Source: Micromonospora sp. WMMD882
Lineage (GTDB): Bacteria > Actinomycetota > Actinomycetes > Mycobacteriales > Micromonosporaceae
Direction of reading: 5' to 3'
DNA: 64,000 nucleotides
NCBI RefSeq assembly: GCF_027497255.1
Contig: NZ_CP114903.1
Location: 992,001 to 1,056,000 of the forward strand
The notes below the pieces were generated by a model, which had not been told where the DNA came from, ran no database searches, and saw only the letters and a list, made by a program, of their open reading frames with translations. Positions 1 to 64,000 of this stretch are shown here, piece after piece; position 1 is the first letter of the stretch; every line of letters begins with the position of its first letter. A program made the translations under genes and the position numbers.

Positions 1-162
1 GCGTTCGGCGCGGCCCGGCCGGCGTTCGTCTACGACTCGTGGCGGGTGCTCGACGGCGACGCGGTCAGCGCCGCCGGCGTCCGCTACGCCGGCCTGGGCT
101 ACCTGCCGCCCGCCCCGACCGCCGTGGCGGCCGGCGAGACCCCGGAGGTGGTGTCGGCATGA
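1..162 (+). CDS. UDP-sugar/GDP-mannose dehydrogenase, C-terminal fragment
   Basis: Open from base 1 to TGA at 160-162; only the last 53 residues are present. The segment FVYDSWRVLD followed by a GVRYAGLGY strand looks like the C-terminal UDP-binding domain of UDP-glucose/GDP-mannose 6-dehydrogenases, where the conserved D-x-R/W-x-V-L-D strand precedes a final G-x-x-Y/G-x-G turn. It overlaps the next gene by 4 bp (ATGA), so the two are translationally coupled, and dehydrogenase plus epimerase fits sugar-nucleotide synthesis for a surface polysaccharide or glycoside. The catalytic Cys and NAD domain lie outside the window, so family is likely but not certain. Confidence 0.6.
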   Translation, partial: AFGAARPAFVYDSWRVLDGDAVSAAGVRYAGLGYLPPAPTAVAAGETPEVVSA

Positions 163-1127
163 GGGCGCTGCTGCTCGGCGGGGCCGGCTTCATCGGCCTG
201 CACCTCGCCCGCCGCCTGGTCGCCGACGGGCACCAGGTGACGATCGTGGACGACTTCTCGCGCGGCCGGGACGACGCCGACCTCGACCGGCTCCGCGCCG
301 ACCCGGCGGTGGAGGTGATCTCCGGTGACCTGACCGCACCGACCGTCTGGGCGGCCCTGCCGTCCGGCTGGGACCAGATCTACCTGCTCGCCGCCGTGGT
401 CGGGGTCCGCAACGTGGAGCAGGACCCGGCCCGGGTGGTCCGGATCAACACCCTGGTCGCCCTGCGGCTGCTCGACTGGGTGGCGCCCGGCGAACGGGTC
501 TTCTTCGCCTCCACCAGCGAGGTCTACGCCGGGGGAGTGACCGCCGGGGTGGTGCCGGTGCCGACCCCGGAGACCGTGCCGACCATGATCTCCGACATCA
601 CCGCGCCCCGGTTCGCGTACGCGGCCAGCAAACTGCTCGGCGAGGCGGCGTTCCTGCACACCGCCCGCGCCGGGGGCTTCGAGACCGTGGTCGGCCGGTT
701 CCACAACGTGTACGGGCCACGGATGGGCCTCGACCACGTCGTCCCGGAGATGTCGCTGCGCGCCCTGCGCGGCGCCGACCCGTTCCCCGTCCCCGGGGCC
801 GACCAGTACCGGGCGTTCTGCCACGTGGACGACGCCGTCGAGGCGATGCTGCGACTGATGGCCGCCCCGGGCGCCACCGGTCAGATCGTGCACATCGGCA
901 ACGACCGCGAGGAGACCAACATCGGTGACCTGGCCAAGCTGGTGCTGCGGGTGGCCGGGGTGAGCGCGGAGATCGCGCCGGAGCCGGCGCCGTCCGGTTC
1001 GGTCGGTCGCCGCTGCCCCGACCTGTCCCGGTTGCGGGAGCTGACCGGCTACGAGCCGACGGTCAGCCTGGAGGAGGGGGTACGGACCACCTTCGCCTGG
1101 TACCGGGAGCACGTGTGGACGCGGTGA
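159..1127 (+). CDS. NAD-dependent epimerase/dehydratase (extended SDR)
   Basis: 322 aa. The N-terminus shows the Rossmann motif GGAGFIG at residues about 6-12 and an acidic residue after strand 2 (VDDF). The catalytic S/T-x(n)-YxxxK is visible as STSEVY and then YAASK near residues 150-155, with GRFHNVYGPR further on, as in UDP-glucose 4-epimerase and dTDP-glucose dehydratase relatives. It acts in the cytoplasm on a nucleotide sugar; the exact epimer cannot be read from sequence. ATG at 159 overlaps the upstream dehydrogenase stop, and its own stop overlaps the downstream glycosidase, so these three genes form one operon. Confidence 0.85.
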   Translation: MRALLLGGAGFIGLHLARRLVADGHQVTIVDDFSRGRDDADLDRLRADPAVEVISGDLTAPTVWAALPSGWDQIYLLAAVVGVRNVEQDPARVVRINTLVALRLLDWVAPGERVFFASTSEVYAGGVTAGVVPVPTPETVPTMISDITAPRFAYAASKLLGEAAFLHTARAGGFETVVGRFHNVYGPRMGLDHVVPEMSLRALRGADPFPVPGADQYRAFCHVDDAVEAMLRLMAAPGATGQIVHIGNDREETNIGDLAKLVLRVAGVSAEIAPEPAPSGSVGRRCPDLSRLRELTGYEPTVSLEEGVRTTFAWYREHVWTR

Positions 1128-1816
1128 GCCGTCGCCCGATCTGCTTCTACTACGGCGACGGGCGGCTCGACGACCTCACCGGGTACCTGCGGGTGGTCCT
1201 GCAACCGGACTTCTACCCGCCCGCCGAGCTGCGGTACCTAGCCGACCAGGGCGTGCAGACCCTCGGTTACCTGTCGTTGTCGGAGGACACCGGCCCGCCG
1301 GCGCCCTGGCAGCGTCAGGAGCGCAACCCGGACTGGGGCGGCGCGTTCGTCCAGGTGGGACACCCGCTGTGGGTGGCGCACGTGGTCGCGGCGGCCAAGG
1401 CGGCGATCGCCCGCGGCTTCGCCGGGCTCTTCCTGGACACGCTGAACGTGGAGCTGACCTACCCCGAGGACCTGCCGCACCTGCTGACCCTGGTCGGCGC
1501 GGTACGGGAGGAGGCGCAACCGGCGTACCTGCTGGCCAACCGGGGCTTCGGTCTGCTGCCCCGGCTGGCCGAGCTGGTCGACGGCATCGTCTTCGAGTCG
1601 TTCACGGCGCGGTGGACGGAGGAGGGCTACGCCCCCTGGCCGGCGGACGCGTTGGAGTTCAACGCCCAGATCGCCGAGCAACTGCTGCACCTGGAGCTGG
1701 ACCTGTACAGCCTGGACTATGCCGACAGCCCGGGGCTGACCGACTTCGCGGCGCGTCGGGCCCGTCAGTTCGGGCTCCAGTCCTTCGTCAGCGACCGCGC
1801 CCTGTCGCGTACCTGA
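1115..1816 (+). CDS. GH114-like endo-alpha-1,4-polygalactosaminidase family protein
   Basis: 233 aa TIM-barrel-like protein: YYGDGRLDDL start, YLSLSED strand, then GFAGLFLDTLNVEL (candidate catalytic Asp after strand 4) and IVFESF (candidate catalytic Glu), followed by DYAD near the end. This order matches the GH114/spherulin-4-like family that hydrolyses galactosaminogalactan-type polymers. No signal peptide is seen, so it may act on an intracellular intermediate or be exported by another route. GTG at 1115 has GGGAG six bases upstream; GTG at 1124 would give the usual 4-bp overlap with the epimerase stop and is an alternative start. Function is inferred from fold-level motifs only. Confidence 0.65.
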   Translation: MDAVSRRPICFYYGDGRLDDLTGYLRVVLQPDFYPPAELRYLADQGVQTLGYLSLSEDTGPPAPWQRQERNPDWGGAFVQVGHPLWVAHVVAAAKAAIARGFAGLFLDTLNVELTYPEDLPHLLTLVGAVREEAQPAYLLANRGFGLLPRLAELVDGIVFESFTARWTEEGYAPWPADALEFNAQIAEQLLHLELDLYSLDYADSPGLTDFAARRARQFGLQSFVSDRALSRT

Positions 1817-1857
1817 CCGGCTGCGCCGCCCGCCGGGGCGGGCCGGGACGTGCGGGG

Positions 1858-1889
1858 CGACCCGCCGACCGGTCCGCCCCGGCGGGTCG
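1858..1889 (+). terminator. GC-rich hairpin terminator after the glycan operon
   Basis: Perfect 10-bp stem CGACCCGCCG / CGGCGGGTCG with a 12-nt loop, 41 bases after the stop of the GH114-like gene. A shorter hairpin (GCCCGCC/GGCGGGC, 1828-1843) precedes it. No U-tract follows, as is common in actinomycetes. Confidence 0.6.
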
Positions 1890-1931
1890 TGGCGGACCTC
1901 CGGTCGGCTCGCGGTCGCCGGCCGGAGGCGA

Positions 1932-1960
1932 TTGACAGCGGCTCCCGGCGCGGATTCGAT
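1932..1960 (+). promoter_or_regulatory. Candidate sigma-70-type promoter for the FN3 protein
   Basis: TTGACA at 1932-1937 is a perfect -35 element; 17 bases later TTCGAT (1955-1960) is a weak -10. It lies 39-67 bases before the GTG start at 1999, which has AAGGGGAT as ribosome binding site. The -10 assignment is tentative. Confidence 0.4.
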
Positions 1961-1998
1961 TGTCATATCGACGTCCGCAGATCTTAAGGGGATCCTCC

Positions 1999-3504
1999 GT
2001 GAGTCCACCGCCCGGCCGCCGGAGCGCCGTCCTTCTCGCCACCGTCGCCACCGCCGTCCCACTGCTCGCCCCCGCCCCCGCCGTCGCCGCGCCGCCCGCC
2101 CCCGCGGCGGTGGTCCGGGCCGGCGGACCCGCCACGCCCACCGCCCTCTGGGCCAGCACCACCGGCACCGGCATCTCGCTGGCCTGGGAACAACCGCGGG
2201 CCGGCTCGCCGGCGGTCTCCTTCCGGGTGTACGAGAGCGCCGAGGTGGTCGCCCGGGCCAGCACCACCAGCGCCTACCTGGAGGTGCCGTTCGGCTCGTC
2301 GCACACCTACACGGTCGCCGCGGTCGACCGCTGGGGCCAGGAGTCGCCCCGGTCCGCCGCGGTGACCGGCCGGTCCTGGCTGTCCGGCGTCAACCCCGAG
2401 TGCCTGCCGGACCCCGGGGTGTCCGTCACGGTCACCGAGGTCACCGCGTCGGCCGTCGGCCTGACCTGGACCCGGCATCCGCTCGGCGCCGACCTGGAGG
2501 TACGGGTCGACGGCAGCAGCCTCGGCTGGACCTCCGCCACCGGCGTCCGGGTCGGCGGGTTGACGCCCGGCGCCGTCCACCAGGTGGCCCTCTACCGCCA
2601 GAACCGGTGCCAGCCGGGCGGGCTCGTCCTCGTCGGGTCGCGGACGGTCACCACCGCGCCGGGCGCCCCGGCCCGCCCGGCGGCCCCCACCGGTCTCGCC
2701 GTGACCGGCCGCACCGACAGCACCGTCGATCTGACCTGGTCCGCCCCGACCGGCCCGCCCCCGGCCCGCTACGCGGTCTACGACGGCGCGACCCTGGTCG
2801 CCACGACCACCGGCACGGCGACCCGGGTGGACCGGCTGTACCACGCCACCCGGCACCGGTTCACCGTCGCCGCCCTGGACGCCGTCGGCAACGAGTCCGC
2901 GCACGCTCCGGCCGTGACCACGGCGACCGCGACCTGCCTGGCCGCGCCGCCCCGACCCGCCACGCCGACGGTGCTCTCGGCGTCCCCGTCCTCGGTGCGG
3001 CTGGCCTGGACCCTCGACGCCGCCGCCGACGCGTACACGGTGCTCGACGGGGAGACCCCGGTGGCGACCACCCGCTACCCGGAGGTGGCGTTGACCGGGT
3101 TGCGCTCCGCGTCGTCGCACGCGTACCGGGTGGTGGCCGCCCTCGCCCAGGGCTGCGGCGAGAGCCCGCGCGGCCCATCCGTCGACGTGAGCACCCCGGG
3201 CGGTCCGACGGCCCGTCCACCGGCGCCCGGCTCGCTCGTCGTCTCCGGCAACGTCCCGGACGGGACCACCACCACCCAGGTGACGCTGAGCTGGTCTGCC
3301 GGGCCGGCCGGCGAGCCGGTGGTCGGCTACCGGGTGTACGAGGGAGCGGACGTCGTCGGCGGGTCCGCCGGCACCTCGCTGACCCTGCCGGTGGGCGCGG
3401 CGACCACCCACGAGTACGTCGTGGTCGCGGTGAACGCCGCCGGCCACGAGTCGGCGCCCAGCCCTCGGGTCACCGTCCGGGCCACGTTCCTGCCGCCGCC
3501 GTGA
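1999..3504 (+). CDS. Secreted protein with five fibronectin type III domains
   Basis: 501 aa. A Sec signal peptide spans about residues 1-31 (basic PPPGRR, hydrophobic AVLLATVATAVPLL, then APAVAA cleavage). The rest is five consecutive FN3 modules of about 85 residues, each with the pattern V-x-L-x-W, Y-x-V-Y/V-x-D-G and Y-x-V-x-A-x-D; the conserved Trp of strand B is visible in all five. There is no catalytic module, sortase motif or carbohydrate-binding domain, so it is probably a non-catalytic extracellular binding or spacer protein. GTG at 1999 is preferred over an ATG at 1960 because it has a good ribosome binding site and the signal peptide begins there. Monocistronic. Confidence 0.8.
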   Translation: MSPPPGRRSAVLLATVATAVPLLAPAPAVAAPPAPAAVVRAGGPATPTALWASTTGTGISLAWEQPRAGSPAVSFRVYESAEVVARASTTSAYLEVPFGSSHTYTVAAVDRWGQESPRSAAVTGRSWLSGVNPECLPDPGVSVTVTEVTASAVGLTWTRHPLGADLEVRVDGSSLGWTSATGVRVGGLTPGAVHQVALYRQNRCQPGGLVLVGSRTVTTAPGAPARPAAPTGLAVTGRTDSTVDLTWSAPTGPPPARYAVYDGATLVATTTGTATRVDRLYHATRHRFTVAALDAVGNESAHAPAVTTATATCLAAPPRPATPTVLSASPSSVRLAWTLDAAADAYTVLDGETPVATTRYPEVALTGLRSASSHAYRVVAALAQGCGESPRGPSVDVSTPGGPTARPPAPGSLVVSGNVPDGTTTTQVTLSWSAGPAGEPVVGYRVYEGADVVGGSAGTSLTLPVGAATTHEYVVVAVNAAGHESAPSPRVTVRATFLPPP

Positions 3505-3527
3505 CCTGCCGCGCGGCCACGTCCCGG

Positions 3528-3553
3528 GTCCGGCCGCGCGGTCGCGGCCGGAC
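3528..3553. terminator. Bidirectional hairpin between FN3 gene and iclR-type gene
   Basis: Perfect 11-bp stem GTCCGGCCGCG / CGCGGCCGGAC with a CGGT tetraloop, placed between two convergent stops (3504 and 3571). Confidence 0.7.
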
Positions 3554-3570
3554 CGGGCGCGGCCGGCGCC

Positions 3571-4347
3571 TCAGACCGCCGGCAGCAGGGTGCGGGCGGC
3601 GTGGGCCTGGTCGACGGCGGCGCGCAGGGCGACGACGATCCGGTCCTCCAACCGCGGGTCGAGCCGTGAGGTCGGCACGGAGAGGCTGATCGCGTCCACG
3701 GCGGGCGTCTGCAACGGCACGGCCATCGCGAAGCAGACGATCCCCTCGGTGTTCTCCTCCCGGTCGACCGCGTAGCCGCGGCTCCGGACCGTCGCCAGGT
3801 CGTCGTGCAGCCGGTCCGGGTCGGTGACGGTGTGCCCGGTGAGCGCCGGCAGCGGCCAGCTCAACAGCCGGTCGACCACCTCGTCGGGGCGTTCGGCGAG
3901 CAGCGCCTTGCCCAGCGCCGTGGCGTGGGCCGGCAGGTGCCGGCCGATCGCGCTGTAGAGCCGCAGCGGGTGCACCGACTCCCGTTTGGCCAGGTAGACC
4001 ACGTGGGCGCCGTCCAGTCGGCCGAGGTGGACGGTCTCGCCGAACTGGTGGGACAGCTCGTCGAGCACCCCGGCGAGCAGGCCCATCGCGTCGTCGGTGC
4101 GCAGGTAGGCGGCGCCGACCTGCAGGGCGCGCACCCCGAGGCCGAAGCGGGTGCCGGTGGCGTCCGCCTCCACCCAGCCGCGCTGGATCATCGTGCGCAG
4201 GATGCCGTGCAGGCTGCTCTTCGGGATGCCGAGCGCGCGGGCCAGGTCGACCAGCGAGCGGCGGGCCGGGGAGCCGGCCAACGCCTCCAGCACGTCGAGG
4301 GCGCGGCCGGCGGACTTCACTGGCTGGAACGCCTCGCCCGTCGTCAT
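3571..4347 (-). CDS. IclR-family transcriptional regulator
   Basis: 258 aa, normal length for the family. The N-terminal winged helix-turn-helix (about residues 10-70) contains ARALGIPKSSLHGILRTM, and the C-terminal IclR effector domain has GRHLPAHATALGKALLA, the hallmark segment of that domain, and EGIVCFAMAVPL. It is divergent from a KDPG aldolase/KDG kinase pair, and the family commonly controls sugar-acid catabolism (KdgR type), so a 2-keto-3-deoxy sugar acid is a likely ligand. A perfect 16-bp palindrome lies between the two genes (4392-4407) and is the probable operator for the aldolase and perhaps for autoregulation. Confidence 0.85.
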   Translation of the reverse strand: MTTGEAFQPVKSAGRALDVLEALAGSPARRSLVDLARALGIPKSSLHGILRTMIQRGWVEADATGTRFGLGVRALQVGAAYLRTDDAMGLLAGVLDELSHQFGETVHLGRLDGAHVVYLAKRESVHPLRLYSAIGRHLPAHATALGKALLAERPDEVVDRLLSWPLPALTGHTVTDPDRLHDDLATVRSRGYAVDREENTEGIVCFAMAVPLQTPAVDAISLSVPTSRLDPRLEDRIVVALRAAVDQAHAARTLLPAV

Positions 4348-4366
4348 GGCCGCCACTCTAGTCGGG

Positions 4367-4394
4367 TTGACAGCGGCCGTCGTCCGGGTAGGGT
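4367..4394 (+). promoter_or_regulatory. Promoter giving a predicted leaderless eda transcript
   Basis: TTGACA (4367-4372), a 16-bp spacer and TAGGGT (4389-4394, fits actinobacterial TAnnnT). Transcription would begin about seven bases on, at the GTG start codon itself (4402). No Shine-Dalgarno is present before this GTG, which supports leaderless translation. Confidence 0.55.
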
Positions 4395-4407
4395 CACATA
4401 TGTGACC
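4392..4407. promoter_or_regulatory. Perfect 16-bp palindrome, candidate IclR-type operator
   Basis: GGTCACATATGTGACC, symmetrical at every position. It covers the end of the -10 box, the predicted start site and the GTG start of the aldolase, so a bound repressor would block initiation directly. It sits 45 bp upstream of the divergent IclR-family gene. Confidence 0.65.
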
Positions 4408-5064
4408 AGCATTCAGAATGCCGAACAGCTTCCGGACGTCCACGCGACCCTCGCCGACGCCCGGATCCTGCCCGTCGTCGTCCTCGACCAGGCCCGGGAC
4501 GCTGCTCCGCTGGCCGCCGCGCTGGTCGAGGGCGGGCTCCGCAGCGTCGAGGTGACCTTCCGCACCGACGCCGCCGCCGACGCGATCCGGATCATGGCCG
4601 AGCGGCCCGACGTGGTCGTCGGGGCCGGCACGGTGCTGACCACGGAGCAGGTGGACCGGGCGGTCGAGGCGGGGGCCCGGTTCGTGGTCAGCCCCGGCTT
4701 CGGGCCCCGGGTCGTCACGCACTGCCGGGCGCTGGGCATCCCCGTCTTCCCGGGCGTCGCCACCGCCACCGAGATCCAGATGGCGCTCGACGCCGGGCTG
4801 GACACCGTCAAGTTCTTCCCGGCCGAGCAACTGGGCGGCCTCGCCATGATCAAGGCGCTGTCCGCGCCGTACCGGGGGGTCCGGTTCGTTCCCACCGGCG
4901 GGATCAACGCCGGCAACCTCGCCGACTACCTCGCGCACCCCGCGGTGCTCGCGGTCGGCGGCACCTGGATGGTCGCCCCGCCGTTGATCGCCGCGGGCCG
5001 GTGGAGCGAGGTCACCCGGCTGACCGCCGCCGCCGTGGCCGCCGCCGGCACGCCCGCCGCCTGA
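4402..5064 (+). CDS. eda: 2-dehydro-3-deoxy-phosphogluconate (KDPG) aldolase
   Basis: 220 aa, typical length. Class I aldolase of the Entner-Doudoroff pathway: cleaves KDPG to pyruvate and glyceraldehyde 3-phosphate through a Schiff-base lysine. Visible: RILPVVVLD start, SVEVTFRT (catalytic Glu), VVGAGTVLT, the Schiff-base strand DTVKFFPAE with Lys near residue 136, and the phosphate-binding FVPTGGINAGN. The start is GTG at 4402 because the palindrome and promoter place the transcript start there and translation in this frame upstream is not conserved-looking. Followed after 67 bp by the KDG kinase gene, so the pair channels 2-keto-3-deoxygluconate into central metabolism. No edd dehydratase is in the window. 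Confidence 0.9.
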   Translation: MTSIQNAEQLPDVHATLADARILPVVVLDQARDAAPLAAALVEGGLRSVEVTFRTDAAADAIRIMAERPDVVVGAGTVLTTEQVDRAVEAGARFVVSPGFGPRVVTHCRALGIPVFPGVATATEIQMALDAGLDTVKFFPAEQLGGLAMIKALSAPYRGVRFVPTGGINAGNLADYLAHPAVLAVGGTWMVAPPLIAAGRWSEVTRLTAAAVAAAGTPAA

Positions 5065-5131
5065 CCGTGCCGACCGCCGGCGCCCGACCGGCCGGCTGAT
5101 CCGTCCCCACGACCGAACTGGATGAGGAGCC

Positions 5132-6235
5132 ATGTCCCCGCTCGATCCGCGCCCGGCCGACCAGTGCCGTTACGACCTCGTGTCCCTCGGTGAGATCATG
5201 CTGCGCCTCGACCCGGGGGAGGGCCGGGTGCGCACCGCCCGCAACTTCCGGGTCTGGGAGGGCGGCGGTGAGTACAACGTCGCCCGTGGCCTACGCCGCT
5301 GCTTCGGGTTGCGCACCGCGGTGGTCACCGCCTTCGCCGACAACGAGGTGGGCCGGCTGCTGGAGGACCTGGTCCTCCAGGGCGGCGTGGACACGTCGCT
5401 GGTGCGGTGGACGCCCTACGACGGGATCGGCCGCGCCGTCCGCAACGGGCTCAACTTCACCGAACGGGGCTTCGGGCTCCGCGGGGCGGTGGGCACCTCC
5501 GACCGGGGCCACACCGCCGCCGGTCAGCTCCGGCCGGACGACGTCGACTGGGACCACCTCTTCGGCGAGCTCGGGGTGCGGTGGCTGCACACCGGCGGCA
5601 TCTACGCCGCGCTGTCGGAGACCACCCCGGACACCATCGAGGCGGCCATGGTCGCCGCCCGCCGGCACGGCACCCTCGTGTCGTACGACCTGAACTACCG
5701 GCCCAGCCTGTGGAAGGCGATCGGCGGCCAGACCCGCGCCCAGGAGGTCAACCGGCGGCTCGCCCGGTACGTCGACGTCATGATCGGCAACGAGGAGGAC
5801 TTCACCGCCAGCCTCGGCTTCCCGGTGCCCGACACCGACGAGAGCCTCACCGAGCTGGAAGCGGCGAACTTCCAGCGGATGATCCAGTCGGTCGTCCAGG
5901 AGTACGACAACTTCCGGGTGGTCGCCACGACGCTGCGGACCGTCCGGACCGCGACCGTCAACGACTGGGGCGCCATCGCCTGGTCCGCCGGATCCGGGTT
6001 CGTCCAGGCCACCCACCGCCCGGGGCTGGAGATCCTCGACCGGGTCGGTGGCGGCGACAGCTTCGCCTCGGGCCTGATCTTCGGGCTGCTGGAGTTCGGT
6101 GACCTGGCCACCGCCGTCGAGTACGGCGCGGCGCACGGCGCCCTGGCCATGACCACGCCCGGCGACACCTCGATGGCCAGCCGCAAGGAGGTCGACGCGC
6201 TCGTCCGGGGCGCCTCCGCCCGCGTGCAGCGCTGA
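5132..6235 (+). CDS. kdgK: PfkB-family sugar kinase, probable 2-dehydro-3-deoxygluconokinase
   Basis: 367 aa ribokinase-fold kinase. N-terminal LGEIMLRLDPGEGR and GGGEYNVARGLRR are the substrate-binding segments of the KdgK branch; the anion-hole/catalytic motif DRVGGGDSF near residue 308 contains the base Asp of the PfkB signature. It would phosphorylate 2-keto-3-deoxygluconate to KDPG, the substrate of the aldolase encoded just upstream. ATG at 5132 has GAGGAG seven bases before it. It shares the operon and presumably the IclR operator. The protein is slightly longer than usual, with an insertion around residues 225-245 (PVPDTDESLTELE). Substrate is inferred from context. Confidence 0.8.
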   Translation: MSPLDPRPADQCRYDLVSLGEIMLRLDPGEGRVRTARNFRVWEGGGEYNVARGLRRCFGLRTAVVTAFADNEVGRLLEDLVLQGGVDTSLVRWTPYDGIGRAVRNGLNFTERGFGLRGAVGTSDRGHTAAGQLRPDDVDWDHLFGELGVRWLHTGGIYAALSETTPDTIEAAMVAARRHGTLVSYDLNYRPSLWKAIGGQTRAQEVNRRLARYVDVMIGNEEDFTASLGFPVPDTDESLTELEAANFQRMIQSVVQEYDNFRVVATTLRTVRTATVNDWGAIAWSAGSGFVQATHRPGLEILDRVGGGDSFASGLIFGLLEFGDLATAVEYGAAHGALAMTTPGDTSMASRKEVDALVRGASARVQR

Positions 6236-6255
6236 CCGGCGCCCCTCGGCCGGTC
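6234..6255 (+). terminator. Short hairpin overlapping the kdgK stop
   Basis: GACCGGC / GCCGGTC with an 8-nt loop, 7-bp stem beginning inside the TGA. Plausible terminator or 3' end stabiliser; weaker than the other hairpins here. Confidence 0.35.
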
Positions 6256-6302
6256 GCCGGTGACGGGATGCGGGACGGGACGGGGCGCTCTACGATGCCG
6301 CG

Positions 6303-6905
6303 ATGAGCGCACCGTCGCGCATCCTGGTCTACGCGGTGTACGGCGCCGGCAAGTCCACCCTCGCGGCGCGGCTGGCCGAACGCCTCCGGCTGCCCTGGTA
6401 CCCGGTCGACGACCTGCTCTGGCAACCCGGCTGGGTGGAGGTGCCGGCGCCCGAGCAGCGCCGCCGGATCGAGGCGATCTGCCGACGCGACCGCTGGATC
6501 CTCGACGGGGCGTACCACGGGTGGCGGGAGGTGCCGCTGGCCCGGGCCGACCTGGTGATCGGCCTGGACTACCCGCGCTGGCTCTCCTTCTGGCGGCTGC
6601 TGCGCCGGACCCTCGTCCGGCTGGTCAGCCGGGAGGAGATCTGCAACGGCAACCGTGAGTCGCTGGGCAGCGTGCTGTCCCGCGACTCGATCCTGCTGTG
6701 GCACGTCGCCGCCTTCGGCCGGGCCCGACGACGGATGCGGACCTGGCAAACCGACCCGTCCGGGCCGCCGGTGCTGCTGTTCCGGTCACCGGCGGAGGCG
6801 GAGCGCTGGCTGGCCGACCTGCCCCCGCCGGCGTCCCGTTCCGGCCGGCCCGGTCAGCCGAGACCGAGACGGGCCAGGGGCTCGACCAGCTCACGCTCCT
6901 CGTAG
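6303..6905 (+). CDS. FlaR-like P-loop nucleotide kinase/topology modulation family protein
   Basis: 200 aa. Walker A VYGAGKST at about residues 11-18, then PVDDLLW (acceptor-binding DD), RWILDGAY and a hydrophobic LVIGLDYPRW strand, the arrangement of the small adenylate-kinase-like proteins annotated as DNA topology modulation protein FlaR. The real cellular substrate of this family is unknown. The last 17 codons (low-complexity Arg/Ser/Pro) run across the 3' end of the convergent LLM/hemerythrin gene by 52 bp, so the natural C-terminus may be an extension of the usual family end. Monocistronic. Confidence 0.7.
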   Translation: MSAPSRILVYAVYGAGKSTLAARLAERLRLPWYPVDDLLWQPGWVEVPAPEQRRRIEAICRRDRWILDGAYHGWREVPLARADLVIGLDYPRWLSFWRLLRRTLVRLVSREEICNGNRESLGSVLSRDSILLWHVAAFGRARRRMRTWQTDPSGPPVLLFRSPAEAERWLADLPPPASRSGRPGQPRPRRARGSTSSRSS

Positions 6906-8509
6906 GACAGGTGGGACAGCAGCGCGTCGGTGAGCGCGTCCACCGCGGCGCGCAGACCGGACAGGTCGCCCGCCCCGCCGACCAGCGCCACCAGGGCCCG
7001 GTCGACCTGCTCGACCACCAGGTGGATGATCCTGTGTTCCTCTTCGAGGCGGGTGGTGACCGGGCCGAGACGGGGGTCACGCCGACGCAGGTGCGGGAGC
7101 ATCGAGACGTCCTCGATGGTGTGGTGCGTGGTGACCAGCCGGCAGTAGGACTCGCAGTACGCGCCGAGCGTCCAGTTGTTCTGCCGCAGGGTCATCGCGT
7201 TGATGTGCGAGCGGGCGGCGGCCACGTCGAGCGCGCCCGCCGCCACCTGGTCCACCAGGTCCCGCACCTGGGCGAGCTCCTGGCGCAGGTGGTCGTGCAC
7301 GTCGATCAGGTGCTGGCCCTGGGCCCGTTCCCGCGCGGAGTACCGGCGTCCGGCCTCCGGGGCGGGCCCGGTCGGCCGGGTGCTCTCGTCCCAGACGGCG
7401 GTGTCGCTGTGCCGCTTCCCGTCGTCGGGAGTGGGCGTCACGCCGAGGCCGGGGATCTCCCGCGGCACCGAGAAGTCCCCGCCGCCGCGCCCGGGCGTCG
7501 GCTCGGCCGGGGCCGGGCCACCGCCCGCCGCTGACCGGTCCGTGCTCCCGTTCGGGTTCGTGGCCCCTGTCGGTCCGGCGGTCGGGCCCGGGGGCGCCGT
7601 CGGGCCCGACGTGGCCGCCGCGCCCGCGCGGGCGGCGTCGACCAGCTCGCGGACCCGGGGCGCGACCTCGACGCCGAAGAGCCGGATGTCGGACGGGTCG
7701 TCGCTGGCCAGGATGAACGTGCTGACGCCGTGCGTGAGCGTGAGGTCGGCGAGCCGCCGCGCCCAGTCGTCCGGCGCGCCGGTGAGCGGGCCGGCGCCGC
7801 CGGGACCGAAGGTGCCGTCGACGTTGAGGAGACGACGTACGTCCCCGGGTGACCGCCCGGCCCGGACCGCCGCCGCGTCGATGGTCTCGTTCATGCCGGC
7901 CAGGTGGTCGAGGTCGAGGTAACCGAGGCTGGGCAGCCAGCCGTCCGCCGCGCGGCCGACCAGCCGCAGCATCCGGGGCTTGTAGGCGCCCACCCAGATG
8001 CCGATGTCGTGGGCCGGCAGCGGGCCGACCTTCGCGCCGGTGACCCGGTAGTGGTCGCCCTCGACCCGCGCCCCACGGCCGGACCGGCCCCAGATCGCCC
8101 GGATCACCCTGATCGCCTCGTCCAGCGCCACCACCGACTCCGCCGGGGTACGGCGTGGACCACCGTTGGCGACGATCGCGTCCCAGAACGCGCCGGCCCC
8201 GAGGCCCAGCTCGACCCGGCCGCCGGTGAGCAGGTCGAGGCTGGCGGCCGAGCGGGCGAGCACGGCCGGCGGGCGCAGCGGCAGGTTGGCGACGTTGGGC
8301 GAGACCCGGACCCGTTCGGTGCTGGCGGCGACGACCGACAGCAGCGTCCACGCGTCGAGGAAGGCCGGCTGGTACGGATGGTCCTGCACGGTGACCAGAT
8401 CCAGCCCGACCTGCTCGGTGAGCTGGGCGAGGGCGACGACGTCGGTCGGCGCGTCGGCACGGGGGGTGAGGAACGTTCCGAACGACAGGTCATGCCCGTA
8501 GTCGGCCAC
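6854..8509 (-). CDS. Fusion of LLM flavin-dependent oxidoreductase and hemerythrin domain
   Basis: 551 aa. Residues about 1-290 are a luciferase-like (F420- or FMN-dependent) TIM barrel: FGTFLTP, VTVQDHPYQPAFLD, GRVELGLGAGAFWD, and RMLRLVGRAADGWLPSLGY. A Pro/Gly/Thr-rich linker (about 290-373) follows. The C-terminal 178 residues are an HHE hemerythrin domain: HDHLRQEL, HHTIEDVSMLPHL, EEEHRIIH and HLSYEERELVEPL carry the His/Glu ligands expected for a di-iron site that binds O2 or senses redox state. GTG at 8509 has GGAGG at proper distance. Coupling a deazaflavin/flavin oxidoreductase with an oxygen-binding module in one chain is uncommon; the substrate is unknown. Domain calls are firm, function is inference. 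Confidence 0.85.
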   Translation of the reverse strand: MADYGHDLSFGTFLTPRADAPTDVVALAQLTEQVGLDLVTVQDHPYQPAFLDAWTLLSVVAASTERVRVSPNVANLPLRPPAVLARSAASLDLLTGGRVELGLGAGAFWDAIVANGGPRRTPAESVVALDEAIRVIRAIWGRSGRGARVEGDHYRVTGAKVGPLPAHDIGIWVGAYKPRMLRLVGRAADGWLPSLGYLDLDHLAGMNETIDAAAVRAGRSPGDVRRLLNVDGTFGPGGAGPLTGAPDDWARRLADLTLTHGVSTFILASDDPSDIRLFGVEVAPRVRELVDAARAGAAATSGPTAPPGPTAGPTGATNPNGSTDRSAAGGGPAPAEPTPGRGGGDFSVPREIPGLGVTPTPDDGKRHSDTAVWDESTRPTGPAPEAGRRYSARERAQGQHLIDVHDHLRQELAQVRDLVDQVAAGALDVAAARSHINAMTLRQNNWTLGAYCESYCRLVTTHHTIEDVSMLPHLRRRDPRLGPVTTRLEEEHRIIHLVVEQVDRALVALVGGAGDLSGLRAAVDALTDALLSHLSYEERELVEPLARLGLG

Positions 8510-8565
8510 GACGGAACCTCCGAGGCTGGTTGGGGGTGCCAACGATAGCCGTGACGCGTGCCCGC

Positions 8566-8602
8566 CCCGACGCGGCCGACGTCTGTCCCGACGCGGCCGA
8601 CG
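8566..8602. repeat. 16-bp direct repeat upstream of the lipoprotein gene
   Basis: CCCGACGCGGCCGACG occurs at 8566-8581 and 8587-8602, period 21 bp, about two helical turns apart, between two divergent genes. Could be tandem regulator sites or simple duplication. Confidence 0.45.
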
Positions 8603-8731
8603 GGTCGTCCCGTTCGGGGTGGCGTGTCCGGGTCCCCCCGTTTGGCCGACCCCGGGCCCTGGGTAGGCAGACCAGGGGCGCGGCACGGAACGAGGACCCG
8701 GGCCGGGCGTGCGACGGCGAGGGAGGACGGC

Positions 8732-9409
8732 ATGTCGATGCGTGGCTGGTGGGCCGGAACGGGTCTGGCGGCGCTGACCCTCACGGCGGGCGCCTGCGCC
8801 GCGTCGTCCCCGGACGCGACGGGGCCGTCGGCGACGACGACGCAGCCGGCCACGACGAGCGCCCCGGCGTCGTCCGCGACGGGGAGCACGCCGACCGGTT
8901 CGCCGCAGGCGACCCCGACCGGCCCGACGGGCGGCCCGTCCTCCACGTCGACGGGCTCGGCGCCCCCGGTGCTCTCCGGCGACCGCCAGGTCACGATCGT
9001 CCGGGTGGACGCGTTCGAGTCGGGGCTGTCCATGACCGACGAGGGCCGGCTGGCCGAGGTCGACGACGACCGGGGGCGGCAGTTGTTCGTGCCCACCCCG
9101 CAGGCCGGCGGGAAGTTCCTGATCAAGGCTTACCAACGTGCCGGTGGGCGGCCGGTCTGCTGGCAGGTGGTCAATCCGGGCGGCGGCGGACCGCTCTCGG
9201 TCCGGGCCGCCACCTGCGCCGAGGACGACCCGCGCCAGCAGTTCGACATCGCCCCAGCCGCCGGTGACGCCGAGCGGACCTACGTGATCAGCAACAGCTC
9301 GGCGTTCCTGCGGAACTCGGCCCGTGACGGTCTGATCCTGGAGGAGCTCGGCGACGCCCCGCCGACCGACGCGTTCCGGCTCGTCGACAACGGCCCGGCG
9401 CCCGCCTGA
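8732..9409 (+). CDS. Secreted lipoprotein, unknown function
   Basis: 225 aa. Signal peptide with lipobox TAGAC at about residues 18-22 (MRGWWAGTGLAALTLTAGAC), then a 45-residue Ser/Thr/Ala/Pro spacer typical of actinobacterial lipoproteins, and a roughly 130-residue globular part. The globular part has two Cys (PVCWQVV, AATCAED) and pattern QQFDIAP...YVISNSSAFL that faintly resembles a single beta-trefoil (ricin-like) lobe, but I do not recognise a defined family. GGGAGG ribosome binding site precedes ATG 8732. Divergent from the LLM/hemerythrin gene. Confidence 0.75.
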   Translation: MSMRGWWAGTGLAALTLTAGACAASSPDATGPSATTTQPATTSAPASSATGSTPTGSPQATPTGPTGGPSSTSTGSAPPVLSGDRQVTIVRVDAFESGLSMTDEGRLAEVDDDRGRQLFVPTPQAGGKFLIKAYQRAGGRPVCWQVVNPGGGGPLSVRAATCAEDDPRQQFDIAPAAGDAERTYVISNSSAFLRNSARDGLILEELGDAPPTDAFRLVDNGPAPA

Positions 9410-9690
9410 CCGGGCCGTCACGCCGGCCGTCCGCGCATTTCTCTGGATCTCGTAGCGGAACGGATCTCGGAAAGGAACGGGCGACAGCCGCGTCCGTTGT
9501 GTCAACCCGTCGGTCCCTCGCCGAAGATCCGGCGCTTCAGGCGGACGGGATAAGTGTTGCCGGTGCGGCGAAGCGGACGTTCCCGGACGCTTTCCAATGG
9601 TGGGTTCGGCGAGCGAAACCGTTTTCCCCGAGTTCGGGCCGGACGATGGCGGAGACGGGTGGGCGCGGGTTTTGCGCCCGGAAGTCCGAC
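9410..9690. other. Intergenic stretch without recognisable gene
   Basis: About 280 bases after the lipoprotein stop. Open frames across it have no ribosome binding site or recognisable protein. Base composition is locally lower in GC (CATTTCTCTGG, AAAGGAACG), but no promoter feeding a gene could be assigned. Confidence 0.5.
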
Positions 9691-9728
9691 GCGCCGGCAG
9701 GCGACCCACCGTGGGTGCCTGCCGGCGC
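9691..9728. terminator. Strong bidirectional terminator hairpin
   Basis: Outer 12-bp perfect stem GCGCCGGCAGGC (9691-9702) / GCCTGCCGGCGC (9717-9728), one bulged G, then an inner 5-bp stem ACCCA/TGGGT with CCG loop. Lies 25 bp from the MerR stop and downstream of the convergent lipoprotein gene. Confidence 0.75.
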
Positions 9729-9752
9729 GCGGGGCGAACGGCGCCCGGTCGG

Positions 9753-10127
9753 TTACCGGGCGGCGCCGACCAGTTCGTTGGCGCCCGAGCGGTGCAGGAT
9801 GTCCAGGATCAGGGAGCGACAACGGTCGATCTCGGCGGACGCCTCGTCGAGGCGGTCGACCTCCTGGCGCAGCGTCGCGACCAGGTTCCTGCACGGGTCG
9901 ACGCGGGGAGTGGCGTCGACCACACACGGCAGCAGCAGCTCCACGGTGCGCAGGGGGAGACCCACGTTGAGCAGGGCCCGGATCCGGCGGACCTTCTCGA
10001 TGTCCTCCGGGGCGTAGTGGCGGTACCCGTTCGCGGTGCGTACGGACTGGAGCAGCCCCTGCTGTTCGTAGTACCGAAGCAGTCTGGTGCTGACGCCGGT
10101 GCGTTCCGACAGCTCGCCGATGAGCAT
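9753..10127 (-). CDS. MerR-family transcriptional regulator
   Basis: 124 aa. N-terminal winged helix MLIGELSERTGVSTRLLRYY with EQQGLL and RTANGYRHY (wing) is canonical MerR. A coiled-coil dimerisation helix follows (about 80-115), and two Cys (LLPCVVD near 87, DPCRN near 97) could be sensor residues. Start ATG 10127 has GAGGAGG upstream. It is divergent from a hydrolase/oxidoreductase/MFS operon whose promoter carries a long-spacer dyad typical for MerR-type activation, so it probably senses a toxic or electrophilic small molecule and induces its detoxification and efflux. Confidence 0.9.
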   Translation of the reverse strand: MLIGELSERTGVSTRLLRYYEQQGLLQSVRTANGYRHYAPEDIEKVRRIRALLNVGLPLRTVELLLPCVVDATPRVDPCRNLVATLRQEVDRLDEASAEIDRCRSLILDILHRSGANELVGAAR

Positions 10128-10151
10128 GGCAATCCTCCTCACACAAAGCCG

Positions 10152-10184
10152 CTTGACCTTCACACTACTGTCAAGGCTTACGTT
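10152..10184 (+). promoter_or_regulatory. MerR-type promoter with operator inside a 19-20 bp spacer
   Basis: -35 TTGACC (10153-10158) and -10 TTACGT/TACGTT (10178-10184) are separated by 19 or 20 bp, the over-long spacing that MerR proteins correct by DNA distortion. The dyad CTTGAC (10152-10157) N12 GTCAAG (10170-10175) fills the spacer. The predicted start falls at 10190-10191, on the ATG of the hydrolase gene, so this transcript also appears leaderless. Confidence 0.65.
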
Positions 10185-10190
10185 CGCCCT

Positions 10191-10946
10191 ATGAAAAGCT
10201 ACGGTACTGGCCGTACGGCCGTCATCACCCATGGCGTACAAACTGTCGCCGACCACTGGGCCGAGGTTGCCAACCGGCTGCCCGGTCGCACGCTCGTCCC
10301 GAATCGTCGGGGTCGCGGAGAGAGCGTCCCGATCGGTGACGACTACGAACTCGCCACCGAGGTGGCGGATCTGCACCGGGTGCTCGACCAGGCCGGCCCG
10401 GAGCCGGTCCTGATCGGGCACAGCTACGGCGGCATGATCGCCCTGCTCGCCGCCGCCGAGCGGGACGACCTGGCGGGCCTCGTGCTGTACGACCCCACGG
10501 TCCCGGTCGACGGCCCGGTCACCGGGGACGGGCTGGACGTGATGCGCGCGGCGCTGAAGGCCGGGGACCGCGACACCGCGTTCGCCACCGTGCTCACCCG
10601 GGTCGTCGGTGAGTACCCGGAGGACGTGGAGGGCTTCCGGACCGGTGACCCGGCCGGCTGGGCCGGGATGCTGGAGCTGATCGACAGCACCTACGCCGAG
10701 CTCTCCGCGCTGGACCGGCTGGCCTACGACCCGTCGTTGCTGGCGAAGGTCACGGCGCCCACCTGGGTGATCGTCGGCGAGCGCAGCGACCGCGAGGAGC
10801 TGGTGTTCGGGCGGGCCGCCCGGGCGCTGGTCGACGGCATCGCCGACGCGAGGCTGGTGGTGCTGCCCGGTCAGGGGCACGTCGCGCACGTGGCCGACCC
10901 CGACGCCCTGGCCGACGCGATCCGGCCCGCGTTGAAGGGGTTCTGA
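10191..10946 (+). CDS. Alpha/beta hydrolase
   Basis: 251 aa. Nucleophile elbow GHSYGG at about residues 77-82, oxyanion segment near THGVQTVADHW, an acid candidate in the GERSDREE loop and the catalytic His in LPGQGHVAHVADP close to the C-terminus: a complete Ser-Asp/Glu-His set. Cytoplasmic, no signal peptide. ATG at 10191 directly follows the MerR-controlled promoter with no Shine-Dalgarno. First gene of a three-gene operon with a quinone-oxidoreductase-like enzyme (3-bp gap) and an MFS exporter, suggesting hydrolysis of a toxic ester, lactone or similar compound; the substrate is unknown. Confidence 0.85.
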   Translation: MKSYGTGRTAVITHGVQTVADHWAEVANRLPGRTLVPNRRGRGESVPIGDDYELATEVADLHRVLDQAGPEPVLIGHSYGGMIALLAAAERDDLAGLVLYDPTVPVDGPVTGDGLDVMRAALKAGDRDTAFATVLTRVVGEYPEDVEGFRTGDPAGWAGMLELIDSTYAELSALDRLAYDPSLLAKVTAPTWVIVGERSDREELVFGRAARALVDGIADARLVVLPGQGHVAHVADPDALADAIRPALKGF

Positions 10947-10949
10947 GCG

Positions 10950-11819
10950 ATGCGGGCGGTGCTGCTGCACGAGTACGGCGATCCGACGCTGCTGCGGGTG
11001 GCGGATCAGCCGGAGCCCACGGCCGGTCCGGGGCAGCTCCTGGTCCGGGTCGCCGCGGCCGCGGTGAACCCGGTGGACCTGCAGGTGCGCTCCGGCGAGC
11101 ACGCGGCGCACGTCCGCGTGCCGTTCCCGATGATCCTCGGCTGGGACCTGGCCGGCACGGTCGTCCAGGTGGGCGCCGGAGTCTCGGCGTTCGCGCCGGG
11201 TGACCCGGTGGTGGCGATGTCGGCGCAGATGGCCACCGGTGTCGGCACGTACGCCGAGCTGGTCGCCCTGGACGCGGCGCTGGTCGCCCCGGCGCCCCGC
11301 AGCGTGCCGCTGGCGCACGCGGCGGCGCTGCCGCTGGCCGGTCTGACCGCCGAGCAGGCCCTGGACGTGCTGGACCTGCCGGCGGGCCGGACGCTCCTGG
11401 TGACCGGGGCGGCCGGCTCGGTGGGCGGCTTCGTGGTGGAGTTGGCCCGCACGCGTGGTCTGGAGGTGATCGCGCACGGCCGTCCCGGTGACGCCGGGAC
11501 GGTCAGCGCGGTCCCGGCCGGCGCGGCCGACGGGTGGATCGACACCGCGGGTCTGCCCGGGGCGATCCAGGGGGTCCGGGACGGCGGTCGGGCGGTGTCG
11601 ATCGTGCCGACCGCCGCGCCGGTCGCCGAGCGCGGCATCGAGGTGCGGATGTCCTTCGTCGAGCAGGACGGCATCCGGCTCGCGCAGCTCAGCAAGCTCG
11701 TCGACGAGGGCGCGCTCACGATCCGGGTCGGCGGGGTCTTCGACCTCGCCGAGGCCCCGGTCGCCCACGCCCGGCTCGCCGCCGGTGGCAGTCGGGGCAA
11801 ACTGCTGCTCACTCCCTGA
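10950..11819 (+). CDS. Zinc-independent MDR oxidoreductase (quinone oxidoreductase-like)
   Basis: 289 aa medium-chain reductase. MRAVLLHEYGDP start, VAAAAVNPVDLQVRSG, GWDLAGTVVQVG and the NADPH motif VTGAAGSVGG (about residues 151-160) are typical of NADPH:quinone oxidoreductase/crotonyl reductase relatives. The Cys ligands of zinc alcohol dehydrogenases are absent. It would reduce quinones or alpha,beta-unsaturated carbonyls using NADPH. At 289 aa it is shorter than the usual 310-330 because the region after the nucleotide-binding loop is compact. In the MerR-controlled operon it fits a detoxification role. Confidence 0.85.
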   Translation: MRAVLLHEYGDPTLLRVADQPEPTAGPGQLLVRVAAAAVNPVDLQVRSGEHAAHVRVPFPMILGWDLAGTVVQVGAGVSAFAPGDPVVAMSAQMATGVGTYAELVALDAALVAPAPRSVPLAHAAALPLAGLTAEQALDVLDLPAGRTLLVTGAAGSVGGFVVELARTRGLEVIAHGRPGDAGTVSAVPAGAADGWIDTAGLPGAIQGVRDGGRAVSIVPTAAPVAERGIEVRMSFVEQDGIRLAQLSKLVDEGALTIRVGGVFDLAEAPVAHARLAAGGSRGKLLLTP

Positions 11820-11828
11820 GGACCGGTC

Positions 11829-13013
11829 ATGCCGCTTCCCCTGTTCGCGTTGATGCTGTGTGTGTTCAGTGTCGGCACCGCCGAGTCGGTGATCGCCGGG
11901 ATCCTGCCGCAGATCGCGGGGGACCTGGGGGTCTCGGTGCCCGCGGTCGGGCTGCTCGTGTCCGGCTACGCCCTGACCGTCGTGGTGGGCGGTCCGCTCG
12001 TCACCCTGCTGACCGGGCGGATACCGCGCAAGTCGCTGGTGCTCGGCCTGATCGCCGTTTTCGTGGCGGGTAATCTGATCGCGGCGGTCGCCGACGATTA
12101 TGCGGTGTTGCTGGCGGGACGCGTGGTTTCCGCGCTCGCGCACTGCACGATGTTCGCGGTGTGCATCGTGATCGCCAATGGTCTGGTCGGCGCCGGTCGG
12201 CAGGGTTCGGCGGTGGCCAGGGTCGCGCTCGGTCTCAATCTGGCGACCGTCGTCGGCGTGCCGATCGGGACGGTGCTCGGGCAGGAGTTCGGCTGGCGCT
12301 CCACATTCTGGGCGGTCCTGCTGATGAGTGTGGTTTCGGCGCTGCTGGTGTTCGGATTCGTGCCGGCGGTGCCGGGTCCGTCGAGTGCGGGCGCGGTCGG
12401 TGAGCTGGCGGTGCTGCGGGATCGGCGGGTGTGGTCCGCCGTCACGATGACCGTTTTCGCCAGCGCGGGTGCTTTCGCGGCCTACACCTTTATCGCGCCA
12501 TTACTCACTGAGGTCGGTGGTTTCGGGCCGGTTGCGCTCACCACGCTGTTGTTCGTGTTCGGCGGCGGGTCGATTGTCGGCAATCTCGTCGGCGGTCGTC
12601 TCGTCGACCGGGCGGTGCTGCCGGCCCTGGTGTCGACGGTGGCGGCGCTGACGCTGTCCCTGCTGTTCCTGGCGGTGGTGGCGCCGGTGCGCCCGCTGGC
12701 GGCGGTGGCGGTGCTGCTGTTCGGGGCCAGCTATTTCTCGATCATTCCGGCCCTGCAGGCCCGCATCATGACGGCTGCGGGCGCGCGGGCGCCGACCTTG
12801 GCGCTCGCCGTGAACATCTCCGCCTTCAATATCGGAATCGGAGGCGGGGCGTGGCTCGGGGGTCGGGTGATCGACGCCGGGCTCGGCTACCGGGCGGTGG
12901 TTCTGGTGGGCGCCGCGGCGGTGGTGGTCAGTGTGCTGGTCGCTATCCGGGAATTGATCGTGGCGCGAGCGCGGGATACGTCGACCGTCAGTCGGGAACA
13001 CCAGCTCGTTTAA
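11829..13013 (+). CDS. MFS efflux transporter (AraJ/DHA1 type)
   Basis: 394 aa with about 12 hydrophobic helices. The loop 2-3 signature appears as GPLVTLLTGRIPRKSLVLG, and the first helix MPLPLFALMLCVFSVGTAESVIAGILP is typical of the DHA1 arabinose-efflux-like (AraJ) group. Codons in the second half are less GC-biased (many GGT, GTT, ATT) than in neighbouring genes. ATG 11829 follows a GAGG site 9 bp after the oxidoreductase stop. Likely exports the compound or breakdown product that activates the MerR protein. Confidence 0.85.
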   Translation: MPLPLFALMLCVFSVGTAESVIAGILPQIAGDLGVSVPAVGLLVSGYALTVVVGGPLVTLLTGRIPRKSLVLGLIAVFVAGNLIAAVADDYAVLLAGRVVSALAHCTMFAVCIVIANGLVGAGRQGSAVARVALGLNLATVVGVPIGTVLGQEFGWRSTFWAVLLMSVVSALLVFGFVPAVPGPSSAGAVGELAVLRDRRVWSAVTMTVFASAGAFAAYTFIAPLLTEVGGFGPVALTTLLFVFGGGSIVGNLVGGRLVDRAVLPALVSTVAALTLSLLFLAVVAPVRPLAAVAVLLFGASYFSIIPALQARIMTAAGARAPTLALAVNISAFNIGIGGGAWLGGRVIDAGLGYRAVVLVGAAAVVVSVLVAIRELIVARARDTSTVSREHQLV

Positions 13014-13054
13014 CGTTCCTCGTTGATCTGTTTAACCTGGTTGTAGCCTTCGGT

Positions 13055-13102
13055 GGGAAAGCTTGGGTGGGTCTGCTGCGGTGGGCTTGCCCAAGCTTTC
13101 CC
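13055..13102. terminator. 13-bp perfect inverted repeat after the MFS gene
   Basis: GGGAAAGCTTGGG (13055-13067) and CCCAAGCTTTCCC (13090-13102) with a 22-nt loop, starting 41 bp after the MFS stop and ending 167 bp before the cyclase gene. Likely transcription terminator; the sequence is less GC-rich than the other hairpins, so an operator or leader role for the next operon remains possible. Confidence 0.6.
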
Positions 13103-13231
13103 GTGCATCTTGGATGTGATCTGCGAAAAGCTGTGAGGCAATGCACAGGGTGTTGTTAAGCGCATCGTGGCATGTCAATATTAGCTAGCTCGCCCGAACG
13201 TAGAGGCCAGTCCCGTTCGGGTTCGAGGTTC

Positions 13232-13249
13232 TGACTGTTCTGTCAGTCA
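13232..13249. promoter_or_regulatory. Inverted repeat upstream of the cyclase operon, candidate operator
   Basis: TGACTG-TTCTGT-CAGTCA, perfect 6-bp half sites, 20 bp before the ATG of the cyclase. A weak promoter (TTGTTA 13153-13158, AT-rich TATTAG around 13179-13184) lies upstream, which would place the repeat in the untranslated leader as a roadblock-type site. Confidence 0.45.
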
Positions 13250-13269
13250 ATCGAGACCGGGGGTGAATC

Positions 13270-14472
13270 ATGTCAATCAACTTGGCGGACCGGGGGGTCG
13301 TACGGTCCGAAAACGGGCTCTACGTCTACAGCGAGCAGGTGGACTCCTGGGTGGTCCGGACGCAGAAGCCGGTCAGCTACGAGATCCGGTTCGTGGACGA
13401 CGTGCTCGACCCGCGTCACCGGGACCTCATCGACTTCGGCGGCCGGACCGAGGGTCGGCAACGTCGGTTCGTGGTGGTGGACAGCAAGGTCGACCTGCTG
13501 CACGGGGACCGGATCCGCGAGTACTTCGACCAGCACGGCGCCGAGTGCGCGCTGTCGGTCGTGCCGGCCGACGAGACGGTCAAGGACTTCGAGACCGCCG
13601 CCCGGATCGTGCGGGAGATCGACGCCTTCGGCATCAACCGGCGGACCGAGCCCATCATCGTCTTCGGCGGCGGCGTGCTGATGGACATCGTCGGCCTGGT
13701 GGGCAGCCTCTACCGGCGGGGCACCCCGTTCGTCCGGGTCCCCACCACGCTGATCGGCCTGGTCGACGCCGGTGTCGGCGCGAAGACCGGGGTGAACTTC
13801 AACGGCCACAAGAACCGGCTGGGCACCTACTTCCCGGCCGACCTGACCCTGCTGGACCGGTCGTTCCTCGGCACGGTGGACCGCCGGCACATCGGCAACG
13901 GCCTCGCCGAGATCCTGAAGATCGCCCTGATCAAGGACGTGCGGCTGTTCGAGCTGCTCGAGGAGCACGGCGCCGACCTGCTGGCCAACAAGTTCCAGGG
14001 CGTCAACCGCGCCGGCGACATCGTGCTGCGCCGCGCCATCCACGGGATGCTGGAGGAGCTCCAGCCCAACCTGTGGGAGGCCACCCTGGAGCGGTGTGTC
14101 GACTACGGACACACCTTCAGCCCGACCGTCGAGATGCACGCCCTCCCCGCGCTGCTGCACGGCGAGGCGGTCTGCGTGGACATGGCGCTCACCACCGTCA
14201 TGGCCACCCGGCGCGGCCTGATGACCGAGGCGGAACGCGACCGGGTCTTCGAGGTCATGCGTCGGCTGGAGCTGCCGAGCTGGGACCCACGCCTCTGCCC
14301 GGACCTGCTGATGAAGGCGTTGCAGGACACCGTCCGGCACCGCGACGGCATGCAGCGGCTGCCGCTGCCGGTGGGCATCGGCGGCGTCACGTTCGTCAAC
14401 GACGTCACCGCCGAGGAGATCGCCGCGGCGGTCGAGGCGCAGCGCGCGATCGGCGTCGCCCGTCATGTCTGA
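13270..14472 (+). CDS. Sugar phosphate cyclase (2-epi-5-epi-valiolone synthase-like)
   Basis: 400 aa member of the dehydroquinate-synthase-like superfamily. The NAD motif GGGVLMDIVG is at residues 133-142, and the zinc ligands fall at Glu214 (LAEILK), His281 (DYGHTF) and His297 (LLHGEA). VRVPTTLIGLVDAGVGAKTGVN and KNRLGTYFP match cyclases that use sedoheptulose 7-phosphate (EEVS/EVS type) better than dehydroquinate synthase, and RHRDGMQRLPLPVGIGG near the C-terminus is seen in valiolone-type enzymes. The product would be a C7 cyclitol such as 2-epi-5-epi-valiolone. It opens a seven-gene operon; the VOC protein downstream resembles the epimerase used on this product. EEVS, EVS and desmethyl-gadusol subtypes cannot be separated by eye. 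Confidence 0.85.
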   Translation: MSINLADRGVVRSENGLYVYSEQVDSWVVRTQKPVSYEIRFVDDVLDPRHRDLIDFGGRTEGRQRRFVVVDSKVDLLHGDRIREYFDQHGAECALSVVPADETVKDFETAARIVREIDAFGINRRTEPIIVFGGGVLMDIVGLVGSLYRRGTPFVRVPTTLIGLVDAGVGAKTGVNFNGHKNRLGTYFPADLTLLDRSFLGTVDRRHIGNGLAEILKIALIKDVRLFELLEEHGADLLANKFQGVNRAGDIVLRRAIHGMLEELQPNLWEATLERCVDYGHTFSPTVEMHALPALLHGEAVCVDMALTTVMATRRGLMTEAERDRVFEVMRRLELPSWDPRLCPDLLMKALQDTVRHRDGMQRLPLPVGIGGVTFVNDVTAEEIAAAVEAQRAIGVARHV

Positions 14473-15157
14473 CCAGATCGTCGTCACGGACGTCGAAGGC
14501 GTCACCGACATCTTCGGCGTCCACGGCGCCACCGGCATGAGCCACTGGAAGTGCCTGGCCAGCCGCCGCCACCTGCGCGGCGACTGGGAGGCGGTGGAGC
14601 TGGCCCGGGTGCCGCCGGGCGGGTTGTCCGGCGAGCACCGGCACACCCGGACCGAGGAGATCTACTACGTGGTGGCGGGCGAGGGCGAGATGTCGCTCGA
14701 CGGCGTCGGTCACCGCGTCGCCGCCGGATCGGTGGTGCTGACCGGCCTGGGCACCATCCACGGTCTGCGCAACACCGGCGCCACCGACCTGGACTGGATC
14801 ACCGTCGAGGTGCGGGTCCCGCACCCCGTGAGCCCCCTGGAGGAGAAGGTGAACGCACACATCCACGACCTGAGGGCGGCGGGTGAGCTGGACACCACCG
14901 CGTTCTTCACCGGGCCGCTGCGCCGGGTCGCGGTGCGGACGATGGCCGCCGACACCGAGCTCCCGCTGCACGCCGTCGGCGTGGAGCACGCGATCTTCGT
15001 GCTCGCCGGCTCGGGCAAGGCCGAGACCGTCGAGCTGCGCCCCGGGGTCGCGGTGACCCTGCCGCTGGGCACCGGCGCGCAGGTCTCCGCCGGCCCGGAC
15101 GGGCTGGAGTTCTTCCACGTGGAGCTGACCGTGCCCCGGTCGAGGAGCCAGCGGTGA
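14465..15157 (+). CDS. Bicupin-like protein
   Basis: 230 aa. The N-terminal half carries a full metal-binding cupin motif: GEHRHTRTEEIYYVVAGEGEM (His-x-His-x4-Glu) and TIHGLRN (second motif His). The C-terminal half (about residues 135-225) repeats the fold weakly with LPLHAVGVEHAIFVLAGSG but with incomplete ligands. It may be an isomerase, epimerase, dehydratase or dioxygenase acting on the cyclitol. The gene overlaps the cyclase stop by 8 bp and the next gene by 4 bp (GTGA), so its product is made in step with the pathway. Exact reaction unknown. Confidence 0.75.
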   Translation: MSDQIVVTDVEGVTDIFGVHGATGMSHWKCLASRRHLRGDWEAVELARVPPGGLSGEHRHTRTEEIYYVVAGEGEMSLDGVGHRVAAGSVVLTGLGTIHGLRNTGATDLDWITVEVRVPHPVSPLEEKVNAHIHDLRAAGELDTTAFFTGPLRRVAVRTMAADTELPLHAVGVEHAIFVLAGSGKAETVELRPGVAVTLPLGTGAQVSAGPDGLEFFHVELTVPRSRSQR

Positions 15158-16542
15158 TCGTCAACCACCACGACGTCCCGGGCCGGGTGGGCGACTCCGA
15201 GACCTGGCGCTGCCTGGCCCGGCGCGGGATGCTGCACAGCGAGACCGAGTCGTTCGACCAGCTCCGGCTGGGCCCCGGCACGGAGCTGGTGCACGACCCC
15301 GCCGACGCGGTCGAGGAGCTGCTGTACGTGGTCTCCGGCTCCGGCCGGGCCGACGACCGCGCGCTGGCCCCGGGCGCCGTCGTGCTCGCCCCGCACGACC
15401 GTCGGGTCGTCCTCACCGCCGCCCCCGACGACGGACTCGAACTGCTCGTGGTGCGGACTATGCCGGCCGAGGTCAGCGGCGCGTTGCCGGCCCGGGTGCC
15501 GCAACTGCCCGACTGGCCGGTCGGCACGATGCGGGCGGCGGCGATCCTGGGGCGGCACGAGGTGTCCGTGGTCGACGCCCCGATCCCGGCCACCCGGCCG
15601 GGGCAGGTGCTCGTCGCGCCGCTCGTGGTCGGGCTCTGCGGCACGGACCTGGAGCTGCTGCACGGCACGGCCACCTACGTCCGCGACGGCCGTACGACGC
15701 TGCCGCACGTGTTCGGCCACGAGTGGGTCGGCCGGGTGGTGGCGGTGGCGGACGGCGCGAACCCGAGGATCAAGCTGGGTGACCGGGTGGTCGGGCACAC
15801 CATGCTGCCGTGCGGGCGGTGCCGCTCCTGCCAGCGTGGCGTACGCAACGGCTGCGCGTCGCTGCGGGAGGTCGGCCTCTACGGCCAGCAGGGCGCGGCG
15901 GCCGAGTACGTCAGCATGCCGGCCCACGAGCTCACCCTGGTCCCGCACGAGGTCGACGACCGGGCCGCGGCGCTGGTCGAGCCGACGGTGACGGTCCTGG
16001 CCGGCTTCGACCGGGCCCACGTCACGCCCGGTGACCGGGTGCTGGTGCTCGGCACCGGCACGATCGGGCTGCTGGCGGTGCAGCTCGCCGCGCGTACCGC
16101 CGGGGTGGTGGACGTGGTGGGCGTGGCCGACGGCGGCCTGGAGCTGGCCCGGGCGTACGGCGCACGACGCGCCTTCCGGCCCGGGGAGGCGCCGTCGGGC
16201 GGCTACGACGTGGTGGTCGAGGCGTCCGGCGCGGCCCCGGCGTTCGCCGAGGCGCTGCGGTTGGCCGACATCGGCGGCCGGGTCTGCGCCATCGGGGTGC
16301 CGGCCGCGCCGGTCGACCGGGTGGACGCCGCCGACCTGGTGCTGCGCGGCATCAGCGTGCACGGCATCCGGCACGGCCTGGACCACTACGAGCGGGCGCT
16401 GGCCCTGTTCGCCGGTGGCGTGCTGACCGCGGCCGGCATGATCACCGACCCGTTCCCGTTGGCCGACGTGGCCAGGGCGTTCGCCGAGCTGGAGAACGCC
16501 GATCGTAGATATCCCAAAGTAGCTCTGCACGTGGGGGAGTAG
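15154..16542 (+). CDS. Fusion of a degenerate cupin domain and zinc-dependent MDR dehydrogenase
   Basis: 462 aa. Residues about 1-120 form a cupin-like domain (HDPADAVEELLYVVSGSGRA, then APHDRRVVL) that lacks most metal ligands. Residues about 125-460 are a sorbitol/threonine-dehydrogenase-like MDR: CGTDLELLHG and FGHEWVGRV supply catalytic zinc ligands, CGRCRSCQRGVRNGC supplies the structural zinc Cys (C-x2-C-x2-C-x7-C), and LVLGTGTIGLLAVQLA is the NAD motif. It would oxidise or reduce a hydroxyl/ketone of the cyclitol intermediate. The cupin part resembles the free cupin encoded just upstream, which suggests duplication and fusion inside this operon. Confidence 0.85.
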   Translation: MIVNHHDVPGRVGDSETWRCLARRGMLHSETESFDQLRLGPGTELVHDPADAVEELLYVVSGSGRADDRALAPGAVVLAPHDRRVVLTAAPDDGLELLVVRTMPAEVSGALPARVPQLPDWPVGTMRAAAILGRHEVSVVDAPIPATRPGQVLVAPLVVGLCGTDLELLHGTATYVRDGRTTLPHVFGHEWVGRVVAVADGANPRIKLGDRVVGHTMLPCGRCRSCQRGVRNGCASLREVGLYGQQGAAAEYVSMPAHELTLVPHEVDDRAAALVEPTVTVLAGFDRAHVTPGDRVLVLGTGTIGLLAVQLAARTAGVVDVVGVADGGLELARAYGARRAFRPGEAPSGGYDVVVEASGAAPAFAEALRLADIGGRVCAIGVPAAPVDRVDAADLVLRGISVHGIRHGLDHYERALALFAGGVLTAAGMITDPFPLADVARAFAELENADRRYPKVALHVGE

Positions 16543-16544
16543 AC

Positions 16545-17330
16545 ATGTTCCGTTCCATCGCCGTCGTCACCGGCGCCAGCTCGGGCATCGGCGCGGAGAT
16601 CGCCAAAGCGCTCGGCGCGGCCGGCCACGACGTCCTGCTGGGTTACGGCGTGAACGCCGTCGCCGCGAAGGGGCTCGCCGACCGGATCGCCGCCGAACAC
16701 GGGGTGCGTACCGGACTGGTGGGCCTGGACCTGACCGAGCCGGAGCTGGCCGCCGAACAGTTCGCCGCGGCCGTCGACACCTTCGGCGGGATCGACGTGC
16801 TGGTCAACAACGCCGGGGTGAACCGGCGGGCCGAGGCGGTCGACGAGACGGTCGAGGACTGGCGGCGGGTGTTGGAGGTCAACCTCACCAGCCCGTTCGT
16901 GCTGGCGAAGCTGGCCGCCCAGCGGATGCTCGCGCAGGGCCGCGGCGGCCGGATCATCAACGTCACCAGTTGTCACGAGCACTACCCGATCAGCGGCGGG
17001 TCGACGTACTGCGTGAGCAAGGCCGGGCTCGGCATGCTCACCAAGGTGATGGCGCTGGAGCTCGCCGGCGCCGGCATCACGGTCAACGCGGTGGCCCCCG
17101 GCGAGACGGCCACCCCGATGAACGGCGTCCCCGACGGCGTGGACGCCGCCGACATCCACCGGCCCGCCATCCCGGCCGGCCGACCGGGCCGCCCGGCCGA
17201 GGTCGCGGCGCTGGTCGCGCACCTCGCGTCCCCGGCGGCCGGCTACACCACCGGAAGCTCCGTGATCATCGACGGTGGGCTCGGGCTCACCGCCGCCGAG
17301 GCCAACGCCCAGCGGGCGGGCCAGTTCTGA
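16545..17330 (+). CDS. Short-chain dehydrogenase/reductase (FabG-like)
   Basis: 261 aa classical SDR. TGASSGIG at about residues 10-17, NNAGVN near 85-90, catalytic Ser in NVTSCHEH and YCVSK (YxxxK) near 156-160, then NAVAPGETATPM. NAD(P)H-dependent carbonyl reduction or alcohol oxidation on a pathway intermediate is expected. ATG 16545 is 2 bp after the MDR stop; GGGGGAG precedes it. Two different dehydrogenase families adjacent in one operon suggest at least two separate oxidation-state changes on the C7 core. Confidence 0.85.
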   Translation: MFRSIAVVTGASSGIGAEIAKALGAAGHDVLLGYGVNAVAAKGLADRIAAEHGVRTGLVGLDLTEPELAAEQFAAAVDTFGGIDVLVNNAGVNRRAEAVDETVEDWRRVLEVNLTSPFVLAKLAAQRMLAQGRGGRIINVTSCHEHYPISGGSTYCVSKAGLGMLTKVMALELAGAGITVNAVAPGETATPMNGVPDGVDAADIHRPAIPAGRPGRPAEVAALVAHLASPAAGYTTGSSVIIDGGLGLTAAEANAQRAGQF

Positions 17331-17342
17331 GGAGGAGCAGCG

Positions 17343-18260
17343 ATGCCTGGTATCCCCACCGCCCGCAACGTCGACCACCTCGCCTACACGGTCCCCGACC
17401 TCGACCAGGCCGACAAGTTCTTCACCGAGGTCCTCGGCGCGCAGGTGCTGTACCGGCTGGGCCCGGTCCAGGAGCCGGACAGCGACTGGATGGCCGTGCA
17501 GCTCGACGTGCACCCCCGGGCCAGCGCCCAGATCAGTCTGCTCCGGCTGGGTGAGGTGACCAACCTGGAGCTGTTCGAGTACACCGCGCCGGACCAACGG
17601 ACCGTGCCGCCGGCGAGCACCGACGTCGGCGGGTACCACATCGTCTTCGACGTGGCCTCCCTGGACGACGCGGCGGACCACCTCGCCCGGCACGGCGTCG
17701 CCGCCAGCCGCCGCGGGGACTCGCTCTTCTTCGCCTCGCCCTGGGGCATGGCGTTCGAGGCGCGGCTCGCCCCGGAGATCGACGGCCTGTTCCGGCCCGG
17801 CGGCTCGTGGAACGTCAGCCAGGTCCGGTACACCGTCGCCGACCTCGACGCCAGCGTCGGCTACTTCACCGGGCACCTCGGGGCCCGGCTGCTGCGGCGG
17901 GACCCGGACGCGGCGCTGCTGCGGCTCGGCCCGGTGACGAACCTGGAGCTGCGGCAGTGCGCGCCGGGGGCGCGCACGCGGCGACCGCGCAACAGCGACG
18001 CCGGCGGGCACCACCTGGCGTTCCACGCCGAGGACGTGGACGCGGCGGCCGCGTACCTGCGGGGTCTGCCCGGCTTCCGGGTGCTCGGCGACGTGCAGCT
18101 CATCGCCGACGGCGGCCCGATCCACGGCGACCGCTGGTTCTACTTCACCGCCCCCGACGGCTTCCAACTGGAGGTGCTGAACATGCCGCCGGGCATGCCG
18201 TACGAGCAGTTCACCAGCGCGCGCCGGTTCGGCCCCGCCCCGGAGTGGACGACCGACTGA
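17343..18260 (+). CDS. Two-domain VOC (glyoxalase/dioxygenase fold) protein, possible cyclitol epimerase
   Basis: 305 aa with two VOC modules. Module one begins ARNVDHLAYTVPDLDQADKFFTEVLGA, and module two begins WNVSQVRYTVADLDASVGYFTGHLGA; metal-ligand candidates are His16 (VDHLAY), Glu (NLELFEY), His (GYHIVFD), His (GGHHLAFH) and the terminal Glu (FQLEVLN). In cetoniacytone biosynthesis a VOC protein (CetB) epimerises 2-epi-5-epi-valiolone, so the same step is a reasonable hypothesis here given the co-encoded cyclase. Ring-cleaving dioxygenase activity is an alternative since EXDO-type extradiol enzymes share the two-domain architecture. GGAGGAGC ribosome binding site; TGATG overlap with the next gene. 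Confidence 0.8.
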   Translation: MPGIPTARNVDHLAYTVPDLDQADKFFTEVLGAQVLYRLGPVQEPDSDWMAVQLDVHPRASAQISLLRLGEVTNLELFEYTAPDQRTVPPASTDVGGYHIVFDVASLDDAADHLARHGVAASRRGDSLFFASPWGMAFEARLAPEIDGLFRPGGSWNVSQVRYTVADLDASVGYFTGHLGARLLRRDPDAALLRLGPVTNLELRQCAPGARTRRPRNSDAGGHHLAFHAEDVDAAAAYLRGLPGFRVLGDVQLIADGGPIHGDRWFYFTAPDGFQLEVLNMPPGMPYEQFTSARRFGPAPEWTTD

Positions 18261-19261
18261 TGCGCTGGACGGACCTCTACCTCAACGCCGCCTCGGTGGT
18301 CGTCGAGCGGCAGGTCACCGTCGCCGAGGCGGTGGCGGCCGGCTGGTACGACGCGGCGGAGGCCGACCGGACCCGGCAACGGGCCGTCGCGGTGGCCGAC
18401 TCGTCCGGCCCGGACCTCGGGGTGGCCGCCGGCCGGGCCGCGCTGCGGGCCAGCGGCCTCCCGCCGGCCGACGTGGGTCTGGTGATCCACGCGAGCTGCT
18501 ACTTCCAGGGCGTGGAGTTCTGGAACGCCGGCGCGTACGTGCAGCACCACGTGCTCGGTCACGGCGACGCCACCGCGTTCGAGCTGCGCCAGATGTCCAA
18601 CGGCGGCATGTGCGCCCTGGACGTGGCGGCCGGGCAGCTCGCCGCGCGGCCCACCCTGGGCGCGGCGCTGCTGACCACCGGGGACCGCTTCTGCGAGCCG
18701 GGTTTCCCGCGCTGGCGTACCGACCGGGGGTTGGTGTTCGGTGACGCCGGCACCGCCGTGGTGCTCAGCCGCCGGCCCGGGCCCCTGCGGCTGGTGGCCA
18801 CCGCGTCGTACGCCGCGCCGGAGCTGGAGGGGCTGCACCGCGCGCCGTTCGCCGCCGGGTTCCACCAGGCCGGTCCGGTGGACCTGCTGGACCGCAAGCG
18901 GCGGTTCCTGGAGACCATGCCGGTCAACGAGGTGACGGCCCGCAACGAGGCGGGCATGCTCACCGCGATCAAGCGGTGCCTGGAGGACGCCGAGGCCAGC
19001 ATCGACGACATGGCGACGGTGGTGGCGCCGTTCTTCGGCGCGGACCTCAGCGCCAAGCAGTGTCTGCGTCCCATCGGTCTGCGCGCGGAGCAGACCCTGC
19101 TGGAGTGGGGACTGGACATCGGCCACCTTGGCTCCGGCGACCAGTTCGCCGGGCTCGCCCACCTGCTCGACTCCGACGCCCTCACCGCGGGCCGACGCGT
19201 CCTGCTGGTCGGCGTCGGGGCCGGATTCACCTGGACGTGCGCGGTAGTGGAGAAGGAGTGA
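18260..19261 (+). CDS. Ketoacyl synthase III-like acyltransferase with altered catalytic residues
   Basis: 333 aa thiolase-fold protein: LGVAAGRAALRASGLPPADVGLVIHAS, FELRQMSNGGMCALDVAA, VFGDAGTAVVLS and the terminal VGVGAGFTWTCAVVE are all KSIII features. At the usual nucleophile position the motif reads QMSNGG, so Ser113 (not Cys) aligns with the FabH Cys; a Cys at 118 is five residues on. The usual PHQAN His region reads APFFGA, and the GN-S-A region reads GHLGSGD. It therefore probably is not a chain-extending condensing enzyme; related KSIII-like proteins in antibiotic pathways move acyl groups onto sugars or other hydroxyls. ATG 18260 overlaps the VOC stop. Alignment was done by eye. Confidence 0.75.
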   Translation: MRWTDLYLNAASVVVERQVTVAEAVAAGWYDAAEADRTRQRAVAVADSSGPDLGVAAGRAALRASGLPPADVGLVIHASCYFQGVEFWNAGAYVQHHVLGHGDATAFELRQMSNGGMCALDVAAGQLAARPTLGAALLTTGDRFCEPGFPRWRTDRGLVFGDAGTAVVLSRRPGPLRLVATASYAAPELEGLHRAPFAAGFHQAGPVDLLDRKRRFLETMPVNEVTARNEAGMLTAIKRCLEDAEASIDDMATVVAPFFGADLSAKQCLRPIGLRAEQTLLEWGLDIGHLGSGDQFAGLAHLLDSDALTAGRRVLLVGVGAGFTWTCAVVEKE

Positions 19262-19262
19262 C

Positions 19263-20885
19263 GTGACTTCCAACTGGGGGGGACGACTGTCCCGTCGGGG
19301 TCTGATCGGCGGGATGGCGGCAGTGGGCGCGGCGGCGGCGGTGCCGTCCGCGCCGGTCACGGCGGCGCCGGCGGCGTCGCCCGGAGCGACGGCGGCGGCT
19401 TCGACCGAGCCGACCGCGGTGGTGGTCGGACCGGACGACCACCGGTACGGCGACCTGGTGCGGGGCACCAACGCCCGGTGGGTGGGGCAGCCCGAGCGTG
19501 TGGTGCTGGCCCGCACGACCGCCCAGGTCGTGGCGGCGGTGCAGGCCGCCGTCGACGCCGGCAAGCGGATCTCGGTGCGCAGCGGCGGTCACTGCTACGA
19601 GGGGTTCGTGTCGAACCCCGAGGTCAAGGTGATCGTCGACCTGTCGGAGATGAACCGGGTGGACTACGACCCCGGGCGGCGCGCGTTCGTGATCGAGCCG
19701 GGCGCGATGCTGTCCGAGGTGTACGAGCGGCTCTACAAGTTCTGGGGCGTGACGATCCCCGGCGGGTCCTGCCCGTCGGTGGGGGCGGGCGGCCACATCG
19801 TCGGCGGCGGCTACGGGGCGCTGTCCCGGCTGTTCGGGCTGACCGTCGACCACCTGTACGGCGTCGAGGTCGTCACGGTCGACCGCGCCGGGACCGCCCG
19901 GGCGGTGGTCGCGACGCGGGAGCCGGGCGACCCGAACCGGGAGCTGTGGTGGGCGCACACCGGTGGGGGCGGCGGCAACTTCGGCATCGTGACGCGGTAC
20001 TGGCTGCGTTCGCCGAACGCGACCGGCAGCGACCCGGCCGGTCTGCTGCCCCGTCCGCCGGCCGAGGTGGTCCTGGTGAACGCCTCGTGGTCCTGGTCGT
20101 CGTTGACCGAGGAGACGTTCGCCCGGCTGGTGACGAACTTCGGCCGCTGGCACGAGCGCAACTCCGCGCCCGGCTCGCCGGCCACCAGGCTGTTCAGCCA
20201 GCTCAAGCTGTTCCACCGCAGCGGGGGCAACGTGGTGCTGGTCGCCCAGGTCGACGCGGGCGCGGCGAGCCTGCTCTCGCCGTTCCTCGCCGAGATCGAC
20301 GCCGGGGTGGGCGGGATGACCGTCACCGAGCGCCGCCAGGTGAACTGGCTGCACGCCACCGGCTGGCCGGGCTTCGCCGGCATCGACCCGACGCTGCGGT
20401 TCAAGGACAAGTCGGCCTACCTGCGCCGGTCGTTCACGCCGACGCAGGTCGCGGCGATCCACCGGCACCTGACCGACGGGTACCGCAACGGGGCGGCGTT
20501 GCTGCTGCTGGCCGGCTACGGCGGGCAGGTCAACGCGGTGGCGTCCGACGCCACGGCCGTGCCCCAGCGGGATTCGATCCTGAAGGCGCAGTACCTCAAC
20601 TTCTGGAGCGACCCGGCGGAGGACGAGCAGCACCTGAGCTGGGTGCGGGACTTCTACCGGGACGTCTACGCCGAGACCGGCGGGGTGCCGGCGCCGAACC
20701 AGGTCAACGACGGCTGCTTCGTCAACTACGCGGACGTGGACCTCGGCGACCGTACGCTGAACCGCTCCGGGACGCCCTGGCACGCCCTGTACTACAAGGG
20801 TGGCTACCCCCGGTTGCAGCGGGCCAAGGCGCGTTGGGACCCGACGAACGTGTTCCGGCACGCCCAGTCGATCCAGTTGCCCTGA
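19263..20885 (+). CDS. Tat-exported berberine-bridge-type FAD oxidase, predicted bicovalent flavin
   Basis: 540 aa. Twin-arginine signal LSRRGLIGG at residues 9-17 followed by an Ala-rich hydrophobic stretch. The FAD-binding domain carries RSGGHCYEG with His110, and GGSCPSVGAGGH with Cys170; His and Cys spaced by 60 residues is the spacing of the 8-alpha-histidyl/6-S-cysteinyl flavin in GOOX-type oxidases. The C-terminal BBE motif is NDGCFVNYADVD and YYKGGYPRLQRAKARWDP. It would oxidise an alcohol with O2, outside the membrane, so the last step of the pathway is probably extracytoplasmic. GTG 19263 is 1 bp after the KSIII-like stop; no terminator is obvious after it. Confidence 0.85.
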   Translation: MTSNWGGRLSRRGLIGGMAAVGAAAAVPSAPVTAAPAASPGATAAASTEPTAVVVGPDDHRYGDLVRGTNARWVGQPERVVLARTTAQVVAAVQAAVDAGKRISVRSGGHCYEGFVSNPEVKVIVDLSEMNRVDYDPGRRAFVIEPGAMLSEVYERLYKFWGVTIPGGSCPSVGAGGHIVGGGYGALSRLFGLTVDHLYGVEVVTVDRAGTARAVVATREPGDPNRELWWAHTGGGGGNFGIVTRYWLRSPNATGSDPAGLLPRPPAEVVLVNASWSWSSLTEETFARLVTNFGRWHERNSAPGSPATRLFSQLKLFHRSGGNVVLVAQVDAGAASLLSPFLAEIDAGVGGMTVTERRQVNWLHATGWPGFAGIDPTLRFKDKSAYLRRSFTPTQVAAIHRHLTDGYRNGAALLLLAGYGGQVNAVASDATAVPQRDSILKAQYLNFWSDPAEDEQHLSWVRDFYRDVYAETGGVPAPNQVNDGCFVNYADVDLGDRTLNRSGTPWHALYYKGGYPRLQRAKARWDPTNVFRHAQSIQLP

Positions 20886-20914
20886 GCCCCGGGACTCTTC
20901 ATCGACGGATGTCA

Positions 20915-20944
20915 TTGACGAGAACAGTTAAGACTCCTTAGGAT
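20915..20944 (+). promoter_or_regulatory. Promoter of the chitinase gene
   Basis: TTGACG (20915-20920), 18-bp spacer, TAGGAT (20939-20944). Predicted start about 20951, giving a roughly 100-base leader. The AT-rich -10 region stands out from its surroundings. No DasR-like or chitinase direct-repeat box was found. Confidence 0.6.
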
Positions 20945-21053
20945 TTGCCTGCCTCGAGGAGTTCCTGCTCTCACCCGTACCCGACCGGCGGCCGGCGACC
21001 CCGGCGGCCGGTCGGGTGCGGGGCGCCGTGCTCCGTCCACGGGAAGGTCCTCG

Positions 21054-22430
21054 ATGTCCTCACCACGCCCCCGCCGCTCGGCCCTGGCCGCCGGCCTGCT
21101 CGCGCTGACCACCGTCGGCGCGACCCTCGCCCTGCCCCCGGCCGCCGCCGAGGCCGTCGTCCTGCCGAACAACTTCAAGAGCGTCGGCTACCTGCCGTCC
21201 TGGACCGGCAGCGTCAACGCCGTGCAGTACGGCAGGCTCACCCACGTCAACTACGCGTTCGTGCTGCCCAACAGCAACGGCAGCCTGCGCGCGGTGGAGA
21301 ACCCCGGCAAGCTCTCCTCGCTGGTCTCCCTCGCCCACGCCAACAACGTCAAGGTGTCCATCGCCATCGGCGGCTGGAACAACGGCGACGACTCGGCCTT
21401 CGAGGCGCTGGCCGCCAACTCCGGCAGCCGCGGCGCGTTCGTCACCAACGTGGTCAACTTCGTCGCCCAGTACAACCTCGACGGCGTCGACATGGACTGG
21501 GAGTACCCCGACCCCGGGGCGTCGGCCACCAACTTCAGCCTGCTCATGCAACAGTTGAGCAGCGCCCTGCGCAGCCGGGGCAAGCTGCTCACCGCCGCCG
21601 TCGTCAGCGAGGGCTACTACACCTCCGGCGTGCCGACCTCGGTCTTCGGCTACGTCGACTGGCTGAACATCATGGCGTACGACGGGGGCAGCCCGCACGC
21701 CAACTACGACTGGTCGATCAACGCGGTGAACGGGTGGAAGGCGCGCGGCCTGCCGGCCGCCAAGGCCGTCCTCGGGGTGCCCTTCTACAGCCGGCCCGGC
21801 TACTACACGTACTCCGCGCTGGTCGGCATGGACCCGGCCAACGCCAACCGGGACTGCGCCACCGTCGGCGGCGTCCAGCAGTGCTACAACGGGGTGCCGA
21901 CGGTCCGCCGCAAGACGCAGTGGGCGATGGCCAACGCCGGCGGCATGATGAACTGGGAGCTCACCCAGGACACCACCGGCTCGACGTCGCTGGTCGGCGC
22001 GATCTACGACACGGTGACCGGCGGCGGCGCGCCCCCGCCGACCGGGCGGACCGGCCCGATCACCGGTATCGGCGGCAAGTGCGTCGACGTGGCCGCGGCC
22101 AGCACCGCCAACGGCGCGGCCGTGCAGCTCTACGACTGCAACGGCACCGCCGCGCAGACCTGGACGGTGGCCACCGACGGCACCCTGCGGGCCCTGGGCA
22201 AGTGCGCCGACGTGACCAGCGCCGGCACCGCCAACGGCACGAAGATCCAGCTCTGGGACTGCAACGGCACCGCCGCCCAGGTCTGGCAGGCCCAGTCCAA
22301 CGGCACCCTGCGCAACCCGGCGTCCAACCGGTGCCTGGACGCCACCGACAACAGCTCCGCCAACGGCGCCCGGCTACAGATCTGGGACTGTTTCGCCGGC
22401 GCCAACCAGGTCTGGCGGCTGCCCGGCTGA
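21054..22430 (+). CDS. Secreted GH18 chitinase with C-terminal ricin-type lectin domain
   Basis: 458 aa. Signal peptide about residues 1-34 (PRPRRSALAAGLLALTTVGATLALPPAAAEA). GH18 barrel: SVGYLPSWTG, KVSIAIGGWN, and catalytic DGVDMDWE at 143-150 with Glu150 as the acid, then MAYDGGSP and NWELTQD. A single beta-trefoil of three QxW-type repeats follows (about 335-458; CVDVAA...QTW, CADVTS...QVW, CLDATD...QVW), probably binding polymer. Hydrolyses chitin or chito-oligosaccharides outside the cell. Works logically with the AA10 LPMO encoded at 41194-41952. GGAAGG precedes ATG 21054. Confidence 0.92.
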   Translation: MSSPRPRRSALAAGLLALTTVGATLALPPAAAEAVVLPNNFKSVGYLPSWTGSVNAVQYGRLTHVNYAFVLPNSNGSLRAVENPGKLSSLVSLAHANNVKVSIAIGGWNNGDDSAFEALAANSGSRGAFVTNVVNFVAQYNLDGVDMDWEYPDPGASATNFSLLMQQLSSALRSRGKLLTAAVVSEGYYTSGVPTSVFGYVDWLNIMAYDGGSPHANYDWSINAVNGWKARGLPAAKAVLGVPFYSRPGYYTYSALVGMDPANANRDCATVGGVQQCYNGVPTVRRKTQWAMANAGGMMNWELTQDTTGSTSLVGAIYDTVTGGGAPPPTGRTGPITGIGGKCVDVAAASTANGAAVQLYDCNGTAAQTWTVATDGTLRALGKCADVTSAGTANGTKIQLWDCNGTAAQVWQAQSNGTLRNPASNRCLDATDNSSANGARLQIWDCFAGANQVWRLPG

Positions 22431-22487
22431 CCGTTCGGGGAACCGCCGTCGGGCGGCCGGTCGCCGGGGTCTGCCATGCTCGGAAGG

Positions 22488-23126
22488 GTGACGACCGGCC
22501 ACCCCGCCAGCCCACCTGCCCGCCGCCCCCGCAACCGCACCCTACGCGTCCTGCTCGCGCTCGCCGTGGTCGCCGCCCTGGCCGCCGTGGCGGTGGCCGT
22601 GACGCCACTGCTGCGGCCACCGGGCCCCCGCCCGCTGTTCCAGCTCCCCGTCGCCTGCGGGGAGACCTGGCAGCTCGGCACCTACCCCGGGCACGACGAC
22701 TTCGACGTCGACTTCTTCCCCACCGAGGGGGAGGCGTGGGGCCGGCCGGTGCTGGCGTCGGCCGCCGGCACGGTGACCGTGGCGGGGATCAACGGCGAGC
22801 TGGGCGGCCGTACCCCGGAGGACCCGGACGGCCCGCGCGGACGCGGCGGCGGATACTGGGTGAAGATCGACCACGGCGGTCGGTGGGAGACGCAGTACCT
22901 GCACCTGCTGGAGCCGCCGCTGGTGCGCGAGGGGCAGCGGGTCGCCCAGGGCGAACAGCTCGGCCGGCTGGGCAGCACCGGCAACTCCGGCGCGCCGCAC
23001 CTGCACTACGAGCAGCGCCGCGGCTGGGAGAAGGTCGAGACGCACTTCGACGGGCAGCCGTCCGGCATCACCACCGACGACCGCGAGTACACCGTCCGGC
23101 TGACCAGCGCCAACTGCCCCGGCTGA
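22488..23126 (+). CDS. Membrane-anchored M23-like peptidase
   Basis: 212 aa from GTG 22488, which has GGAAGG just before it; ATG 22476 is an alternative 4 codons upstream. One N-terminal transmembrane segment (RVLLALAVVAALAAVAVAVTPLL). The M23 LytM-type domain shows GHDDFDVDFF (first zinc His and Asp), YWVKIDHGG, QYLHL, GSTGNSGAPHLHYEQ (HxH zinc motif). Predicted to cut peptidoglycan cross-bridges or to act as a wall-binding factor at the outer membrane face. Follows chitinase by about 57 bp on the same strand, but the functions need not be linked. Confidence 0.8.
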   Translation: MTTGHPASPPARRPRNRTLRVLLALAVVAALAAVAVAVTPLLRPPGPRPLFQLPVACGETWQLGTYPGHDDFDVDFFPTEGEAWGRPVLASAAGTVTVAGINGELGGRTPEDPDGPRGRGGGYWVKIDHGGRWETQYLHLLEPPLVREGQRVAQGEQLGRLGSTGNSGAPHLHYEQRRGWEKVETHFDGQPSGITTDDREYTVRLTSANCPG

Positions 23127-23135
23127 CCGCCGCCG

Positions 23136-23903
23136 TCACCACGCCCGGACGGCGAGCAGCGCGAACGCGGCGACCAGCACGGCGCACCCGGTGACGGTGA
23201 TCGTCCGCAGCCGGGCCCGCAGGTCGGCGTCCCACCGGTCGCCGGCGCCGGCGGCCCGGCGGGTCAGCGGGGTGAGCGCCCGCCCCACCCCGAACCCGGC
23301 CCCGGCGAGCGCCGCGACGCCCAGCTCCTGACCGGCGAGCAGCAGCGCGACGGCCAGCACGTACGGGGCGCTCGCCGACACGTACGTGCGGACGCCGGTG
23401 CCCAGCTCGAAGCCGAACTGCGCCGCCCCGCGCCGGACGTCGCGCTGGAGCACGTGCTGCGGGATCTGCCGGGCGTTCTGCGGCAACCGGATCCGCACCA
23501 GACCGACCTCCCGCAGCAGGCCCAGCGCCGCGACCGCCACGACCGCCACGTGCCGCCACGGCGCGGGCAGCGGCGCGGTCAGCCCGGAGAGCAGGTCCAG
23601 CGCCAGCGCGCTGACCAGACCACCGGCGACCAGGCCGGCGCTGAACAGGGCGAGCAGCACGCCCTGCCGTTCTCGATCCCGCCACCCGGGCGAGGCCAGC
23701 GCGTACGCGCTGTTGTACGTTCAAACCGAGCCGGACAGGGTGTAGCCGGTGAGCGCGCCGATCACCGCCCAGGTGACCGCGTGCCCGGTCGCCGCCGCGC
23801 CGAGGGCCCCGGCGGCGAGCAGCAGGGCGGGGACGAGCGGATCGGTCAGCCGGTGGCGGACCTCCCGACGGCCGACCGGCCGGGTGTGCCCGGCAGCGCT
23901 CAC
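23136..23903 (-). pseudogene. Membrane protein interrupted by an in-frame TGA
   Basis: Read from GTG 23903 (overlapping the upstream stop as GTGA), 60 codons give MSAAGHTRPVGRREVRH and two hydrophobic helices ending TGYTLSGSV, then TGA at 23723-23721. The same frame continues without another stop for 195 more codons with hydrophobic helices (GVLLALFSAGLVAGGLV, YVLAVALLLAGQELGVAAL, TVTGCAVLVAAFALLAV). Operon position and continuous frame argue for one gene split by a nonsense mutation; alternatively a separate downstream protein restarts at GTG 23660, which has only a poor ribosome binding site. I do not recognise the family. It ends the operon that makes the Cys-rich exported protein. Confidence 0.55.
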
Positions 23904-24835
23904 ACCGCCCCTCCGGTCAGCGTCCGCCAGGTGTTCACCCCGGCGATCCCGTCGGCGGTGAGGCCGTTCTGCCGTTGGAAGTCACGCACCGCGCTGTCGG
24001 TGAGCCCGCCGAAGACCCCGTCGACCACCAGCCCGTGGGCGTGCTTGTTGAGTTGGCGTTGCAGGCCGCGTACGGCGTGGCCGCTGTCGCCGGAGCGGAC
24101 GCTGACCACCAGCGCCGGCCAGGTGCCGGCGTCGACGACGCCGCTGGCGGTGAGGCCGGCCGAGGTCTGGAAGGCCTTGACCTTGGCCTCGGTGTCGCTG
24201 CCGAACACCCCGTCGATGCCGGTGCTGTGACCCCGGGCGGTGAGCAGGTGCTGCACGGTGTAGACGTTGACCCCGGAGTTGCCCCGCCGCACGGCGGGCC
24301 AGCTCACCGTGCTCTGGCAGCCGCACTGGGTGTTCCACCGGCAGATCGACCGTACCCATCCCGAGCTGGTCCTGCGGTACCCGTCGTGGCAGCGGCGCTC
24401 CACCGAGCAGGCGCAGGCCCCGCACGGCCCCTGGTAGTGCCAGAGCCAGCCGTCGTAGGTGCCCGAGTAGCACTCGTTCGGTCGCAGGGTCCAGGTGACC
24501 CCGTCGGTCTTGTGGTAGCCGACGTAGGTGCCGCTGGTGTTGCAGGCGTCGGCGAAGATCACGCTCGGCCCGCAGCCGGGGGAGCAGTTGTGGTCGCTGG
24601 CGTAGCTGGGACACGAGCCGTAGACGGTGTAGCCGTCGGCGTAGGCCCGCCGGGCCGCGGGAAAGACGCTGAGCGCGGCCATGCCCACGGCGGTGCCGGC
24701 CTGCAGCAGGGTACGCCGCGACAGCGCCCAGGCGGCCCGGGCGCGTCCGCCGGCGCGGGCCGGCGGACGGCGTACGGCGGCGCCGGTGCCCGGGTCGGCG
24801 CCGCGCAGCGCGGGCACCGCGTCCAGCGTGCTCAT
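23900..24835 (-). CDS. Tat-exported 12-cysteine protein with two peptidoglycan-binding domains
   Basis: 311 aa. Tat signal SRRTLLQAGTAVGMAALSVFP (about residues 39-60) after a long basic N-region. The next 110 residues contain exactly 12 Cys (for example NCSPGCGPS, GPCGACACS, CRWNTQCGC) and several Trp/Tyr. Twelve Cys in six disulfides and adjacent MauD/MauE-type genes recall the methylamine dehydrogenase light chain, but the sequence is not clearly MauA and no heavy-chain gene is present. The C-terminal 130 residues are two PG_binding_1 repeats (VDGVFGGLTDSAVRDFQRQNGL type). Start and stop overlap neighbours by 4 bp. Likely a disulfide-rich wall-bound protein; enzymatic role unknown. Confidence 0.75.
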   Translation of the reverse strand: MSTLDAVPALRGADPGTGAAVRRPPARAGGRARAAWALSRRTLLQAGTAVGMAALSVFPAARRAYADGYTVYGSCPSYASDHNCSPGCGPSVIFADACNTSGTYVGYHKTDGVTWTLRPNECYSGTYDGWLWHYQGPCGACACSVERRCHDGYRRTSSGWVRSICRWNTQCGCQSTVSWPAVRRGNSGVNVYTVQHLLTARGHSTGIDGVFGSDTEAKVKAFQTSAGLTASGVVDAGTWPALVVSVRSGDSGHAVRGLQRQLNKHAHGLVVDGVFGGLTDSAVRDFQRQNGLTADGIAGVNTWRTLTGGAV

Positions 24836-25380
24836 GCTCCGCCTCCGTGCTGGTGGGTGGCGACGGCCGCCGGCTCGGCGGTCGCGGGGTCGACGGTGTC
24901 GAGCAGGCGGCGCAGGGCGGCCCGGGAGCCGACCGGCTCGGCGTGCCGGACCCGACCGGGCGGGTCGACCACGGTGGCGAACGGGGTGGCCACCGCGTCG
25001 TACCTGTCGAACAGCTCCGCCTGCCCGGCCAGCACGGTGACCGGCAGGCCGGTCGCGTGCGGCGGCGGGTCCTGCCGGTAGAGGATCCGGACGGCGAGAC
25101 CGGCCCGGCTGGCCTGCGCGGCGGCTTCGTCCAGCACCTCGGCGCAGGTGGCGCAGCCGGAGTCGAGGAAGAGCAGCACCAGCGGCCCGGTCGGCGGGGT
25201 GGGGGCCAGCGCGGCGAGCCCGGGGGCGGGCGCGCCGGGCGGCAGCCCGACCGACTCGGGGCGGCGTGGGGCCGCCCCGCCGGTCAGCGCGTGCACCTGG
25301 CGGACCAGTCCGGACACCACGAGGGCCAGCAGCAGGATCGCGACCCAGGTCAGGATCAGCGCGCTGGTCTGGAAGCTCAT
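24832..25380 (-). CDS. Membrane-anchored thioredoxin-like protein (MauD/TlpA-like)
   Basis: 182 aa. One N-terminal transmembrane helix (ALILTWVAILLLALVVSGLV), then a thioredoxin-fold domain with LVLLFLDSGCATCAEVLDEAAA; CATC at about residues 79-82 is the redox dithiol, and FATVVDPPGRV is the cis-Pro region (AVATPFA). The C-terminus is a short His-rich HQHGGGA. MauD-like proteins maintain disulfide order in exported Cys-rich subunits, and the next gene encodes exactly such a substrate. ATG overlaps the MauE stop, and the stop overlaps the next start. Confidence 0.8.
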   Translation of the reverse strand: MSFQTSALILTWVAILLLALVVSGLVRQVHALTGGAAPRRPESVGLPPGAPAPGLAALAPTPPTGPLVLLFLDSGCATCAEVLDEAAAQASRAGLAVRILYRQDPPPHATGLPVTVLAGQAELFDRYDAVATPFATVVDPPGRVRHAEPVGSRAALRRLLDTVDPATAEPAAVATHQHGGGA

Positions 25381-25940
25381 CCGGGCAGCTCTCCTTCGGT
25401 CAGGCGCGCCGGCCCGGCCGGCTGGCGCATCGCGGCCGGCAGGTGCCACAGCAGCGCGGTGAACGTGGCGGCGGCCAGCAGCACGACCGCGAGGTCGGCG
25501 TCCGGCGTCGGCCAACCGACGATCGATCCGGGCCGGACGGCGCCGACCAGGGCCAGGCCGGCCAGGATCCCGGCGCGGGCCACCACCCAGCCGGAGGTGG
25601 GCAGCTCCAGCCGGGAGCAGCCGCACGGGCCGGCCCGCCCGGTGCGGACCAGATGCCGGCCGTAGCCGGCGTAGAGGCCGAACAGCGCGGCGCCGGCGAG
25701 CCCGACGGCGACGCGGGGACGCGGATCGTCGGTGGCCAGGGCGACCACGCCGGCGCCGGCGAGCAGCGCCTCGGCGGTGACGACCACCGCGGCGGTCAGG
25801 GTCGGGGCGGGCAGGACGCGGTGCGCGGCCAGGGCCCGGGGGAGCGCGGCCGGTCGGGACAGGTGTTCGGCGGTGGCGACCAGGAGGGTGAGCGTCACGG
25901 TGTACGCGGCCACGCTCGCCAGCAGGGCGGACACGGGCAC
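25377..25940 (-). CDS. MauE/DoxX-family membrane protein
   Basis: 187 aa with about four to five transmembrane helices. The conserved GPCGCSRLELPTSGWVVARAG segment is the signature Cys-containing loop of the MauE family, which donates or transfers electrons for disulfide formation in methylamine-dehydrogenase-like systems. Start GTG at 25940 (alternative GTG 25934) follows the stop of the upstream gene by 2 bp. With the thioredoxin-like partner it probably forms an oxidative-folding pair for the 12-Cys exported protein. Confidence 0.75.
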   Translation of the reverse strand: MPVSALLASVAAYTVTLTLLVATAEHLSRPAALPRALAAHRVLPAPTLTAAVVVTAEALLAGAGVVALATDDPRPRVAVGLAGAALFGLYAGYGRHLVRTGRAGPCGCSRLELPTSGWVVARAGILAGLALVGAVRPGSIVGWPTPDADLAVVLLAAATFTALLWHLPAAMRQPAGPARLTEGELPG

Positions 25941-25942
25941 GC

Positions 25943-26647
25943 CTACCCGGTGGTGACCCGGAGCCGGTCCACCAGGGTGGGGACCTGTTCCGGGTCGGTG
26001 TGCTCCAGCGGCACCACGCTCAGCCAGGTGTCGCTGGTGGCCAGCACGAAGTACGGCCTGCCGTTGGAGAGGGTGTCCCGGTACAGCTCGCCGGCCCGGG
26101 TGCGCAGGCCCCGCCAGGACGGCAGCCGGTCGGCGCGTTCCCTGGTCAGTGGGGCGATCTCCAGCAGGCCGAGGCCGGGGACCTCCTTGAGCACGGTGGC
26201 CGGGGTGGCGAAGCGGGCGCCGCCGCCGGGGGTGGGCGTCAGGGTCAGACCGTCGTCGTGCTCGGTGATCCGTACGTTCCGCAGGACGCCGAGGAGGTGG
26301 GTGGGCTTCGCGCCGTACAGCTCGGTGAAGAACGAGTGGCGCTGCCCGCGCCAGACCGCGACGAGCCGGTCCTCGGTGAGGCGGATCTGCGGATCGTACG
26401 GCCGGGCGCGGGCGGTCAGCAGCGTGCCGTCCTGGTAGCTGAGCTCCTCGTCGAACCGGTCGACGCCGAGCGCGCGGACCACGTCGTCGGCGAGGCCGGT
26501 CGGGCCGGCGGTGAACTCGTGCAGCCGCCCGTTGACGGTCACGTCGGCCACGGAGGTGAAGGGCGCGGTGAGGTCGAGGGCGCCGTCGAGCAGGAAGCGC
26601 CGCGCGTCGACCGCGCGATGTGCCACCGGTGTCCCGGTTGTCGCCAT
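25943..26647 (-). CDS. Hypothetical cytoplasmic protein heading the Cys-rich export operon
   Basis: 234 aa, no signal or transmembrane segment, no Cys. HEFTAGPTGLADDVVRALG, LTEDRLVAVWRGQRHSFFTELYG and SDTWLSVVPLEHTDPEQV suggest an alpha/beta protein, but I recognise no family. It is the first gene behind a clear promoter (26689-26718) and is 2 bp from the MauE gene, so it belongs to the same system. GGAGGCGGGGCG ribosome binding site precedes ATG 26647. Confidence 0.7.
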   Translation of the reverse strand: MATTGTPVAHRAVDARRFLLDGALDLTAPFTSVADVTVNGRLHEFTAGPTGLADDVVRALGVDRFDEELSYQDGTLLTARARPYDPQIRLTEDRLVAVWRGQRHSFFTELYGAKPTHLLGVLRNVRITEHDDGLTLTPTPGGGARFATPATVLKEVPGLGLLEIAPLTRERADRLPSWRGLRTRAGELYRDTLSNGRPYFVLATSDTWLSVVPLEHTDPEQVPTLVDRLRVTTG

Positions 26648-26688
26648 CGCCCCGCCTCCGCCCGGTTCCGGCGCGTCCGTTGGCCGGC

Positions 26689-26718
26689 ATCGTATCCACG
26701 CACTTGAATGGCTGGCAA
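26689..26718 (-). promoter_or_regulatory. Promoter of the Cys-rich export operon
   Basis: On the minus strand TTGCCA (26718-26713), 18-bp spacer, TACGAT (26694-26689). Predicted start about 26682, 35 bases before the first ATG. Confidence 0.55.
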
Positions 26719-26727
26719 GAGGGCTGT

Positions 26728-26744
26728 CGGGTGACCGTCACCCG
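26728..26744. promoter_or_regulatory. 17-bp palindrome just upstream of the -35 box
   Basis: CGGGTGAC-C-GTCACCCG, perfect 8-bp arms around one base, ending 10 bp upstream of the -35 element. The position suits an activator site; it could also serve as a weak hairpin behind the convergently oriented upstream gene, which is the same strand, so the operator reading is preferred. Confidence 0.4.
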
Positions 26745-26829
26745 GAGGCGGTCCGGCCGCCGGGATTCCGCTGCCGGGACCTGATCGGACGGTCACGCCG
26801 ACCAGGGCGGCCCTCGCCCGTCGCCCGGC

Positions 26830-28218
26830 TCAGTCCTTCAACGGGTACGGGATGAAGGTGCTGCGGTTCTCGTCCAGGTCGAGCCGTCGGCTGATCGGCG
26901 GGGCGGCCCGCTGCGGGCAGGTCATCCGTTCGCAGGTCTTGCAGCCCGGCCCGATCGGGGTGGCCGCCTCGGCGGCGTGCAGGTCCATCCCGGTGGAGTA
27001 GACCAGCCGGCCGGCGTGCCGGGTCTCGCAGCCCAGCCCGATCGCGTAGACCTTGCCGGGCTGACCGTAACCGCCGTGGTGGCGGATGATCGTCCGGGCG
27101 ATCCACAGGTAACGCTGCCCGTCCGGCATCGCCGCGACCTGCGTCACCACCCGGCCCGGCGCGCCGAACGCCTCGTAGACGTTCCACAGGGGGCAGGTGC
27201 CGCCGGTGCGGGAGAACGGGAAACCGGTCGCGGACTGCCGTTTCGACATGTTGCCGGCCCGGTCGACCCGGACGAACGAGAACGGCACGCCCCGGGCCCG
27301 GGGCCGCTGGAGGGTGCTGAGCCGGTGGCAGACCGTCTCCCAGCCGATCGCGAAGTGCTCGGTGAGCAGCTCGATGTCGTACCGGCGGCGCTCGGCGGCG
27401 GTGAGGAACCGCTCGTACGGCAGGATCAGCGCGGCGGCGAAGTAGTTCGCCAGACCGACCCGGGTGAGGATCTGGGTCTGGGTGTCGTCGAAGCCCTCCT
27501 CCTCGACGATCTCGTCGATCACGTCGGCGAACTCCAGCAGGGCGATCTGCGCGGCCATCCGCATCGCCTCCTGCCCGGCCCGCAGCGACGTGGACAGGTG
27601 CAGCGTCTGGGTCTGCGGGCGGTACCGGTGCAGCTCCCCGCCGAGGGCGCCGGCGTCGTCGCGGGCGACGCGGACCCCGTGCCGGTCGGCCAGCCGGTCC
27701 CGGAGGGCGGCGCGCACCTCGCCCCGGCGCAGCCCGATCCGGGCGGCCAGCGCTTCCGCCGCCTCGTCGAGGTCGGGCACGTAGTTCTGCCGGCGGTAGA
27801 AGAACTCGGTGACCTGGTCGTGCGGGCTGCGGCCGATCCGGTCCCGGTCGCCGACCAGCTCGGCGAGCTGCTCGTCGGCCTGCTGCCAGCGGCGGTGCAG
27901 CTCGATCACCGCCTCGGCCACCTCGGGCAGCCGGCCGGCCAGCTCGGTGAGGTCGGGCAGCGCGGCCCGGCCGCCCAGCGCCTCCCGCAGCCCGGCGACC
28001 AGCCGGGGGGTGTCGTGCGGGGCGAACACCGTCGGGTCGACGCCGAACACCTCGGTGATCCGCATCAGCACCGGCACGGTCAGCGGCCGGGTGTCGTGCT
28101 CGATCTGGTTGAGGTAGCTCGGCGAGATGCCCAGCAGGCGGGCCAGGTCGGCCTGGCTGACCGCCCGGTCCTCGCGCATCCGGCGCAGCCGCGCGCCGGC
28201 GAAGGTCTTCTCCACCAC
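26830..28218 (-). CDS. ramB: RamB/ScfR-type regulator of acetate metabolism
   Basis: 462 aa. N-terminal XRE helix-turn-helix (residues about 9-65) with VSQADLARLLGISPSYLNQIEHDTRP, middle IrrE/ImmA-like segment, and C-terminal short-chain fatty acyl regulator domain with a Cys cluster CETRHAG...GCKTCERMTCPQR. This is the RamB architecture and length; RamB of Corynebacterium and Mycobacterium controls isocitrate lyase and malate synthase. Divergence from aceA-aceB here strongly supports that assignment. GTG 28218 has GGGGAGGGGGCG upstream; GTG 28215 is an alternative. Confidence 0.85.
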   Translation of the reverse strand: MVEKTFAGARLRRMREDRAVSQADLARLLGISPSYLNQIEHDTRPLTVPVLMRITEVFGVDPTVFAPHDTPRLVAGLREALGGRAALPDLTELAGRLPEVAEAVIELHRRWQQADEQLAELVGDRDRIGRSPHDQVTEFFYRRQNYVPDLDEAAEALAARIGLRRGEVRAALRDRLADRHGVRVARDDAGALGGELHRYRPQTQTLHLSTSLRAGQEAMRMAAQIALLEFADVIDEIVEEEGFDDTQTQILTRVGLANYFAAALILPYERFLTAAERRRYDIELLTEHFAIGWETVCHRLSTLQRPRARGVPFSFVRVDRAGNMSKRQSATGFPFSRTGGTCPLWNVYEAFGAPGRVVTQVAAMPDGQRYLWIARTIIRHHGGYGQPGKVYAIGLGCETRHAGRLVYSTGMDLHAAEAATPIGPGCKTCERMTCPQRAAPPISRRLDLDENRSTFIPYPLKD

Positions 28219-28251
28219 CGCCCCCTCCCCGGGTCGTTTCCGGCCACATTA

Positions 28252-28288
28252 ACAGCGCTGTAAAGAGGTTCATTCGCAACTTCGCAGA
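28252..28288. promoter_or_regulatory. Candidate RamB binding region between ramB and aceA
   Basis: A 10-bp palindrome ACAGCGCTGT (28252-28261, flanked by TT/AA) and, 15 bp on, CAACTTCGCAGA (28277-28288), which resembles the corynebacterial RamB box AAACTTTGCAAA. Both lie in the locally AT-rich part of the intergenic region. Confidence 0.45.
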
Positions 28289-28449
28289 ACGGCTTCCAGA
28301 ATTTTCAACAATTGGCTGATTCCGTCCCTCGACCCCGGTCACCGGGCCGTGTGACCGTGGGCGACACACGGGTTGACCAGCGCCGATACCGCCCGGCGCG
28401 CCGCCGCGCCGAGCACCGACGCGATCCACACCACGAGGAGACGACCACC

Positions 28450-29718
28450 ATGAAGACCGCATCCGAGTTGCGCCACGAGTGGGACACCGACCCGCGTTGG
28501 CAGGGAGTGCGCCGCAGCTACCGCGCCGAGGACGTGGTGCGGCTGCGCGGCGCGATCCAGGAGGAGCACACCCTCGCCCGGCACGGGGCCGACCGCCTGT
28601 GGCGGCTGCTGCACGACGAGGACTACGTCCACGCGCTCGGCGCGCTCACCGGCAACCAGGCCGTGCAGATGGTGCGCGCCGGGCTCAAGGCCATCTACCT
28701 CTCCGGCTGGCAGGTGGCCGCCGACGCCAACCTCGCCGGCCACACCTACCCCGACCAGAGCCTCTACCCGGCCAACTCGGTGCCCGCGGTGGTCCGGCGG
28801 ATCAACAACGCGCTGCTGCGCGCCGCGCAGATCACCACCGCCGAGGGCGACGACGCCGGAGCCGGCTGGCTCGCCCCGATCGTCGCCGACGCCGAGGCCG
28901 GCTTCGGCGGGCCGCTCAACGCGTACGAGCTGATGACCGCCATGATCGCCGCCGGCGCGGCCGGCGTGCACTGGGAGGACCAGCTCGCCGCCGAGAAGAA
29001 GTGCGGCCACCTCGGCGGGAAGGTGCTCGTCCCGACCGGCCAGCACATCCGCACGCTGGAGGCGGCCCGGCTGGCCGCCGACGTGGCCGGCGTGCCGACG
29101 GTGGTCGTCGCCCGCACCGACGCACAGGCGGCCACCCTGCTCACCACCGACGTGGACGAGCGCGACCGGCCCTACGTCACCGGCGAGCGGACCGCGGAGG
29201 GCTTCTACCGGGTCCGCAACGGCATCGAACCGTGCGTCGCCCGGGGCCTGGCCTACGCGCCGCACGCCGACCTGCTCTGGATGGAGACCAGCACCCCCGA
29301 CCTGGAGGTCGCCCGCCGGTTCGCCGAGGCCATCAAGGACGAGCACCCGGACCAGCTCCTGGCCTACAACTGCTCACCGTCGTTCAACTGGCGCAAACAC
29401 CTCGACGACGCGACCATCGCCAAGTTCCAGCGGGAGCTCGGGCACATGGGCTACCGGTTCCAGTTCATCACCCTGGCCGGCTTCCACGCCCTCAACTACT
29501 CGATGTTCGACCTGGCGCGCGGCTACGCCGCCGACGGCATGCCCGCCTACGTGGCGTTGCAGGAGCGGGAGTTCGCCGCCGAGACGGCCGGCTACACCGC
29601 CGTCAAGCACCAGCGGGAGGTCGGCACCGGCTACTTCGACCTGATCAGCACCGTGCTCAACCCGGCCGCCGAGACGACCGCCCTGCGCGGTTCCACCGAA
29701 GAGGAGCAGTTCGCGTGA
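28450..29718 (+). CDS. aceA: Isocitrate lyase
   Basis: 422 aa, usual for actinobacterial class. The catalytic loop KKCGH is at residues 183-187 with Cys185 as the general acid; [31 protein letters not shown] and [12 protein letters not shown] (substrate carboxylate binding) are all present. Cleaves isocitrate to glyoxylate and succinate, the entry of the glyoxylate bypass used on acetate and fatty acids. ATG 28450 follows GAGGAG. The stop overlaps the malate synthase GTG by 4 bp, so both bypass enzymes are made from one message. Confidence 0.95.
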
Positions 29719-31319
29719 GGTACGAGATCATCGGCCCGTCGGCCGACCGCTTCGACGAGGTGCTCACCGCCGAGGCGCTGGCGTTCCTGGTCGCCCTGGA
29801 CAGCGAGTTCGCCGCCCGTCGGGTGGCGTTGCTGGACACCCGGCGGGCCCGCCGCGCCCGGTACGCCACCGGGCAGTTCCCCGACTTCCTCCCCGAGACC
29901 GCGCACGTGCGCGCCGACCCCGACTGGCGGGTCGCCCCGCCGGCCCCCGGCCTGCTCGACCGCCGGGTCGAGATCACCGGCCCGCCGGACCGCCGGATGA
30001 CCGTGAACGCGCTCAACTCCGGGGCGAAGGTGTGGCTCGCCGACTTCGAGGACGCCACCGCCCCGACCTGGCACAACGTCATCGGCGGCCAACTCGCCCT
30101 GATCGACGCCCTGGACCGGCGGATCGACTTCACCGACGACCGGGGCAAGCGCTACGCCCTCGGCGACGACCTCGCCACCATCGTCGTGCGGCCTCGCGGC
30201 TGGCACCTGGTGGAGAAGGGCATCGCGGTGGACGGCCGACCGATCTCGGCCAGCCTGGTCGACTTCGGGCTCTACTTCTTCCACTGTGCCCGGCGGCAGC
30301 TCGACGCCGGGCGCGGCCCGTACTTCTACCTGCCGAAGCTGGAGACCCACCGGGAGGCCCGGCTCTGGAACGACATCTTCGTCTTCGCCCAGCGCTACCT
30401 GGGGCTGCCGGTCGGGACGATCCGGGCCACCACCCTGATCGAGACGATCACCGCCGCGTTCGAGATGGAGGAGATCCTCTACGAGCTGCGGGAGCACTCC
30501 GCCGGGCTGAACGCCGGCCGCTGGGACTACATCTTCAGCGTCATCAAGAACTTCGGCCACTGGCCGGACTACGTCCTGCCGGACCGCGCCGAGGTCACCA
30601 TGACCGTGCCGTTCATGCGCGCGTACACCGAGCTGCTGGTGCGGACCTGCCACCGGCGCGGCGCGCACGCCATCGGCGGGATGGCCGCGTTCGTCCCCAG
30701 CCGGGACCCGGCGGTCAACGAGACCGCCCTGGCCCGGGTGCGGGCGGACAAGCAGCGGGAGGCCGGCGACGGGTTCGACGGCTCCTGGGTGGCCCACCCG
30801 GGCCTGGTCACGACCTGCCGGGAGGTGTTCGACGCGGTCCTCGGCGACCACCCGCACCAGCTCGACCGGCGGCGCGCCGACGTCACCGTCGGCGCGGCCG
30901 ACCTGCTGGCCGTGGACAAGACCCCCGGCCGGGTCACCGCGGCCGGGCTGCGGTCCAACGTGGCGGTGGCGCTGCGGTACGTCGACGCCTGGCTCGGCGG
31001 CGTCGGCGCGGTGGCGTTGTGGAACCTCATGGAGGACGCGGCGACCGCCGAGATCGCCCGCTGCCAGCTGTGGCAGTGGCGACACCACGGCACGCCGCTG
31101 GCCGACGGCGGCCGCGTCACCGACGACCTGGTCCGCACGCTGCTCGCCGAGGAGCTGACCGCGCTGGGCGAGGGACGCGACGACGCCGGCCGGGAACGGG
31201 CCCGGAGGGCGGCGCGGATCGTCACGGACACCGCGCTCGGCGATGAGCTGCCGGCCTTCTTCACCACCGACGCGTACGCCCGGCACCTCGCCGCCGGGCC
31301 ACGGGGCGCCCGCGGCTGA
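29715..31319 (+). CDS. aceB: Malate synthase A
   Basis: 534 aa, matching the AceB (isoform A) class rather than the roughly 720-residue Glc[87 protein letters not shown] and [11 protein letters not shown] are the characteristic active-site blocks with the catalytic Arg and Mg-binding Glu/Asp. Condenses glyoxylate with acetyl-CoA to malate. GTG 29715 sits inside the aceA stop region (GTGA). Probably repressed or activated by the divergent RamB according to acetate supply. Confidence 0.95.
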
Positions 31320-31509
31320 CCACCCACGGCGCGCCGGCCGGTCGACGACCGACCCGGGTGGCGTCGCCGCCGTCACCCCGTCCCGGATCTGCCGGCCGGA
31401 GCGCCTTCCCCGCAGGAGCTGCCGCCGGGCGCGACGGGTCCGTCCCGATCGGAGTCGACGTCGCGTCGGATTCCGGACACGGCGGCGGGCGGACCGGCGA
31501 CGTTCTGTC

Positions 31510-31530
31510 ATCCTGGCGGTTCGCCAGGAT
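31510..31530. promoter_or_regulatory. Palindromic hairpin upstream of the GlnX-PknG operon
   Basis: ATCCTGGCG-GTT-CGCCAGGAT, perfect 9-bp arms around 3 nt, 190 bp after aceB and 75 bp before the GlnX-like start. May be an operator or a terminator; the short symmetric arms and position favour a regulator site. The rest of 31320-31604 shows no gene. Confidence 0.4.
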
Positions 31531-31604
31531 CATGCCGCGCCGGTCGGTCTCCCGTTGCCGACCGGAGGCGGCGGGGCGACGCGCGATCGGGGGGTGGCAC
31601 GACG

Positions 31605-32918
31605 GTGCGGGTGGAGACCGACGAACGGCCCGGCGGGTCGACCCGGACGCTGACCGGGGTGACCGTCGATCCGGAGCGCGGCCGGGCCGGCCGGTGGCGG
31701 GCGGCCCTGCGGACGACCCCGGCCCGGATCGTCCTCTACGGCGCGGTCCTGCTGCTGCTGCTGGTCACCACCGCCGTGGTGGCCCTGCGCTCCGCCGCGC
31801 CGGCCGGCGCCCTCGGGGAACGCTCCGCGTCGACCGCCGCGCGCACCAGCACCAACGCCCGCCAGATCTACGTGCTGCTGGCCGACACCGACGTGGCCGC
31901 GAGCGCCGTCTTCCTGCTCTCCCCGGGCGACCGCGAGCGCGCCGGACTGGAGGCCGCCTACCAGGACAAGGTCCGTGCCGTGGAACGCGCGCTGAACCGG
32001 TCCATGGGCGCGGCGGCCGACGACCGGGACCGACTGACCCGGCTCGCCGGGATCACCGCCCGCTTCCAGCGGTACCAGCGGGTCGTCGACGACGGGCTGG
32101 CCGTCGTCTCCGACGGCAGCGACATCCGGCGGGGGGTGCTCGCCTCCGCGTACGCCGCCCAGGCTTCCCACTACATGACCGACCAGGTGCTCGACGCGGC
32201 GCAGAGCCTGTGGAACTACGACACCCGGCTGCTGCGGGAGGCCCGCGGCGACGCCGGCTGGTGGGCGTCGGCCGCCCTCGGGACGCCGCTGGTCACGCTC
32301 GCCGCGCTGGGCGGCGTGCAGTGGTGGCTGTGGCGTCGTACCCGCCGTCGGCTCAACGCCGGCCTGCTGGTCGCCACGGTGAGCGTCCTGGCGGTGCTCG
32401 GCCTGGCGGTGGCGTCGTGGTCGCACTGGCCGGCCGCCACCCACGGCTTCCCCGCCCTGGCGGAGACGGTCGAGACGCAGAGCGCCACCCAGGAACGCCT
32501 CGGCGACGTGCTGGCCGGTCGCGCCGCCGTCTACCTGGCCCTCGGCGCCAGCGTCGACCCGGCCGTCCACCGGGCCGCCTTCGACGGGCGTCGGCTCTGT
32601 GACTCCGGGCCCGGGTCGGTCGGGTTCGACTGCCGCGCCCTCGACAAGGTGTGGGGGGCCCGGCAGAGCCAGGAGCCGGACGCCTTCCGCGACGCGGTGC
32701 GGACCGTGCTGGACCAGGGCCGCGCCGGTGAGTCCTTCGAAGCCGCGTCCACCGTCCTGACCCGCCGGCTTGACGAGGGGGACACGACGGTGACGACGGC
32801 GGTCACCGCGCTGCCGACGGCCCCACGTCACCTGGGCGGACCGGCCGCCTGGTTGACGCTGCTCGCCGGCGTGGGTGTCCTCGCCGGCCTGCGACGACGC
32901 CTGGTGGAGTACCGGTGA
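31605..32918 (+). CDS. glnX: GlnX-like membrane sensor protein
   Basis: 437 aa. Four transmembrane helices by eye: RIVLYGAVLLLLLVTTAVVAL (about 36-56), TPLVTLAALGGVQWWLW, LLVATVSVLAVLGLAVASW and AAWLTLLAGVGVLAGL, with helical extracytoplasmic segments between helices 1-2 (about 150 residues) and 3-4. This topology and the position directly before a solute-binding lipoprotein and a PknG kinase match mycobacterial GlnX, which relays amino-acid signals from GlnH to PknG. GTG 31605 chosen; stop overlaps the glnH-like GTG by 4 bp. Confidence 0.75.
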   Translation: MRVETDERPGGSTRTLTGVTVDPERGRAGRWRAALRTTPARIVLYGAVLLLLLVTTAVVALRSAAPAGALGERSASTAARTSTNARQIYVLLADTDVAASAVFLLSPGDRERAGLEAAYQDKVRAVERALNRSMGAAADDRDRLTRLAGITARFQRYQRVVDDGLAVVSDGSDIRRGVLASAYAAQASHYMTDQVLDAAQSLWNYDTRLLREARGDAGWWASAALGTPLVTLAALGGVQWWLWRRTRRRLNAGLLVATVSVLAVLGLAVASWSHWPAATHGFPALAETVETQSATQERLGDVLAGRAAVYLALGASVDPAVHRAAFDGRRLCDSGPGSVGFDCRALDKVWGARQSQEPDAFRDAVRTVLDQGRAGESFEAASTVLTRRLDEGDTTVTTAVTALPTAPRHLGGPAAWLTLLAGVGVLAGLRRRLVEYR

Positions 32919-34042
32919 GCCGACCAGGGGCGCCCGCGCCGGGGCGACGGACGGCGACGCGCGGGACGGTCCGGCGGCCCCTGCCCGTGGCGGTCCGGCG
33001 GCCCCTGCCCGTGGCGGTCCGGGCCGTCCTGGCCGCCACGCTGACCCTGGTGGTGGCCGCCTGTGCGGCCTCGACCGTCCCGGCCACCGCTCCCGCCCCG
33101 CTGCCCGCCGGGGTGGCCGAGGCGCCGACCGGGGAGCCCGCCAACGACCTGTGCACGGTGCGGCGCAGCTTCGCCCCCAGCGAGCAGCGGCCGGCGCGCG
33201 TGGGGGACCGGCTGGTGGTGGGCGTCGACCCGTCCGACGCGACGATGAGCTACTGGAACGCGCAGGAGCAGACGTTCCAGGGCTTCCTCATCGACCTGGT
33301 GCTGGAGGTGGCCCGCGCGTTGTGGCCGCGGGAGGACCCCCGCGGCCGGGTCACCTTCAAGGTGGTGCCGCCCGGCCAGGGGCCCTTCGCGCTGCTGGCG
33401 GCCGGGGAGATCCAGATGATCGCCACCTCGTTGACCGCGAGTTGTGGCCGTGCCCGGCAGGTGATCTTCTCCAACGACTACCTCGACTCCGGCCAGACCG
33501 CGCTGGTCCGCAAGGTGGACGGCAGGCCGCAGTTCCGGGGCATGGAGCAGCTCGGCGGCCGTCGGGTCTGCGCGGCCCGGGAGACGACGTCCCTGAAGGC
33601 GATCGCCGGCTACCGCACCGCCGCCGGCCGGGCGTTGGTGCCCGTGTCCGCTCCCCACCCGGTCGACTGCCTGGTCATGCTGCGGCAGGGGCAGGTCGAC
33701 GCGGTCAGCACCGACGAGAACATCCTGGTCGGTCTCGCCGAGATCGCCCCAGACACCACGCTGGTGACCGAGCCCCCGCCTGGCAACAGGAAGTTCTGCG
33801 ACTACCACACCGGACGGGACGCCGGCACCTGCACCTGGTTCACCGACGAGCCGCACGCCTTCGCCCTCGACAACGAGGAGCTGGCCCGGTTCGTCAACCA
33901 CGTCCTGGAGTCCACCCGGGCCTCCGGGGTCTGGCGCCGGGCGCACGAGCGGTGGCTCCGGGGGCACCCGGACCGGGGCATGCCGACCCCCGGCCAGCCT
34001 CCCGTCACCGACTGGCCGCCGCCGAGCGGGCCGCCCGACTGA
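32915..34042 (+). CDS. glnH: GlnH-like amino-acid-binding lipoprotein
   Basis: 375 aa. A long basic N-region leads into LAATLTLVVAAC with the lipobox Cys at residue 50. The mature protein is a periplasmic-binding protein family 3 domain: LVVGVDPSDATMSYWN, FQGFLIDLVLEVARAL, LLAAGEIQMIATSLTASCGRARQVIFSNDYL, and VDAVSTDENIL. In mycobacteria GlnH binds Asp/Glu and signals via GlnX to PknG. The N-region contains an exact duplicated octapeptide (RRPLPVAV twice) from a 24-bp tandem duplication. Overlaps GlnX by 4 bp; next gene starts 9 bp later. Confidence 0.85.
   Translation: MSRPGAPAPGRRTATRGTVRRPLPVAVRRPLPVAVRAVLAATLTLVVAACAASTVPATAPAPLPAGVAEAPTGEPANDLCTVRRSFAPSEQRPARVGDRLVVGVDPSDATMSYWNAQEQTFQGFLIDLVLEVARALWPREDPRGRVTFKVVPPGQGPFALLAAGEIQMIATSLTASCGRARQVIFSNDYLDSGQTALVRKVDGRPQFRGMEQLGGRRVCAARETTSLKAIAGYRTAAGRALVPVSAPHPVDCLVMLRQGQVDAVSTDENILVGLAEIAPDTTLVTEPPPGNRKFCDYHTGRDAGTCTWFTDEPHAFALDNEELARFVNHVLESTRASGVWRRAHERWLRGHPDRGMPTPGQPPVTDWPPPSGPPD
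32968..33015. repeat. Perfect 24-bp tandem duplication in the GlnH signal region
   Basis: Two identical 24-base units at 32968-32991 and 32992-33015, beginning GGTCCGGCGGCC, followed by 7 bases of a third copy. In frame, it doubles eight residues before the hydrophobic core without disturbing export. Confidence 0.85.
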
Positions 34043-34051
34043 GGGGGCGAC

Positions 34052-35137
34052 GTGCTGGCCGACGAGGCACGACTCGACGCGGTACGGGCCGCGCACGCCC
34101 GGGTGGCCGGGTTGCTTGTCGACATGCAGGCCCTGGTCGTCCGGGAGTTCCGGCGTCCGCTGACCGGCGTCACCGCCGAGACCGAACGGGAGGCCGACGG
34201 TGAGCTGCTCCGGCTGAGCTGCCTGTCGCTGGCTCTCGACCCGGGGGACGACGACCACGCCCCGGACGGCTCCCGGCTCGCCGGGCTACGCGCCGACCCG
34301 ATCGCGGTCACGTTCACCTCCGCCACCGGGGAGCCGGTCCACGTCGAGTGGCTGGCCCTCGCCGAGGCGGTCGAGGCGGCCGAGCAGCACCGGGCCACGA
34401 TCTGTCGGCTCGTCGACGCGTACCGGGCGGCGGTGCGGTTCGTCGAGGCGGACCTCGACCGGCTCCGGCGGGCGCTGGCGACGCCCGACACGCCGACCGG
34501 CTCCGCCGGGACGGACGACGCCGACCGGTCCGACGCGCCGGCCGCCCGGCTGGCCGCGTTGGCCCGGGCCGCCGCCCTCGACCCGGTGGGATGCGGTCGG
34601 CCCGGCCCCTGGCGGGACGAGGTCGCCCGGCTGCTCCCCGAGCCGGCTGTCGCGGCGCGCCCGGCGCCGGCCGTCGCCGTCCGTCCCGACCCGTGGCCGC
34701 CCCCCACGACCGGCCCGACGCCGGATGCCGCGTGGCGGCTGCGCTCCTCGGTGGCGCGGCTGCGGCGACTGGCCGCCGAGGCCGCCCGGGAAGGGCTGGC
34801 CGGCGGTGATCCGTTGCCCGACCTCGACGTGGAGGCCCTGCTCGACCGGGCCGCCGCCGGCCCCGTCGGGGTCGACCTGACCGCCGCCCTCGACCAGGCC
34901 ACCGAGGCGGTCGACGCGGCCCGTCGTCGCCTGCGGGGACGCTGCCACCGGGAGCTGCGCGGCCGGCTGGAGGCGTACCGGCAGCGGGCCGCCGACCAGG
35001 GGCGGGCCGAACACCCGAACCTGGAGCACAGCTACCGCGAGGCCCGGGACGGACTCCGCCCGGACGGCTTCGCGGTGACCGCCGCGAGCCGGGCGGTCCG
35101 TGCGTACCAGCAGGCCGTGAACGAGGTGATCCGTTGA
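34052..35137 (+). CDS. Hypothetical protein inserted between glnH and pknG
   Basis: 361 aa, cytoplasmic, no transmembrane segment. Mostly alpha-helical with Arg/Ala/Glu-rich segments (RVAGLLVDMQALVVREFRRP, LAEAVEAAEQHRATICRLVDAYRAAVRFVEADLDRLRRAL, LDQATEAVDAARRRLRGRCHRELRGRLEAYRQR) that look like coiled coils. I recognise no domain. Mycobacterial operons pass from glnH straight to pknG, so this is an additional component; it may act as an adaptor for the kinase. GTG 34052 follows GAGGGGGC; its stop overlaps pknG by 4 bp. Confidence 0.7.
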   Translation: MLADEARLDAVRAAHARVAGLLVDMQALVVREFRRPLTGVTAETEREADGELLRLSCLSLALDPGDDDHAPDGSRLAGLRADPIAVTFTSATGEPVHVEWLALAEAVEAAEQHRATICRLVDAYRAAVRFVEADLDRLRRALATPDTPTGSAGTDDADRSDAPAARLAALARAAALDPVGCGRPGPWRDEVARLLPEPAVAARPAPAVAVRPDPWPPPTTGPTPDAAWRLRSSVARLRRLAAEAAREGLAGGDPLPDLDVEALLDRAAAGPVGVDLTAALDQATEAVDAARRRLRGRCHRELRGRLEAYRQRAADQGRAEHPNLEHSYREARDGLRPDGFAVTAASRAVRAYQQAVNEVIR

Positions 35138-37353
35138 CCGCTGTCTCCCGCTCCTGCGCGGAGCGCAACTGCCCCGGCGTGGTGGACCGGGACGGGTTCT
35201 GCCGCCTGTGGGGGCATCCCTGCGACGGCGGACCGGCCGACCCGTCACCGGTGCCGCCGGCCATTCCCGCCCAGCCGGTCGCCGCCGTCCGCCTGGAGTC
35301 GACGCCCGTCGACGCCCGGCCCGCGACGGCGTCCACCCGTGACCTGTGGCCGCGGCACCGCCCCTGGGAGCGTCCGGCGACCATCCCGCCACCGCGCAGC
35401 CGCAGCGCCCTGGAGGCGGTGCTGCCCCGGGCCGTCGTGTCCGAGAACCAGCGCTACTGTCCCCGGACGACCTGCCGACGCCGGGTGCCGCGGGTCACCG
35501 GCTACTGCCCGAGCTGCGGCAGCCACTACACGTTCACCCCGCCACTGGACAAGGGCGACCTCTGCGCCGGGCGGTACCGGATCGAGGGCTGCCTCGGTCA
35601 CGGCGGCGTCGGGTGGGTGTTCCTGGCCCGGGACGAGGAGCTGAACGGCCGCTGGCGGGTCCTCAAGGGACAGCGCAACCCGGACGACCGGGAGGCCGCC
35701 GCCGCGTTCGCCGCGGAACGGGAGGCGCTCATCGAGCTGAGCGACCACCACCCGGGCATCGTGACCATCACCGACGCGATTCGTCCCGACGACAGCGGCG
35801 TCGGCTACCTGGTGATGGAGTACGTCGACGGCGGCACCCTGGAGGACGCCCGCCGCGCCATCGCCCCGGACGGTGGCCCGGCCGCCGTCGACGTGCCCCA
35901 GGCCCTCGGGTACGCGGCGCAGATCCTCGACGCGTTCGCGTACCTGCACGGGCAGGGCTGGCTCTACTGCGACCTGAAGCCCGACAACGTCGTGCTGGTC
36001 AGTGGCCACGGCGTCGACAGCCGGATCAAACTGGTCGACTTCGGGGCCGCCCGGCAGGTCACCAACACGGTCAGCCCGCCGTGGGGCACCGCCGGCTTCG
36101 AGGCGCCCGAGGTGCAGCGGCTGGGGCCGGCCGGGCCGAGCGTCCGCTCGGACATCTACACCGTCGGCCGTACCCTCGCCGCGCTGACCCTGGTCGTCAG
36201 CTCCGCCGACCTGCGTCCGCTACCGGCCGGTGAGGACCTGCTGCGGTTGGCGTTGCCGGCCCGGCTCGACCCGTTCGCCCGGCTGCTGGCGCGGGCCACC
36301 GCCACCGATCCGCAGGACCGCTTCGGCTCCGCCGCCGAGATGCGCGAGCAGGTCCGGGGGGTGGCCGACCAGGTGCGCGCCGCCACCGACGACGTCCCAC
36401 GGCCCAGCCGATCGTCGTTGTTCGGCCCATCGGCGTGCGCGTTCGCCCTGCACGTCGACGTCACCGCCGACCCGGTGGAGATCGCGCTCGGGTTGCCCAC
36501 GCCGCTGGTCGACGGCGACGATCCGGCGGCCGGGTTCCTCGCCTCGCTCGGCCCCGCCGACCCCGCCGAGCTGATCACCCTGCTGGGCGCCGCGCCCGAG
36601 CGCACCGCCCAGGTGACCTACCGGATGGTCCGGGCTTACCTGGCCGCCGGTCGGGCCGACGAGGCGGGTCCGCTGCTCGCCGAGCTCCCCGCCGACCGGC
36701 GGGACTGGTCGCTGTGGTGGCACCGGGGCCTGGTGGCGCTGGTGGGCGGGGACGTCCCGGCCGCCCTGGACTGGTTCGAGCGGGTCTACGGCTGGCTGCC
36801 CGGGGAGGTGTCCGCCCGGCTGGCCTACGCCGTTACGGCGGAGCTGCACGGTGACCACGCCACCGCGGCCGCCCACTACCGGGGCGTCTGGCAGACCGAC
36901 CAGGGGGTGGTCGCGGCGGTCTTCGGGTTGGCCCGCTGCCTGCGCGTCACCGAGGACCCCCGCCGGGCCGCCGCCATCCTGCTGACCGTGCCGGAGGCGG
37001 CCCGCGCCTCGGCGGTGGCGGTGACCTGCGCGGCGCGGATGCTGCTGGAGGCCCCGGACGACCAGCGCCGGCTGACCGCGGCGCTGGACGCCGCGGACCT
37101 CGTCGCGAAGCTGCCCCCGTTCGCCGAGCGGGACCTGGTCGAGGCGTACCTGCTGCGGGTCGCCCTGGACAGCGACCGGCGGGCCGCGCGGGACGCCGAC
37201 CGGCTGCTGTTCGGGCACCGGCTCGACGAGACCGACCTGCGTCGCGCCCTCGACCGCGTCTGCCGGCGGCTCGCCGCGCGCACCGCCGACCGGCGGGAGC
37301 GGATCGCGCTGATCGACCACGCCAACGCCAACCGGCCGGTCACCTGGTGGTGA
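35134..37353 (+). CDS. pknG: PknG-type serine/threonine protein kinase
   Basis: 739 aa, close to mycobacterial PknG (about 750). Order: disordered N-terminus, a rubredoxin-like zinc/iron site (YCPRTTC, spacing C-x4-C instead of C-x2-C, then YCPSCGSH) near residues 105-130, kinase domain (about 150-420) with GHGGVGWVF glycine loop, VLKGQ lysine, YCDLKPDNVV catalytic loop lacking the HRD Arg as in PknG, and DFGAA, and a C-terminal TPR domain (LVALVGGDVPAALDWFERVYGWLPGE and later helices). PknG adjusts TCA flux and glutamate metabolism through the FHA protein GarA/OdhI. Stop is followed after 34 bp by the VWA gene. Confidence 0.92.
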   Translation: MTAVSRSCAERNCPGVVDRDGFCRLWGHPCDGGPADPSPVPPAIPAQPVAAVRLESTPVDARPATASTRDLWPRHRPWERPATIPPPRSRSALEAVLPRAVVSENQRYCPRTTCRRRVPRVTGYCPSCGSHYTFTPPLDKGDLCAGRYRIEGCLGHGGVGWVFLARDEELNGRWRVLKGQRNPDDREAAAAFAAEREALIELSDHHPGIVTITDAIRPDDSGVGYLVMEYVDGGTLEDARRAIAPDGGPAAVDVPQALGYAAQILDAFAYLHGQGWLYCDLKPDNVVLVSGHGVDSRIKLVDFGAARQVTNTVSPPWGTAGFEAPEVQRLGPAGPSVRSDIYTVGRTLAALTLVVSSADLRPLPAGEDLLRLALPARLDPFARLLARATATDPQDRFGSAAEMREQVRGVADQVRAATDDVPRPSRSSLFGPSACAFALHVDVTADPVEIALGLPTPLVDGDDPAAGFLASLGPADPAELITLLGAAPERTAQVTYRMVRAYLAAGRADEAGPLLAELPADRRDWSLWWHRGLVALVGGDVPAALDWFERVYGWLPGEVSARLAYAVTAELHGDHATAAAHYRGVWQTDQGVVAAVFGLARCLRVTEDPRRAAAILLTVPEAARASAVAVTCAARMLLEAPDDQRRLTAALDAADLVAKLPPFAERDLVEAYLLRVALDSDRRAARDADRLLFGHRLDETDLRRALDRVCRRLAARTADRRERIALIDHANANRPVTWW

Positions 37354-37387
37354 CCCGGCGTCCGCCCGCGAGCACAGGAGGGCCAGC

Positions 37388-38845
37388 ATGACCGGAACGG
37401 ACGGGCTCCGGCTCGACCTGACCGCCCACCACAGCGAGTACCTGCCGGCCGACGGCGGCGTCGTGGACGTCGTCGCCGCGGTCCGGGCCGCCCCGGGTGG
37501 CCCGGCGCCCCGCCACGACGGGCTCGCCGAGGTGATCCTGCTCGACTGCTCCGGGTCGATGGGCGCGCCGCAGAGCAAGATGCGGGCGGCCCGCGCGGCC
37601 ACCCTGGCGGCCCTCGAGGCGCTCCCCGACGGCGTCGCGTTCGCCGTGGTGGAGGGCACCGGCACGGCCCGGATGGTCTACCCGCAGCGTCGGCGGCTGG
37701 CGGTGGCCGACGAGAGCAGCCGGGCCGCCGCCCGCCGGGCGGTGCAACGGCTCACCCCGTACGGCGGCACGGTGATCGGCGCGTGGCTGCTGCTGGCCCG
37801 GGACCTGCTGGCCACCCGCCCGGACGCGATCGGGCACGCCATCCTGCTCACCGACGGCCGCAACGAGGGCCAGCGGGACGTCGACCTGCGGGCGGCGGTG
37901 CAGGCGTGCGTCGGCCGGTTCACGGTGGACTGCCGGGCCGTCGGGTCGGCCGACGGGGCGCACGACTGGGACGGCCCGGAGCTGTTGGGCATCGCCGACG
38001 CCCTCGGCGCGAACCCGGTCGTGCCGGTGGAGGACCTGACCGGGCTGACCGACGAGTTCGCGGCGGTGCTGGACCGGGCGCTGGCCCACCGGGCCGGCGC
38101 GGCCCGACTGCGGGTACGCGTCGGCGGGCTGGCCCGGGTCCGGTTCGTCAAGCAGGTCTACCCGACCATCGTGGACCTCACCGACCGGGGCGTCCCGGCG
38201 GGCGACCTCACCGTGGACTACCCGATCGGGGCGTGGAGCCCCACCGACCGGCGGGACTACCAGGTCGCGCTGGAGGTGGACCCGATGTCGCCACGGCTGC
38301 GCCGTCGGATCGGCTGGCTCAGCGTGCACACCGCCGCCGACGAGGACCCGGACGCCGTCGAGACGCCGGTGACCGTCGAGTGGAGCGAGGAGCTGGAACT
38401 CGTCTCCCAGGTGCACGAGACCGTGGCCCACTACACCCACCAGGAGGGCTACGCCGAGCAGGTGCGGTTGGCGCTGGACGCGGCGGCGACCGGCCGGTCC
38501 GGCGAGGCCGAGCGGCATCTCGGCCGGGCGGTCGCCATCGCGTACGCCGGCGGCCACGACGACAAGCTGCGCCAGCTCGCCCGGGTCGCGGAGCTGCTCG
38601 ACCCGGCCGCCGGTCGGGTCCGTCTCCGGCCCGACGCCGATCTGCGCCGCTGGCAGTACTCGGTGGCGTACGCGCCGCAGACGTCGTCGTGGGCGTCCGG
38701 TGACCCCGGCGAGGCGGACCCGGCCGGCCGGGTGGCCCCCGAGCCCCGCGTCGAGCCGTGGGAGCACTGCGGGGAGCCACGCGTGCACCCGTACTGCGAC
38801 GAGTGCGGCGCCCACCACCGGTCGGCGACCGGACGGCCGGGGTGA
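37388..38845 (+). CDS. VWA-domain protein with C-terminal zinc ribbon
   Basis: 485 aa. The VWA domain (about residues 45-225) has the MIDAS motif DCSGSMG near 56, a Thr in PYGGTVIGAWL and Asp in LLTDGRNEG, so it should bind a divalent metal and a partner protein. A beta-rich middle part and an alpha-helical HLGRAVAIAYAGGHDDKLRQLARVAELLD segment follow. The end has CGEPRVHPYCDECGAHH, a likely zinc site. No signal peptide. ATG 37388 is preceded by GGAGGG. Its place between PknG and an NTPase suggests a protein-interaction platform in the same signalling complex. Confidence 0.8.
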   Translation: MTGTDGLRLDLTAHHSEYLPADGGVVDVVAAVRAAPGGPAPRHDGLAEVILLDCSGSMGAPQSKMRAARAATLAALEALPDGVAFAVVEGTGTARMVYPQRRRLAVADESSRAAARRAVQRLTPYGGTVIGAWLLLARDLLATRPDAIGHAILLTDGRNEGQRDVDLRAAVQACVGRFTVDCRAVGSADGAHDWDGPELLGIADALGANPVVPVEDLTGLTDEFAAVLDRALAHRAGAARLRVRVGGLARVRFVKQVYPTIVDLTDRGVPAGDLTVDYPIGAWSPTDRRDYQVALEVDPMSPRLRRRIGWLSVHTAADEDPDAVETPVTVEWSEELELVSQVHETVAHYTHQEGYAEQVRLALDAAATGRSGEAERHLGRAVAIAYAGGHDDKLRQLARVAELLDPAAGRVRLRPDADLRRWQYSVAYAPQTSSWASGDPGEADPAGRVAPEPRVEPWEHCGEPRVHPYCDECGAHHRSATGRPG

Positions 38846-38849
38846 GCGG

Positions 38850-40625
38850 GTGAGTCTGGACTTCCTCGACAAGGCGGGCAGCGCCCTCGGCGGGGCCGTC
38901 GCCCTGGCCACCGCCGGTCTGGCGGTGCTCGGCTACCTGCGGGCCCGGGGCCGGCGCGGCTGGCGGACCGTCCTGACGCCGCTGTGGCGGTCCCAGGAGG
39001 ACGACGCGTTGGGGCACCCGTACCGGCTCGCCGGCGGGTACCTCCGGCCGCTGTCGGAGGTGTACGTGCCACGTCGGGCGGTGCCCCGGGCCGATCCGGC
39101 CGGCGGGACCGTCGCCGCCGACCCGACGCCGTCGCGGCCGGGGGAGGGGCTGCTGGCCGGCGCCGGACACGTGCTGCTCATCGGTGAGCCGGGCAGCGGT
39201 AAGTCGGCCCTGGTCCGGCAGGCGTGCGCGGTGTCGGCGCGGCACTGGCTGGCCGCACGGGGTCGACGACGGCGCCTGCCGGCCGGGCTGCCCGTGGCGG
39301 TGGCCCTGCCGGCGGGCGCGTTGGTCGGTCGGGCGTTGCCGGCCGCGCTGAGCGGGGCGCACCCGCTGCCGGACGTCGACTTCGCGGCCCCGCCGGCCCC
39401 CGGCCGACGGTGGCTGGTCTGTGTCGACGGGGTCGACGCCGTCGCCGACCCTGACGAGCGGGCCGAGGTGCTCAACCGGCTCGCCGCCCTGGCCCGCCCC
39501 GCCGCGGTGGACCCGCCGTGGCGGCTGCTGGTGACCACCCGGCAACTCGCGGAGGCGGAGCTGGCCGTGCTGGGACCGGGGTTCACCGCGTACCACCTGG
39601 CGCCGTTCGGCCCGGCGGAGGTCCGTCGGTTCGCCTACCGGTGGTTCTCCCGGGCGGCCACCGCCGAGGCGTTCCTGTCCTGGGCGGACGCCGACCGGGC
39701 GACGACGGCGGCGCGGACCCCGCTCACCCTCACCGTGGCCGCGGTCGTCTGGGAGGCGGGGCCGCCCGGCGGGACGCCGCGGGTGGCGGACCCGACGGCC
39801 CTGCTCGCCCGGTTCGTCGACGCGCTGCTCGACGCGGGACGCGCCGGTGTGGACACCGTGGGCGCGGCGTTGCGTCGGGCGTCCCGGGGCGGCCCGGTCG
39901 CCGACTGGCTCGCCGAGCGGCACACCGAGCTCGTCGAGGTGGCGGCGGCGGCCGCCCTGGCCGGCGGCGACCCGGTCGCGGCGGTGGTCGAGTGGTCGGC
40001 GGGGCAGGCGCCGCATCCGCCGGACCGGGTGCTGCCGGACTGGTCCCGGCACGTCCGGCTGATCCTGCTCGGCACCGGCCTGTTCGCCGCCGGGCCCGGC
40101 CCGGCGGCGCCCGCGGCCGCCGCCGGCCGGCTGGTGCCGACCTGGCCGGGGCCGGTGGAGTACCTGGCGGCCGGGCCGCTGGCCCGGAACTGGCGGCCCG
40201 ACCGGTGGGTGGCGGCGATGACCACCACGTCGCAGCGCGGCCTCGGCCTGTACGCGGTCGGCCGGGGCGTCGCCGCGCCGGACTTCCTGCGGCTGGTCGC
40301 CCGGGACCCGGCCGGGGCGGTCGCCGCCGGCCACTACCTGGCGGCGGGCGGCCCGGTCGACCCGGTGGTCCGCGCGGACGTGCTCGCCGCCCTGCTCGCC
40401 CACTGGTCCGCCCCGCCGGTCGACGACATCGGGGGGCCGGTGGGGTCGGACGTGCCGGGGGAGTGTCACGCGCTGCTCACCACCCTGGTCGCCGCCCCCG
40501 CCGACCGCGCCGTGCTACGTGCCATCGCCGTCGACCCGCGGCGGTCCCGTGCGGTCCGCCGGGCGGCGGCCCTGCTGTTCGCCACCCGACGGACGGCCGA
40601 CGCCGGCCGGCAGGTCGGCGAGTAG
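38850..40625 (+). CDS. Membrane-anchored NACHT-like P-loop NTPase
   Basis: 591 aa. One N-terminal transmembrane helix (AVALATAGLAVLGYL, residues about 16-31), Walker A GEPGSGKSA at 112-120, Walker B WLVCVDGVDAV near 185-195, sensor-like LLVTTRQLAEAEL and a winged-helix-like LAPFGPAEVRRFAYRWF: the order of NACHT/STAND ATPases. The C-terminal 300 residues are helical repeats without a recognised sensor motif. GTG 38850 is 5 bp after the VWA stop. Its 3' end runs 111 bp into the convergent DUF305-like gene. Likely an ATP-driven switch linked to the PknG pathway; a conflict-system role is possible. Confidence 0.75.
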   Translation: MSLDFLDKAGSALGGAVALATAGLAVLGYLRARGRRGWRTVLTPLWRSQEDDALGHPYRLAGGYLRPLSEVYVPRRAVPRADPAGGTVAADPTPSRPGEGLLAGAGHVLLIGEPGSGKSALVRQACAVSARHWLAARGRRRRLPAGLPVAVALPAGALVGRALPAALSGAHPLPDVDFAAPPAPGRRWLVCVDGVDAVADPDERAEVLNRLAALARPAAVDPPWRLLVTTRQLAEAELAVLGPGFTAYHLAPFGPAEVRRFAYRWFSRAATAEAFLSWADADRATTAARTPLTLTVAAVVWEAGPPGGTPRVADPTALLARFVDALLDAGRAGVDTVGAALRRASRGGPVADWLAERHTELVEVAAAAALAGGDPVAAVVEWSAGQAPHPPDRVLPDWSRHVRLILLGTGLFAAGPGPAAPAAAAGRLVPTWPGPVEYLAAGPLARNWRPDRWVAAMTTTSQRGLGLYAVGRGVAAPDFLRLVARDPAGAVAAGHYLAAGGPVDPVVRADVLAALLAHWSAPPVDDIGGPVGSDVPGECHALLTTLVAAPADRAVLRAIAVDPRRSRAVRRAAALLFATRRTADAGRQVGE

Positions 40626-41159
40626 GGCCACCTGGGCCGTCCTCGACCGTTCGACGCGTCGGGCCAGGTCCCGCACCCGGGGGTCGCCGACCTCCAGGTG
40701 GGCCCGGGCGAGGTCCGCCGTCGCGCCCTGGTGCGCGCGGAGCAGGTCGCGCAGCAGGCGGTCGACAGCGCCGTCCGGGGCGGTCCGCAGCCGTTCCAGC
40801 GGGTCCGCGCCGTCCGTGACGCCGTGGTCGTGCCGGTGGGCCGGGACGGAGGCGTGCGTCCCGGCCTCCCGCAGCCAGCCGCGTACGGTGGCCAGCTCGT
40901 CGGACTCGGTGGACTCGATCGCGGCGGCGAGGGTGCGTAGCTGCGGGTCGGCCAGCCGGCCCCGGGCCAGCCGCACCAGCGCCAGGGTCTGCTCGACGTG
41001 GCTGGCCAGGTTGGTCAGGAAGACCACGTCGAGGCCGCTCAGCGTGGCCCCGGCCACCGTTGTCGGCCCGGGCCGTGGGGGCGGGTCCGGGGTGGTGGCC
41101 GGCGCGCATCCGGCGACCGCCAGCAGCCCGGCGAGCAGTATGGCCGGCAGCCGGGTCAC
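40515..41159 (-). CDS. DUF305-like lipoprotein
   Basis: 214 aa. Signal with lipobox LAVAGC near residue 17. Two similar four-helix-bundle halves: FLTNLASHVEQTLALVRLARGRLADPQLRTLAAAIESTESDELATVRGWL and later LLRDLLRAHQGATADLARAHLEVGDPRVRDLARRVERSRTAQVALL, as in DUF305, though the usual Met-rich copper-like motifs are reduced to single His (SHVEQ, AHQGA). An internal HRHDHG could bind metal. GTG 41159 start. The C-terminal 35 codons overlap the convergent NTPase gene. Confidence 0.7.
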   Translation of the reverse strand: MTRLPAILLAGLLAVAGCAPATTPDPPPRPGPTTVAGATLSGLDVVFLTNLASHVEQTLALVRLARGRLADPQLRTLAAAIESTESDELATVRGWLREAGTHASVPAHRHDHGVTDGADPLERLRTAPDGAVDRLLRDLLRAHQGATADLARAHLEVGDPRVRDLARRVERSRTAQVALLADLPAGVGRPSGGEQQGRRPADRTGPPRVDGDGT

Positions 41160-41193
41160 CGTGGCGCTCCGGTCCACCCCGGGCCCCGGCCGG

Positions 41194-41952
41194 TCAGACC
41201 TGGGTCCACAGCGCCGGCACGTAGGGCGGCTCCCAGCCGGGGAGCGCGGTGTGCGCCTGCCGGCAGCGGTAGGTCGCCCCGCCGTAGGTGACCTGGTCGC
41301 CGACCTGGTACGTCCGGCCCGCCGTCCAGGTTCCGCCGGAGGCCGGCGGGGTGGGCGTGGGGCTGGTCGTCGGGGGCGGTGTGGTCGGGGCCGGTGTGGT
41401 CGGACGCGGAGTGGGCGTGGGCGTGGGGGACGGGGTGCCACCGCCACCGATCTGCAGGTCGACGCAGGCGTAGAACGCGTTGGCGGTGTCCGCGATGTTC
41501 CACACGGCGAGGACCTTCTGCCGACCGGACCAGCCGGACAGGTTGACGGTGTGCGAGACGGTGGCGCCGGGCTGTTGGCCGCCGCCGTTGACGACCGCCA
41601 CCCGGGTGCTGCCGATGAAGTACTCCCAGTTGCTGGTGGCGTGCCGGGCGGTGTTCGTCCAGGTGAACGTCACCGACGAGCCGACCGAGGTGGCGGGCCA
41701 GCCCCGGCTGTCGTCGTCGAGCACGGCGAAGTGGGAGATTCCCGCGTGGCAGCTCCGTAGCCCCTTCGGGCCCTCGACGCTCTGCGGCTCGTACCTGATC
41801 TGCCCGCAGTCCGGGACCCGGCCCTGCGCGCAGAGCGCCTGACGGCTCGGCGGACCCGAGACGTAGCCGTGCGCCTGCGCGGGGGCGCCGACGGCCAGGG
41901 TGGTGGCGATCGCTCCGGTCGCCACCAGCGGGAGGGTGAGTGCTCGACGCAT
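41194..41952 (-). CDS. AA10 lytic polysaccharide monooxygenase with chitin-binding module
   Basis: 252 aa. Signal peptide ends ...GAPAQA, leaving His28 (HGYVSGPPSRQALC) as the mature N-terminal residue of the copper histidine brace; the second His is His104 in NTARHATSNW. A Pro/Thr linker (about 172-205) leads to a CBM5/12-type module (TWTAGRTYQVGDQVTYGGATYRCRQAHTALPGWEPP) with exposed aromatic residues. Oxidatively cleaves crystalline chitin (or cellulose) and so complements the GH18 chitinase at 21054. An AT-rich region with GTTAAC lies directly upstream (41995-42025). Confidence 0.92.
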   Translation of the reverse strand: MRRALTLPLVATGAIATTLAVGAPAQAHGYVSGPPSRQALCAQGRVPDCGQIRYEPQSVEGPKGLRSCHAGISHFAVLDDDSRGWPATSVGSSVTFTWTNTARHATSNWEYFIGSTRVAVVNGGGQQPGATVSHTVNLSGWSGRQKVLAVWNIADTANAFYACVDLQIGGGGTPSPTPTPTPRPTTPAPTTPPPTTSPTPTPPASGGTWTAGRTYQVGDQVTYGGATYRCRQAHTALPGWEPPYVPALWTQV

Positions 41953-42069
41953 GGTGTCAGCTCCTTGGGTGTCTGGGCTGGGTGAGGTGACACCACGGTA
42001 AATTAAACCTTGTTAACAGTAAAGATGGTTGCCAATATCGACCTGCGGCCCGGACCACGCCGGGCACGA

Positions 42070-42103
42070 CCGGTCCCCACGGCCGGAGCGCCGCGGGGAC
42101 CGG
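42070..42103 (-). terminator. Hairpin downstream of the SulP gene
   Basis: CCGGTCCCC / GGGGACCGG, 9-bp perfect stem with a 16-nt loop, 47 bp after the SulP stop and ahead of the LPMO promoter region. Confidence 0.6.
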
Positions 42104-42149
42104 CGGGAAGCGGAGACGGCCACGCCCGAAACCACGGGACGGCGTCCAC

Positions 42150-43697
42150 TCAGGACCTGTCGGCCGCGCTCCCGCTCGGCGGCCCCGACGCGACCCTCCG
42201 CACCGGGCCGTCCCCCGCCGGCCGGGGGGAGACGATCTGCACCGGCACGTCCGCGCTGGCGTTGTGCGTCGCGATCCAGGTGTCCAACGCGGTACGGCAG
42301 GCGAGGTCCGCGTGCCGCAGACCGCGCAGGTCCAGCCGGACGGTCCGGTCGGCCGGCAACCCGTTGAGCGTGGGGAGGATGGTCGGCAGCCGGAGGAACG
42401 TCGCGTTGCCGGAGATCGTCACCTCGATCGGGCCCGGTCGCCCGTCGTGCACCGTGACCCGCACGTGCGAGGTCTCCCAGGCGGCCTTCACCACCGACAG
42501 TCCCAGGCCGACGAGCACGCCGGTGAACATGTCGGTGGTGACGATCGCCGTGGCCGTCACCGTCAGGATCACCGCCTCGCCCCGGTGCTCCCGCCACAGT
42601 GGCGGCAGCGCGCCCACCGGGAGCAGCTTCACGCCGGCGTGGACGAGCACGGCGGCCAGCGCCGGCAACGGGATCAGCCCGATCAGGTCGGGCACGGCGG
42701 CGGTGAACAGCAACAGCCACAGTCCGTGCAGCACCCGGGACGCCTTCGTCCGCGCGCCGGCCCGGACGTTGGCGGAGCTGCGGACGATGACCGCGGTCAT
42801 CGGCAGCGCGCCGAGCAGGCCGCACACCGTGTTGCCGGCGCCCTGGGCCACCAGCTCCCGGTCGAAGTCGGTGCGCGGCCCCTGGTGCAACCGGTCCACG
42901 GCCGCCGCGCTGAACAGGCTCTCCGCCGAGGCGACCAGCGTGAACGTGGCGACGGTGGCGAGCATGCCGAGGTCGGCCAGGTCGCCCCAGTGCCCGAACG
43001 AGGGCTGCACCACCTCGAACAGGCCCGTCACCCGGATGGTGTCCACGGGCAACCCGAACACGGCCGTCACCCCGGCCGCGGCGACCACCGCCACCAGCGC
43101 GCCGGGCACCACCCGCAGCCGGCCCGGCAGGGCGTCCCAGAGCAGCATGACCGCCATGGTGGCCACGCCCACCCCGAGGGCGAGCCGGGCCGTCGCCGAG
43201 GCGCCGAGCGAACCGGCCAGCTCCGGCAGCCCAGCCAGCGCGCCGACGCCGGAGTGCGGCGCGACGCCACCGGCCAGGACGTGGAGCTGACCGACGATCA
43301 GCAGCAGGCCGATCCCGGCCAGCATGCCCTGCACCACGGCCACGGAGATGGCCCGGAACCACCGGCCGAGCCGGAACAGGCCCAGACCGATCTGGAGCAG
43401 CCCGGCGAGCAGCACGATCGTGCCGAGGCCGGCCAGGCCGTAGCGGTCCACGGCCTCGGCGACCAGCACGGTCAGACCGGCAGCGGGGCCGCTGACCTGG
43501 AGGCTGCTGCCGGGCAGCAGACCGACGAGCAGACCGCCGACGACGCCGGTGACCAGGCCGAGCTCGGCCGGGACGCCGGAGGCGACGGCGATCCCCACGC
43601 ACAGGGGCAACGCGACGAGGAAGACGACGAGGGAGGCGGACAGGTCGGCGCGGAGGGCGCGCCGGGTGGAGACGGAGGGCAGGAGGGCAGACCGCAT
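42150..43697 (-). CDS. SulP-family anion transporter with STAS domain
   Basis: 515 aa. About 10-12 transmembrane helices with the SulP signatures VVFLVALPLCVGIAVASGVPAELGLVTGVVGG and SGPAAGLTVLVAEAV, and ALPMTAVIVRSSANVRAGARTKASRVLHG. The C-terminal 95 residues form a STAS domain (EVTISGNATFLRLPTILPTLNGLPADRTVRLDLRGL). Members move sulfate, bicarbonate or dicarboxylates; the substrate cannot be chosen here because no carbonic anhydrase or sulfate gene is adjacent. Monocistronic. Confidence 0.88.
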   Translation of the reverse strand: MRSALLPSVSTRRALRADLSASLVVFLVALPLCVGIAVASGVPAELGLVTGVVGGLLVGLLPGSSLQVSGPAAGLTVLVAEAVDRYGLAGLGTIVLLAGLLQIGLGLFRLGRWFRAISVAVVQGMLAGIGLLLIVGQLHVLAGGVAPHSGVGALAGLPELAGSLGASATARLALGVGVATMAVMLLWDALPGRLRVVPGALVAVVAAAGVTAVFGLPVDTIRVTGLFEVVQPSFGHWGDLADLGMLATVATFTLVASAESLFSAAAVDRLHQGPRTDFDRELVAQGAGNTVCGLLGALPMTAVIVRSSANVRAGARTKASRVLHGLWLLLFTAAVPDLIGLIPLPALAAVLVHAGVKLLPVGALPPLWREHRGEAVILTVTATAIVTTDMFTGVLVGLGLSVVKAAWETSHVRVTVHDGRPGPIEVTISGNATFLRLPTILPTLNGLPADRTVRLDLRGLRHADLACRTALDTWIATHNASADVPVQIVSPRPAGDGPVRRVASGPPSGSAADRS

Positions 43698-43845
43698 GGC
43701 TCACATCCGGAAAAGTCGGCGGGGGAGAGAACGTGGCTACGCCCCGTCCGTCGCCGGCCGACGCAGGTGTCGGCGTCGGCCGGCGGCACGGGCGGGAGGC
43801 GTAAGACGGCAGGACGGTTGGTGGTGGGCTCTGGAGCCGCACCCG

Positions 43846-44301
43846 TCAGCAGCGCAACACGCTCAGCCAGATGTGGTCGGGAGTGGAACCGCCGGAACGG
43901 GGCCGCCGGTCGACGCCGCCGTCGCCACGGACGTCCGGGCGGGGAGGCGTCAGGGCCTGGTGCGCCACCGGATCGCGGCGGTCGGTCGACTGGACACCCC
44001 GGCCCCCGGGGCGGACGACCGACCCGCACGTCGTGTCACCGCAGCCCGTGGCCAGGGCGCCGACCGGCGACCCGGCGCGTCGTTGCGCGGGCTTCCACCC
44101 GTCGGCCCGGCCGGGCGGTGAGACCCGGACGGCGGGGGCCGGCGGGACGACGGGCCGGGCCACCGACGGGCCGGTGGCCACCCGGGCGGACTCGACGGCC
44201 GCCCCGGGCGTCGGCGGGGCGACCGGCCGGCAGGCGAGGACCACGTGCACGAGGACCGCCCCGGCGAGCAGCGTGGCGAGGGCGACGAGTCTGCCGTGCA
44301 C
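43846..44301 (-). CDS. Small secreted or membrane-anchored protein, unknown
   Basis: 151 aa. GTG 44301 has GGGGAGGG six to eight bases upstream. N-terminal hydrophobic segment (LVALATLLAGAVLVHVVLAC) could be a lipoprotein signal or anchor; the remainder is Pro/Arg-rich with Cys pair GCGDTTCGS and no recognised domain. Codon use is similar to neighbours. Real but uncharacterised is the best reading; a spurious frame is possible. Confidence 0.45.
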   Translation of the reverse strand: MHGRLVALATLLAGAVLVHVVLACRPVAPPTPGAAVESARVATGPSVARPVVPPAPAVRVSPPGRADGWKPAQRRAGSPVGALATGCGDTTCGSVVRPGGRGVQSTDRRDPVAHQALTPPRPDVRGDGGVDRRPRSGGSTPDHIWLSVLRC

Positions 44302-44531
44302 CGCGTACCCTCCCCAGGCCGGGCGTGCCCGCGCGACCGCACGGACACGTCACCCGGACCAACCCGCCGTCGGGGCGATCGGTTACGCCCGCCACCCCGC
44401 CGGACCCGCCGTCCGCGTCACCGCCACCAGGCCGTGGCCCGCGTCGCCGGTTGGTGGAGGTCCCGGCCGGAGAGGGAGACTCGTCCCGCGCGGCCGACGC
44501 CGCGCCGGTGGCACGGAAAGGCGGACGGCAC

Positions 44532-45320
44532 ATGGGGCAGCAGCACCCCCCGATCGGACGGGCCGCGGCCCTGCTCGGCCAGGCCCGACGGGTGGTGATC
44601 TTCACCGGGGCGGGCATGTCGGCGGAGAGCGGCGTGCCGACCTTCCGGGACGCCCTCACCGGCCTGTGGCGGCAGTTCGACGCGCAGACGCTGGCCACCC
44701 CGGAGGCGTTCCGGGCCGACCCCGCCCTGGTCTGGGGTTGGTACGAGTGGCGGCGTCACCTGGTGAGTCGGGCCGAGCCGCACGCCGGCCACCGGGCGGT
44801 GTCCGCCATCCAGTCGCGCGTCCCACATGCCGTCCTGGTCACGCAGAACGTCGACGACCTCCACGAGCGGGCCGGCGCGGTCGACCCGCTGCACCTGCAC
44901 GGCAGCCTGTTCGCCCCGCGCTGCTCGGCCTGCGCGCGTCCGGCGTCCGTCCCCGACGACGGCACGACGGAGGCCGGGCCGACCGGGGGACGGGTGCCGC
45001 CACCTGGCTGCGTCCGGTGCTCAGCTCCGGTCCGGCCCGGCGTGGTGTGGTTCGGCGAGGAGTTGCCCCGGGCGGCTCTGGCCGCCGCGGTCGAGGCAGT
45101 CTCCTCCTGTGACCTGCTGGTGACGGTCGGCACGTCCGGCCTGGTGTACCCGGCGGCCGAGCTGCCCCACGCGGCGGCCCGGCTCGGCGCGACCGTGATC
45201 CAGGTCAACCCGGAGGAGACCCCGGTGGACGCGGTCGCCGAGGTCAACCTGCGCGGCCCGGCCGCCCGGGTCCTGCCGGCGCTCGTCGAGGCCACCTGGG
45301 GCGACACCGGCCGCCGCTGA
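44532..45320 (+). CDS. Sirtuin NAD-dependent protein deacylase
   Basis: 262 aa. GAGMSAESGVPTFRD (residues about 26-40), WYEWRR with the Tyr-x-x-Arg pair that selects succinyl/malonyl groups in class III sirtuins, TQNVDDLH, catalytic His in LHLHGS, a zinc ribbon (CSAC ... CVRC), VVWFGEELP and VTVGTSGLVYPAAELP. Removes acyl groups from lysines using NAD. ATG 44532; ribosome binding site GGAAAGGCGG. Followed at once by a 17-bp hairpin terminator. Confidence 0.92.
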   Translation: MGQQHPPIGRAAALLGQARRVVIFTGAGMSAESGVPTFRDALTGLWRQFDAQTLATPEAFRADPALVWGWYEWRRHLVSRAEPHAGHRAVSAIQSRVPHAVLVTQNVDDLHERAGAVDPLHLHGSLFAPRCSACARPASVPDDGTTEAGPTGGRVPPPGCVRCSAPVRPGVVWFGEELPRAALAAAVEAVSSCDLLVTVGTSGLVYPAAELPHAAARLGATVIQVNPEETPVDAVAEVNLRGPAARVLPALVEATWGDTGRR

Positions 45321-45358
45321 CGGTACGGCGTGGACCGCGGCCGGTCCACGCCGTACCG
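45321..45358. terminator. Perfect 17-bp stem terminator
   Basis: CGGTACGGCGTGGACCG / CGGTCCACGCCGTACCG with a CGGC tetraloop, starting on the base after the sirtuin stop and ending 7 bp before the stop of the convergent collagen-like gene. One of the strongest stems in the window; no U-tract. Confidence 0.8.
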
Positions 45359-45365
45359 CCCGGTG

Positions 45366-46934
45366 TCAGTCGCCGCAGCCGCGCGGCCCGTCAGCGGTGA
45401 GGTCGGCCAGCGAGCAGACCTTCACCAGCGGGTAGTACGGACCCATGATGGTCGCGGCGGTCTCCGCCGGGCTGTCCACCGGCACGTTCGCGGTGGAGTG
45501 CGGGAAACCGGCGACGGGCAGCAGGTTCCGCAGCAGGACCAGGTGCGGGGTGGTCGGGTACGACACGGAGAACGGCAGGAAGGTGACGTCCCGGACTGTC
45601 TCGATGGTCGACCGTTGCTGCTCGGTGCCGAGCACGTAGGTGTAGTAACCGTGGTGGTCGAGTCGGGTGTCGTCGTCGTAGCGGCATCCGTAGCTGGTGG
45701 GCGCGTCGGCGAACCGGTTGATCACCACAGGCTTGTACTGGCCGCCCAGGTTGGTGCACATCGACCAGTACCGGACGTCGGTGTGCCGGCGGGGCCAGAC
45801 CCCGGGGTGGGTGCCGGAGACCGGGCGGGGCGCCCGACCCCGGATCACCACGACCTGGTCCGCGCCGGGCGCGGTGAGCCAGGTGCCGAGGTACGCGTTG
45901 TCCGGGTTCGGGGCGAGGTTGTCCACCTCCGAGGTACGGACGAAAAGCTTCTCCCCGCTTGGTCCGGGAGGTCCGGGAGGTCCGGGAGGTCCGGGAGGTC
46001 CGGGAGGTCCGGGAGGTCCGGGAGGTCCGGGAGGTCCGGGAGGTCCGGGAGGTCCGGGAGGTCCGGGAGGTCCGGGAGGTCCGGGAGGTCCGGGAGGTCC
46101 GGGAGGTCCGGGGGGCCCGGGAGGTCCGGGGGGCCCGGGAGGTCCGGGGGGCCCGGGAGGCCCGGGGGGCCCGGGAGGTCCGGGAGGTCCGGGAGGTCCG
46201 GGAGGCCCGGCGTGCGGGGGACGGCCCGGCCCGCCGGAGGCGACGGAGTCGGACGACCGCTTTGCCGTGGACGTGGTCGCGGCCGGCGATGGCGGGACCG
46301 CCGCCGTGGGAGGGCACAGGGGCAGCGTGGTCGACACGCCGTCCTGGGTGAGGGTCACGGTCGGCAGGGCCACCGTCGCGTCGCCCCCGGTGGGCAGGTA
46401 GACGCGGAAGATCACCGATGCCTTCGCGCCGGCCGGCGCGTCGGACCGGGCCAGCGGGAGCCGGTTGACCTCCCCCGGCGACACCTCCGGGGTGATCCTG
46501 ATGGTGAACCGACCACCCGGGGCGGCAGCCGTCTGCCAGGGGTTGGCGCTGCCCGCGTCCGGGGCGATCAGGTAATCAGGCAGGCTGGAACTGACGCCAT
46601 CGCGGGTAAAGGGGGACGGCTTGTCGTCATAGACGTTGAAAGACGCGTAACGGGCGTCCGGGAAAACCCCGGAAATGGTGATCTCCAACCCCGGGGTGAC
46701 CGGATAGACGGTCGACCAGTAAGTGGCCGCGCTGTCCGGCCAGTAGGCGTTCAAGCCCGTCACGCCGTACTTCGAGGCCCACGAGCAGGTTGGCATGGCG
46801 ACGTCCGCGGCTGCGGCCGGTTGCGCGCCAACCGGGGCGACCGCCAGGGAAGATGTCAACGCGAGCAGCCCGAACACGGCCAGGATCGGGCGGCGCGTAG
46901 ACGGCGCGGCCCTTTTCGGAACGGCTGGTTTCAT
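45366..46934 (-). CDS. Secreted protein with a collagen-like Gly-Pro-Pro block
   Basis: 522 aa. Signal peptide (about 1-37: [28 protein letters not shown]...). The N-terminal domain (about 38-240) is rich in beta strands ([29 protein letters not shown]), followed by roughly 28 Gly-Pro-Pro triplets and [10 protein letters not shown], then a C-terminal domain of about 180 residues with [19 protein letters not shown] and [11 protein letters not shown]. The flanking domains look like two parts of one fold interrupted by the triplet block, since N- and C-terminal pieces both resemble DUF-type secreted esterase/lectin-like proteins. GPP triplets predict a stable triple helix. ATG 46934 starts the signal. 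Confidence 0.75.
45961..46209. repeat. 9-bp tandem array coding for (Gly-Pro-Pro)n
   Basis: About 27.7 copies of the nonamer GGTCCGGGA (plus strand) with a cluster of GGTCCGGGG/GGCCCGGGA variants at 46108-46175. All length changes are multiples of 9, so the frame of the minus-strand gene is preserved. A tract of this kind can vary in length by slippage. Confidence 0.95.
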
Positions 46935-47269
46935 GCGTCGACTTGACCATACGTAGATGTCGGCCAAGTAACGTCTGAGGTCAGCGGCGAATGGTTTCGG
47001 CCGTCGGGTTTCCGGCTCGTTACCGATGGAACTTCCACACCCTGCCCTGCGGATCGCGCATCATGATCTGTTGTCACGACACGCACATAAAATAGCGACA
47101 AGGCCATGATCGACACGAAAGGGGCGGGTAGGTCGTCGGTCGCCGGCCGGGCGCACCACCCGCCGGTCGCCGGCCGGAGGTTCGGACCGTCGCACGCCGT
47201 ATCCTGCACCGCGAGCAGACCACGGCCCCTGACGTCCGGGCCGGACGCCCGTCCGGCGCCGACGCCCGA
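46935..47269. other. Divergent intergenic region without a gene
   Basis: 335 bases between the collagen-like gene and the acetyltransferase gene. Contains AT-rich ACGCACATAAAATAGCG (around 47081-47097), which may include promoter elements, and a repeated CGGTCGCCGGCCGG at 47128-47175. No protein-coding frame with a ribosome binding site was seen. Confidence 0.5.
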
Positions 47270-47287
47270 ATGGAACGGATCCCGTTG

Positions 47288-47785
47288 ATGGTCGACGTCA
47301 CCGTCCGCCCGATGACCCCGCAGGACGCCGACGCGGTCCTGGCCGTCTACCAGGCCGGTCTGGACGACGGCGACGCCAGCTTCGAGACGACCGCGCCCAC
47401 CTGGGCCGAGTTCGACGCCGGTCGCCGGCCCGACCACCGCTTCGTCGCCGTGGACCCCGGTGGCCGGGTGCTCGGCTGGGTCGCCGTGTCGCCGACCTCG
47501 AACCGCGCCGTCTACGCCGGCGTGGTCGAGCACTCGGTCTACGTCGCGCCGACCGCCCGGGGACGCGGCGTGGCCCGCCTGCTGCTGGAAACCCTGGTCG
47601 GGTCCACCGAGGCGGCCGGCATCTGGACCATCCAGTCCGGCGTCTTCCCCGAGAACACGGCCAGCATCGAACTGCACCGCCGCGCCGGCTTCCGGACCAT
47701 CGGCGTCCGCGAGCGGATCGGCCGGCGACACGGACGCTGGCGCGACGTGCTCCTGCTCGAACGCCGCAGCCCCACCGTCACCTGA
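47288..47785 (+). CDS. GNAT N-acetyltransferase (Pat/MnaT-like)
   Basis: 165 aa from ATG 47288 (an in-frame ATG at 47270 is an alternative). VTVRPMTPQDADAVLAVY, the acceptor-binding ASFETTAPTWAEFD, VEHSVYVAPTARGRGVARLLLETL (acetyl-CoA pyrophosphate loop RGRGVA) and GFRTIGVRERIGRRHGRWRDVLLLER match the phosphinothricin/methionine-sulfoximine acetyltransferase group. It would acetylate a free amino group of a toxic amino-acid analogue or amino acid. Monocistronic. Confidence 0.85.
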   Translation: MVDVTVRPMTPQDADAVLAVYQAGLDDGDASFETTAPTWAEFDAGRRPDHRFVAVDPGGRVLGWVAVSPTSNRAVYAGVVEHSVYVAPTARGRGVARLLLETLVGSTEAAGIWTIQSGVFPENTASIELHRRAGFRTIGVRERIGRRHGRWRDVLLLERRSPTVT

Positions 47786-47833
47786 CCACCCGGCGGCTGC
47801 CCGGCCACCGTCGGCGGCCAGCAGCGGGGGGGC

Positions 47834-48664
47834 TCAGTCGTCGGTCGGCAGGACCACGTCGGGCAGGTGCGCCAGGCCCTGGACGGCGGTGACGGCGGCG
47901 TAGCCGTCGGCCAGCAGGGCCAGGTCGGTGCCGGGCAGGCGACGGCCGCCGTTCTCCTCGACGGACGTACGGACGTAACCCTCACCGGTCTCGGCCACCG
48001 TCATCTGCACCTGGCCGAACGGGGCCAGGGTGGCCTGCCGTAGCCCGGCCACCTCTGCCGCCGGCAGGTCGGGCACGTTGAGGTTCAGCACCGTTCCCGG
48101 CGCCGCGTCCAGCAGCCAGGGCAGCAGCCGGCCGGCCAGGTCCGCTGCCGTCGCCCAGTGCCGGCTCTCGTCGTCGACCTGGTCCAGCACGGCGATCGCC
48201 GCGCCGCCGCTGCCCGCGCTCGCCGCCGTGGGCGTCAGCACGTCCAACGACACGGCCAGCGCGCGGGCGCCGTTGTTGCCGGCGGTCAGCGCCGCGCCCA
48301 CCGTGCCCGAGTGCAGGATCGCGTACCCGGCGTTGGCGCCCCGGTTGATGCCGGACAGGACCAGGTCCGGCGGCGGGCCGAACACCCCCAGCCCGGCCAG
48401 CACCGCGATGTAGGCCGGTGAGGCGGCGACACCGTACGCCGGCACCCCGGGCAGCCCGGCCAGCTCCGTCCCGGTGAACACCACGCGCCCCTCGTCGGTC
48501 ACCGCGGACAGCGCCGCGCTCATGCCGCTCGCCTCCTCCCGGGGCGCGGCCACCACCACGTCCGCGCCCCGGTCGTACGCGGCGCGGGCGAGCCAGCGGA
48601 TGCCGGGCGCGTGCACGCCGTCGTCGTTGGTCACCAGCACCCGGGCCGGCCGGTCACCGGTCAC
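47834..48664 (-). CDS. surE: SurE-type 5'/3'-nucleotidase
   Basis: 276 aa. RVLVTNDDGVHAPGIRWLA carries the DD metal site; AAPREEASGMSAALS, PDLVLSGINRGANAG and LHSGTVGAALTAGNNGARALAVSLD are the conserved SurE blocks. Dephosphorylates nucleoside monophosphates in a metal-dependent way. ATG 48664 overlaps the upstream PfkB gene by 11 bp, making a two-gene operon that might link nucleoside/sugar phosphate salvage. Confidence 0.9.
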   Translation of the reverse strand: MTGDRPARVLVTNDDGVHAPGIRWLARAAYDRGADVVVAAPREEASGMSAALSAVTDEGRVVFTGTELAGLPGVPAYGVAASPAYIAVLAGLGVFGPPPDLVLSGINRGANAGYAILHSGTVGAALTAGNNGARALAVSLDVLTPTAASAGSGGAAIAVLDQVDDESRHWATAADLAGRLLPWLLDAAPGTVLNLNVPDLPAAEVAGLRQATLAPFGQVQMTVAETGEGYVRTSVEENGGRRLPGTDLALLADGYAAVTAVQGLAHLPDVVLPTDD

Positions 48665-49634
48665 CGTCGTCCCCCTCCGCCCCGTCGTTCTCCGCCCCGT
48701 GCCCCTCCGACTCGTCGAGCGGGACGATCCGCACCCGGTCGACGAGCTCCCGTACCGCCTCCGCGCGTCCGGTGCCCAACCCGTGCCGGGTGACGTTGAG
48801 CGCCCCGGCGGCGGCTCCGGTGCGTACCGCCTCCTCCATGTCCCCGCCCCGGGCGAGCACGGCGGCGACGCCCGCGGTCATCGAGTCGCCGGCGCCGTGG
48901 TGATCGGCCAGCTCCAGCGGGGGAGCGTGCACCAGTCGCGCCGGGCCGTCGTCGAGCAGGGCCAGCGCCGGCTCCCCGGCCCGGCTGATCAGCACCGACG
49001 TCGCGCCCTTGCGCTGCAACGCGCGTCCGGCGGCCAGCAGCGTCCCGACGCTGTCGTCGTCGGCGTACCCGTCGTCGATCAGCTCCTCGTGGCTGACCTT
49101 GAGCACGGCCACCCCGCTGTCCAGCACCGCCCTCAGGTAGTCGCCGGACAGGTCGGCCACCACGATCCCGCCGTTCGCGCTCAGGTCGGCGGCGAGCCGC
49201 CGGTAGATGTCCGGGTCCACCACGTCCGGGGAGGCCGGGCCGCTGAGCACGCTGACCGGCGCGCGCAGCCCCTCGGTCAGCGTGACGGTGTACAGGTCGT
49301 CGATGTCGTGGCGGACCATCGGCGCTCCCGGGTCCTCCGCGATCTCCGCCCGGGAGCCGTCCCGCCGGTCGTGCACGTACCAGCCGGTGGAGGCGCCGCG
49401 ACGGACGACGCGCAGTGTCACGTCCTCCTCGTCGAGGAGCCTGCCCAGGGTGTCACCGACCTCGCCGCCGAGCGACACGCACAGCGTCACGGGCACCCCC
49501 AGACAGGTGATCATGCGGGTCTGCCACACGCCCTGGCCGCCGGGGTGCAGGTGCAGCTCGACCGCGTCGGCCTGCTGCTCGATCGTCACGGTCAACAGCG
49601 GCGCCGGGGCGAAGACCATCACACGCTTGTCCAT
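48654..49634 (-). CDS. PfkB-family carbohydrate kinase (1-phosphofructokinase-like)
   Basis: 326 aa. PAPLLTVTIE and LHPGGQGVWQTRMITCLGVPVTL correspond to the FruK/LacC N-terminal substrate motif, STGWYVHDRRDGSRAEIAE is the lid region, and LADHHGAGDSMTAGVAA is the PfkB signature with the catalytic Asp. The sugar specificity is not clear, and the glutamate-rich tail (EGHGAENDGAEGDD) is unusual. ATG 49634 is used; GTG 49640 is two codons earlier. Confidence 0.8.
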   Translation of the reverse strand: MDKRVMVFAPAPLLTVTIEQQADAVELHLHPGGQGVWQTRMITCLGVPVTLCVSLGGEVGDTLGRLLDEEDVTLRVVRRGASTGWYVHDRRDGSRAEIAEDPGAPMVRHDIDDLYTVTLTEGLRAPVSVLSGPASPDVVDPDIYRRLAADLSANGGIVVADLSGDYLRAVLDSGVAVLKVSHEELIDDGYADDDSVGTLLAAGRALQRKGATSVLISRAGEPALALLDDGPARLVHAPPLELADHHGAGDSMTAGVAAVLARGGDMEEAVRTGAAAGALNVTRHGLGTGRAEAVRELVDRVRIVPLDESEGHGAENDGAEGDDGDR

Positions 49635-49813
49635 GGCCACCTACTGCCCCGGCGGCCGGCCGCTGAACCGTCCCGGCCATCCCGGCGACCGGGACGTCGG
49701 GCAGCCGCCCGTGCCCGCGTTCGGCGGGGTGGGGGCGGGGTCGGCGCGGCATGGCACGATGGCCGGTGTCCCCGGTCGGCGGGTGGCCGGGGCCCGACGA
49801 CTGGGAGTCGCCG

Positions 49814-51106
49814 ATGACAGGGTTGGGCGACGCGTCGGTGCCGGGGCTGACCGCGCTGTGGACGCACGATCCGGTCACCGCCGGTCCCTACCGGCTGCTC
49901 GGCCGACTGGGCGCGGGCGGTCAGGGCGTGGTCTTCCTCGGCGCGGATGACCAGGGTCAGCGGGTCGCCGTCAAGATGATCAACATTGACCTGAGCGAGC
50001 CGCGGGCCCGTTCCCAGTTCATGAAGGAGATCGCGGCGGCCCGTCGGGTCGCCCCGTTCTGCACCGCGCAGGTCCTCTTCGCCGACGTGGACGGCGAGCG
50101 CCCCTACGTGGTCAGCGAGTTCATCGAGGGGCCCACCCTGTACCGGCACGTCCGCGAGCAGGGCCCGGTCACCGGCAACGCGCTGCACCGGCTCGCCGTC
50201 GGCACCGCCACCGCGCTGGCCGCCATCCACCGCTCCGACGTGGTGCACTGCGACCTCAAACCGGACAACGTGGTCCTCGGCCGGGACGGCCCCCGGGTGA
50301 TCGACTTCGGCATCGCGCGGGCGTTGGGCAACACCGAGACGGTCACCAGCCGGGTGATGGGCACCACCGCGTACATGGCGCCGGAGCGGTTCCGCAACGA
50401 CTCGGTCGGTCCGCCCTGCGACGTGTTCGCCTGGGCCGCCACCATGGCCTTCGCCGCCGGCGGTCGGCCGCCGTTCGGCAACGACTCGCTCTTCGCGGTG
50501 ATGCACCGGGTGGTGAACGATCCGCCCGACCTGCCGCCGCTGCCGCCGGGGCTGGCCGAGCTGATCCAGCAGTGCCTGGCCAAGGACCCGGCGGACCGAC
50601 CGGTGGCCGAGCAGGTGCTGATCCGGCTGCTCGGGCAGGACACCCGGGTCACCGCCGCGCTGCGGCCGGAGACCGTCCTGCAGGTCGGCAACGACACGGC
50701 GGGCGCGCCGACCCCGAACCACCCGCCGCCACTGCCCCCGCCTCCCGCCACCGGCCCCACCGCGACCTCCGGCGCGCAGCCCGTTCCGCCGGCCGGCGCC
50801 CGGCCCACCCCGACGGCCGGCGGGCAACCGGTTCCGGCCGTCGGCGGGTACGGTCTTCCGCTGACCGGCGGGCCGCCTGATCCGACCGGTGGTGACCACT
50901 GGGGACGGCGGTGGCGCCGGGAGGCCGCCGACGCCTGGGGGATCTCGACCGCCATCTTCCTCGGCTCGGTCGGCGCGGCGGCCGGCTACCTGGCCGCGAA
51001 CGCCGCGACCGTGGCGGTGGCGACCGGCGCGGCCACCTTCGGCGTGGTCTACCTGGTGCGGTTGCTGGTCGCGGTGCTGGTGGGTGATCGGGGCGACGGT
51101 CGCTGA
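49814..51106 (+). CDS. Membrane serine/threonine protein kinase
   Basis: 430 aa. Kinase domain about residues 22-285: LGAGGQGVVFLG, AVKMI (catalytic Lys), HCDLKPDNVV (HRD replaced by HCD), DFGIA, and MGTTAYMAPE. A Pro/Ala-rich linker follows (about 300-370), then two hydrophobic segments (AIFLGSVGAAAGYLAANAAT and GAATFGVVYLVRLLVAVLVG). ATG 49814 with GGGAG upstream. It is followed by a membrane-anchored solute-binding/VWA protein that could supply the extracellular sensor, which this kinase lacks. Confidence 0.88.
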   Translation: MTGLGDASVPGLTALWTHDPVTAGPYRLLGRLGAGGQGVVFLGADDQGQRVAVKMINIDLSEPRARSQFMKEIAAARRVAPFCTAQVLFADVDGERPYVVSEFIEGPTLYRHVREQGPVTGNALHRLAVGTATALAAIHRSDVVHCDLKPDNVVLGRDGPRVIDFGIARALGNTETVTSRVMGTTAYMAPERFRNDSVGPPCDVFAWAATMAFAAGGRPPFGNDSLFAVMHRVVNDPPDLPPLPPGLAELIQQCLAKDPADRPVAEQVLIRLLGQDTRVTAALRPETVLQVGNDTAGAPTPNHPPPLPPPPATGPTATSGAQPVPPAGARPTPTAGGQPVPAVGGYGLPLTGGPPDPTGGDHWGRRWRREAADAWGISTAIFLGSVGAAAGYLAANAATVAVATGAATFGVVYLVRLLVAVLVGDRGDGR

Positions 51107-51191
51107 CCGCGGGCGCCGGTCCGCCGCCGCCGGGGTGGCGCCGGGCGGATAGGTTGGCTGCCGACAGTCGACCGCCGAGGAGGACGTCCCC

Positions 51192-52976
51192 ATGGCCCCG
51201 TCGCGCGCCCGATCATGGCTGCCGTACACCGCCGCTGTCACCGCCGGCATGCTGGTCATCGGCGGGGCGTTCGTGCTCGTCCGGGAGCGGGCCGCGGACG
51301 GCGGTCGTCCACGCGCCGACTGCGCGACCACGTTGGAGGTCACCTCCTCGACCGAGAAGGCGGCGCTGCTGGTGGAGCTCGCCGAGCGGTACGACAGCAG
51401 CGATCGGATGTTGCCCGGGGGCGGCTGCGCGCGGGTGCACGTCAGCGCGCTCAACTCGGGCAAGGCGACCGAGGCGCTGGCCGCCGGCTGGGTCGGCGTC
51501 GGGCTGCCCGAGCCGCAGGTGTGGCTGCCGACGTCGAGCCTGTGGACCGGCCAGCTCCGGCTGCTCGACCGGGCCGCCGGTCGGGCGCCGCAGACCCCGG
51601 ACCGGTATCCGTCGATCGCCAACAGCCCGCTGGTCATCGCGATGCCGAAACCCAAGGGCGACCTGGTACGCCAGCGCGGCCCGATGGGCTGGGGGGAGAT
51701 CCTCGGGCTCTCCGGCCGGGAGGGCTGGGCCGGGTTCGGTAGGCCGGAGTGGGGCCGGTTCACCTTCGGCAAGGACAATCCGAACCTGTCCACGTCGGGC
51801 CTGGCTGCCACCATCGCCACCTACTACGCCGCCGTGCAGCGGTCCAGCGACCTGACCCGGTCGGACCTGACCGACCCGAAGGTCACCCAGTTCGTCCGCC
51901 GGATCGAGGCCAACGTGTCGCACTACAGCGACGACTCGGTGGACCTGCTGCGGGATCTCGCCGAGGCGGACCTGGCCGGTGGGGGCGGCAGCGCCGACGA
52001 CCTGAGCGCCGTGGTCCTCCAGGAGGAGCTGGTCCACCTCTACAACGAGGGGATGCTGAGCCCCCGGGAGGAGGGACGGCAGCAGGGCCGGCGGCCCACC
52101 GTCCCGCTGGTCGCCGTACACCCGAAGGAGGGCACCTTCAACCTGGACCACCCGTACGTGGTGCTGCCCTCCGCCGACGAGCGGCAACGCGTCGCGGCGG
52201 AGGACTTCCTGGCCTTCCTGACCGAGGAGCCCCAGCAGCGGGGTTTCGCGGCGCTCGGCTTCCGGGACCACGAGGGCCATGCCCCGGCGGAGCTGCTCGC
52301 CAGCGTCGGCGCCGAGCCCGCCGGCGGCCTGACCTACTTCGCGCCGCCGGACCCGGCGGTGGTGGAGGCGATGCTGGACGGCTGGAGCACGCTGCGCAAG
52401 AAGGCCAACATCCTGATCGCGTTGGACACCTCCGGCTCGATGGAGGCGGCGGTCGGCAACCGGACCCGCTTCCAGGTCGCCTCGGCGGCGGCGGCGAAGG
52501 GCCTCGCGCTGCTCAACCCGGAGGACCGGGTGGGCCTGTGGTCCTTCTCGTCGGAGACGTCGCAGCGTCCGGGCGGACCGTACCGGGAGGAGGTCCGGCT
52601 CGGCGAGTTCGACCAGAAGCAGGTCACCAGCCGCATCGCCGGCCTGCACGTCGAGGGTGGCACCGCGCTCTACGCGACCGTCCGGGCCGCGCACCGGCAC
52701 CTGCTCGACCGGTACGACCCGAACCGGATCAACGCCGTCGTGGTGCTCACCGACGGCAAGAACGAGTACCGCCGGGACAACGACCTGAAGCGGCTGCTCG
52801 CCGACGTCGCCCTGGATCCGGACCGCCCGGTGAAGGTCTTCTGCATCGCCTTCGACCGGGAGTCGGATCTCGCCACCCTGGACCAGATCGCCAAGGCGTC
52901 CTCGGGTAAGGCGTTCGACGCCACCGATCCGGCGCTGATCGACGAGGCCTTCGTCAAACTGGTGAGCAGTTTCTGA
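51192..52976 (+). CDS. Membrane-anchored fusion of a solute-binding domain and VWA domain
   Basis: 594 aa. N-terminal transmembrane anchor (LPYTAAVTAGMLVIGGAFVLV, about residues 9-29). Residues about 38-365 resemble type-2 periplasmic-binding proteins of the extracellular solute-binding group (LEVTSSTEKAALLVELAERYDSS, ANSPLVIAMPKPKGD, YNEGMLSP). Residues about 395-590 are a VWA domain with MIDAS ALDTSGSMEA, VEGGTALYATV and VLTDGKNEYR. The chain probably binds a ligand outside the membrane and uses metal-dependent contacts for a partner. It is 86 bp after the kinase gene and likely co-transcribed. Confidence 0.85.
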   Translation: MAPSRARSWLPYTAAVTAGMLVIGGAFVLVRERAADGGRPRADCATTLEVTSSTEKAALLVELAERYDSSDRMLPGGGCARVHVSALNSGKATEALAAGWVGVGLPEPQVWLPTSSLWTGQLRLLDRAAGRAPQTPDRYPSIANSPLVIAMPKPKGDLVRQRGPMGWGEILGLSGREGWAGFGRPEWGRFTFGKDNPNLSTSGLAATIATYYAAVQRSSDLTRSDLTDPKVTQFVRRIEANVSHYSDDSVDLLRDLAEADLAGGGGSADDLSAVVLQEELVHLYNEGMLSPREEGRQQGRRPTVPLVAVHPKEGTFNLDHPYVVLPSADERQRVAAEDFLAFLTEEPQQRGFAALGFRDHEGHAPAELLASVGAEPAGGLTYFAPPDPAVVEAMLDGWSTLRKKANILIALDTSGSMEAAVGNRTRFQVASAAAAKGLALLNPEDRVGLWSFSSETSQRPGGPYREEVRLGEFDQKQVTSRIAGLHVEGGTALYATVRAAHRHLLDRYDPNRINAVVVLTDGKNEYRRDNDLKRLLADVALDPDRPVKVFCIAFDRESDLATLDQIAKASSGKAFDATDPALIDEAFVKLVSSF

Positions 52977-53014
52977 GCCGACCGGGTCCGGTCGACCGCG
53001 ACCGGGGCGCCGGC

Positions 53015-53046
53015 GCGGGCGGTCCCCGGGGTCGGGGGCCGCCCGC
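53015..53046. terminator. 13-bp hairpin between convergent genes
   Basis: GCGGGCGGTCCCC / GGGGGCCGCCCGC (one G-U pair) with a 6-nt loop, between stops at 52976 and 53066. Confidence 0.7.
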
Positions 53047-53065
53047 CCGGTCGAGCCGGGAGAGG

Positions 53066-53575
53066 TCAGTAGTTGTAGGTGACGTCGAGGGTGTAGCTGC
53101 GGCTGTACCGGGGCGGGTTGACGACGTACGTCGTCGACGCCGACAGGTACACCGCGTACTGGAAGGTGGTGTTCGCCGGGAAGTTGGCGAACGCCGTGGT
53201 GGAGCCGCTCCACGCCTGCGACGACCAGTTGGGCGTGACGTTGAGGCAGTTCGTGCCGTTGGTGCTCGCGCACAGGTACACGGTGTACGTGGTCAGCGAC
53301 GGCGGCAGGTTGAGGAACTCCCACCGCCAGGAGACCGAGCTGATCCGCCCGGTCGACGGCGTGCCGGCCGGCGCGGTGAACGCGGTGCCGAAGTACACCC
53401 AGTTGGTCTGGTAGATGGTGGGGTAGGTGGTCTGCTGGGTGGAACCCCAGCTCGACGTGGCGGCCTGGGCGGGGGCGGCCGTGCCCAGCGTGACCGCGAG
53501 CACCACCGCGGCCACCACGGACCCCGGGAACGCCCACCGGCGTCGGCCCGGCCCGGCTCCTCTGATCTCGCGCAT
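53066..53575 (-). CDS. Small secreted beta-rich protein
   Basis: 169 aa with signal peptide (GSVVAAVVLAVTLGTAAPAQA, cleavage about residue 38). The mature part, TYPTIYQTNWVYFGTAF, SVSWRWEFLNLPPSLTTYTVYLC, NCLNVTPNW, and the ending YTLDVTYNY, is a beta-sandwich-like pattern with two Cys. It faintly recalls FlhE-type small secreted proteins (W-x-Y/W-x-L ... L-x-x-L-x-V-x-L-C), but this organism shows no flagellar genes here, so I give no function. ATG 53575. Confidence 0.7.
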   Translation of the reverse strand: MREIRGAGPGRRRWAFPGSVVAAVVLAVTLGTAAPAQAATSSWGSTQQTTYPTIYQTNWVYFGTAFTAPAGTPSTGRISSVSWRWEFLNLPPSLTTYTVYLCASTNGTNCLNVTPNWSSQAWSGSTTAFANFPANTTFQYAVYLSASTTYVVNPPRYSRSYTLDVTYNY

Positions 53576-53897
53576 CTGTTCCGTTCCCCTTTCCGAAAGC
53601 CCGCAAAACTGTGGGGAAAACGAGGTTATCGATGGCGGCGAAATCAACTCAACGGCCGCCCGAACCGCTTGTCGCGCCCTCCGAAAGAATCGACACGTAA
53701 TTGTACGTAACCGTGGTCGCCGATGGCGTGGGCCGGGCTGGGCGAGCGCGGACGGGACGGACAGCGGGCCGGCCGCGACGGTAGGCTGACCGTCGCGTCC
53801 ACCGGGGTCGTCGGCGTCGCGCCGACCGCCCCGGCAGCTCCCGGTCCAGGCCCGGCCGGGACGGCCACCAGCCACGGGCCACCGGGAGGGCCGACGG
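53576..53897. other. Divergent intergenic region without a gene
   Basis: 322 bases between the small secreted protein and the serine hydrolase. The part next to 53575 is AT-rich (AAAACTGTGGGGAAAACGAGGTTATCG) and probably holds the promoter of the secreted protein. No protein-coding frame is convincing; a VTYNY-encoding stretch near 53705 is noted under rejected items. Confidence 0.5.
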
Positions 53898-55088
53898 GTG
53901 AGCACGCCACGTGTGCACGGCGACGTCGACGAGGGGTTCGGCCGGGTGGCCGACGTGTTCCGCGACAACTTCGCCACCCGTGGCGAGGTCGGCGCGTCCG
54001 TCGTCGTCTACCGGCACGGCCGCCGGGTCGTCGACCTGCACGGCGGCGTCGCCGACCCGCGCTCCGGGCGACCCTGGACGCCCGACACCCCGGCGGTCGT
54101 CTTCTCCTGCACGAAGGGGATCCTGGCGGTCTGCGCGTACCTGCTCGTGCAGCAGGGCCGGCTGGATCTCGACGCGCCGGTCGTGCGCTACTGGCCCGAG
54201 TTCGGCCGGCAGGGCAAGGCGGAGATCCCGGTGCGGTGGCTGTTCACGCACCAGTCGGGCCTGCCGGCGGTGGACCGGGCGTTGACCCTGCCGCAGGTGC
54301 TCGCCTGGACGCCGGTCGTCGAGGCGCTGGCGGAGCAGCGTCCGCTCTGGACTCCGGGCGCCGCGCACCGGTACCACCCGATGACCTACGGCTGGCTGGT
54401 CGGCGAGGTGATCCGTCGGGTCACCGGTGAGCTGCCCGGCGCGTTCGTCCAGCGGACCCTCGGCGGCCCGCTCGGTCTGCGTACCTGGCTCGGGTTGCCG
54501 GCCGGGGAACGGGACTCGGTCGCCTGGACGCTGGCCGCGCCGCCCGGCCCGCCCGGTCCGGCGGACCCGCTGGCCGACCGGTCGGCGACGATGAACGGCG
54601 CGTTCCCGTTCCCCGCCGACGACGCCGGGCTGGTCAGCTTCAACGACCCGGCCATCCAGGCGGCCGGGCTGCCCGGGGCCGGCGCGGTCAGCACCGCCGA
54701 CGGCCTGGCCCGGCTCTACGCCGCCTGCGTGTCCCCGGTGGCCGGGCCCGCGCTGCTGACCACCGCCTCCGTCGACGACGCGACGGTCGTGCGGGTCGGG
54801 GGGCGGCAGTTCCAGGGCGGGCCGGACGCCGGGCACCGGTGGGGCACCGGTTTCCTGCTGCACTCGCCGCCCGGCAAGCCGATGCTCGGGCCGCGCAGCT
54901 TCGGCCACGACGGGGCCGGCGGGCACCTGGCCTTCGGCGACGACGCCCACGGCATCGGTTTCGGTTACGTGGTCAACCAGATGGGCGGGGTCGACGACGA
55001 CCGGGCCGACCGGCTCACCGCCGCCCTGCGGGACTGCCTGGCCGTCGCGCGCCCGACGTCGACCGAGGAGCCGTCGCCGACCCGTTGA
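53898..55088 (+). CDS. Serine beta-lactamase-like hydrolase (EstB/class C fold)
   Basis: 396 aa. The nucleophile motif SCTK (SxxK) near residue 72 and Tyr in HRYHPMTYGWL (YxN position, here Tyr-His) are visible; FGHDGAGGHLAFGD near 335 replaces the KTG triad as HDG, as in EstB-type esterases. No signal peptide, so probably a cytoplasmic esterase or amidase rather than a beta-lactamase. GTG 53898. Monocistronic; convergent with the ABC transporter operon across a strong hairpin. Confidence 0.85.
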   Translation: MSTPRVHGDVDEGFGRVADVFRDNFATRGEVGASVVVYRHGRRVVDLHGGVADPRSGRPWTPDTPAVVFSCTKGILAVCAYLLVQQGRLDLDAPVVRYWPEFGRQGKAEIPVRWLFTHQSGLPAVDRALTLPQVLAWTPVVEALAEQRPLWTPGAAHRYHPMTYGWLVGEVIRRVTGELPGAFVQRTLGGPLGLRTWLGLPAGERDSVAWTLAAPPGPPGPADPLADRSATMNGAFPFPADDAGLVSFNDPAIQAAGLPGAGAVSTADGLARLYAACVSPVAGPALLTTASVDDATVVRVGGRQFQGGPDAGHRWGTGFLLHSPPGKPMLGPRSFGHDGAGGHLAFGDDAHGIGFGYVVNQMGGVDDDRADRLTAALRDCLAVARPTSTEEPSPTR

Positions 55089-55168
55089 CCTCCGACAACC
55101 GGCCCGGCGTTCGGCAGGCCCGGCGCGGCCAGCAGCGCCGCCCCGACGCTGGCCCGGTCCGTGACGTG

Positions 55169-55210
55169 CCGCGTCCCCGCCCGGCCTGACCCGACCGGAC
55201 GGGGACGCGG
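55169..55210. terminator. 11-bp hairpin between hydrolase and ABC transporter genes
   Basis: CCGCGTCCCCG / CGGGGACGCGG with a 20-nt spacer that contains an additional CCGG/CCGG pairing. Lies between convergent stops 55088 and 55238. Confidence 0.7.
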
Positions 55211-55237
55211 GGGCCCCGGCAGGACCCGATGGTCCGG

Positions 55238-56485
55238 TCAGCGGGCCGCGCCGGCCCGCCGCTTGTTGTAGACGTCGAAGGCGACCGCGACCAGCAGCAC
55301 CAGGCCCTTCACCACCGACTGCATCGACTGGTCGACGCCCATGAGCTGCATGCCGTTGCTCATCACCGCCATGATCAGACCGCCGACCATCGCGCCCACG
55401 ACGGTGCCGACGCCCCCGGTGACGGCCGCGCCGCCGATGAACGCGGCGGCGATGGCGTCCAGCTCGAACATGTTGCCGGCGGCCGGTTGCGCCCCGTTGG
55501 ACCGGGACGAGTAGATGACCCCCGCCACGGCGGCCAGGAAGCCCATGTTGACGAAGACCCAGAAGTTGACGGTGCGGACCTTCACTCCGGACAGTTGCGC
55601 CGCGGCCAGGTTGCCGCCGATCGCGTAGACCTGCCTGCCGAAGACCGTCCGCCGGGTCAGCAGGCCGTAGCCGAGCACCAGGACGGCCAGGATGATCAGG
55701 ACGATCGGCAGGCCCCGGGCGTGGGCGAGCTGCCAGGCGAAGTACATGACCACGACCCCGACCAGGGCCACCCGCAGGACGAACAGCGGGAACGACTCGA
55801 CGGGCTGCTGGTACCGGATCCGCGCCACCCGGGTACGGAAGCCGCTGACCGCCCAGCCGGCCACCGCGACGGCGGCGATCAGCAGGGTGAAGGCGTCGTA
55901 TCCCTGCCCGCCGAGCAGCCCGTTGAGGAAGCCCGCCGCGATCTGCTGGTACTCGGTCGGGAACGGCGACAGCGAGATGTTGTCCAGCACCCGCAGCGTC
56001 AGGCCACGGAACAGCAGCATGCCGGCCAGGGTGACGATGAACGCCGGGATGCCCGCGTACGCCACCCAGAAGCCGTGCCAGGCGCCGACCGCGAGGCCCA
56101 CGGCCACCGCCGCCAGGATGCCCACCCACCAGGGCAGGCCCTGCTGGATGACCAGCACGGCGGAGACCGCGCCGGTGAGCGCCACCACCGACCCCACCGA
56201 CAGGTCGATGTGCCCGCCGATGATCAGGATGACCATGCCGATGGCGAGCACCAGGATGTAGGAGTACTGCAGGACGATGTTGGTGATGTTGCCGGGGCTG
56301 AGCAGGACGCCGTCGGTGAGAAACGCGAACAGCGCGACGATGACCACGAGGGCGACGAAGATGCCGCTCTGCCGCAGGTTGTTCATGATCAGCGTACGCG
56401 GGTCGCTGGTGCCGGCGTGCAGGGCGTCGCTGGGCGCGTCCGACGAGGGGCGCTCCGGGCCGGTCCTGGACTTGCTGACGGTCAT
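55238..56485 (-). CDS. gguB: Sugar ABC transporter permease (GguB/XylH-like)
   Basis: 415 aa with about 10 transmembrane helices; starts after a polar N-tail. [37 protein letters not shown] is the conserved permease motif of the BPD_transp_2 (XylH/RbsC) family, and [34 protein letters not shown] the second. Membrane channel for pentoses or other monosaccharides. ATG 56485 overlaps the ATPase stop by 4 bp. Last gene of the operon. Confidence 0.9.
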
Positions 56486-58041
56486 CCCTTGGTTTCCCTG
56501 TCCTGTGCCATGAGCTGCATGAGCCTCTCCTGGGTGGCCTCGCCCACCGGCAGCTCGCCGGTGATCCGGCCGGCCGAGAGCGTGTAGATGCGGTCGCACA
56601 TGCCGAGCAGTTCGGGTAGCTCGGAGGAGATCATGAGGACCGCCCTGCCGTCGGCCACCAGCCGGTTGACGATCGTGTAGATCTCGTACCTGGCCCCGAC
56701 GTCGATGCCGCGCGTCGGCTCGTCCAGGATCAGCACGTCCGGGTCGGTGAACAGCCACTTCGACAGGACGACCTTCTGCTGGTTGCCCCCGGAGAGCTTG
56801 CCGACGACGGACATCACGCTGGGCGCCCGGATGTTCAGGTCGCGCCGGCTCTCCTCGGCGACCTTGATCTCCTCGTTGTCGTGCATCCAGCCGAACCGGG
56901 ACAGTTTGCCCAGCGCGGCGGCCGACACGTTGCGGCGGATGTCCTCGATCAGGTTCAGCCCGTACCGCTTGCGGTCCTCGGTGGCGTACGCGATGCCGTT
57001 GCGGATCGCCTCCGCGACGGTGCGGGCCCGGACCTCCCGACCGTGCAGGAACAGCCGGCCGGTGATGTCGCGTCCGTAGGAGCGGCCGAAGACGCTCATC
57101 GCCAGCTCGGTCCGGCCGGCGCCCATCAGCCCGGCGATCCCGACCACCTCGCCGGCGCGGACCGTCAGGTTGACCCGGTCGACGACGGTGCGGTCCTGGA
57201 CGGGATGGCGCACCGTCCAGTCCTCGATCCGCAGCACCTCCGCGCCGGGGGAGGAGACCCGGTCCGGGTAGAACGACTCCAGGTCGCGGCCCACCATGGC
57301 CCGGATGATCCGGTCCTGGGTGACCCCGCCGGCGGTGTCGAACCGCTCGACGGTGCGACCGTCCCGCAGGACGGTGATCGAATCGGCGATCGCGGTGACC
57401 TCGTTGAGCTTGTGGGAGATCAGGATGCAGGTGATGCCCTGGTCCCGCAGCCGGCGCAGCAGGCCGAGCAGGTGCGCCGAGTCGACGTCGTTGAGCGCCG
57501 CGGTCGGCTCGTCCAGGATCAGCAGCCGTACCTGCTTGGACAGCGCCTTGGCGATCTCGACGAGCTGCTGCTTGCCGACCCCGAGCTGACCGACCGGGGT
57601 GACCGGGTTCTCGGCCAGGCCGACCGAGGCCAGCAGCCTGCCGGCCTCGGCGTTGGCCCGGTTCCAGTCGATCAGGCCGCCGGGGCCGCGGCGCTCGTTG
57701 CCGAGGAAGATGTTCTCCGCGATCGACAGGTACGGCACCAGGGCCAGCTCCTGGTGGATGATGACCAGGCCGCGGGCCTCGCTGTCGCGGATGCCGCGCA
57801 ACTGCACCGGCGAGCCGTCGAAGACGATCTCGCCGGTGTAGCTGCCGCTCGGGTGCACCCCGGAGAGCACCTTCATCAGGGTGGACTTGCCGGCGCCGTT
57901 CTCGCCGCAGATGGCGTGGATCTCGCCACGTCGTACCGCGAGTGAGACGTCCCGCAGGGCCACCACGCCGGGGAAGGTCTTGGTGATGCCCCGCATCTCC
58001 AGGATGGTGCCGGCCGTGGTCGTCCCGATGTCGGCGCTCAC
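56482..58041 (-). CDS. gguA: Sugar ABC transporter ATPase, duplicated domains (GguA/XylG-like)
   Basis: 519 aa with two ABC domains in one chain. First domain: Walker [10 protein letters not shown] at 46-54, [15 protein letters not shown] (signature), LLILDEPTA; second domain: [17 protein letters not shown] (degenerate Walker A) and [15 protein letters not shown] with [11 protein letters not shown]. This is the standard RbsA/XylG/GguA layout, where one site is weakly active. GTG 58041 overlaps the binding-protein stop (GTGA). Confidence 0.93.
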
Positions 58042-59180
58042 TTCTTGGCCTGACCGGCGGCGACCTCCTCGGCCGTCAGGTAACCGGAGTCGACCAGCAC
58101 CTTGGTGATGTCCTCCTTGTAGACGGTCTCGATCGGCAGCAGGTACGACGGGACGACCTTCACCTTGTTGTCGTACGTCGTGGTGTCATTCGCCTCCGGC
58201 GTCTTCTCCTGGAGGAACGCCTCCGCCGCGCGGACCGCCTGCTCGGCGAGGAGCCGGGTGTCCTTGAACACCGTGGAGCCCTGCACCCCGTCGTTGATCA
58301 GCTTCACCGAGGCGACCTCGGCGTCCTGGCCGGTGACCACCGGCATCTTCTTGCTCCCCGTGCCGTATCCGGCGTTCTGCAGGGCGGTGATGATGCCCCG
58401 GGACAGGCCGTCGTACGGCGACAGCACACCCTGGACGGTCGAGCCGTCGTTGTACGCGGAGGTGAGCAGGTCCTCCATCCGCTTCTGCGCGGTCTCCTGC
58501 TGCCACCGCAGGATCGCCGCCTGCTCGATGCGGGTCTGGCCGGACTTCACCTTCAGGGTGCCGGCGTCGAGGAACGGCTTGAGGGTGTCCATCGCGCCCT
58601 TGAAGAAGTACTGCGTGTTGTTGTCGTCCAGCGACCCGGCGAACAGCTCGATGTTGAACGGCCCGGTCGCCGCGCCCTTCGCGCCGTCCTTGGTCTGCAG
58701 GCCGAGCCCGACCAGCAGGGCGGTGGCCTGGGCGACGCCGACCTTGTAGTTGTCGAAGCTGACGTAGAAGTCGACGTTGGGGGTGTTCAGGATCAACCGG
58801 TCGTACGAGATGACCGGGATCTTCGCCTCGGCCGCCGCCTGGAGCTGGCCGCTCAGCGCGGTGCCGTCGATCGCCGCGACGACCAGGACGTCCGCGCCCC
58901 GGGTGATCATCTGGTCGATCTGCTGCGCCTGGGTGGGGATGTCGTCGCCGGCGTACTGGAGGTCGACCTGGTAACCCTTGGCGGTCAGCTTCTCCTTCAC
59001 CGCGTTGCCGTCGGCGATCCACCGCTCCGAGGTCTGTGTCGGCATGGACACCCCGATGGTCAGGTCACCCGGCTTCTTCTCCGCCGTGTCGCCCCCGCTG
59101 CCGGCGCCCTCGCCGCTGCAGGCCACCAGGCTCAGCGCCAACGCGACGCCGCCGAGCGCCGCCACCAGTCGTCTGCCCAC
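58038..59180 (-). CDS. chvE: ChvE-like multiple-sugar-binding lipoprotein
   Basis: 380 aa from GTG 59180, where GGGAGG lies six bases upstream (GTG 59183 possible). Lipobox LSLVAC, then a type-1 periplasmic-binding protein: [106 protein letters not shown] and KVVPSYLLP closely follow ChvE of Agrobacterium, which binds arabinose, galactose, glucose and xylose-type sugars. First gene of the three-gene operon behind a LacI-type operator. Confidence 0.88.
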
Positions 59181-59232
59181 CACATGCCTCCCGGACCTCG
59201 TGCCGCTGCCCGTCGCGGCCACGTCTGGATAG

Positions 59233-59246
59233 TGTTAGCGCTAACA
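59233..59246. promoter_or_regulatory. LacI-type operator of the sugar ABC operon
   Basis: TGTTAGCGCTAACA, a perfect 14-bp palindrome with the central CG characteristic of LacI/GalR-family operators, 53 bp before the chvE-like start. No LacI-family gene is in the window, so the regulator is encoded elsewhere. Confidence 0.75.
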
Positions 59247-59322
59247 TAATCATCGGTCAACGGGTACCGGCAATGTGCTGGTCACGGTCGCGTAACAAAC
59301 CCCCGGGACGCCCCGACAGGCC

Positions 59323-59356
59323 CGCGCCCGGGGCCCGTCAGCGGGCCCCGGGCGCG
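59323..59356. terminator. Perfect 15-bp stem terminator
   Basis: CGCGCCCGGGGCCCG / CGGGCCCCGGGCGCG with a TCAG tetraloop; entirely G/C stem. It lies downstream of the minus-strand FN3-like gene (stop at 59434) and should insulate it from the ABC operon. Confidence 0.75.
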
Positions 59357-59433
59357 GAAGCGGGACGGTGGAACGACGACGAGCCGACGCCGCCCACCAT
59401 CCACGACGCGACCCGACGGATCACGCCCGACCG

Positions 59434-60234
59434 TCACTCCGGAGTGGAGACTCCGGCGGTGACCGTCTCCGACAGCATGCCGTTCTCCCGGGTCCGGACG
59501 TAGAACCGGTAGAACGTGTTGGGCAGCAGCGGAACGACCGTGTGGCTGTACCAGCCCGTTCCCGCGCCCGGTCCGACCTGGACGGTCCGGGCCTCGGTGG
59601 TGATCACCCACCGCCCGTCCTCGAACTTGCGGGCCACCCAGTCGTAGGTGATCGAGTAACCCTCCTCGTTGGTGGAGCGGTCGACGAAGCCCACCGTGAC
59701 CGCGGGCTGGCCGTTGACCTTGCCGGCCGTCAGGCTCAGGTCGGTCGGCGCGGTCGGCGTGACCGTGTAGGTCAGCACGTTCATGATCGACGAGTACGGC
59801 GCCGCCGGCTGGGTGCCGTCGGGCACGTTCACCAGCGTGAGCATCACCTGGTGGGTGCCGGCCGTCGAGGGCGCCGGCACGACGATGTCGAAGCCCACGT
59901 ACCCGCCCTGCCCGGCGTGCCACTGCCCGGCCGGGAACCCGCCGACGAACGGCCCGTCGACGTTCACCCAGACGGTGACCGGCCCGCCGTTGACGTCCCG
60001 GGCCCAACCCCGGACGTGGAACTGACCGTTGGCGAAACCGTACGAGTCGACCCGGCCGGTGGGGGACTTGTCGCTGCCCTCCGGCGGCGGCGGGTCCTCC
60101 GGCGGCGGCTGGCAGATCGGCGGCGGCGGGAACGCGTCGCAGTCGGGGCGGGCGGAAGCGGGAGCGGCGGCGACCGTGACGGTGACGGCCGCGGCGGCCA
60201 CCGTCGCGGCGACGGCCGCGAGAAGACGTCTCAT
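59434..60234 (-). CDS. Secreted FN3/Ig-like protein
   Basis: 266 aa. Signal peptide (MRRLLAAVAATVAAAAVTVTVAAAPASA, about 1-28), a Pro-rich hinge (PPPPICQPPPEDPPPPEGSD), then an Ig-like domain with FHVRGWARDVNGGPVTVWVNVDGPFVGG and a C-terminal FN3 module (APTDLSLTAGKVNGQPAVTVGFVDRSTNEEGY ... TFYRFYVRTRENG). No catalytic motif. ATG 60234 was chosen because the signal peptide starts there. Possibly a cell-surface binding protein. Confidence 0.75.
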   Translation of the reverse strand: MRRLLAAVAATVAAAAVTVTVAAAPASARPDCDAFPPPPICQPPPEDPPPPEGSDKSPTGRVDSYGFANGQFHVRGWARDVNGGPVTVWVNVDGPFVGGFPAGQWHAGQGGYVGFDIVVPAPSTAGTHQVMLTLVNVPDGTQPAAPYSSIMNVLTYTVTPTAPTDLSLTAGKVNGQPAVTVGFVDRSTNEEGYSITYDWVARKFEDGRWVITTEARTVQVGPGAGTGWYSHTVVPLLPNTFYRFYVRTRENGMLSETVTAGVSTPE

Positions 60235-60402
60235 GACCGACAGCCAACGCGGCCGATCTTGGATCCGTCTGGGAAACCGGCCGGGCAGTCCGCTACCCGA
60301 CACGAACCATCCGGATCACCGTGGGCGTCTCACAGGATCAGCGGGACGACGGGCCCGCGCCGAGGGCGACGGCATCGGCATCCCGGGAGGGCGGAGGCGG
60401 GC

Positions 60403-62301
60403 GTGACGGTTGCGGCGACGGACGTCGACCTGTGCGTGCTCGGCCCGGTCAGCGCCCGCCGCGACCACGAGCCGGTGGCGCTCGGCGGTCGCCGGCAACG
60501 GATGGTGCTGGCGGCCCTGCTCGTCGCCCGGGGGCGGACCCTGCCGGCGGAACGCCTGCGGGAGCTGGTGTGGGGTGACCACGACCGGACCGCCAGCCGC
60601 GCCACCCTGTACGGCTACATCGCCGGCCTGCGTCGGGCGCTGGAACCGCAACGCGCCTCCCGGTCCGGGGGCCTGCTCGTCCGCGAGGGCCCCGGGTACG
60701 CGATCCGCCTGCCACCCGACCGGGTCGACGCCGACCGGTTCACCGCGCTGGTCGGCCACGGTGGCGTCCTGCTGGACCGGGGCCGCTCGGCTGAGGCGGT
60801 GTCGACCCTGGAGACCGCGCTGGCCCTGTGGCGCGGGCCGGCCTACGCCGACGTCGGCGACACCCCGTTCGCCCTGCCCGAGGTGACCCGGCTGGAGTCG
60901 CTGCGCGCCACCGCCGTCGAGCTGCGGCTCACCGCCCTGCTCGACCTGGGGCGGCACGCCGCCGTGCTCGGTGAGCTGCAGGCCCTCGTCCTCGAACATC
61001 CGCTGCGGGAACGGGCCTGGGAGCTGCTCGCCCTCGCGCTCTACCGGCTCGGTCGGCAGGGCGACGCGCTCGGTGTGCTCCACCGGGCCCGCCGCCGGCT
61101 GGCCGAGCGCCTCGGCGTCGACCCCGGGCCCGCCCTGCGCCGCCTGGAGACCGCGATCCTCAGCCACGACGAGTCGCTCGCCCCGGCCACCGGGGCCGTC
61201 GCCGCCGGGCCGGCGCGGCCCGGCGGCGGAAATCTGCCCACCCCGGTCTCGTCGTTCGTGGGGCGCGCCGCCGACCTGGCGGACGTCCGGGCCGCCGTCG
61301 CCGCGCACCGGCTGGTCACGCTCACCGGCCCGGCGGGCGTCGGCAAGACCCGGCTGGCGATCGAGCTGGCCCGGCGCCGGGCCGACGCGGACGGACCGTG
61401 GCTGGTCGAGCTGGCCGAGCTGCGGTCCCCCGGGGCGGTGGTCGGCGCGCTGGCCGCCGCGCTCGGCGCGCCGGCCGGTGACCTCGGGCAGCTCACCGCC
61501 GTACTGGCCGACCGGGCGACCCTGCTGGTCGTCGACAACGCCGAACACCTGCTGCCGGGGCTGGCGCCGGTGGTCGGCGAGCTGCTCGCCCGCTGCCCCC
61601 GGCTGCGGATCCTCACCACCAGCCGGGAAGCCCTCGACACCCCCGGCGAGCGGGTCGTGACGATCCCGCCGCTGCCCCCGGCCGACGCCGTCGCCCTGCT
61701 CACCGACCGGGCCACGGCGGCGGGCGCCCCGACCGACGACCCGGCGGTCGCCGCGCGGCTCTGCGCGGACCTCGACGGGCTCCCGCTCGCCATCGAACTG
61801 GCCGCCGCGCAGTGCCGGGCGCTGTCCCTGACCGAGGTCGCCCACCGGATGACCGGCCGGTTCGCGCTGCTCGCCGCCGGCCCGCACGGCCCGCCACGGC
61901 ACCGGTCCCTGGCGGACGCGATCGGCTGGAGCTGCCGCCGGCTGACCGGGCGGCAACGACGCCTGCTCAACCGGCTCAGCGTCCTCGACGGCGCCTTCGA
62001 CCTGGACGCGGCGCGACGGGTCGGGGCGGAGCACCCGGGCGACGAGGGCGTCGTCGTGGATCTCGTCGCGCTGGTCCGCAAGTCGCTGGTCACCGTGGAC
62101 ACCACCTGCGCCCCACGCCGCTTCGCCCTGCTGAGCTGCGTGCGCGCGTACGCCGCCGACCAGCTCGACGCCCCGGCCACGGGGGAACGCGTCCGGACCG
62201 GACGCCTCCGGTCCGGACGCGGCCGAGCCGGGAGCGGCCGAACCGGCGCGGTGACGCCGTACGTGCGGCGGGTCGCGGTCAGCCGGGTCGTCGCACGGTG
62301 A
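60403..62301 (+). CDS. SARP-type regulator with BTAD and NB-ARC ATPase domains
   Basis: 632 aa. N-terminal OmpR-like winged helix (LCVLGPVSARRDHEPVALGGRRQRMVLAALLV, RATLYGYIAGLRRAL), BTAD helical domain (about 95-245; LGRHAAVLGELQALVLEHPLRERAWELLALALYRLGRQGDAL), then NB-ARC/STAND ATPase with GPAGVGKTRLA (about 310-320), LLVVDNAEHLL and GLPLAIELAAAQC. The C-terminal TPR array found in AfsR-like proteins is missing; instead the frame ends in low-complexity Arg/Gly and overlaps the convergent gene by 23 bp. GTG 60403 with GGAGGCGG upstream. Such proteins activate secondary-metabolite genes; a target is not evident. Confidence 0.85.
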   Translation: MTVAATDVDLCVLGPVSARRDHEPVALGGRRQRMVLAALLVARGRTLPAERLRELVWGDHDRTASRATLYGYIAGLRRALEPQRASRSGGLLVREGPGYAIRLPPDRVDADRFTALVGHGGVLLDRGRSAEAVSTLETALALWRGPAYADVGDTPFALPEVTRLESLRATAVELRLTALLDLGRHAAVLGELQALVLEHPLRERAWELLALALYRLGRQGDALGVLHRARRRLAERLGVDPGPALRRLETAILSHDESLAPATGAVAAGPARPGGGNLPTPVSSFVGRAADLADVRAAVAAHRLVTLTGPAGVGKTRLAIELARRRADADGPWLVELAELRSPGAVVGALAAALGAPAGDLGQLTAVLADRATLLVVDNAEHLLPGLAPVVGELLARCPRLRILTTSREALDTPGERVVTIPPLPPADAVALLTDRATAAGAPTDDPAVAARLCADLDGLPLAIELAAAQCRALSLTEVAHRMTGRFALLAAGPHGPPRHRSLADAIGWSCRRLTGRQRRLLNRLSVLDGAFDLDAARRVGAEHPGDEGVVVDLVALVRKSLVTVDTTCAPRRFALLSCVRAYAADQLDAPATGERVRTGRLRSGRGRAGSGRTGAVTPYVRRVAVSRVVAR

Positions 62302-63022
62302 CCGGCGGGCCGAACACCACCGGGACGCCGGGGGAGTACAGCACGCTCACCGGTGGCCCGGTCGGCGTCGGCAGGCCGGCGGCGGCGACCAGTTCGTCGT
62401 CCAGGCGCAGCAACTCGGCGCGGCGCAGCGGCCAGCGGGGATGCCAGTTCGACAGGCGCAGCGTGCGGCCGTACGCGCTGGTGTGCAGCGCCCAGCGGGC
62501 GGTGAGGAAGTGCTCCAGCGGGGTCGGCTCGTCGACCGGCTCGCCCACCCGGACGGTCATCCGGCTGGTCGCGCCGGTCGGGCCGGGCCAGCGCCTGCGG
62601 CAGCGGTAGGTGCGCAGGTCGCCGTCCCGCTCCATCCGCATCGCCGACCACAGGTACGGCAGCCCGAGCGTCACCCGGGCGACCAGCACCGGCAACAGCC
62701 GGGAGGCGTCGAGCGAGCGGAACACCACGGCCCGCCGGCCGGTGTCGTCGACGGAGTAGAGCCGGACGTTGGTCTCCCAGAAGCTGCCGAGGTACGGCAC
62801 CGCCGGCCCCCGGCCGAGCCCCACCCCGACCATCCGGAAGGCGATCAGGCCGACGTGACTGGTCCCGTCGACGGTGTCCGGTCGGGTCCCGGCGGGCAGC
62901 AGGGGCGCGACCTGCGCCGGTGGCACCGCCCAGTGGAGGAAGGTCAGATCCCGCCAGGACTGCCGCAGGATCGCCGGGGAGAGATCTGCCGCGGGCGCGG
63001 GTTCCACCGCCTCGATGTCCAT
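62279..63022 (-). CDS. DUF2071 family protein (YqjF-like)
   Basis: 247 aa. LRQSWRDLTFLHWAVPPAQVAPLLPAGTRPDTVDGTSHVGLIAFRM is the conserved N-terminal block, and FWETNVRLYSVDDTGRRAVVFRSLDASRL the second conserved part of this domain, whose biochemical role is unknown. Cytoplasmic. ATG 63022; last 23 bp overlap the convergent regulator gene. Confidence 0.85.
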   Translation of the reverse strand: MDIEAVEPAPAADLSPAILRQSWRDLTFLHWAVPPAQVAPLLPAGTRPDTVDGTSHVGLIAFRMVGVGLGRGPAVPYLGSFWETNVRLYSVDDTGRRAVVFRSLDASRLLPVLVARVTLGLPYLWSAMRMERDGDLRTYRCRRRWPGPTGATSRMTVRVGEPVDEPTPLEHFLTARWALHTSAYGRTLRLSNWHPRWPLRRAELLRLDDELVAAAGLPTPTGPPVSVLYSPGVPVVFGPPVTVRRPG

Positions 63023-63112
63023 CCATCCATAGTGGCCTGCCCGGCCCGGACGCCGGTCACCGGCCCGCGACTGTTCCCCCGCGGGGGCGGTTGGGCTGCT
63101 CCGTCGCGCGGC

Positions 63113-63160
63113 GGGCTACGGCTGGCCGGCCAGCGCGGGCTACGGCTGGCCGGCCAGCGC
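63113..63160. repeat. Perfect 24-bp tandem duplication at the 3' end of the J-domain gene
   Basis: Two identical 24-base units (63113-63136, 63137-63160) beginning GGGCTACGGCTGGC. The minus-strand stop (TAG) is in the copy reached first, so the second copy is untranslated. Confidence 0.85.
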
Positions 63161-63916
63161 GCCGACGAACAGGAGCCCGAAGTACGACGCCCCGCAGCAG
63201 AGCGTGATCCCGTTGATCCCGATCGCGAGGAGCGCGCAGGTCCGGTCGGCGCTGCCCGGAGCGGGCCGACGGCTCAGGGCGACGATGCCCAGCACCAGGC
63301 TGACCGGCCCGCACACGAGGGTGAGCAGCAACGCGAGCACCCCGAGCGACATGCCCGACGACGGCCCTGGCGGGCCCGGCGGCGGGTAGCCGCGCCGTGG
63401 ACCGTACGGCGGCGGGAACGGGTACGCCTGCGGCGGCGGGTACGGCGGCCGACGCGGATACGACGGGTCGTGCGGGTACGGCGGGGAAGACGGCGGATCG
63501 GGGAGGAACTCGGTCACCACCGGCCCCGACGGTGGCGCGTCGGGCCGCCAGCCCGGCCGGGGCGGGTCGGCCGCGCCGCCGACCACGTCCGGATCGTCCC
63601 AGAGCGAGGCGGGCGGCTCGTCCCACCCGGAGGTCGGCGCGTCGTCCCAGGGCGAGGCGGGTGGGGCGGTGACCGGCTCGTCCGACCCGGCGTCCCGCCG
63701 GCGGTCGTACTCGCGACGGGTCTCCGGGTCGCTCAGCACGTCCCGGGCGACGTTGAGCAGGGTGGCCGCGTGCAGGTCGCCGGTGGCCGCGTCGGGGTGC
63801 ACGGTTCGCACCTTCCGCCGGTAGGCGGCGAGGATCTGCTCCGGCCCGGCCGTCCGGGGCACCCCGAGGACCTCGTACGGATCCCGACCGCCCAGGTCAC
63901 GCAGGGACGGGCTCAC
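63140..63916 (-). CDS. J-domain membrane protein
   Basis: 258 aa. N-terminal J domain (about residues 9-75) with DPYEVLGVPRTAG and the HPD motif in RTVHPDAAT, followed by a Pro/Tyr-rich disordered region (YPPPQAYPFPPPYGPRRGYPPP), then two transmembrane helices (MSLGVLALLLTLVCGPVSLVLGIVALS and AIGINGITLCCGASYFGLLFVGAL) as in DUF4190-type proteins. Would stimulate an Hsp70 at the membrane. GTG 63916 overlaps the upstream gene stop (GTGA). Confidence 0.82.
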   Translation of the reverse strand: MSPSLRDLGGRDPYEVLGVPRTAGPEQILAAYRRKVRTVHPDAATGDLHAATLLNVARDVLSDPETRREYDRRRDAGSDEPVTAPPASPWDDAPTSGWDEPPASLWDDPDVVGGAADPPRPGWRPDAPPSGPVVTEFLPDPPSSPPYPHDPSYPRRPPYPPPQAYPFPPPYGPRRGYPPPGPPGPSSGMSLGVLALLLTLVCGPVSLVLGIVALSRRPAPGSADRTCALLAIGINGITLCCGASYFGLLFVGALAGQP

Positions 63917-64000
63917 CGGTTCGCGGCCTCGGCGCGGGTCAGGGTGGTGGCCCGCCAGCAGGTGGCCTCCCACGAGCGGGCGCCCGCGCCGTCCCGGTAG
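63913..64000 (-). CDS. Unknown protein, C-terminal 28 residues only
   Basis: Runs in from the window edge and ends YRDGAGARSWEATC ... TLTRAEAANR before TGA 63915-63913, sharing GTGA with the J-domain start. Too short to assign. Confidence 0.55.
   Translation of the reverse strand, partial: YRDGAGARSWEATCWRATTLTRAEAANR

Follow-up and report, generated by a model that had tools for sequence, protein, structure and literature searches.

A diabetes drug and a crop protectant both belong to the C7-cyclitols. The acarbose module (AcbC-AcbM-AcbO-AcbL-AcbN) and the validamycin pathway (ValA, ValD) share an EEVS-type sugar phosphate cyclase as a common feature, and the validamycin pathway reportedly, to judge by the title of Xu et al. 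2009, employs a VOC-superfamily epimerase. The cetoniacytone A (cet) cluster combines an EEVS and the VOC epimerase CetB with an aminotransferase, and its product is a C7N amide. Nitrogen-free C7-cyclitols exist as well, among them the gabosines and COTC, the rancinamycins and streptol; COTC and the rancinamycins are acylated. Two reports describe such compounds, namely carbasugars of Streptomyces lincolnensis and streptol (PMC10717218, PMC8599487). Nitrogen-free C7-cyclitols as such are thus not new, whereas the original prediction for this locus had seen a possible new pathway in the lack of an aminotransferase. The literature searched, which took in few subscription journals, yielded no cluster for the gabosines, COTC or the rancinamycins, and none joining a cupin to valiolone.

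The locus described here lies in a 64-kb window (the whole stretch of DNA that was analysed) from a soil actinomycete and shares an EEVS-type entry enzyme with all three pathways. It differs from the acarbose module in having a VOC protein and two cupins in place of AcbM and AcbO, from validamycin in lacking an aminotransferase, kinase and pseudoglycosyltransferase while adding cupins and acyl and oxidase genes, and from cet in lacking the aminotransferase. Seven ORFs at 13270-20885, all on the plus strand, are packed with junctions of -8, -4, +2, +12, -1 and +1 bp (taking the KSIII gene from the ATG at 18260), as had been predicted for a single-strand run with overlaps or gaps of at most 12 bp, and Pfam agrees with the families proposed for the seven products. 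The conserved unit is, however, larger than the seven genes first proposed: it comprises eleven, with a MerR regulator, a hydrolase, a second MDR and an MFS protein upstream, whose orthologues lie in the same order in Micromonospora qiuiae (L042) and Actinosynnema pretiosum (L109). The features are as follows.

9753..10127, minus strand: MerR-family regulator (Pfam MerR_1, E 4.3e-20; orthologues in the same place, 66% in L109 and 89% in L042)
10191..10946, plus strand: alpha/beta hydrolase, 251 aa (Abhydrolase_6; orthologues in L042 and L109; ATG start at 10191 inferred, Pfam scan made on ORF 9597-10946)
10950..11819, plus strand: second MDR-type oxidoreductase, quinone-oxidoreductase-like (ADH_N, ADH_zinc_N_2)
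11829..13013, plus strand: MFS exporter, Cmx/CmrA-like (325 bits, below the family cut-off of 400)
13055..13102, no strand: 13-bp perfect inverted repeat between the exporter and cyclase genes (repeat search)
13270..14472, plus strand: sugar phosphate cyclase, EEVS-type (PDB match, residues, tree)
14465..15157, plus strand: bicupin (Cupin_2)
15154..16542, plus strand: small cupin (residues ~1-118) fused to a zinc-type MDR (~119-462) (Pfam)
16545..17330, plus strand: SDR oxidoreductase with S-Y-K residues (Pfam family match)
17343..18260, plus strand: two-domain VOC protein, epimerase candidate (Pfam Glyoxalase)
18260..19261, plus strand: KASIII-like acyltransferase candidate, 333 aa (4xs7 match, SNG motif)
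19263..20885, plus strand: BBE-type FAD oxidase, Tat-type (TamL 587 bits, AknOx 557, CrmK 553)

The eleven-gene order (window 9713-20885) is common to M. qiuiae and A. pretiosum, and the seven genes occur there in identical order at 89-94% and 58-76% protein identity, respectively. Since the same genes stand in the same order in both, the arrangement is not due to chance. The two matches also mean that a combination at first described as unrecognised is not unique, as two other named genomes have precisely this order and there are many related clusters. An identical order already tied to a known product, which had been named as the finding that would speak against the prediction, did not turn up in the literature searched, most subscription journals lying outside the search. 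Blastn against M. qiuiae gave one match, 9713-20885 at 90%, ending exactly at the last stop codon, with no match in the cassette flanks at E 1e-20. Homology of the right flank in 11 relatives from the genus (L128-L138) begins between 20899 and 21040, and in the up to 1.5 kb examined beyond it no cassette match was seen save a 33-bp stretch in L138. This right-flank pattern weakly suggests that the cassette may have been inserted at this site. Orthologues of the second MDR (60-89%) were also found in L043, L044, L050 and L067 besides L042 and L109, and those of the MFS protein in L042, L044, L045, L050 and L109. The cassette measures 11.2 kb. Its distribution is patchy, as might be expected of a degenerate or silent unit that yields no product today, but every frame is intact, the residues of the active sites are conserved and the gene order persists across genera, and we consider such decay most improbable.

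The MerR gene is divergent from the other cassette genes, and its product is likely the cassette regulator. A promoter and terminator scan added nothing; the 13-bp inverted repeat is possibly an operator, attenuator or terminator. A crude GC3 gene caller overlooked the KSIII gene and shortened the BBE gene, and homology settled both.

The cyclase is EEVS-type, of the ValA kind, by three lines of sequence evidence. The nearest PDB chain was 4p53 (435 bits), followed by 5tpr (258), while the next 3-dehydroquinate synthase scored 130. In a tree of 98 rows, in which several inner forks are open, long branches are flagged and no EVS reference is included, the window cyclase falls with ValA and L033, an acarbose-cluster cyclase of the AcbC type (69% identical), in a clade of 91 rows split from the DDGS- and DHQS-type references at 98/96. 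The active site carries D281 and H360, which we take to be the EEVS fingerprint, an assignment of residues to cyclase types that fits the ValA and DDGS-type sequences; both DDGS-type rows have A/T, and five DHQS-type rows have N and other letters. On scores, fingerprint and tree we rejected a dehydroquinate synthase, the outcome of the phylogeny that the original prediction had named as fatal to it, and on the D/H pair a DDGS. We also considered whether the A. pretiosum cyclase of L109 might be the published EVS, and dropped this since that genome holds five cyclase-family genes, further DHQS-like ones among them, and EVS is described in PMC5133447 as forming a clade that could be taken for DHQS.

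The protein sequences encoded downstream of the cyclase were analyzed for residues and folds that might give clues to their function. The bicupin has one conserved metal motif (H58, H60, E64, H99), invariant in 32 aligned sequences (that of the window and 31 others from the 48 listed cupin ORFs); the L094 bicupin, which stands outside this alignment, lacks H60 and H99. The model of the cassette bicupin (pLDDT 93) matched YlbA, AerE, BacB, pirin, quercetinase and seed globulins alike, and because so many unrelated bicupins score closely we rejected a reading of function from the fold; the cupin step proposed below follows from co-occurrence only. The small cupin domain has no HxH motif. Its predicted fusion to an MDR holds for the two Micromonospora copies and fails for L109, L043, L044, L045 and L050, which have two adjacent genes instead. 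In the fused MDR, C162, H189, E190 and four cysteines (220/223/226/234, full-protein numbering) are conserved in 12 of 12 aligned sequences, and for the SDR all 17 aligned sequences have Y155 and K159, while 16 have S142. The VOC residues H12, E76, H223, H224 and E277 are invariant in 9 of 9. The protein has a VOC fold with conserved metal-type residues, as expected of a CetB/ValD-type epimerase, and the CetB-type epimerisation first proposed is plausible. A fold search placed GLOD4 and two-domain glyoxalases on top, with no cyclitol epimerase among the matches. The number of dehydrogenases, given earlier as two, is uncertain since AcbL, likewise an MDR and carrying the annotation cyclitol dehydrogenase, proved to be a dehydratase (PMC7081202).

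The closeness of the cyclase to AcbC-type enzymes within its family raises the question of an acarbose-like phosphorylated route served by a general kinase, the cupins being accessory or regulatory. The MDR is 28% identical to AcbL over 176 aa and the SDR 27% identical to AcbN over 250 aa, but these values indicate general kinship at most, tblastn at E 1e-3 found neither AcbM nor AcbO anywhere in the 64 kb, and the bicupin metal motif is complete throughout the 32 aligned sequences (L094 lying outside). The survey of related loci also argues against this route. We examined 90 cyclase loci, of which 80 named ones were the best 80 of 373 scan-confirmed loci, chosen by cyclase similarity; because many are close relatives the counts are not independent (L034 and L068 have an identical cyclase, counted twice), and absences are soft at nine loci shorter than 19 kb. 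The cupin pair was present in 52 of the 90, with a VOC gene alongside in 50 of these 52, while AcbM was found in just 2 of the cupin loci and AcbO in 1 (missing from 50 and 51, respectively). The separation of the two modules is not absolute, since L094 has both cupins together with AcbM/L/N/O homologues, L058 has a weak AcbM match (28%) beside its cupins, and four Nocardia/Rhodococcus loci have VOC, AcbM and AcbL together. In all, we judge the phosphorylated route quite unlikely. A class-wide search of 394 genomes with the cupin model, in which the 7 best first-look candidates per genome were scored, gave strong matches (>290 bits) in 4 genomes, one of them the window's own, and all four lay within 5 kb of an EEVS-type cyclase; weaker matches (<=133 bits) occurred in 3 further genomes, none shown beside a cyclase (G607 is split into 820 contigs).

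In agreement with the original prediction, Pfam found no aminotransferase, kinase, nucleotidyltransferase or glycosyltransferase among the eleven cassette genes. Two PfkB-type kinase genes lie elsewhere in the window (5132-6235 and 48654-49634), and a kinase or aminotransferase could act in trans. The cassette might on this account make an aminocyclitol of the cetoniacytone or epoxyquinomicin kind, with the KSIII protein forming an amide, and in L081, L088, L097, L111 and L113 the cupin/VOC core does stand with a DegT aminotransferase, a KSIII, an AMP ligase and a chorismate-binding enzyme. The 11.2-kb unit itself has no aminotransferase, however, and the L081 DegT query found no match in window 3001-31000 or in the L042 and L109 stretches examined. 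With the DegT query alone, homologues appeared in 9 of the 52 cupin loci and were missing from the examined stretches of the other 43. A PLP enzyme near L109 belongs to the Cys/Met lyase type and lies beyond the conserved unit. An aminocyclitol product appears rather unlikely to us.

The ATG at 18260 of the KSIII gene aligns with the protein starts in L109 and L043, GTG 18245 being an alternative. The best structural matches of its product are 4xs7 (229 bits), which we take to be DpsC, CerJ (181) and ChlB3 (170). A serine nucleophile in an SNG motif, as in DpsC, is kept in 14 of 14 aligned sequences. Given this kinship and the conserved serine, the protein is likely an acyltransferase of the DpsC/CerJ group, which strengthens the acyl-transfer candidate of the original prediction. 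The acceptors of CerJ and DpsC are a deoxysugar or a polyketide, whereas here the acceptor would be a cyclitol. An acyltransferase candidate occurs in 20 of 24 cupin loci with a BBE gene and in 11 of 28 without (Fisher p 0.0018, relatedness ignored; 52 cupin loci).

The same protein could instead be a condensing or chain-starting ketosynthase, the cyclitol then being built into a larger ketide or hybrid product that is made elsewhere. DpsC is a ketosynthase III, said to condense, and two chains with the deposited name 3-oxoacyl-ACP synthase, 9z38 (163 bits) and 7vyu (158), come close to CerJ in score; other listed 3-oxoacyl-ACP synthase III chains reach <=34 bits. At L116, a KSIII locus with no cupins, a type I PKS adjoins the cyclase and an AMP ligase is present. 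The cassette itself, on the other hand, contains neither ACP nor PKS, and because an exporter and a terminal oxidase belong to the unit a finished product is suggested, so that we hold a condensing role to be unlikely. Genes for making an acyl donor were not found within the cassette. Acyl-making genes do occur at other KSIII loci, which speaks for acyl transfer: besides the PKS and AMP ligase of L116 there are a CoA ligase and an ammonia-lyase-family gene (L094), a chorismate-binding enzyme, AMP ligase and ACP (L081), and a second, FabH-like KSIII beside SDRs (L076 and L078).

The nearest solved structures to the oxidase belong to TamL, AknOx, CrmK and GilR. H110 and C170, present in 9 of 9 sequences and aligned to the H and C of 2y08 and 2ipi, are presumably the flavin attachment residues, and the flavin is probably bicovalent. 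A twin-arginine start, SRRGLIG, precedes a hydrophobic stretch, with RR in 9 of 9 orthologues. The protein is thus predicted to be a Tat-exported tailoring enzyme, as first proposed; its substrate would be a carba-sugar ester, in which it would differ from its relatives.

From these homology classes and the cyclase subtype, which the sequence supplies, we infer the reactions, step order, product, cupin function and acyl donor that follow. The EEVS would convert sedoheptulose 7-phosphate to 2-epi-5-epi-valiolone, and the VOC protein would epimerise C2. The metal bicupin with its small cupin partner, together with the zinc MDR, would take the ring ketone to a valienone-type enone by dehydration or isomerisation, with no need of 7-phosphorylation beforehand, and the ring oxidation state would be set by the SDR and perhaps also the second MDR. 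The Ser-type KSIII protein would then acylate a ring or C7 hydroxyl, with a CoA thioester as the probable donor, the MFS protein would export the ester, and the exported flavin oxidase would turn an alcohol, plausibly C7 or allylic, into an aldehyde or ketone outside the cell. We put at a little under 60% the probability that the cassette produces and exports a nitrogen-free C7-cyclitol (carba-sugar) that is O-acylated and oxidised, is finished outside the cell and, we assume, resembles COTC or the rancinamycins. More tentatively, and with rather more doubt than belief, we propose that a kinase-free VOC and paired-cupin route has more than once taken the place of the AcbM/O/L/N module, or given way to it, under related cyclases, and that the window's cassette uses this route for a nitrogen-free O-acylated carba-sugar that stays inactive until, outside the cell, the exported oxidase turns it into a reactive aldehyde or enone.

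The cassette would represent a cyclitol pathway that starts from an EEVS and employs a set of enzymes of which no description turned up in the literature searched, and because it is compact, intact and kept between genera it is directly testable. Such an alternative post-cyclase enzyme set, seen at 50 of the 90 loci, would account for a large number of clusters that are still uncharacterised, and it would give work to two cupin families and provide a route to nitrogen-free acylated carba-sugars.

The seven genes named in the original prediction (encoding a cyclase, a bicupin, a small cupin-MDR fusion, an SDR, a VOC protein, a KSIII and a BBE oxidase) are all present in the window, which covers 992001-1056000 of a single-contig 6.37-Mb genome. 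Adjacent genes overlap by at most 8 bp or lie no more than 12 bp apart, and the KSIII start is best placed at the ATG at 18260 (a 1-base overlap with the VOC stop codon), since this aligns with the starts of the proteins of L109 (Actinosynnema pretiosum DSM 44132) and L043. The features are:

6854-8509 (-), ORF combining luciferase-like monooxygenase and hemerythrin domains, close to the left edge of the cassette
9713-20885, eleven-gene cassette
13055-13102, inverted repeat (perfect, 13 bp, 22-bp spacer) lying between the exporter gene and the cyclase gene
13270-20885 (+), seven-gene row

Genomes were scanned for cyclase loci with a nine-sequence cyclase alignment; 373 loci were confirmed, and the analysis used the 80 best. 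Among these the identical order of all seven genes recurs in L042 (Micromonospora qiuiae NBRC 106684) and L109, but the conserved unit is larger than seven, as both also share four upstream genes: a divergent MerR regulator, an alpha/beta hydrolase, a second MDR and an MFS exporter. M. qiuiae was the nearest named relative for every cassette gene compared, so the window's genome probably belongs to Micromonospora. Its DNA is 90% identical to the window across 9713-20885, the match stopping at the oxidase stop codon, with no further match at E 1e-20 in the first 30 kb of the window. Of 200 family genomes, only 24, including the window's own, hold a cyclase related at E 1e-40, mostly with 32-56% identity. 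This sparse distribution and the clean boundary against M. qiuiae would fit a possible horizontal transfer of the cassette. Five Streptomyces loci (L043, L044, L045, L047, L050) carry the cyclase-to-KSIII row as far as their contigs reach, that of L047 ending after the first cupin, and where contigs reach, the exporter, second MDR or oxidase genes are divergent. A transaldolase-family gene, a sulfotransferase and a membrane acyltransferase were identified in L044 and have homologues in L043 and L050. The predicted cupin-MDR fusion was seen in the two Micromonospora copies only; in L109, L043, L044, L045 and L050 small cupin and MDR are separate adjacent genes. The fusion links the two functions.

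The best PDB match of the cyclase was 4p53 (435 bits), followed by 5tpr (258 bits; a DDGS deposited as a 3-dehydroquinate synthase) and the next 3-dehydroquinate synthase (130 bits). At residues 281 and 360, presumably the fingerprint positions and consistent with the alignment, the window cyclase aligned to ValA has D281 and H360; these sites read A and T in both DDGS-type references, and N and various letters in the five DHQS-type rows. The name ValA for 4p53, and two fingerprint sites telling EEVS from DDGS, come from PMC4426668. In a 98-row maximum-likelihood tree, with several forks open and long branches flagged, the window cyclase, L042 and L109 formed a group (100/93) within an EEVS clade of 91 rows (98/96) that includes ValA and L033. 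Phylogeny and fingerprint thus place the cyclase within EEVS and not among dehydroquinate synthases. The L033 cyclase is 69% identical to it, and L033 is, judging from its gene row and its acbC (1197 bp) and acbE (3102 bp) lengths, an acarbose cluster; identical lengths are given in PMC3364876. The window's genome holds three more DHQ-synthase-family matches, one AroB-like, so the window cyclase is not required as aroB. A non-AroB-like member in the same genome, L002 (G000:C1:813644-813976), is 56% identical to A. pretiosum L122, has N and I at the fingerprint sites, like neither EEVS nor DDGS, and is possibly EVS-like.

The cupin/VOC module was compared with the acarbose-type module in 90 loci (the best 80 of 373, nine from further family genomes, and the window). 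Both cupins were present in 52, with VOC in 50 of these (exceptions L077 and L094). AcbM with AcbL, or AcbO, occurred in one two-cupin locus (L094) versus 28 of the remaining 38; two-cupin L058 showed a weak AcbM match alone. Mixed outfits without cupins were VOC, AcbM and AcbL (L106, L108, L115, L120) and VOC with AcbM (L112, L037). On the cyclase tree the cupin/VOC label required 11 changes (shuffled mean 33.1), at least six changes being forced by well-supported branches, which indicates that modules were exchanged more than once beneath related cyclases. Across the class, a model of these cupins matched 7 of 394 genomes. All four with strong matches (>290 bits), including the window's own, had an EEVS-type cyclase less than 5 kb away; the three weaker matches scored 133, 110 and 62 bits, and in two of those genomes no EEVS-type cyclase appeared at E 1e-60, the third having the cyclase on other contigs. 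In Archangium, L079 and L091 repeat the order cyclase, two cupins, MDR, SDR, VOC, so that the module, found also in these myxobacteria, is not limited to actinomycetes.

Bicupin residues H58, H60, E64 and H99 were invariant in 32 chosen sequences; L094, not part of that set, has a bicupin without H60 and H99. The HxH motif is missing from the small cupin, but LARRGMLHSE is retained in 10 of 10 sequences aligned. AcbL, annotated as a dehydrogenase, yet dehydrates 5-epi-valiolone 7-phosphate, after which AcbN reduces the product (PMC7081202, PMC9200736). By analogy, the cupins and MDR may dehydrate an unphosphorylated ketone.

The KSIII matched 4xs7 (presumably DpsC; 229 bits), CerJ (181) and ChlB3 (170), with chains deposited as 3-oxoacyl-ACP synthases close behind (9z38, 163 bits; 7vyu, 158) and the remaining 3-oxoacyl-ACP synthase III chains listed at no more than 34 bits. 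Its serine, conserved in 14 of 14 orthologues, aligns with a modified residue (X) in two of three DpsC-type chains and with serine in the third. Neighbouring genes vary: a CoA ligase and an ammonia-lyase-family gene, both below curated cut-offs (L094); a type I PKS and AMP ligase (L116, without cupins); a chorismate-binding enzyme, AMP ligase and ACP (L081); and a second, FabH-like KSIII adjoining SDRs (L076, L078). Such varied acyl-making neighbours fit the KSIII as a putative transferase with a variable donor. The eleven-gene cassette contains no acyl-donor genes, so the donor is likely a CoA ester of primary metabolism.

Two related outfits were observed. Nine loci combine a cyclase with two cupin pairs, VOC, DegT aminotransferase and GMC oxidoreductase. 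Five of them (L081, L088, L097, L111, L113) add KSIII, an AMP-ligase homologue and a chorismate-binding enzyme, with an ACP observed in L081; in the other four (L095, L099, L104, L110) the stretch examined holds neither KSIII nor the chorismate enzyme. The genes of the L081 type suggest a salicylated C7N aminocyclitol cluster, perhaps of epoxyquinomicin type. In L094 (Streptomyces olivoreticuli), acarbose-type AcbM/L/N/O genes diverge from cyclase, cupins, KSIII and BBE, after which come the CoA ligase and ammonia-lyase-family genes; its product may be an aryl-acryloyl ester of a cyclitol.

TamL, AknOx and CrmK are the nearest matches of the oxidase, and H110, C170 and the twin arginine were kept in 9 of 9 sequences. 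An acyltransferase candidate and a BBE occur together in 20 of the 52 cupin loci; four have a BBE alone, 11 an acyltransferase alone and 17 neither (Fisher p 0.0018, ignoring relatedness).

As originally claimed for the seven genes, Pfam found no aminotransferase, kinase, nucleotidyl- or glycosyltransferase, and this holds for all eleven cassette genes. In 31 further ORFs (part of those outside the cassette, some perhaps wrong calls) there was no aminotransferase, nucleotidyl- or glycosyltransferase family, and there were two PfkB-type and two protein kinases. Known nitrogen-free, acylated, oxidised C7-cyclitols include the rancinamycins and COTC, a gabosine crotonyl ester; literature searches listed no biosynthetic cluster for them. 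Streptomyces lincolnensis is reported to make C7-cyclitol carbasugars (PMC10717218). The simplest reading of the gene content is that the cassette would make a nitrogen-free, acylated and oxidised C7-cyclitol.
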